Origin: Bolinopsis microptera
Taxonomy: Eukaryota > Ctenophora > Tentaculata > Lobata > Bolinopsidae
DNA: 21,575 bases
Assembly: GCF_026151205.1 (NCBI RefSeq)
Contig: NC_087079.1
Span: 5,787,230 to 5,808,804 of the forward strand
Reading direction: 5' to 3'
This document shows, one piece after another, positions 1-21,575 of this stretch (within the stretch, counting starts at the first letter, position 1; each line of letters begins with the position of its first letter). The position numbers were made by a program, and so were the translations under genes. Below the pieces are notes generated by a model. That model was not told the DNA's origin. It made no database searches and saw nothing but the letters and a program-made list of their open reading frames with translations.

Positions 1-3000
1 GAGCAACAAATTCATCCACCCCGTCCTCCGGTAAAAACTCGGCGCTCTTCCGGAGTCGCTCATTGCGCGTGGAAAAGAACTTGTAGGTAGAATAAAACAG
101 CACATTATCCCCACTATCTGCCGCAGACTGGAGGAACTTAGCGCAGTCCAACGTATCCTCCTTATTCTGCGCGCACGCGTACTGTATAGCTGCCGTCACA
201 TCGTTCTTCTGCAGCAGTGCCTCCACAATACCGCTCGTATCATTCAGCCGCTTTAACATGTCAATACCGAGCAGGAATGCAGGCTCATACGTCTTGTCAA
301 GAGAGAGGAGGAGGCAGGCAAGAGGTGCGGAGTCACCCAGAACCTGGAACTGAACGAGCTGGTGTAGTTTGAAGAGTTGGTTACACCGGATCAGGATCTG
401 GATTATTATCTCGTAGTAGTAGTAGCTGATGCGGAGCTTGTGGAGACGGAGAGAGCGGATGTATTCTACTATAACGGAGATCTTGTAGCTGGGGGACAGC
501 TCTTCTTTGGTGAGGAGGGGGCTGAACACTTCTTCTAACATCTCGTCCTGTCGGGTGGGGCAGGTTAGGTAGTGTTTTGGGGTTCATGAGAGTCAGGAGG
601 TATTTCTAGATATTATGTTATTGGAGACGTTTGCTATTGGAACTGTGAAAAGAGAGAACAAACTAATTATTAAAGGCACTTTAAATAACGCGTTAATGTT
701 TTAAACAGCTGAAATGTTGAAATTACCACAAAACATCCAGCGCACAACACTACGAAGTTCAACAGTACCTGATTGATAAGTACATCGTCAATAACACTGT
801 TCAAGATATCGAATATATCTCCCAGCACACTCAACGGGGTGCTCTGAGTCAAGATAAGAGAGCGCAGAGTGCTGAATATAGTGTTCTTGTAGTTCCGACG
901 GTGGAGCAGCAGTTTTATCAACGAGGGTTTACTGCACACCATGTGCATTGATAGCTTGGAGACGGACAGTTTCAGTTCCCATAGCAACCCTGAAGAGGGG
1001 AGGTGGTTAAGTGTTGTATCAGGTATTATCCTGGGTCGGGTATGATGTGTTGGGTTTAACTGTCGCGCATTTAGCGTCGACATGTTCAGCGTGGGATACT
1101 TTGTTGTTATCCCTCTCTAGGTTCGTATTGTTATTTACTAATGACTAAATGACTATTATTATGTATTATATAGTGGTGACTAATAAAATGTCAGTTTGGA
1201 AAATTTGTCAGCTCAAAACGTGGTGTTCTTTAAAGTTTGTGTGACGTAATAACGCAATAAATAGTTTTATTTTTTCGAGGAGAAGTTGCTCAGTTGCTGT
1301 ACAATAGTAATTCCAACAACAAGTAATCATGACATGCGGCACTATGTATTACAATGCTAACCATTGTATTGAGGGATTCTGTCACACAACGTGACACAAA
1401 CCAACTAATTTCTGTTTTACCTTGTTTAGCGTCAATGATGATTCCAGGCTGAAATACCACCCAAGTGGAGGAATATAGCTCACAAGGTTTCTCCTCGTGG
1501 GTAAACTGACTTATACTCATTGGCTGCAGAATAGGGCGGAATGTCACTACCTGACCTGGTGAGCGGAGAACCGTTAGTTAATTACAAATCTAAGTTGTTT
1601 CTACGTTACATTTTTTTTAAAGTCAAATTTATTCTTATCCTCAGTTTTGAGGTTAAATATAATTCTCACCCTCAGTTTTGGGGTTAAATATAATTCTCAC
1701 CCTCAGTTTTGAGGTTAAATATAATTCTCACCCTCAGTTTTGAGGTTAAATATAATTCTCACCCTCAGTTTTGAGGTTAAAGTCAGGAATCTAATTCTCA
1801 CCCTCAGTTTTGAGGTTAAAGTTAGGAATCTAATTCTCACCCTCAGTTTTGAGATTAAAGTTAGGAATCTAATTCTCACCCTCAGTTTTGAGGTTAAAGT
1901 TAGGAATCCAATTCTCACCCTCAGTTTTGAGGTTTAAGTCAGGAATCTAATTCTCACCCTCAGTTTTGAGATTAAAGTTAGGAATCTAATTCTCACCCTC
2001 AGTTTTGAGGTTAAAGTTAGGAATCTTTAAAGCAGGAGTCCTGGTAGTAGAGAGAGGCAGAACATTATTACTCTCGTTAGAGGTGGGACTCCAGCACACA
2101 TCAAACAACATGCTAGATTTAGAGTTCTGATGGTGGACTACTATCATGTTGTCAACACAGTTCAGGGCGAATCTTCCTGTGATACCTAGCTGCAGGGTAG
2201 CCACCTGGGGTGTAGTATTGTTGAACTATTAGAAGCAGAGATTTATGTTATACCTGTTGTTCAGTCGGGTGAAAAGAGCTACAACAAAATGGGTTCTAAA
2301 TTAAGAGTTGGTAAAAATACCAGAAAAACACTAAAATTATAATCAATATTTTCTGTCAAACAAAACAAATATGTTTAATGATTAAAGAATGATCCGAAGG
2401 TGAATTTGTACATATAATATTACACATTAATTTAATGATAAGAAATCAAAACTTGGTCTCCTAGTACAAGGACAGCGGGTACATACCACTCTCAATAAAC
2501 AATGTCATTAACAAGGTTTCTTATCAGTAAAAGAAGAACTACAAGTCAAATACACTTCCTTTTAAAATTACCATCATCACGTCAACCAATGTTGTTAGAT
2601 CAAATTTATCACAGGATTACATAATGTTAACCTACTAGACGTGGATTGTTTTAATATTCTTTTTTAACTAACAAAAGCAATTACCGTTAAATTAATTTAC
2701 TAGAAAAAAACTGACCTTATTGACGATTTGTTCGGTAGCCAAGACGTACAGACAAATCTCCGTGGTCTTGTAACTCTCCTGGCCGAGCTGAGGACTCTTG
2801 GTTATAGCTAGGAACAGCTTACCGTGCAGAGTTATAATGGACACTTGCCTTTCTAGGAGTTGGGAACGCTGGTTGGGTCCGGCTGGGGGTAGTTCAACCT
2901 GATATAATGGTTTGTTAGTTATAATTAGTTTAGTCATTTAATTCATTTGATGATTAGGTAGTTCATTGATTTAATTATGGTTAGGATAATCCAGATAGTA

Positions 3001-5171
3001 TAGCTGCTGTTCATTGGAAAGTGTTTGTGTGATATTCTATATAATGGAATCCACGTTAACATTTACTAGAGTAAATATGATCGAATCAAATACCCCTACT
3101 CGAAACTCGAAAGTCGTAACTCGACAGAACAGCACATTCTCACGAGTCCCTCTCACATTTTTATTACCGCAATATTACTCTCCCCCACAAACCTATTACC
3201 TAACACACATGTACGGACGTGGAATTTGGGAGTGGTGATGACACCCCCCCCCCCCCCCCCGGCCCCCTTACTTATAGCTAACCTGGAACTTGGGCAGTCT
3301 GTGAATATTACTGGTGCCATGTTGTGGAGTCTTGAAGTAGAAAGGGTGGAGAATGTTACCACACAGAGTAGAGGACACCACCAGAACACAGAACTGGGGC
3401 GAGTACACGAACCAGTTAACGTTTATTGAGTACGATTTGATGTGACGAACTTTGCCTTGTTTTGCTGAAATGGTCAGGTTGGGGTTTGATTATTTAAAAT
3501 TGTTGTTTTATTTATATAATCTGTATTACAAGGTAAGCGGTTGTGAGCTTTTTAACTACAGCTTTGTTCAGGTCTTAAAGCACAATCAATATTTGCTGAA
3601 ACCCTGGGAAAACGAAGTCTTGCCTCAGACATCAGGTCATAACCGCAAGAGCAACAACAGTAATTATAGGGAAGTGCATCAGGATTACCACAGCAGTGCG
3701 CACTTACAGTGCATAGTGTACAGTGCATAGTGTACAGTGCACATTGCACAACTTACCATTAATCTGATAAAACTCAATAGCCTGATGATTGATGAAGACT
3801 ATCTCGTTCTGGCAGGTCCAGTTAAATCCTATTATATTCCCTGACCCTCTTCTGCAACACTGACTGAACTCCGTATCTGGATAATATCTTGTAACATATT
3901 ATTTAACATATAACATATTATTAATATTCAACATATTATTTAACATGACGTGTGAAGCTGTGAAATAAAAAGTATAGAATTGGGGACCATCGTCATTTTC
4001 ACTGTTTCTCTAAATTTGGCATTACTTACAAAAAACCCACAACACGTTTTTTTAAATGTCACATTTATCAAACTATACAAAACACTCACTTTCCTGGATG
4101 TTAAGGAAGTCTACAGACTGGTTGCTCCTCTGCACGGCTAATATCCGGTGGTCTATAGAGTACTTGATACTGATGATGTTCACTGCGTTATCTATCGTCA
4201 GTGTGTGTTCGGTGTGATCCTTCTGTGGGGGTACAAAGTGTTGGTTAGGTAAGTAAATTCAAACCCCCGTGCTACGCGGTAGTTTTACAGTTTATCAATA
4301 TTGAATATTATATAATCAAGAGTTTTTATTCACGTCGCAAGCATAATTTGTCAATATTAAAAAGTGCCGCGAATTTTGTGGTTCGTTTTTAGACTGATAA
4401 TTAAGGAAAAAAAGTGCGCACCGCGGTGGAGAAAATGCAAGGTTTTTCAAGTCGAAATCACGTGACTTACTGCGTTGTAGATAGTAACGAGGTCACGTGA
4501 CTTACCGCGTTGTAGATAGTAACGAGGTCACGTGACTTACCGCGTTATAGTTAGTAACGAGGTCACGTGACTTACCGCGTTATAGATAGTAAAGAAATTA
4601 CGTGACTTACCGCGTTGTAGATAGTAACGAGGTCACGTGACTTACCGCGTTGTAGATAGTAACGAGGTCACGTGACTTACCGCATTGTAGATTGTAACGA
4701 GGTCACATGACTTACTGCGTTGTAGATAGTAACGAGGTCACGTGACTTACCGCATTGTAGATTGTAACGAGGTCACATGACTTACCGCGTTATAGTTAGT
4801 AACGAGGTCACGTGACTTACCGCGTTATAGATAGTAAAGAAATTACGTGACTTACCGCGTTGTAGATAGTAACGAGGTCACGTGACTTACCGCGTTGTAG
4901 ATAGTAACGAGGTCACGTGACTTACCGCATTGTAGATTGTAACGAGGTCACATGACTTACTGCGTTGTAGATAGTAACGAGGTCACGTGACTTACCGCGT
5001 TGTAGATAGTAACGAGGTCACATGACTTACCGCATTATAGATAGTAACGAGGTCTCCCGACATGGCGAATATCTCCTGGTTAGTCTCATCGTAGAACACA
5101 GGAGTAGTCCGGGTTACCGGGGGAAACTTTACTGGGTTATCTGAGAGGTAGAGCAGCCCGCTCCCCGACAT
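1..5171 (-). CDS. RMC1: RMC1 orthologue (Mic1 family, regulator of MON1-CCZ1), 3' end outside window
   Basis: I read nine exons on the minus strand: 5171-5031, 4222-4090, 3876-3757, 3464-3283, 2898-2716, 2204-2072, 1555-1421, 989-769 and 547-1. Every boundary is GT-AG and all phases agree (0,1,1,0,0,1,1,0). The roughly 598 residues seen match vertebrate RMC1 from end to end. Examples are VFYDETNQEIFA near the N-terminus, KYSIDHRILAVQRSNQSVDF, IEFYQINA, NVNWFVYSPQ, GRFALNCVDNMIVVHHQ, PCELYSSTWVVFQPGIII, and in the C-terminal Mic1 solenoid SVIVEYIRSL, PLACLLLSL and GIDMLKRLN. Human RMC1 is about 657 aa, so some 50-60 C-terminal residues lie beyond position 1. In known animals RMC1 (C18orf8) joins MON1-CCZ1, the Rab7 exchange factor, on late endosomes and lysosomes and supports autophagy and cholesterol export. 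The start at 5171 is chosen because MSGSGLLYLSDNPVKF aligns with the human N-terminus. The exon 6 donor (AGA|GTAATA) is the least certain boundary. Confidence 0.93.
1630..2036. repeat. 31-bp then 39-bp hairpin minisatellite in RMC1 intron 6
   Basis: The core CCTCAGTTTTGAGG, a self-complementary 5-bp stem with a GTTT loop, recurs at 1639, 1670, 1701, 1732 and 1763 with a 31-bp period. It then recurs at 1802, 1841, 1880, 1919, 1958 and 1997 with a 39-bp period after gain of an 8-bp block. On the minus (transcribed) strand each unit contains GAGGGTGAGA, a passable donor sequence. The open frames across it exist only because 39 is a multiple of three, and they are not treated as genes. Confidence 0.93.
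3241..3261 (-). repeat. Homopolymer C run (G run in the RMC1 transcript) near the exon 4 donor
   Basis: About 18 consecutive C residues on the plus strand give a G tract in the RMC1 pre-mRNA, beginning about 20 nt downstream of the exon 4 donor at 3282. Intronic G runs near donors are known splicing enhancers in animals. The run length is likely polymorphic and prone to sequencing error. Confidence 0.8.
3700..3745. repeat. Short AGTGCATAGTGTAC direct repeats in RMC1 intron 3
   Basis: The 14-bp motif cagtgcatagtgta occurs tandemly just downstream (minus strand) of the exon 3 donor at 3756. An additional GTAAGT (plus acttac near 3709) lies about 45 nt beyond the true donor. Confidence 0.6.
4455..5055 (-). 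repeat. 35-bp tandem array copying the RMC1 exon 1 donor junction (intron 1)
   Basis: Seventeen units with an exact 35-bp period fill most of the exon-proximal part of RMC1 intron 1. Read on the minus strand, one unit is 24 nt equal or nearly equal to the last 24 nt of exon 1, followed by GTAAGTCACGT from the start of the intron. Every unit therefore carries a GTAAGT donor; on the plus strand this is acttac. The copy at 5030-5025 is the one that joins exon 1 in frame to exon 2. Unit centres on the plus strand fall at 4491, 4526, 4561 and so on to 5016. Ten units contain exact GTCACGTGAC, four contain GTCACATGAC, two ATTACGTGAC and one ATCACGTGAC. Confidence 0.95.
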
Positions 5172-5356
5172 CACCTGATGTCACGTGGGTTTCTGATGAC
5201 GTCACGTGGGATCCTGATGACGTCACGTGGGTTCCTGATGACGTCACGTGGGTTTCTGATCACGTCACGTGGGTTTCTGATCAGGTCACGTGGGTTTCTG
5301 ATCACGTCACGTGGGGTTTTTTGAGGATGTAACGTGGAGGTTTTTGAGGATTTCAC
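5171..5356 (-). other. Candidate upstream ORF with RNPRDVI heptad repeats, overlapping the RMC1 start
   Basis: Because the promoter-proximal repeat is 21 bp long, it stays open on the coding strand and encodes seven tandem RNPRDVI-like heptads in a 61-codon ORF that begins MKSSKTSTLHP. Its stop TGA overlaps the RMC1 ATG in the string TGATG (5173-5169). This is the geometry of termination-reinitiation uORFs. Whether the transcript begins upstream of 5356 is unknown, so the ORF may be untranscribed promoter DNA. The openness itself follows from the period being a multiple of three. Confidence 0.35.
5176..5320 (-). promoter_or_regulatory. 21-bp E-box/CRE tandem array directly upstream of the RMC1 start codon
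   Basis: Seven copies of GTCACGTGGG start at 5180, 5201, 5222, 5243, 5264, 5285 and 5306, with an exact 21-bp spacing (two helical turns). Each holds a CACGTG E-box. Copies at 5201, 5222 and 5243 are preceded by TGAC, giving TGACGTCACGTG, an overlapping CRE (TGACGTCA) and E-box. Two more degenerate copies follow to about 5360. The array begins about 5 nt upstream of the RMC1 ATG, so it is either core promoter or 5' UTR. bHLH-ZIP factors (USF, MITF/TFE) and bZIP factors are the known binders of such sites; binding here is inferred. Confidence 0.7.
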
Positions 5357-5360
5357 GTAA

Positions 5361-6211
5361 CGTTAAAACGTCACCGGTTCAAGTCACGGCCGGAGACATT
5401 TTGGCTTTTCTGCATGATAGAAATTATAATAGGACTTGCCAATTAATATCAGTGTTAAAAATGTTCAAATCTCAGAACAGGATTGAACGAAAGTTGAGAG
5501 ATTGAATGTTTATTTAGTGATCAACTATGAGTTAACACAATTCAATTTACCCGACGAATGTTTATAAGTACTCGTAAATGATAACTGACAACTTGAGACG
5601 GTAACTTTCATCAAATGGAATGAAAAGTGGTAAATAAAATTCAGATGGAATGTTTGGCTATAAGTACTACATCAAATTCGGAGGAAATAAATAGCTAGAA
5701 AATCCAATTATCAATAAGTTAGACATCATTTAGCTTAATTTAAATTAAATCATAGAATAATAGCAAGGTAAAAGCTCATCACAGCTTTGAAAGGAGTTCA
5801 AATGGTGCCAGCGATCCTCAAAATATAGCTATATTGCTGGCTTTGTTATAAAAACAGGCTTCGTTATCAAAAACAGGCTTCGTTATCAAAACAGGCTTCA
5901 TTTCCTCTACAATTACTTCATTATGTTCAAAATAGAAGTTTAATCATACCGATTGAAATTTTGTACAAATGCTAAAATATCTGAAAACTTTATAAACTCA
6001 AATACCAAGTAGAGTCCTCAAGGACCTTAACATAAAACTAATTTCTTTAGTTAGCTAGTTAGTATGGGACCTGGTCACAGGTATTTTTCTAACTAACGAT
6101 CCCGAAAAAATAAATTAATTTTCCCATCGAGTATTTCCGAATAGTTTTCAAGTATCCGAACTGTTCTTAATAACTTTAAATTAATTAGATTTATCCAGCT
6201 CTCTTATTAGC
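5361..6211. other. Intergenic region between the PDHB 3' end and the RMC1 promoter array
   Basis: I see no gene in this AT-rich stretch of about 850 bp. It must contain the PDHB 3' UTR and polyadenylation region and the distal RMC1 promoter. It includes a small imperfect tandem repeat near 5842-5900, three copies of an aaaacaggcttcgttatc unit. The one open frame across 5311-5505 on the plus strand has no recognisable content. Confidence 0.6.
5842..5900. repeat. Three-copy repeat of an AACAGGCTTC unit
   Basis: The string aacaggcttc occurs near 5853, 5872 and 5889 with spacers cgttatcaaa. It is a short local duplication of about 17-20 bp with no coding or regulatory motif that I recognise. Confidence 0.75.
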
Positions 6212-9200
6212 TTAGATACCGAGAACTTTCTTTACAGAGTTGACAACATTGGACTCTTTAGGGAAAGTAAGTTCCTCGAGTGATTTAGCGTAAGGGACCG
6301 GTATATCCGCTCCAGTACACCGTAATGGGCCTGAATCCAGATAGTTGAACGCTGGTCCTGAACAGATAATTACTAATTAATTAATTAATTAATAATAATT
6401 TTTTATTAATTAATTGATCAGTTGATTATCTGAATTCAGATAGTTGAACGGTGGTCCTGGACAGATAATTACTAATTAATTAATTAATTAATAATAAGTT
6501 CATTATTAATTAATTGATCAGTTGATTATCTGAAATCTGAATTCAGATAGTTGGACGCTGGTCCTGAACAGATAATTGTTAATTAATTTATTGATTAATT
6601 AGTTGCAATATTGATTAATTGATTATCTGATTATCTGATTATCTGAATTCAGATAGTTGAACGCTTGTACTGTCATTAAGATGAGGATTAAGTTTCAGTC
6701 AGAAGAAATATATATTTTTCTATTTTTAAGGTCCGAGAACTTAAAAATGTTCTCTTTTTGAGGGCTTTTTATCATATTAGGATACTTTAAATAATGTTGT
6801 TATGCTAAGTATTCACTAAAATCTTGCTACTAAAATCACGTACTTTAGGCAACATTATCTCCATCATTGACTGGTACTTCAGTCTTGTGGATTTGACAAA
6901 ACAGTCATTAAAACGACAAAATAATAGACTTTTTAAGACGGACCTAAATATATCGGACCCGCTGGATTTTGTCGTTTAAAATATAAATTAAGTACGTACC
7001 CTCAATAATTCCTGCTATAATCTCACTACCCACACCACCAAAAGGCCAGCCGTACTCCACTGTGACCAAGTTGTTAGTCTTCATAACACTCTGGGTTACT
7101 GTATTCATATCCAGGGGGCGGATTGAGCGCAGGTTTACTACCTGAACAGGAGAGAGATTAGTTTAGAATCACTTTTACATTGGTTATTGTTTAAGTTGTG
7201 TTAGCTTGTTAGTTAATTGTTCTTCAGAAAATGTATTCTAATCTTCCAAGCTAATATAAATTGTTATTTATATTTTACGATGTTCATGCTAACTACCAAA
7301 AACCGAGTTTTATCACACCCTAAGAGTATAAAAGAGTATGATGCTACTCATATCGAATATCAACATTCAACATACATATTATTACTTAAAAGTTTACAAA
7401 AGTGAAATACAATCCATCACATATAATTTTGCAGGATTCAAAATACCTCACACTCGACTCCCATGCCAGCCAGCTCCTCAGCAGCCGTTAGAGCCGTTTG
7501 AACACCGATTGAGTGAGCCACTATTGTACAATGTGTTCCTGGGAGATAGAACACGTCATGTTACATATTTCATAATTACCTCTAATTATGATCACATAAT
7601 TATGACGCAACGTTTATTGTTTCCTAATCGAATCATTACCTTCTCGCTCAATCTTAGCCTTGCCCAGAGGGATCTGAAAGTTAGGATCCATAGCCTCGTC
7701 GCTCATATCAAATGTGGTACCATACATAATCTCATTCTCCAAGCAGACAGAGGGGTTAGGGTCCATGATGCAGGCTTTGAGGAGACCTTTAGCGTCCTCA
7801 GCGGAGTACGGGGACACTACCTGCCGGGGAGGGGTTAAAAGTGAGGGGGCAGAGGGTGGGAGCAGAGGCAGAGAATGAGGCAGAAGGGGGCGGAGGGAGG
7901 GGACAGAGCCCAGAGGGGGGAGCAGGGGAAGAGAATGAGGCAGAAGGGGGCGGAGGGAGGGGATAGAGCACAGAGGGGGAGCAGGTAGTTTAAGCTGTTT
8001 ATTGTCCACTATTATTATGTATTTTACAAAACTGGTCATTCTTGTTAATCAAGTAAATTTACTATACTTTTCAGAAATCTGCCAGGGAGGGAGGGGTTAA
8101 AGTGGGGGCAACTTTAACACGTGACCAAATCACAACAAGAGTTTGTTACCAGCATCACGGACAAAGGATAGGACAAAGAAGACACTCTCTGCCACACTCA
8201 TAGAGCCTGGCAAACTCTAATCACAGGTTAGTCTGGCAGTGGCTCACACTCTGTTGATATCTCTTTAATGAGACTTGATTTGAGGCCTCTCAACTTCCCT
8301 AGTTGAGTGTGTCCCACAACCAAGCACATTGCCTAGAAGTCCTTCATTGGACATAAGTGGCGTGTAGCTCTATAAACCAAAACCAAAACCAAAATAACCA
8401 GTACCACTAATTACAAAATCTCTAAATTAATGGTCTGATTAGTAAAGCTGTAAACTATAATTAAATAGCACTTACCTTGAGTCCAGGTACACTCCCATAC
8501 CACGATGCAAAACACTGGGAATGTTGGGCTCCCACCCCAGATGCAGGTCCGTTAGGTCCTCTGAAAGTTATCGGGCACTTCATCTGGGAGGAGGGGGTTA
8601 GTGTGTGATCACCTGACCAAGTCACGTGATCATTTTTCATATATTTTGTATTACAAACTCATGTTACAATAGATCGCGGCAAAAATGACAGTTGGGCTAA
8701 ACGTAACAAACGAAAATCAAGGCTAAAAATACCCCACTTTTTATAAGGCATCAAGGCATGGTTGTTACCCGACAGCCAATATTTCAGCCGTGAGCTATAA
8801 ACCCTACAGATGTTACCAATACGAGCCATGTAAATGTGGACTGTGACCACTTCAGAATATCATCATATATTATTATGAAATTATCCTCATAATATATCAC
8901 GAAATAATGATCGACTTTTAAAATTATAACGCAGCTGAAAGTGTAACTCTACACTGTCCCCTTTACATATTATTATTAAAGTCAGCAAACCGCGCTACTA
9001 ACAATCAGAATCTACAGATATCCAACACACACACACACACGTATACACTATAAAGAGTTATGAAGGAGCACCTACATTTTGTCAAAGAATATGTATTTTA
9101 AAAAGTGCTCAATCTTGAGTATTTCCTGTAGTTATAATGCAATGTACACCTCTGTGTGTGTAACATGATATGGTGTAACATGTTATTGTGTGTAGTACAG

Positions 9201-10348
9201 GTTTGTTACTATCCTGGTGTTATGTTAACAATAATGCAGTGTATTACATAATATTATTATTATTACGCGAGTGATTGTTGGCAGAGTGCCAACTAACCAC
9301 TTAGGACTTGTCAACATTTTTAAAATAACATTGGTTATTTAAGAGTTCAGCACCAAACCTATTAAAATAACGGTAGCTACATTACTATATATATATATAC
9401 AGAGGAGGACAGTTAGAATATATGCATAATTGCATACGGCACTGCAGTTATCATATTATACATAACATACCATATTAAATACATATAATAGCATACCATG
9501 GTCCATGCATAGTAATGAAACATAATATGCAACAAAACAGCTAGTTCAGATTTACAGTGAAATACACATTCTTGTAACATTTAAAGTATAAAGTTGACAA
9601 TCTCTACCACAAATTAAAATGCAGTTTACAGTCTCAACCATATCATTATAATAATATAACAAAACTTAAATTGTGTTCATTAACTCCAACTAACCACTCC
9701 GGCGGACATGTAATGGGATTTAGCTGCAGAGTTAACGATGTGGTCAATAGCTTGGAGGGCAAAGTTGAACGTCATGAACTCACAGATAGGTCTCAAGCCG
9801 TTCTGAAACAGGCAACTGTATTGAATATCAATATTAATTGTTAAATAAAATATAGACTGGACTGGGGGAAGCTTGAAACTAAATATATACATTTAATAAT
9901 GCCCTATACTAAATGTTGTAATTGATGTAGAATGATTTGTTAGCTTACCAGGCCTGCGCCGACAGCAAATCCAGCAAAACCCATCTGAAATGGAAGTCTA
10001 GTTGATAATAAGTTAGGAATAAAAAAGGTCAAAGAATATGAAATTAACTTTTACCACCATTTATCTGGCATCTACAATTCAGTAGATTACACAAACCTCT
10101 GTGATGGGCATGTCAATAACTCTCTTATCTCCATGCTTCCTCCACAAGCCACGCGTCACTTTGTACGCGCCATCATACTGAGCCACCTCTTCACCCATCA
10201 CAAAAGCAGTCTCATCCTGCGTGATTGCTTCGTCCATGGCCATGTTAAGCGCATCTCTGACAGCTAGCTTTTGTACGAGTAGAGGCTGGGATGTGCTGAT
10301 GCATCTGGAACCTACTGTCCCCAAGGACCTGGATATCCTTGATAGCAT
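6212..10348 (-). CDS. PDHB: Pyruvate dehydrogenase E1 component subunit beta, mitochondrial
   Basis: Eight exons on the minus strand: 10348-10097, 9984-9949, 9802-9695, 8583-8476, 7820-7640, 7538-7447, 7141-7000 and 6357-6212. All introns are GT-AG, phases agree, and the joined frame gives 354 aa and a TAA stop; human PDHB has 359. The first 26 or so residues are Arg/Ser-rich without acids ([10 protein letters not shown]), a mitochondrial presequence. Family landmarks in order are [17 protein letters not shown] (thiamine diphosphate side, with the conserved Glu), [106 protein letters not shown] and [10 protein letters not shown]. With E1 alpha it forms the heterotetramer that decarboxylates pyruvate in the mitochondrial matrix. 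Exon 2 is a 36-nt micro-exon. The weakest junction is exon 3/4, where the donor could be GGA|GTG or GTG|GTTAGT; the latter keeps frame. Confidence 0.96.
6331..6680 (-). repeat. Four-copy repeat of the PDHB exon 8 acceptor junction (intron 7)
   Basis: A segment of about 100 bp containing the 3' splice site and the first 27 or so nt of exon 8 is repeated head to tail. Copies begin at 6331 (the true exon), 6430, 6537 and 6643, so spacings are 99, 107 and 106 bp. On the minus strand copies 2 and 3 keep an acceptor (CTGTCCAG and CTGTTCAG) followed by GACCASCGTYCAACTATC. Copy 4 is decayed (TGACAGTACAAGCG). Between copies lie TTAA-rich tracts ending in TTGATCAGTTGATTATCTGA. Confidence 0.93.
7824..7990. 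repeat. 60-bp purine-rich duplication in PDHB intron 4
   Basis: Bases 7861-7920 and 7921-7980 are nearly identical 60-bp units (agcag, then gagaatgaggcagaaggg and onward). The whole stretch is almost pure A/G on the plus strand, which is a long polypyrimidine run in the PDHB transcript just upstream of the exon 5 acceptor at 7821. Homopurine-homopyrimidine mirror tracts of this kind can adopt triplex DNA. It also gives an unusually long pyrimidine tract for splicing. Confidence 0.85.
8079..8110 (-). repeat. Second copy of the PDHB exon 5 acceptor tract
   Basis: On the minus strand, CACTTTAACCCC, a CTCCCT tract and GGCAG closely match the true exon 5 acceptor tract (CACTTTTAACCCCTCC then CCGGCAG, 7821-7850), 258 bp further upstream in intron 4. 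The copy retains pyrimidines and a terminal AG, so it could act as a decoy acceptor. No exon sequence follows it. Confidence 0.7.
8155..8400 (+). mobile_element. Possible retroelement (SINE or LINE 3' end) with AAAACC tail
   Basis: Between about 8155 and 8370 the sequence is more GC-rich than the surrounding intron. It terminates in tandem accaaa/aaaacc repeats (8377-8396), like the short-repeat tails of SINEs and some LINEs. I do not recognise the family and found no clear target-site duplication or tRNA-type boxes, so this is a suggestion from composition and tail only. Confidence 0.35.
8606..8632. repeat. Hairpin with E-box near the PDHB exon 4 acceptor
   Basis: TGATCACCTGAC, loop CAA, then GTCACGTGATCA forms a 12-bp stem with a single mismatch. 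It lies 20-50 nt upstream of the exon 4 acceptor (minus strand), next to a branch-point-like ACTAAC. It contains CACGTG, echoing the E-box motifs of the RMC1 arrays. Confidence 0.7.
9023..9041. repeat. CA microsatellite
   Basis: A short run of about eight AC dinucleotides in PDHB intron 3. The rest of this intron (8584-9694) is AT-rich and shows no gene. Confidence 0.9.
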
Positions 10349-10756
10349 GCCTAGGTTAACTTCTGTGTTATTCTGTTATTCGGTTATTTTTATTATTCTG
10401 TTATTTTCGTATTATATATGTCACATTAATTTACTGAGTATTTATTAGCTTGGCCTGGGTTGGAATTTTCTAAGAGACTCCTCTTTGAGTTCGAGTTAGC
10501 AAATATTGATTTAACCAAATCGAATCATAATATGATTACAATAGCAGTAACCTTTGCCATCACTGTTGTTGCATCATGTGCAATTGGCATTTAATCTATG
10601 TCTAAGATTTAAATTTATAAGACTCAATCTGAATATTTTAGATGATATAAATTATACAAAATATAATTAAACAACCGAAATGACTGCACAATATAGTAAA
10701 GTTAGCTCTAATGTTGCTTATCTTATTGAATATTGATAATGGTTTTAAAGTAATAT
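10349..10756. other. Intergenic spacer: PDHB promoter side and NERD-helicase gene 3' side
   Basis: This spacer of about 400 bp between two same-strand genes must hold the PDHB 5' UTR/promoter and the 3' end of the upstream gene. A minus-strand AATAAA (plus tttatt, 10441-10446) is a possible poly(A) signal, about 310 bp past the stop. No TATA box or other confident element was identified. Confidence 0.5.
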
Positions 10757-13663
10757 CTAATCATGCCGTATAATATTAGCAAAAGGTTTCAGTTTGCTCA
10801 ATAAATCAGTCATACTAATTGCAGCTTCGCCGCTTCTCCCAAATCCAGTAAGAAGAAAAAGAAAGCATTTCACTCGTGCTCTTGATATTAATATGTAGAG
10901 TCGGGAAAAATCGTCTCTATCCAAATGCAAATTACTCTCGCTGTCCATGTACATTTCGTGTAAAGCAAAAACAACTGGCCACTCATTTGAGTAATTATTG
11001 CGAAAGTAATGAAGGCGTTTTGACCCAAAAATGTCCCGTATATCAATTGTCTTTAGACTGTGTAATATCCCTATGTCTTTGTTCTGATCAAGAATATTTG
11101 CGTTACATATTCGATCTATTTCTTTATAGACAACTTCAGAGATACCATCAGATTCTTTAAAGACATGAATGTCAATTAGAGGGCCATGGATAAAATGACC
11201 ACATTCATTTGGTGGTAAGACATCAGTCAAATCAGAATTGTTTATAAATTTTAATTCATTCACACTATAATACCCTCTTACAAAGTCTCTTATTACCGAT
11301 AATACGGCAGATAATTCGAAAGTATTCCTCATATTTTTGGTGAGATTCACCCACTTGCACTGCTCTTGATCTATTTTGATTTCTTCAAGTATACATAATA
11401 TATGATTAATGGGTGGATAGAGAGAATATGAATATAATGAACAAACCTGCACAATATCACAGGCCACCCAGACCGTGTTTGCAAGAGATAACTGTATCAG
11501 TGTGCTGGTTAACATTGGAATATCAAAATTTTCATATCTTTCAATACCAAAATAAGACTGGTAGTCGTCAATGAACAAAGAGCAATGTTGTTGGCAGCCA
11601 ACTATTTTAATAAGCCACACTTTTCTATACATTTGAATTGATGCATCATCTAATACAATAACAGCAACTTGATAAGACTGGTGACACCTGTATATAATGT
11701 CACATAAAGCAGAAGCCGCATATTGTTCATCTCGACCCTTCCAATACCAGGAGTCAGGAAATATCATCTTATACTTGATCTTAGCACTCTCAAGAAGACT
11801 CAAGTTCTGATTACAGTAGTTGTTGCAATTATCAACAAAATGGAATAATGCAATTTTATGCTTGTCGTTTGATAGGGCCAACTTTAATATCTTCCCCATA
11901 ATGACAACTGATTTCCCTGTTCCTGCTGGGCCATTAATCCATAAGAACTGTTTTTCCGAGTTAAGAGCACTGAGCTGTTCCACAGTCAAGTTCTTGAGTC
12001 CAAAATGTTCTTTAATCATTGGAGGGGTCTCCGATGCAACACCAGGATTGGGATCTCGATTTTTGCTAATGAACGTAAAATCACCACCTTTGAGATATTT
12101 GTCTATGTTTGTTATTGTCTGTCCCATGCTACATTTCAGTTTATCACACTTGTTCTTTTCTGTGCACCATAATGCCAATAAAATATATGTATCTCTCAGA
12201 GGACTTTGAGTAGTCTCACCAGGTACACTGATGTGATCCATCCACCATTTGGGAAAATCATTAAGTTCCTCTTTAAATATTACTGTGGAAACCAGATCCT
12301 TTTCAACAAACAACTTAGGGAGCTTTGCCTTACTCAAATTAGGACATGCTGTATAACAATGAACAACCACATCTTTGTTAATGCCTTTTATCAGATCAAG
12401 AGTCCTCAGTCTCTGCTCAAAAGAATTATGTAAGATTGTTGTCAAAGCACTAAGCTGGTCAGCTGCTACGTCGAGATGATCTTCAACAGTTATATTCTTG
12501 ACTTCTATGATTGTTATATAATTGCTTCCAATTATTAAAAAATCACACTCCTCCTCCGGCTCCTTATTCCTTATTCTACAAATTTCACCAATTTTCTTCT
12601 TTGATTTATGGTTATCAACAAATATCTGGTAATCTCCATGATTGTATACCATACCATGAATCACGATGACGTTGTCATCCAACCTTTCCAATACCCTGTA
12701 CACTGTTACTTCAGCAGTGTAGTCCTCTTGCCTATGTTTGCTTCTCTTATTGCTATCGCTCAAATCTGTTCCCTCTGGATACTTGTCAATGTAAGGTGAT
12801 GAGGGAGCTGGTGGGATCATTAGTGGACGCCCACATTTAAAGTCTAACTCTAGACTTTGATACACTTCCTTACCTTCCTTTTCTAACTGATCAATCCTTT
12901 TCTCTCCTGAAATAGAGGAAGCATATTACCAATGTGTTATTTATGAAATATATCTATATCTTAATTTGAAGTTTCTTTCTGTATGTACAGCAGCCCCCAT
13001 GCAAATTAGAAAGTTACATAGTTACACAGTGGAAACACATATATATGTACAACAACAACAACATGCATGCACAGTACATTATCCAACATTTTCACAGGAT
13101 TGTGATATCAGTTTTGTTTTTACGACGTTGTGTTCAATGCAAGCTACATTTTGATGGGCTGTGTCTTCGGTTGTGATGGATATTTTTGGATGTGATACAA
13201 AATTATTATTTAAGAATGCTATTGGCTTCCTCCCTGTGAAATAGGGCTCAACAAACAAAATGTGAGCCAAAAACTCTGATTAACTGCAAACCCTGATTTA
13301 CCATAACTTCTCCAACTCTTCTCTCTGCAAGTTTTGTAATCTGTAAGGTCTCTAGTCTTTCACGTCAAGGAAATGTTCAAATACAATCAACAAGGCATGT
13401 GAACCATTTCTGGCCATTTTCCAGTTTGACGGTAGTAGCCCAATTCCCATGACAAGCAGGTGGAGACCACAACTATAAGAACTGAACACAATACTCTAAG
13501 TCGGGTCTTACTATAGTTTTATAAACATTTCTCATAACGTTAATTTCTCTTACAATGAGATTCCTTATAACCCATGCAATCATATAATCATAAAAAATTT
13601 AATTAGATATCCAGGCAACTCACCAGGCGTTTTTTTCCTTTTGCCAGAAGTTGAATTGCTCAT
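10757..13663 (-). CDS. NERD nuclease-like domain plus superfamily 1 helicase protein (729 aa)
   Basis: Two exons: 13663-13624 (MSNSTSGKRKKTPG, donor CCTG|GTGAGT) and 12906-10757 (acceptor ATTTCAG). Together they give 2190 nt, 729 aa plus stop. The N-terminus is basic (KRKK), a likely nuclear signal. Residues about 75-175 look like a NERD (nuclease-related) domain: CDFLIIG at about 134-140 supplies the Asp, and IIEVKN (Glu148, Lys150) the E-x-K core. A superfamily 1 helicase follows: Q-like LTVEQLSAL (about 320), Walker A GPAGTGKS (339-346), Walker B FIDDYQ (458-463), motif III WVACDIVQ (493-500), LTKNMRN (535-541) and LYILISRAR (683-691). All key motifs are intact, so the protein is probably functional. 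NERD-helicase fusions are known in bacteria, archaea and scattered eukaryotes; the biological role of this one is unknown to me. The single large coding exon suggests a retro- or horizontally acquired origin followed by intron gain, but that is inference. A resemblance to the DUF2075/Schlafen-type helicase group is possible. Confidence 0.88.
12907..13623 (-). other. Intron 1 of the NERD-helicase gene
   Basis: This 717-bp intron separates the 13-codon first exon from the rest. It contains a decayed LINE fragment (13290-13530), a small CAA trinucleotide run near 13050, and otherwise unremarkable AT-rich sequence. Confidence 0.8.
13290..13530 (-). pseudogene. LINE (non-LTR) reverse-transcriptase C-terminal remnant
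   Basis: One minus-strand frame reads KTIVRPDLEYCVQFL, a stop, LWSP, then further on ERLETLQITKLAERRVGE, interrupted by three stops in all. The pairing of VRPxLEYCVQFWSP with a downstream ERLxxLxLxxLxxRR block is characteristic of the region after the catalytic core in CR1/L2/jockey-type LINE reverse transcriptases. It is a dead fragment of about 80 codons inside an intron, in the same orientation as the host gene. The internal segment between the two blocks is diverged or rearranged. Confidence 0.75.
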
Positions 13664-14164
13664 TGTGCAGTGGGAATCAGAGGACAAAGTAAGTTACATT
13701 TTACTACATCAGGCTTCAGGAAATTCCATTTAACTTCATTTCTAAGAAGATTAGCTTTGAGGTTTCATAGATTTGTTAACATACATTATTTGTTAATACC
13801 GCTAAATAGGGAGAATTGTTATCAATAATACCAAGTCAAACTCTGTGGGATAAAGGGTTGTAATAAAATAGATTTATAACAAGGTTAGATAACTCTCTAG
13901 TTATAACTCTCAGATGTTCTTGGTCGATCAGTGATATGAGTGTGTATGATTATTACGCTGAGTGATCGATTTTGGGCGCTTTTTAACCATTTGTTGTAAT
14001 GTTTTTAGATACTAAATATCTAAATTTATAAAATTTTTTATCGGAATGAATTAATTGATATTTAATAATTTATTCGGTAGGTTTATCTGGTATTGATATT
14101 GATTATATTGATATTGTTATTATTGAACGAAGCTAACTCTAGACATAGTTAATACTACTTCTTT
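13664..14164. other. Upstream region of the NERD-helicase gene
   Basis: About 500 bp of AT-rich DNA that should contain the promoter of the minus-strand NERD-helicase gene. I see no convincing TATA box or E-box. A 7-bp inverted pair TCGATCA/TGATCGA flanks about 35 bp near 13925-13970. Confidence 0.4.
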
Positions 14165-14367
14165 TAAGAAAGGGACTTGGAGTATAAACGACCAAGTTTG
14201 CATAAATTTCTATCCACCCGTACCCAAGAACTCAGGAGGCAAAGGTGGGTGCGTAAACTTTTGGTCTGCACTCTCCGATCCTGTATCACCCTGGATTCTT
14301 CTCGACGTATCTTTGTAAAAGGTATATACCTTCTAGTCAATCTCTTGCTACTCCAAGTCCCCTAAGA
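14165..14367. mobile_element. Short inverted-repeat element (MITE-like) or structured RNA gene
   Basis: GGGACTTGGAGTA at 14172-14184 is matched by its exact reverse complement TACTCCAAGTCCC at 14349-14361. TAAGA flanks both ends (14165-14169 and 14363-14367), a possible 5-bp target-site duplication. This defines an element of about 193 bp. Inside it, further stems are possible: GACCAAGTTT with AAACTTTTGGTC, CACCC with GGGTG, and palindromic AAGGTATATACCTT. A nonautonomous DNA transposon is the simplest reading. A folded non-coding RNA closed by a 13-bp terminal helix is the alternative. The open frame inside has no ATG of its own and no known domain. Confidence 0.55.
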
Positions 14368-15890
14368 TATCTGATCTAAAGTTCGTGCTAGTTATATATA
14401 TATGAAATATATTTTTGTCTGCTTTAATTGATACTAAATAAAATTGTTGTTTTCTTGAAATTGTTGTTTTCTTTAGTTTTTAGATGATTTATGTTATTTG
14501 CATGCTCATGTTATATAAAATATTCAAACAATATACACATAATATAGCAATGACCCTATATAAAAATTCTGTAAAAATGGTACAAATTTAAAAAACTGCT
14601 CATGTTATTCACATAACCATGTGTCTACGCGTACTGCGTGACGCGCTTGTTTCACAAGTAGAATATTATATTATTAATTTGCCGCCTTCGGCGGTCGCGC
14701 GCTACTGCAAGCGAGAGGGCTCTGGTTAGAGCAACTCATGTTATAATAGAGTTTGAAGCATTGTTGCGTTTTGGGGCTTTGTAATACTATGACTGCATTG
14801 CTTTGCATTTGAATTTCTGATGTTATTGATTTTCAGTGCTATGTAACCTGGCAGTAACGTTGAAAAGGACTTTGAGGGGGTCTGTAGTCCCCACCATAGT
14901 ATGTTTGTGTTTCACTGATTTGTAAACTGAAGACGTAAATACAGTAGGTGAGGACATTATATTAGAATTTTTGGAATGTAATTATATTGCTTACAAATAC
15001 AATTCAGTCACACTGTAGGCTCAATATTGTTAACAGTCATAATTTTGTGGGTCAAGTTTTTGTAGTTAAATCAGTAATGCATCATGTTTTAACTCCCAAA
15101 CCATCTGATAAACCGAGTTTCGACCTCTTTGATTAATTAAAAAGAATTACTTTCAGTTACTGCCAAAACTTTCTTCTACAAATCCTCTACAATGATGCCG
15201 AACGCTTGAACTTGAAGATTGAGTTAATCTTCAAGATTTTGCTTCGATCAAAGAATTTAAGATGACAATTCCAGTTCATAATGTTACACTGTACACGGGA
15301 TTTAGAAAGATAAACATTATATATTATAATCCGTTGTTTCAATATTGTGTTTTCTTTGTTAATCACTAACTGATCGATGATCTAATAAGGTTTTATTTTT
15401 AACTTAAACTGTGATCTGAGAGAAGCTTTATCAGTGTGCGTGCAGTACTGCGCCGTGACGTAATAGGACAAAAAGTACCTGGGCCTGCCACCAATGGTCA
15501 ACAACAAAAGCGCGGCGTACTGCGCGCGACCAACTATTTCGCCCGTATAATATATGGAACAAACATTTTACGAGTATCATACCCGTTAAGGGGGTAGTTT
15601 CTGAAAATTCGGATGTCCGGGGATTTTGATTCAAGATGTTGGATGTTAATCCTTTGTATTGCAGCTGGGTGAATAGTGGTAAGTAGTGCATCGCGCTACA
15701 AGTCCCATTTATTTCAACTCTTTGACACATAATACTTTGTAAGTTTAGATCGACCTGTATTTTGAACGAGTACTTGAAAATGTACCTGTGCTAAAATAGT
15801 CCGACACTTAGAAAAAAAAAGGGGGGGACCCCCAACCCTTACCTGGGGAGTAGTGTAAGAGGATTTTTTCGAGCTCCGTTTACCCCTAAA
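14368..15890. other. Gene-poor intergenic region with GC-rich islets and a perfect hairpin
   Basis: No protein gene is supported here. Two GC-rich patches in AT-rich DNA (14625-14735 and 15431-15545) share GGTCGCGCGC in opposite orientation and variants of gtactgcg, so they may be ends of a decayed repeat. A perfect hairpin with a 10-bp stem and 5-nt loop lies at 15211-15235. A minus-strand open frame of 99 codons (15431-15730) has no domain I recognise and its codons run through the GC-rich patch. Confidence 0.5.
15211..15235. repeat. Perfect 10-bp stem hairpin
   Basis: CTTGAAGATT, loop GAGTT, then AATCTTCAAG. It stands alone in intergenic DNA with no neighbouring gene to assign it to. Confidence 0.8.
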
Positions 15891-15895
15891 ATTGG

Positions 15896-15976
15896 GGCAC
15901 ATTTAGCTTTAGCACAGTTGACTAATCTGCCACATTTTAGCCAGAGGTTACAAGTTCGAATCCCAGTCGGAGTTGT
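15896..15976 (+). mobile_element. tRNA-derived SINE head or tRNA pseudogene
   Basis: An RNA polymerase III A-box-like TAGCACAGTTGA (15910-15921) is followed about 30 nt later by a B box AGTTCGAATCC (15953-15963), the spacing of a tRNA. Between them CCAGAGGTTAC resembles the anticodon-arm and variable-loop segment of a tRNA. The T-arm stem (ACAAG/CCCAG) does not pair, so this is not a working tRNA. Sequence continues without a 3' acceptor complement, consistent with a SINE head. No tail or target-site duplication was fixed. Confidence 0.6.
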
Positions 15977-16728
15977 TCTCCAATGTGATTATATTATTAT
16001 GGTACACATTTTAACCTAGTTTAACCCATATTCAAGCAATCTAACCCTACATAATACATTCATCACACAGCAGAAGTCGTTAAATGTATAGTCATAGTGT
16101 ACACGTTCACGTACAATTACATCAGTTGTCTATCAACAGCGTTAACATCTGACACGCGGCGACCTCTGTAAAGTGTGCTGATAAAGTGAGATAATGAATA
16201 ATGTGCTTTCTAAATTTAACTAGAGTGTACCGCGTTTCAGGACAACACCTGCAACTTTGCTTACACTATCATTCAGCGTTCAGCTGTGTGTTGCGTAAAT
16301 TTTGACTCTGCTTCAGCTTTAATTGTTATTATCTTTAACTTTAAGGTTAAGTTTTTAATTCTTTTACCGTAGTCGGTCACGTAACACTGACTGTTTGATA
16401 TGAAATCTAATTTATAAAGAGCACTTTCAGAATGGTTACGCAGCTCAAGAATACTACGTCATTGTATAGCCATAAGCCTTGTACAGCATAGTTACAGTAA
16501 CATCTGTGCAATGTATTTGACACAAATATCTTGTCAAGAACTGGTCTAGATATTTTCTACTTTCTAAAATTATATCATATAATGAATACTGAATGATAAT
16601 TATAATGTATTATTTAAATAAGTTATAATGTAGACAAGGAAACACACGTTTAGATTTTTGAAGATAACTTAAACAAAACTATATTCAATAACTCTATATC
16701 ATATATATTATATATGTCCAAATACTTA
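15977..16728. other. AT-rich intergenic region
   Basis: About 750 bp with no gene or repeat I can support. It should include the 3' UTR of the minus-strand zinc-finger gene, although I found no canonical AATAAA close to its stop. Confidence 0.5.
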
Positions 16729-17364
16729 TCAATAGTTAACAACGTTTTGGTTATAAAGTTCATGAATCTTCCTAACGATATTTTTGTTCTCGTTCATTAG
16801 TTTGTTGACATCAGATAGACTAGTAGTCGTGATAACTGCATCCAATAGAGCTCGCTCTTCCATACTTAATATTGTGGTGATATCTTGTCCACAGTCAACG
16901 AGAAGCTGCTCCAATGTCTCAAAAATTTCAGTTTTCATTATGTAAGAGAATAAAAAGTCGAAACATGTGTCTTCCTCTTTACATAATTTTCTTTGTAACA
17001 GGACGTCTAGAGTTTTGAGTAATTTCGACATCTTCACCTTTTTATCTATTTGCTTGATTACTACACCTTTTCGCTTGCCTTTGCGTTGTCGAACAATACT
17101 AGATTCTGTTTTTGACTCATCATCACCGCTTGTTTCCTCAGAGTTAGAACCGTCTTGATGAGATCTTTCAGATATTGTTGTATCAGTATCTGAATATGTG
17201 GCAGCAGGATAATCCATTTCAACATCAGACACATCCGAGTTAGCTTTTGACACGATAGAGCTTGTGTCTGACTGTACGTTCTCTCGATGAAACCGACTTT
17301 TGTGTGAGGACAGACTTCGCTTGTTAGCGAATTGTTTATCACAGAGCGGGCAAAACACTGACAT
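16729..17364 (-). CDS. Single C2H2 zinc-finger protein of unknown role (211 aa)
   Basis: I place the start at the ATG at 17364 (MSVFCPLC), because upstream in-frame codons contain no ATG. Residues 5-26 form one C2H2 finger, CPLCDKQFANKRSLSSH with a final H after KSRF (C-x2-C-x12-H-x4-H). An acidic/Ser-rich linker follows (about 30-85), then a basic patch RQRKGKRKGVVIKQ (about 92-105, likely nuclear signal). The C-terminal part of about 100 residues is predicted by eye to be helical and leucine-rich, with no family I recognise. It is a single exon; an upstream exon cannot be excluded. The gene ends its 5' side only about 100 bp from the giant satellite palindrome. One-finger proteins of this type are common in invertebrates and in mobile-element cargo; DNA binding is inferred. 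Confidence 0.65.
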   Translation of the reverse strand: MSVFCPLCDKQFANKRSLSSHKSRFHRENVQSDTSSIVSKANSDVSDVEMDYPAATYSDTDTTISERSHQDGSNSEETSGDDESKTESSIVRQRKGKRKGVVIKQIDKKVKMSKLLKTLDVLLQRKLCKEEDTCFDFLFSYIMKTEIFETLEQLLVDCGQDITTILSMEERALLDAVITTTSLSDVNKLMNENKNIVRKIHELYNQNVVNY

Positions 17365-17460
17365 CACTGATTGAAATGAACTGTTCCCGACAGTCTTCTC
17401 CTTATATAGGTGACTGCTCAAAAATTTACGCAAATATCGCTTAATTTTACTCAAATGTTA

Positions 17461-19650
17461 TTCAATGCTTCAATACTCAATGTTGTTAATTTTTTGGTCC
17501 TATATTATTCGATGTTGTCCGAATGTTGCTTAGTGTTGCTTAATGACCAATGTTGATTAATGTTGTTCGATGTTGTTAGATGTTTCTCAATATTGTTCAT
17601 TTGGTCGTATATTATTCAATGTTGCTCAAATGTTGTTCAAATGTTGCTAAAATGCTGCTTAAATGCTGCTTAAATGTTGCTTAAATGTTGCTTAAATGTT
17701 TCCTAATATTGTTAAATGTTGCCTAAATGTTGTTAAACATTGCTGAATATTGCTGAGTGTTGTTCAAATGATGCCCAAATGTTGCTTAGTGTTGCTTAAT
17801 GACCAATGTTGATTAATGTTGTTCGATGTTGCTAGATGTTTCTCAATATTGTTCATTTGGTCGTATATTATTCAATGTTGCTCAAATGTTGTTCAAATGT
17901 TGCTAAAACGCTGCTTAAATGCTGCTTAAATGTTGCTTAAATGTTGCTCAAATTAAATGTTGTTTCACTGTTGCTTAAATGTTGCTTAAATGTTTCCTAA
18001 TATTGTTAAATGTTGCCTAAATGTTGTTAAACATTGTTGAATATTGCTGAGTGTTGTTCAAATGTTGCCCAAATGTTGCTTAGTGTTGCTTAATGACCAA
18101 TGTTGATTAATGTTGTTTGATGTTGCTAGATGTTTCTCAATATTGTTCATTTGGTCGTATATAATTCGATGTTGCCCAAATGTTGCTAAGTGTTGCTTAA
18201 TGACCAATATTGATTAATGTTGTTCGATGTTGCTAAATGTTTCTCAATATTGTTCGTATACTATTCAATGTTGCTCAAATGTTGTTCAAATGTTGCTAAA
18301 ATGCTGCTTAAATGCTGCTTAAATGTTGCTTAAATGTTGCTCAAATTAAATGTTGTTTAAATGTTGCTTAAATGTTGCTTAAATGTTTCCTAATATTGTT
18401 AAATGTTGCCTAAATGTTGTTAAACATTGTTGAATATTGCTGAGTGTTGTTCAAATGTTGCCCAAATGTTGCTTAGTGTTGCTTAATGACCAATGTTGAT
18501 TAATGTTGTTTGATGTTGCTAGATGTTTCTCAATATTGTTCATTTGGTCGTATATAATTCGATGTTGCCCAAATGTTGCTAAGTGTTGCTTAATGACCAA
18601 TATTGATTAATGTTGTTCGATGTTGCTAAATGTTTCTCAATATTGTTCGTATACTATTCAATGTTGCTCAAATGTTGTTCAAATGTTGCTAAAATGCTGC
18701 TTAAATGCTGCTTAAATGTTGCTTAAATGTTGCTCAAATTAAATGTTGTTTAAATGTTGCTTAAATGTTGCTTAAATGTTTCCTAATATTGTTAAATGTT
18801 GCCTAAATGTTGTTAAACATTGCTGAATATTGCTGAGTGTTGTTCAAATGTTGCTTAGTGTTGCTTAATGACCAATGTTGATTAATGTTGTTCGATGTTG
18901 CTAGATGTTTCTCAATATTATTCATTTGGTCGTATATTATTCGATGTTGCCCAAATGTTGCTTAGTGTTGCTTAATGACCAATGTTGATTAATGTTGTTC
19001 GATGTTGCTAGATGTTTCTCAATATTGTTCATTTGGTCGTATATTATTCAATGTTGCTCAAATGTTGTTCAAATGTTGCTAAAATGCTGCTTAAATGCTG
19101 CTTAAATGTTGCTTAAATGTTGCTCAAATTAAATGTTGTTTCACTGTTGTTTAAATGTTGCTTAAATGTTTCCTAATATTGTTAAATGTTGCCTAAATGT
19201 TGTTAAACATTGCTGAATATTGCTGAGTGTTGTTCAAATGATGCCCAAATGTTGCTTCGTGTTGCTTAATGACCAATGTTAATTAATGTTGTTCGATGTT
19301 GCTAGATGTTTCTCAATATTGTTCATTTGGTCGTATATAATTCGATGTTGCCCAAATGTTGCTTAGTGTTGCTTAATGACCAATGTTGATTAATGTTGTT
19401 CGATGTTGCTAGATGTTTCTCAATATTGTTCATTTGGTCGTATATTATTCAATGTTGCTCAAATGTTGTTCAAATGTTGCTTAAATACTGCTTAAATGCT
19501 GCTTAAATGTTGCTTAAATGTTGCTTAAATGTTGCTCAAATTAAATGTTGTTTAAATGTTGCTTAAATGTTGCTTAAATGTTTCCTAATATTGTTAAATG
19601 TTGCTTAAATGTTGTTAAACATTGCTGAATATTGCTGAGTGTTGTTCAAA
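17461..19650 (+). repeat. Left arm of giant inverted repeat: AAATGTTGCTT satellite array
   Basis: The basic motif is an 11-bp unit, TAAATGTTGCT, with variants. It is organised into a higher-order unit of roughly 380-400 bp, seen from the recurrence of GTTCATTTGGTCGTATA near 18145, 18539, 18921 and 19321, each alternating with a second block of about 107 bp. About five to six higher-order units are present. No open frame of interest runs through it. The outermost repeats begin within about 100 bp of the zinc-finger start codon. Confidence 0.93.
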
Positions 19651-20291
19651 TGTTGCTCAAATGTTAGTAATGCTGTCTAATGTTACCTAATATCGTTAAA
19701 TATTGTCAAATGTTGTCGAATGTTGCTCAACGTTACTCACTGATGTATAATCTTGCCTAATGTTGTTCAATGGTGCTAAATAGTTCTCAAATATTTTACT
19801 TATTTATTAAACCTGATGAGCGACTATCAAAATATTCATAAGGGAAAAACGATTTATGAATAGTAGCACCATAGGCCCTCAAGAACTGATCCAGGGAAGT
19901 TCCCGCTGCCAAATAATTCGAATTTTTTTGGACTGCCTTATTTAACTTGAACGGTGACAAATTTTAAATTAATTTAAATTTATCACAGATCAGCAGCATT
20001 GAATAATATACGACCAAAAATGAATAATATTGATAAATATCTAGACCAGGCCTGACAAGAGCTTCAATTTGAGTCAAATACATTGCACAGCTGCTACCGT
20101 GACTATTCTGTACTACGTCTATGGTTATATTATACAATGACGTATTATTCTTGAGGCTGTAAAGTAAGTTCATGTCGTAACTTGAGTTCATGTCGTAACT
20201 TGAGTAGTCATCTATAATAGTGTTACTAAAAATAGATTGAAGCACTGAAAAATGGGTGTATTTGCGCTGGATAGAGTCAAAATTTTAGCCT
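19651..20291. other. Loop of the giant inverted repeat
   Basis: This unpaired centre of about 640 bp has three parts. From 19651 to 19800 are decayed AATGTTG-like units in left-arm orientation. From 19995 to 20045 is one degenerate unit already in right-arm orientation (gaataatatacgaccaaa). The rest is unique sequence. A minus-strand open frame of 93 codons (20245-19964) begins after a good acceptor-like TTTTTCAG but lacks an initial ATG. It contains a duplicated SSYDMN segment (from an 18-bp direct repeat near 20166-20203) and no domain I recognise. It might be an exon or chance. Confidence 0.6.
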
Positions 20292-21575
20292 TTTGAACAA
20301 CACTCAGCAATATTCAGCAATGTTTAACAACATTTAAGCAACATTTAACAATATTAGGAAACATTTAAGCAACATTTAAGCAACATTTAAACAACATTTA
20401 ATTTGAGCAACATTTAAGCAACATTTAAGCAACATTTAAGCAGCATTTAAGCAGCATTTAAGCAACATTTGAACAACATTTGAGCAACATTGAATAATAT
20501 ACGACCAAATGAACAATATTGAGAAACATCTAGCAACATCGAACAACATTAATCAACATTGGTCATTAAGCAACACTAAGCAACATTTGGGCAACATCGA
20601 ATTATATACGACCAAATGAACAATATTGAGAAACATCTAGCAACATCGAACAACATTAATTAACATTGGTCATTAAGCAACACGAAGCAACATTTGGGCA
20701 TCATTTGAACAACACTCAGCAATATTCAGCAATGTTTAACAACATTTAGGCAACATTTAACAATATTAGGAAACATTTAAGCAACATTTAAACAACAGTG
20801 AAACAACATTTAATTTGAGCAACATTTAAGCAACATTTAAGCAGCATTTAAGCAGCATTTTAGCAACATTTGAACAACATTTGAGCAACATTGAATAATA
20901 TACGACCAAATGAACAATATTGAGAAACATCTAGCAACATCGAACAACATTAATCAACATTGGTCATTAAGCAACACTAAGCAACATTTGGGCAACATCG
21001 AATAATATACGACCAAATGAACAATATTGAGAAACATCTAGCAACATCGAACAACATTAATCAACATTGGTCATTAAGCAACACTAAGCAACATTTGGGC
21101 AACATTTGAACAACACTCAGCAATATTCAGCAATGTTTAACAACATTTAGGCAACATTTAACAATATTAGGAAACATTTAAGCAACATTTAAGCAACATT
21201 TAAACAACATTTAATTTGAGCAACATTTAAGCAACATTTAAGCAGCATTTAAGCAGCATTTTAGCAACATTTGAACAACATTTGAGCAACATTGAATAAT
21301 ATACGAACAATATTGAGAAACATTTAGCAACATCGAACAACATTAATCAACATTGGTCATTAAGCAACACTTAGCAACATTTGGGCAACATCGAATTATA
21401 TACGACCAAATGAACAATATTGAGAAACATCTAGCAACATCGAACAACATTAATCAACATTGGTCATTAAGCAACACTAAGCAACATTTGGGAAACATTT
21501 GAACAACACTCAGCAATATTCAACAATGTTTAACAACATTTAGGCAACATTTAACAATATTAGGAAACATTTAAG
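20292..21575 (-). repeat. Right arm of giant inverted repeat (runs off window)
   Basis: From 20292 the sequence is the reverse complement of the left arm read backward from 19650, variant for variant. Shared private variants include AAGCAACATTTAACAATATT in the first unit, ATTAATTAACATTGG, AACACGAAGC, GGGCATCATTT and AACAGTGAAAC, and later the loss of ACCAAATG before AACAATATT. By eye I count only a few substitutions and one 11-bp indel in about 1.28 kb, the differences being more frequent toward the outer end. The far end is outside the window. Confidence 0.93.

Follow-up and report, generated by a model that had tools for sequence, protein, structure and literature searches.

Tandem copies of an exon–intron junction in RMC1 of the ctenophore Bolinopsis microptera: most likely an unstable minisatellite of the kind described as mirages in amphioxus

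Why should the first intron of a gene present its own splice donor 17 times in series? This question is raised by a 21.6-kb stretch of the Bolinopsis microptera genome (the window; positions below are counted from its first base), in which a coding junction on the reverse strand is followed by repeated copies of itself. The gene concerned is RMC1: the Pfam domain RMC1_N is matched across the join of exons 1 and 2 (3.4e-17) and RMC1_C by the C-terminal exon (7.3e-56), and the nearest PDB chains are 8c7g_A, a “Mic1 domain-containing protein” (2.7e-9), and 9l0d_C, the “Regulator of MON1-CCZ1 complex” (3.7e-9). Exon 1 (5031–5171, reverse strand) contributes 47 codons in phase 0 and ends at the GTAAGT of donor 1 (5025–5030, reverse strand); exon 2 (4090–4222, reverse strand) follows an acceptor AG at 4224–4223, its end having been set by eye at GTGAGT.

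A preliminary description of this DNA had claimed a 17-fold array of the 35-bp donor junction in intron 1, and the array, running on the reverse strand from 5054 to 4460, proved to be real. All 17 units join the last 24 nt of exon 1 to the first 11 nt of intron 1, unit 1 being the genuine exon 1 junction, and all 17 carry an intact GTAAGT. In the window copy the unit length is exactly 35 bp throughout, with zero indels, and Tandem Repeats Finder (TRF) gives the array a score of 991 with 91% matches, well past the chance level. Ten of the 35 columns of the unit vary, leaving the donor hexamer unaffected; three of these ten are accounted for by C-to-T or G-to-A changes at CpG, which is ordinary decay. 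Units 10–15 match units 3–8 except for one base, indicating that a six-unit block was duplicated whole. The intron sequence that follows unit 17 is GATTTCGACTTG, and the GATTTCG found directly there is an imperfect short match to the GACCTCG of exon 1 at the unit start.

When each of the 17 donors was joined in silico to exon 2, the frame was open from donor 1 only: donor 2 gave a frame-shifted product with a stop at codon 67, and donors 3–17 a stop at codon 60 (the exon 2 piece included 4 nt of the following intron, with no bearing on these stops). The TAA said to be met in frame on reading through donor 1 is present at 4992–4994 (reverse strand), and the expectation that distal donors would yield frameshifted or truncated products is correct for these joins, stops being reached from every one of donors 2–17. 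The statement that only the exon-proximal donor keeps the RMC1 frame is right in effect, but not by length, as donors 4, 7, 10, 13 and 16 also preserve the frame and yet are closed by the same TAA. These features could be read as a donor-competition device, in which inner donors would capture splicing, the early-stop products would be destroyed and the array length would set the output of RMC1. GTAAGT is kept in all 16 extra donors and a premature stop is predicted from each; moreover, in laboratory work with duplicated strong donors the acceptor-nearest one is often preferred, which makes the use of inner donors plausible. However, any array of 35-bp units at this coding junction would show identical frame arithmetic without having a function, and for the proposed tuning by nonsense-mediated decay we found no positive evidence; we regard such a device as highly unlikely.

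The repeats also invite a reading as a cluster of transcription-factor sites, where an E-box factor would bind in the promoter region of this late-endosome gene. The RMC1 array contains GTCACGTGAC, which we take to be a CLEAR/TFEB site, 10 times, and directly upstream of the RMC1 start lies a second array of 21-bp units (6.7 copies; 5176–5315, reverse strand) with CACGTGAC, in which CACGTG occurs 7 times. Against this, the core column varies, with C changed to T in 4 of the 17 units, so that the core is not kept in every copy; two more boundaries read CACGTAA; and CACGTG is common genome-wide, occurring 59 times in 162 kb of other loci versus 20 expected from base composition. We hold it very improbable that the repeats serve as an E-box cluster. 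The 21-bp array additionally has TGACGTCA three times, and the RMC1 start sits within GTGATGTC, a string close to the GTGACGTC of the 21-bp unit; to judge by these letters, the RMC1 ATG may itself derive from the repeat unit.

Further junctions are copied within the window. A second donor-junction array of RMC1 (1631–2026, reverse strand) repeats the end of a later exon followed by GTGAGAATTAG, in units of 39 bp and then about 31 bp; CTGAGG/GTGAG is found in 10 of its copies, and the 11th and last has an altered GT. In the neighboring gene PDHB, identified by a PDB match (4.3e-67), the acceptor of the last intron is copied in an array of about 100 bp × 3.3 (6331–6672, reverse strand) that overlaps the last exon (6212–6357, reverse strand); its copies take in about 27 nt of that exon together with the acceptor junction, and four junction copies can be made out by eye, the outermost being partial. 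The donor junction of what we read as the fourth RMC1 exon (3245–3387, reverse strand) is single in the window. A pyrimidine-rich array of 30/60-bp units at 7848–7985 stops 27 bp short of a PDHB acceptor and is an expanded polypyrimidine tract, not a copied junction.

A search of the genome (264.65 Mb, 232 contigs) for further copies showed that the RMC1 array and its surroundings recur on this contig at a distance of 85 kb, window positions 1–13790 being collinear with this second copy. The better pieces are 90–96% identical; those of the RMC1 half show 79–85% identity, and their letters resemble uncorrected, homopolymer-like long-read errors. The published assembly underwent gap closing and haplotig purging (PMC10232365), which makes a left-over haplotype likely at this place. 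Thus, the second copy is probably the other haplotype, though it could be a paralogue. RMC1 intron 1 has 17 units in the window, whereas the second copy has 9, including one of 36 bp, a difference between alleles if the two copies are not paralogues. Likewise, the array of 21-bp units in front of exon 1 counts 6.7 versus 3.5 copies, the PDHB acceptor junction 4 versus 2, and the RMC1 exon 4 donor junction 1 versus about 11 (143-bp unit), so that length differs for all three junction arrays that can be compared between the locus copies; the second RMC1 donor array is also present there, in letters too full of errors for a count. This inequality speaks against the donor-competition device, in which array length would be the setting of RMC1 output.

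The quality of the second copy bears on a further rival, namely that long-read assembly inflated or collapsed the copy number. The RMC1-carrying half of that copy is full of homopolymer-like errors, and the gap closing and purging steps of the published assembly (PMC10232365) could have contributed; the window array, however, is clean, ungapped and carries structured variants, a 9-unit version of the same junction array stands in the second copy, and similar clean arrays are found on other chromosomes. An artefact is accordingly extremely unlikely as the source of the array, although exact lengths may still be wrong.

The remainder of the window holds other features. An interspersed repeat of about 510 bp (13965–14473), mostly 97–99% identical at many genomic sites, begins just beyond the end of the match to the second locus copy. 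Parts of 15849–16700 are found elsewhere as inverted pairs about 5–6 kb apart, and next to them are large satellite blocks (17618–21575) with 393-bp and 401-bp periods in opposite orientation; the whole resembles a DNA element whose ends are rich in repeats. A 722-aa open frame at 10757–12925 matches Pfam NPHP3_N (1e-5), with matches to STAND NTPase, NERD and UvrD below the cut-off. A search of the whole window against Rfam gave no match.

Junction arrays are not confined to this locus. We examined a sample that was not picked by eye, made up of the exon matches of the kinesin motor and myosin head families: 117 of 120 motor matches (28 loci, 99 kb; two with the motor in one frame and one beyond the fetched stretches were excluded) and 73 of 75 head matches (19 loci, 63 kb; two C11 matches resembling second copies of others were excluded). 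At these 190 exon matches, a few of which sit in second copies, we verified by eye 11 junction-copying arrays, that is, about 3% of the 380 match edges. Donor junctions are copied at loci L030, L038 (33 bp × 52), L046, L047, L049, L050 (35 bp × 25) and L072 (40 bp × 22), and acceptor junctions at L034, L046, L050 and L051. One further junction array lies in a CDK-like gene, read by eye (Pfam kinase match 0.0014, below the curated cut-off). Clean arrays of this sort exist on other chromosomes as well. Unit lengths are 35, 39, 143, 33, 53, 53, 38, 49, 35 and 40 bp for donor arrays and 49, 21, 41, 49, about 99 (PDHB) and 41 bp for acceptor arrays, those outside RMC1 intron 1 spanning 21–143 bp. 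The unit length is divisible by three in 4 of the 16 arrays read (taking PDHB as 99), near the expected third, and in-frame use of inner sites is therefore not favored. Boundary arrays of so many unit sizes at unrelated genes also argue against the donor-competition device.

In the 52-copy kinesin donor array (L038, 572–2317), units begin at differing exon positions and GTAAGT is followed by AGGCTATAAAC or TATAAAC; this pattern of letters suggests that more than one duplication event may have struck one junction. Paired kinesin exons with identical scores occur at C13, 4.98/5.07 Mb (L028/L029), and at C11, 11.30/11.34 Mb (L031/L053), the C11 pair being inverted; like the window locus, these pairs are either retained haplotypes or recent duplications.

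Three borderline arrays, in which the splice site is copied with less than 9 nt of exon, were kept outside the count of 11: a donor with about 8 nt of exon (L032, 1341–1456), a GTGAG donor with at most 3 nt (L044, 547–833) and a TTGTAG acceptor with about 3 nt (L038, 2787–5697). Splice sites are thus amplified also without the exon part. On reading the letters, L044 3641–3705 (AT-rich), L048, L055, L057, L069, L059 (twice), L062, L035 and L038 7056–7120 were found not to be junction copies; nine TRF arrays on exon matches were read and rejected. The GTAAGT arrays of L011 and L018 could not be placed at a donor junction, and L003 is an unrelated E-box minisatellite.

The inner donors show hardly any decay. 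In the parts of seven arrays that were aligned, 131 of 131 copies retain GT; the last, degenerate unit of the second donor array of RMC1, which lies beyond the aligned part, has lost it. Per-site mismatches amount to 2/790 in donor hexamers and 94/4011 elsewhere (Fisher P 1e-5; the hexamer of L047 was set one base early). As copies within an array are not independent, this value has to be set beside the count by column, where six arrays together have 2 variable donor columns, with 5.45 expected (P 0.055). The near-absence of decay is consistent with weak constraint, or else with arrays that are young, homogenised and free of selective pressure; homogenisation explains the low donor variation as well.

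Are junctions, then, preferred places of tandem duplication? We compared the counts with a null model in which seeds are distributed uniformly over ancestral intron plus junction. Of 32 kinesin arrays whose unit measures 20 bp or more, 8 straddle a junction versus 4.0 expected (P 0.027); other settings for kinesins only gave 5/25 (P 0.096), 7/21 (P 0.021), 5/18 (P 0.052) and 7/34 (P 0.11). With kinesins and myosins together, the corresponding figures were 9 of 44 by TRF versus 3.6 expected (P 0.0065); if 18 or 24 nt of exon were required, 6 of 44 (P 0.037 and 0.004, respectively); and where the unit had to reach 30 bp, 8 of 25 versus 2.6 (P 0.0017), a further setting giving 5 of 16 versus 1.05 (P 0.002). 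Myosins alone were non-significant in the main setting (1 of 12 versus 0.55 expected, P 0.44). Across settings the expectation ranged over 2.6–5.6 of 44 for units of at least 20 bp (observed 9, or 8 without an array that failed by eye) and over 2.1–4.0 for units of at least 30 bp (observed 8 of 25). Over 18 settings in all, 2.1–5.6 were expected and P lay between 0.0004 and 0.08, reaching up to 0.17 without L044. Junction straddling was therefore 1.4 to 3.8 times the uniform-seeding expectation (P 0.0004 to 0.17 by setting); since the settings were not fixed beforehand, this moderate excess is suggestive only.

Counting patterns over the genome did not serve as proof of donor amplification. 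Three GTAAGT at 14–44 nt spacing gave 17,090 matches (reversed pattern, 3,124), and the same-composition control GTTAGA 11,667 (its reverse, 2,958); three AGGTAAGT gave 1,380 matches versus 12, with one 32-bp satellite occupying the first 51 places among the matches listed. These counts look to be driven by a few long arrays. Junction arrays may largely be a by-product of a minisatellite-rich genome, TRF repeats covering 16.5% of the kinesin loci. As a tentative and rather doubtful generalization, exon/intron junctions could be hotspots of tandem duplication here, with a few percent of splice junctions affected, arrays varying between haplotypes and the spliceosome picking out the outermost site from a series of up to about 50 that are identical; the duplications may be triggered by the junction as such, for instance through an RNA-DNA hybrid formed during transcription or a U1 particle bound there.

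The closest published counterpart is found in amphioxus, where “mirages” are described in Adh3 and the globin genes BflGb6 and BflGb9 (PMC3087553), and also in TnC (troponin C) and PGBD5 (PMC3902484). These are minisatellite-like tandem copies of 5' or 3' boundaries, many but not all of which retain splice signals, with copy numbers that differ between two haplotypes; according to the authors they leave regular splicing undisturbed (PMC3087553, PMC3902484), which is a further point against a donor-competition device in RMC1. Their units measure 10–72 bp and 150–160 bp (PMC3087553), and somatic instability is given as a feature of the Adh3 mirage. As in amphioxus, the RMC1 units span the exon/intron boundary (24 + 11 nt, 17 units), are of minisatellite size (35 bp) and retain the splice signal (GTAAGT in 17 of 17); the haplotype length variation of amphioxus would have its likeness in the 17 versus 9 units of RMC1, should the two locus copies be alleles. 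What sets the present case apart from those accounts is the phylum (Ctenophora), the 17 copies of a 35-bp unit, the presence of several arrays in RMC1 and its neighbor PDHB, and the occurrence in kinesin and myosin genes too; normal splicing is reported for amphioxus mirages and presumed for the RMC1 array.

Two other phenomena are related more loosely. Human segmental duplications contain boundary internal tandem repeats with units of about 30 bp on average and variable copy number; there the comparison was made among paralogues, and the repeats were linked to altered exons or the appearance of new introns (PMC2812944); unlike these, the RMC1 copies lie inside an existing intron, with the coding frame predicted to be unchanged. 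Intron gain via tandem duplication of AG/GT segments is discussed in PMC3087553 (see also PMC4974935 and PMC2891723); it shares with RMC1 the tandem duplication of splice signals, but here an existing intron was lengthened and no new one arose. The portion of the literature searched held no report of boundary minisatellites in ctenophores, which does not prove their absence. The RMC1 array most likely belongs to the amphioxus-type mirage kind, a name that we met only for amphioxus in the sources seen.

Taken together, we consider it very probable that the RMC1 array is a passive, unstable minisatellite of the mirage type. A segment across the exon 1/intron 1 donor would have been tandemly duplicated, the first duplication probably arising by slippage or end-joining at the short imperfect repeats GACCTCG (exon) and GATTTCG (intron); the array would then have expanded and contracted by unequal exchange, including the copying of the six-unit block. 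The frame needs the most upstream copy of a donor and the most downstream copy of an acceptor, so that the outermost site should be used, as computed for the frame of RMC1 intron 1. In RMC1 this would be the first-transcribed donor 1, presumably to the exclusion of the others, though inner donors may be used leakily. Provided that the outermost donor is used, growth of the array would be tolerated because it is intronic. This answers to the preliminary description's option of a neutral minisatellite seeded on a junction, which gains support from the unequal lengths of the two locus copies (17 versus 9), from the boundary arrays at unrelated genes, from the 4 of 16 units that are multiples of three and from the amphioxus equivalents, reported to be spliced normally.

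If junction arrays are as common as in our sample (11 at 190 exon matches), they amount to a natural experiment on splice-site choice: identical donors stand in series, the same exon end precedes each, and the genes concerned need correct splicing. RNA reads would reveal whether the first-transcribed or the acceptor-nearest donor wins. The arrays also bear on the growth of introns and on differences in intron length between haplotypes, and they extend the mirage phenomenon beyond amphioxus to a ctenophore.
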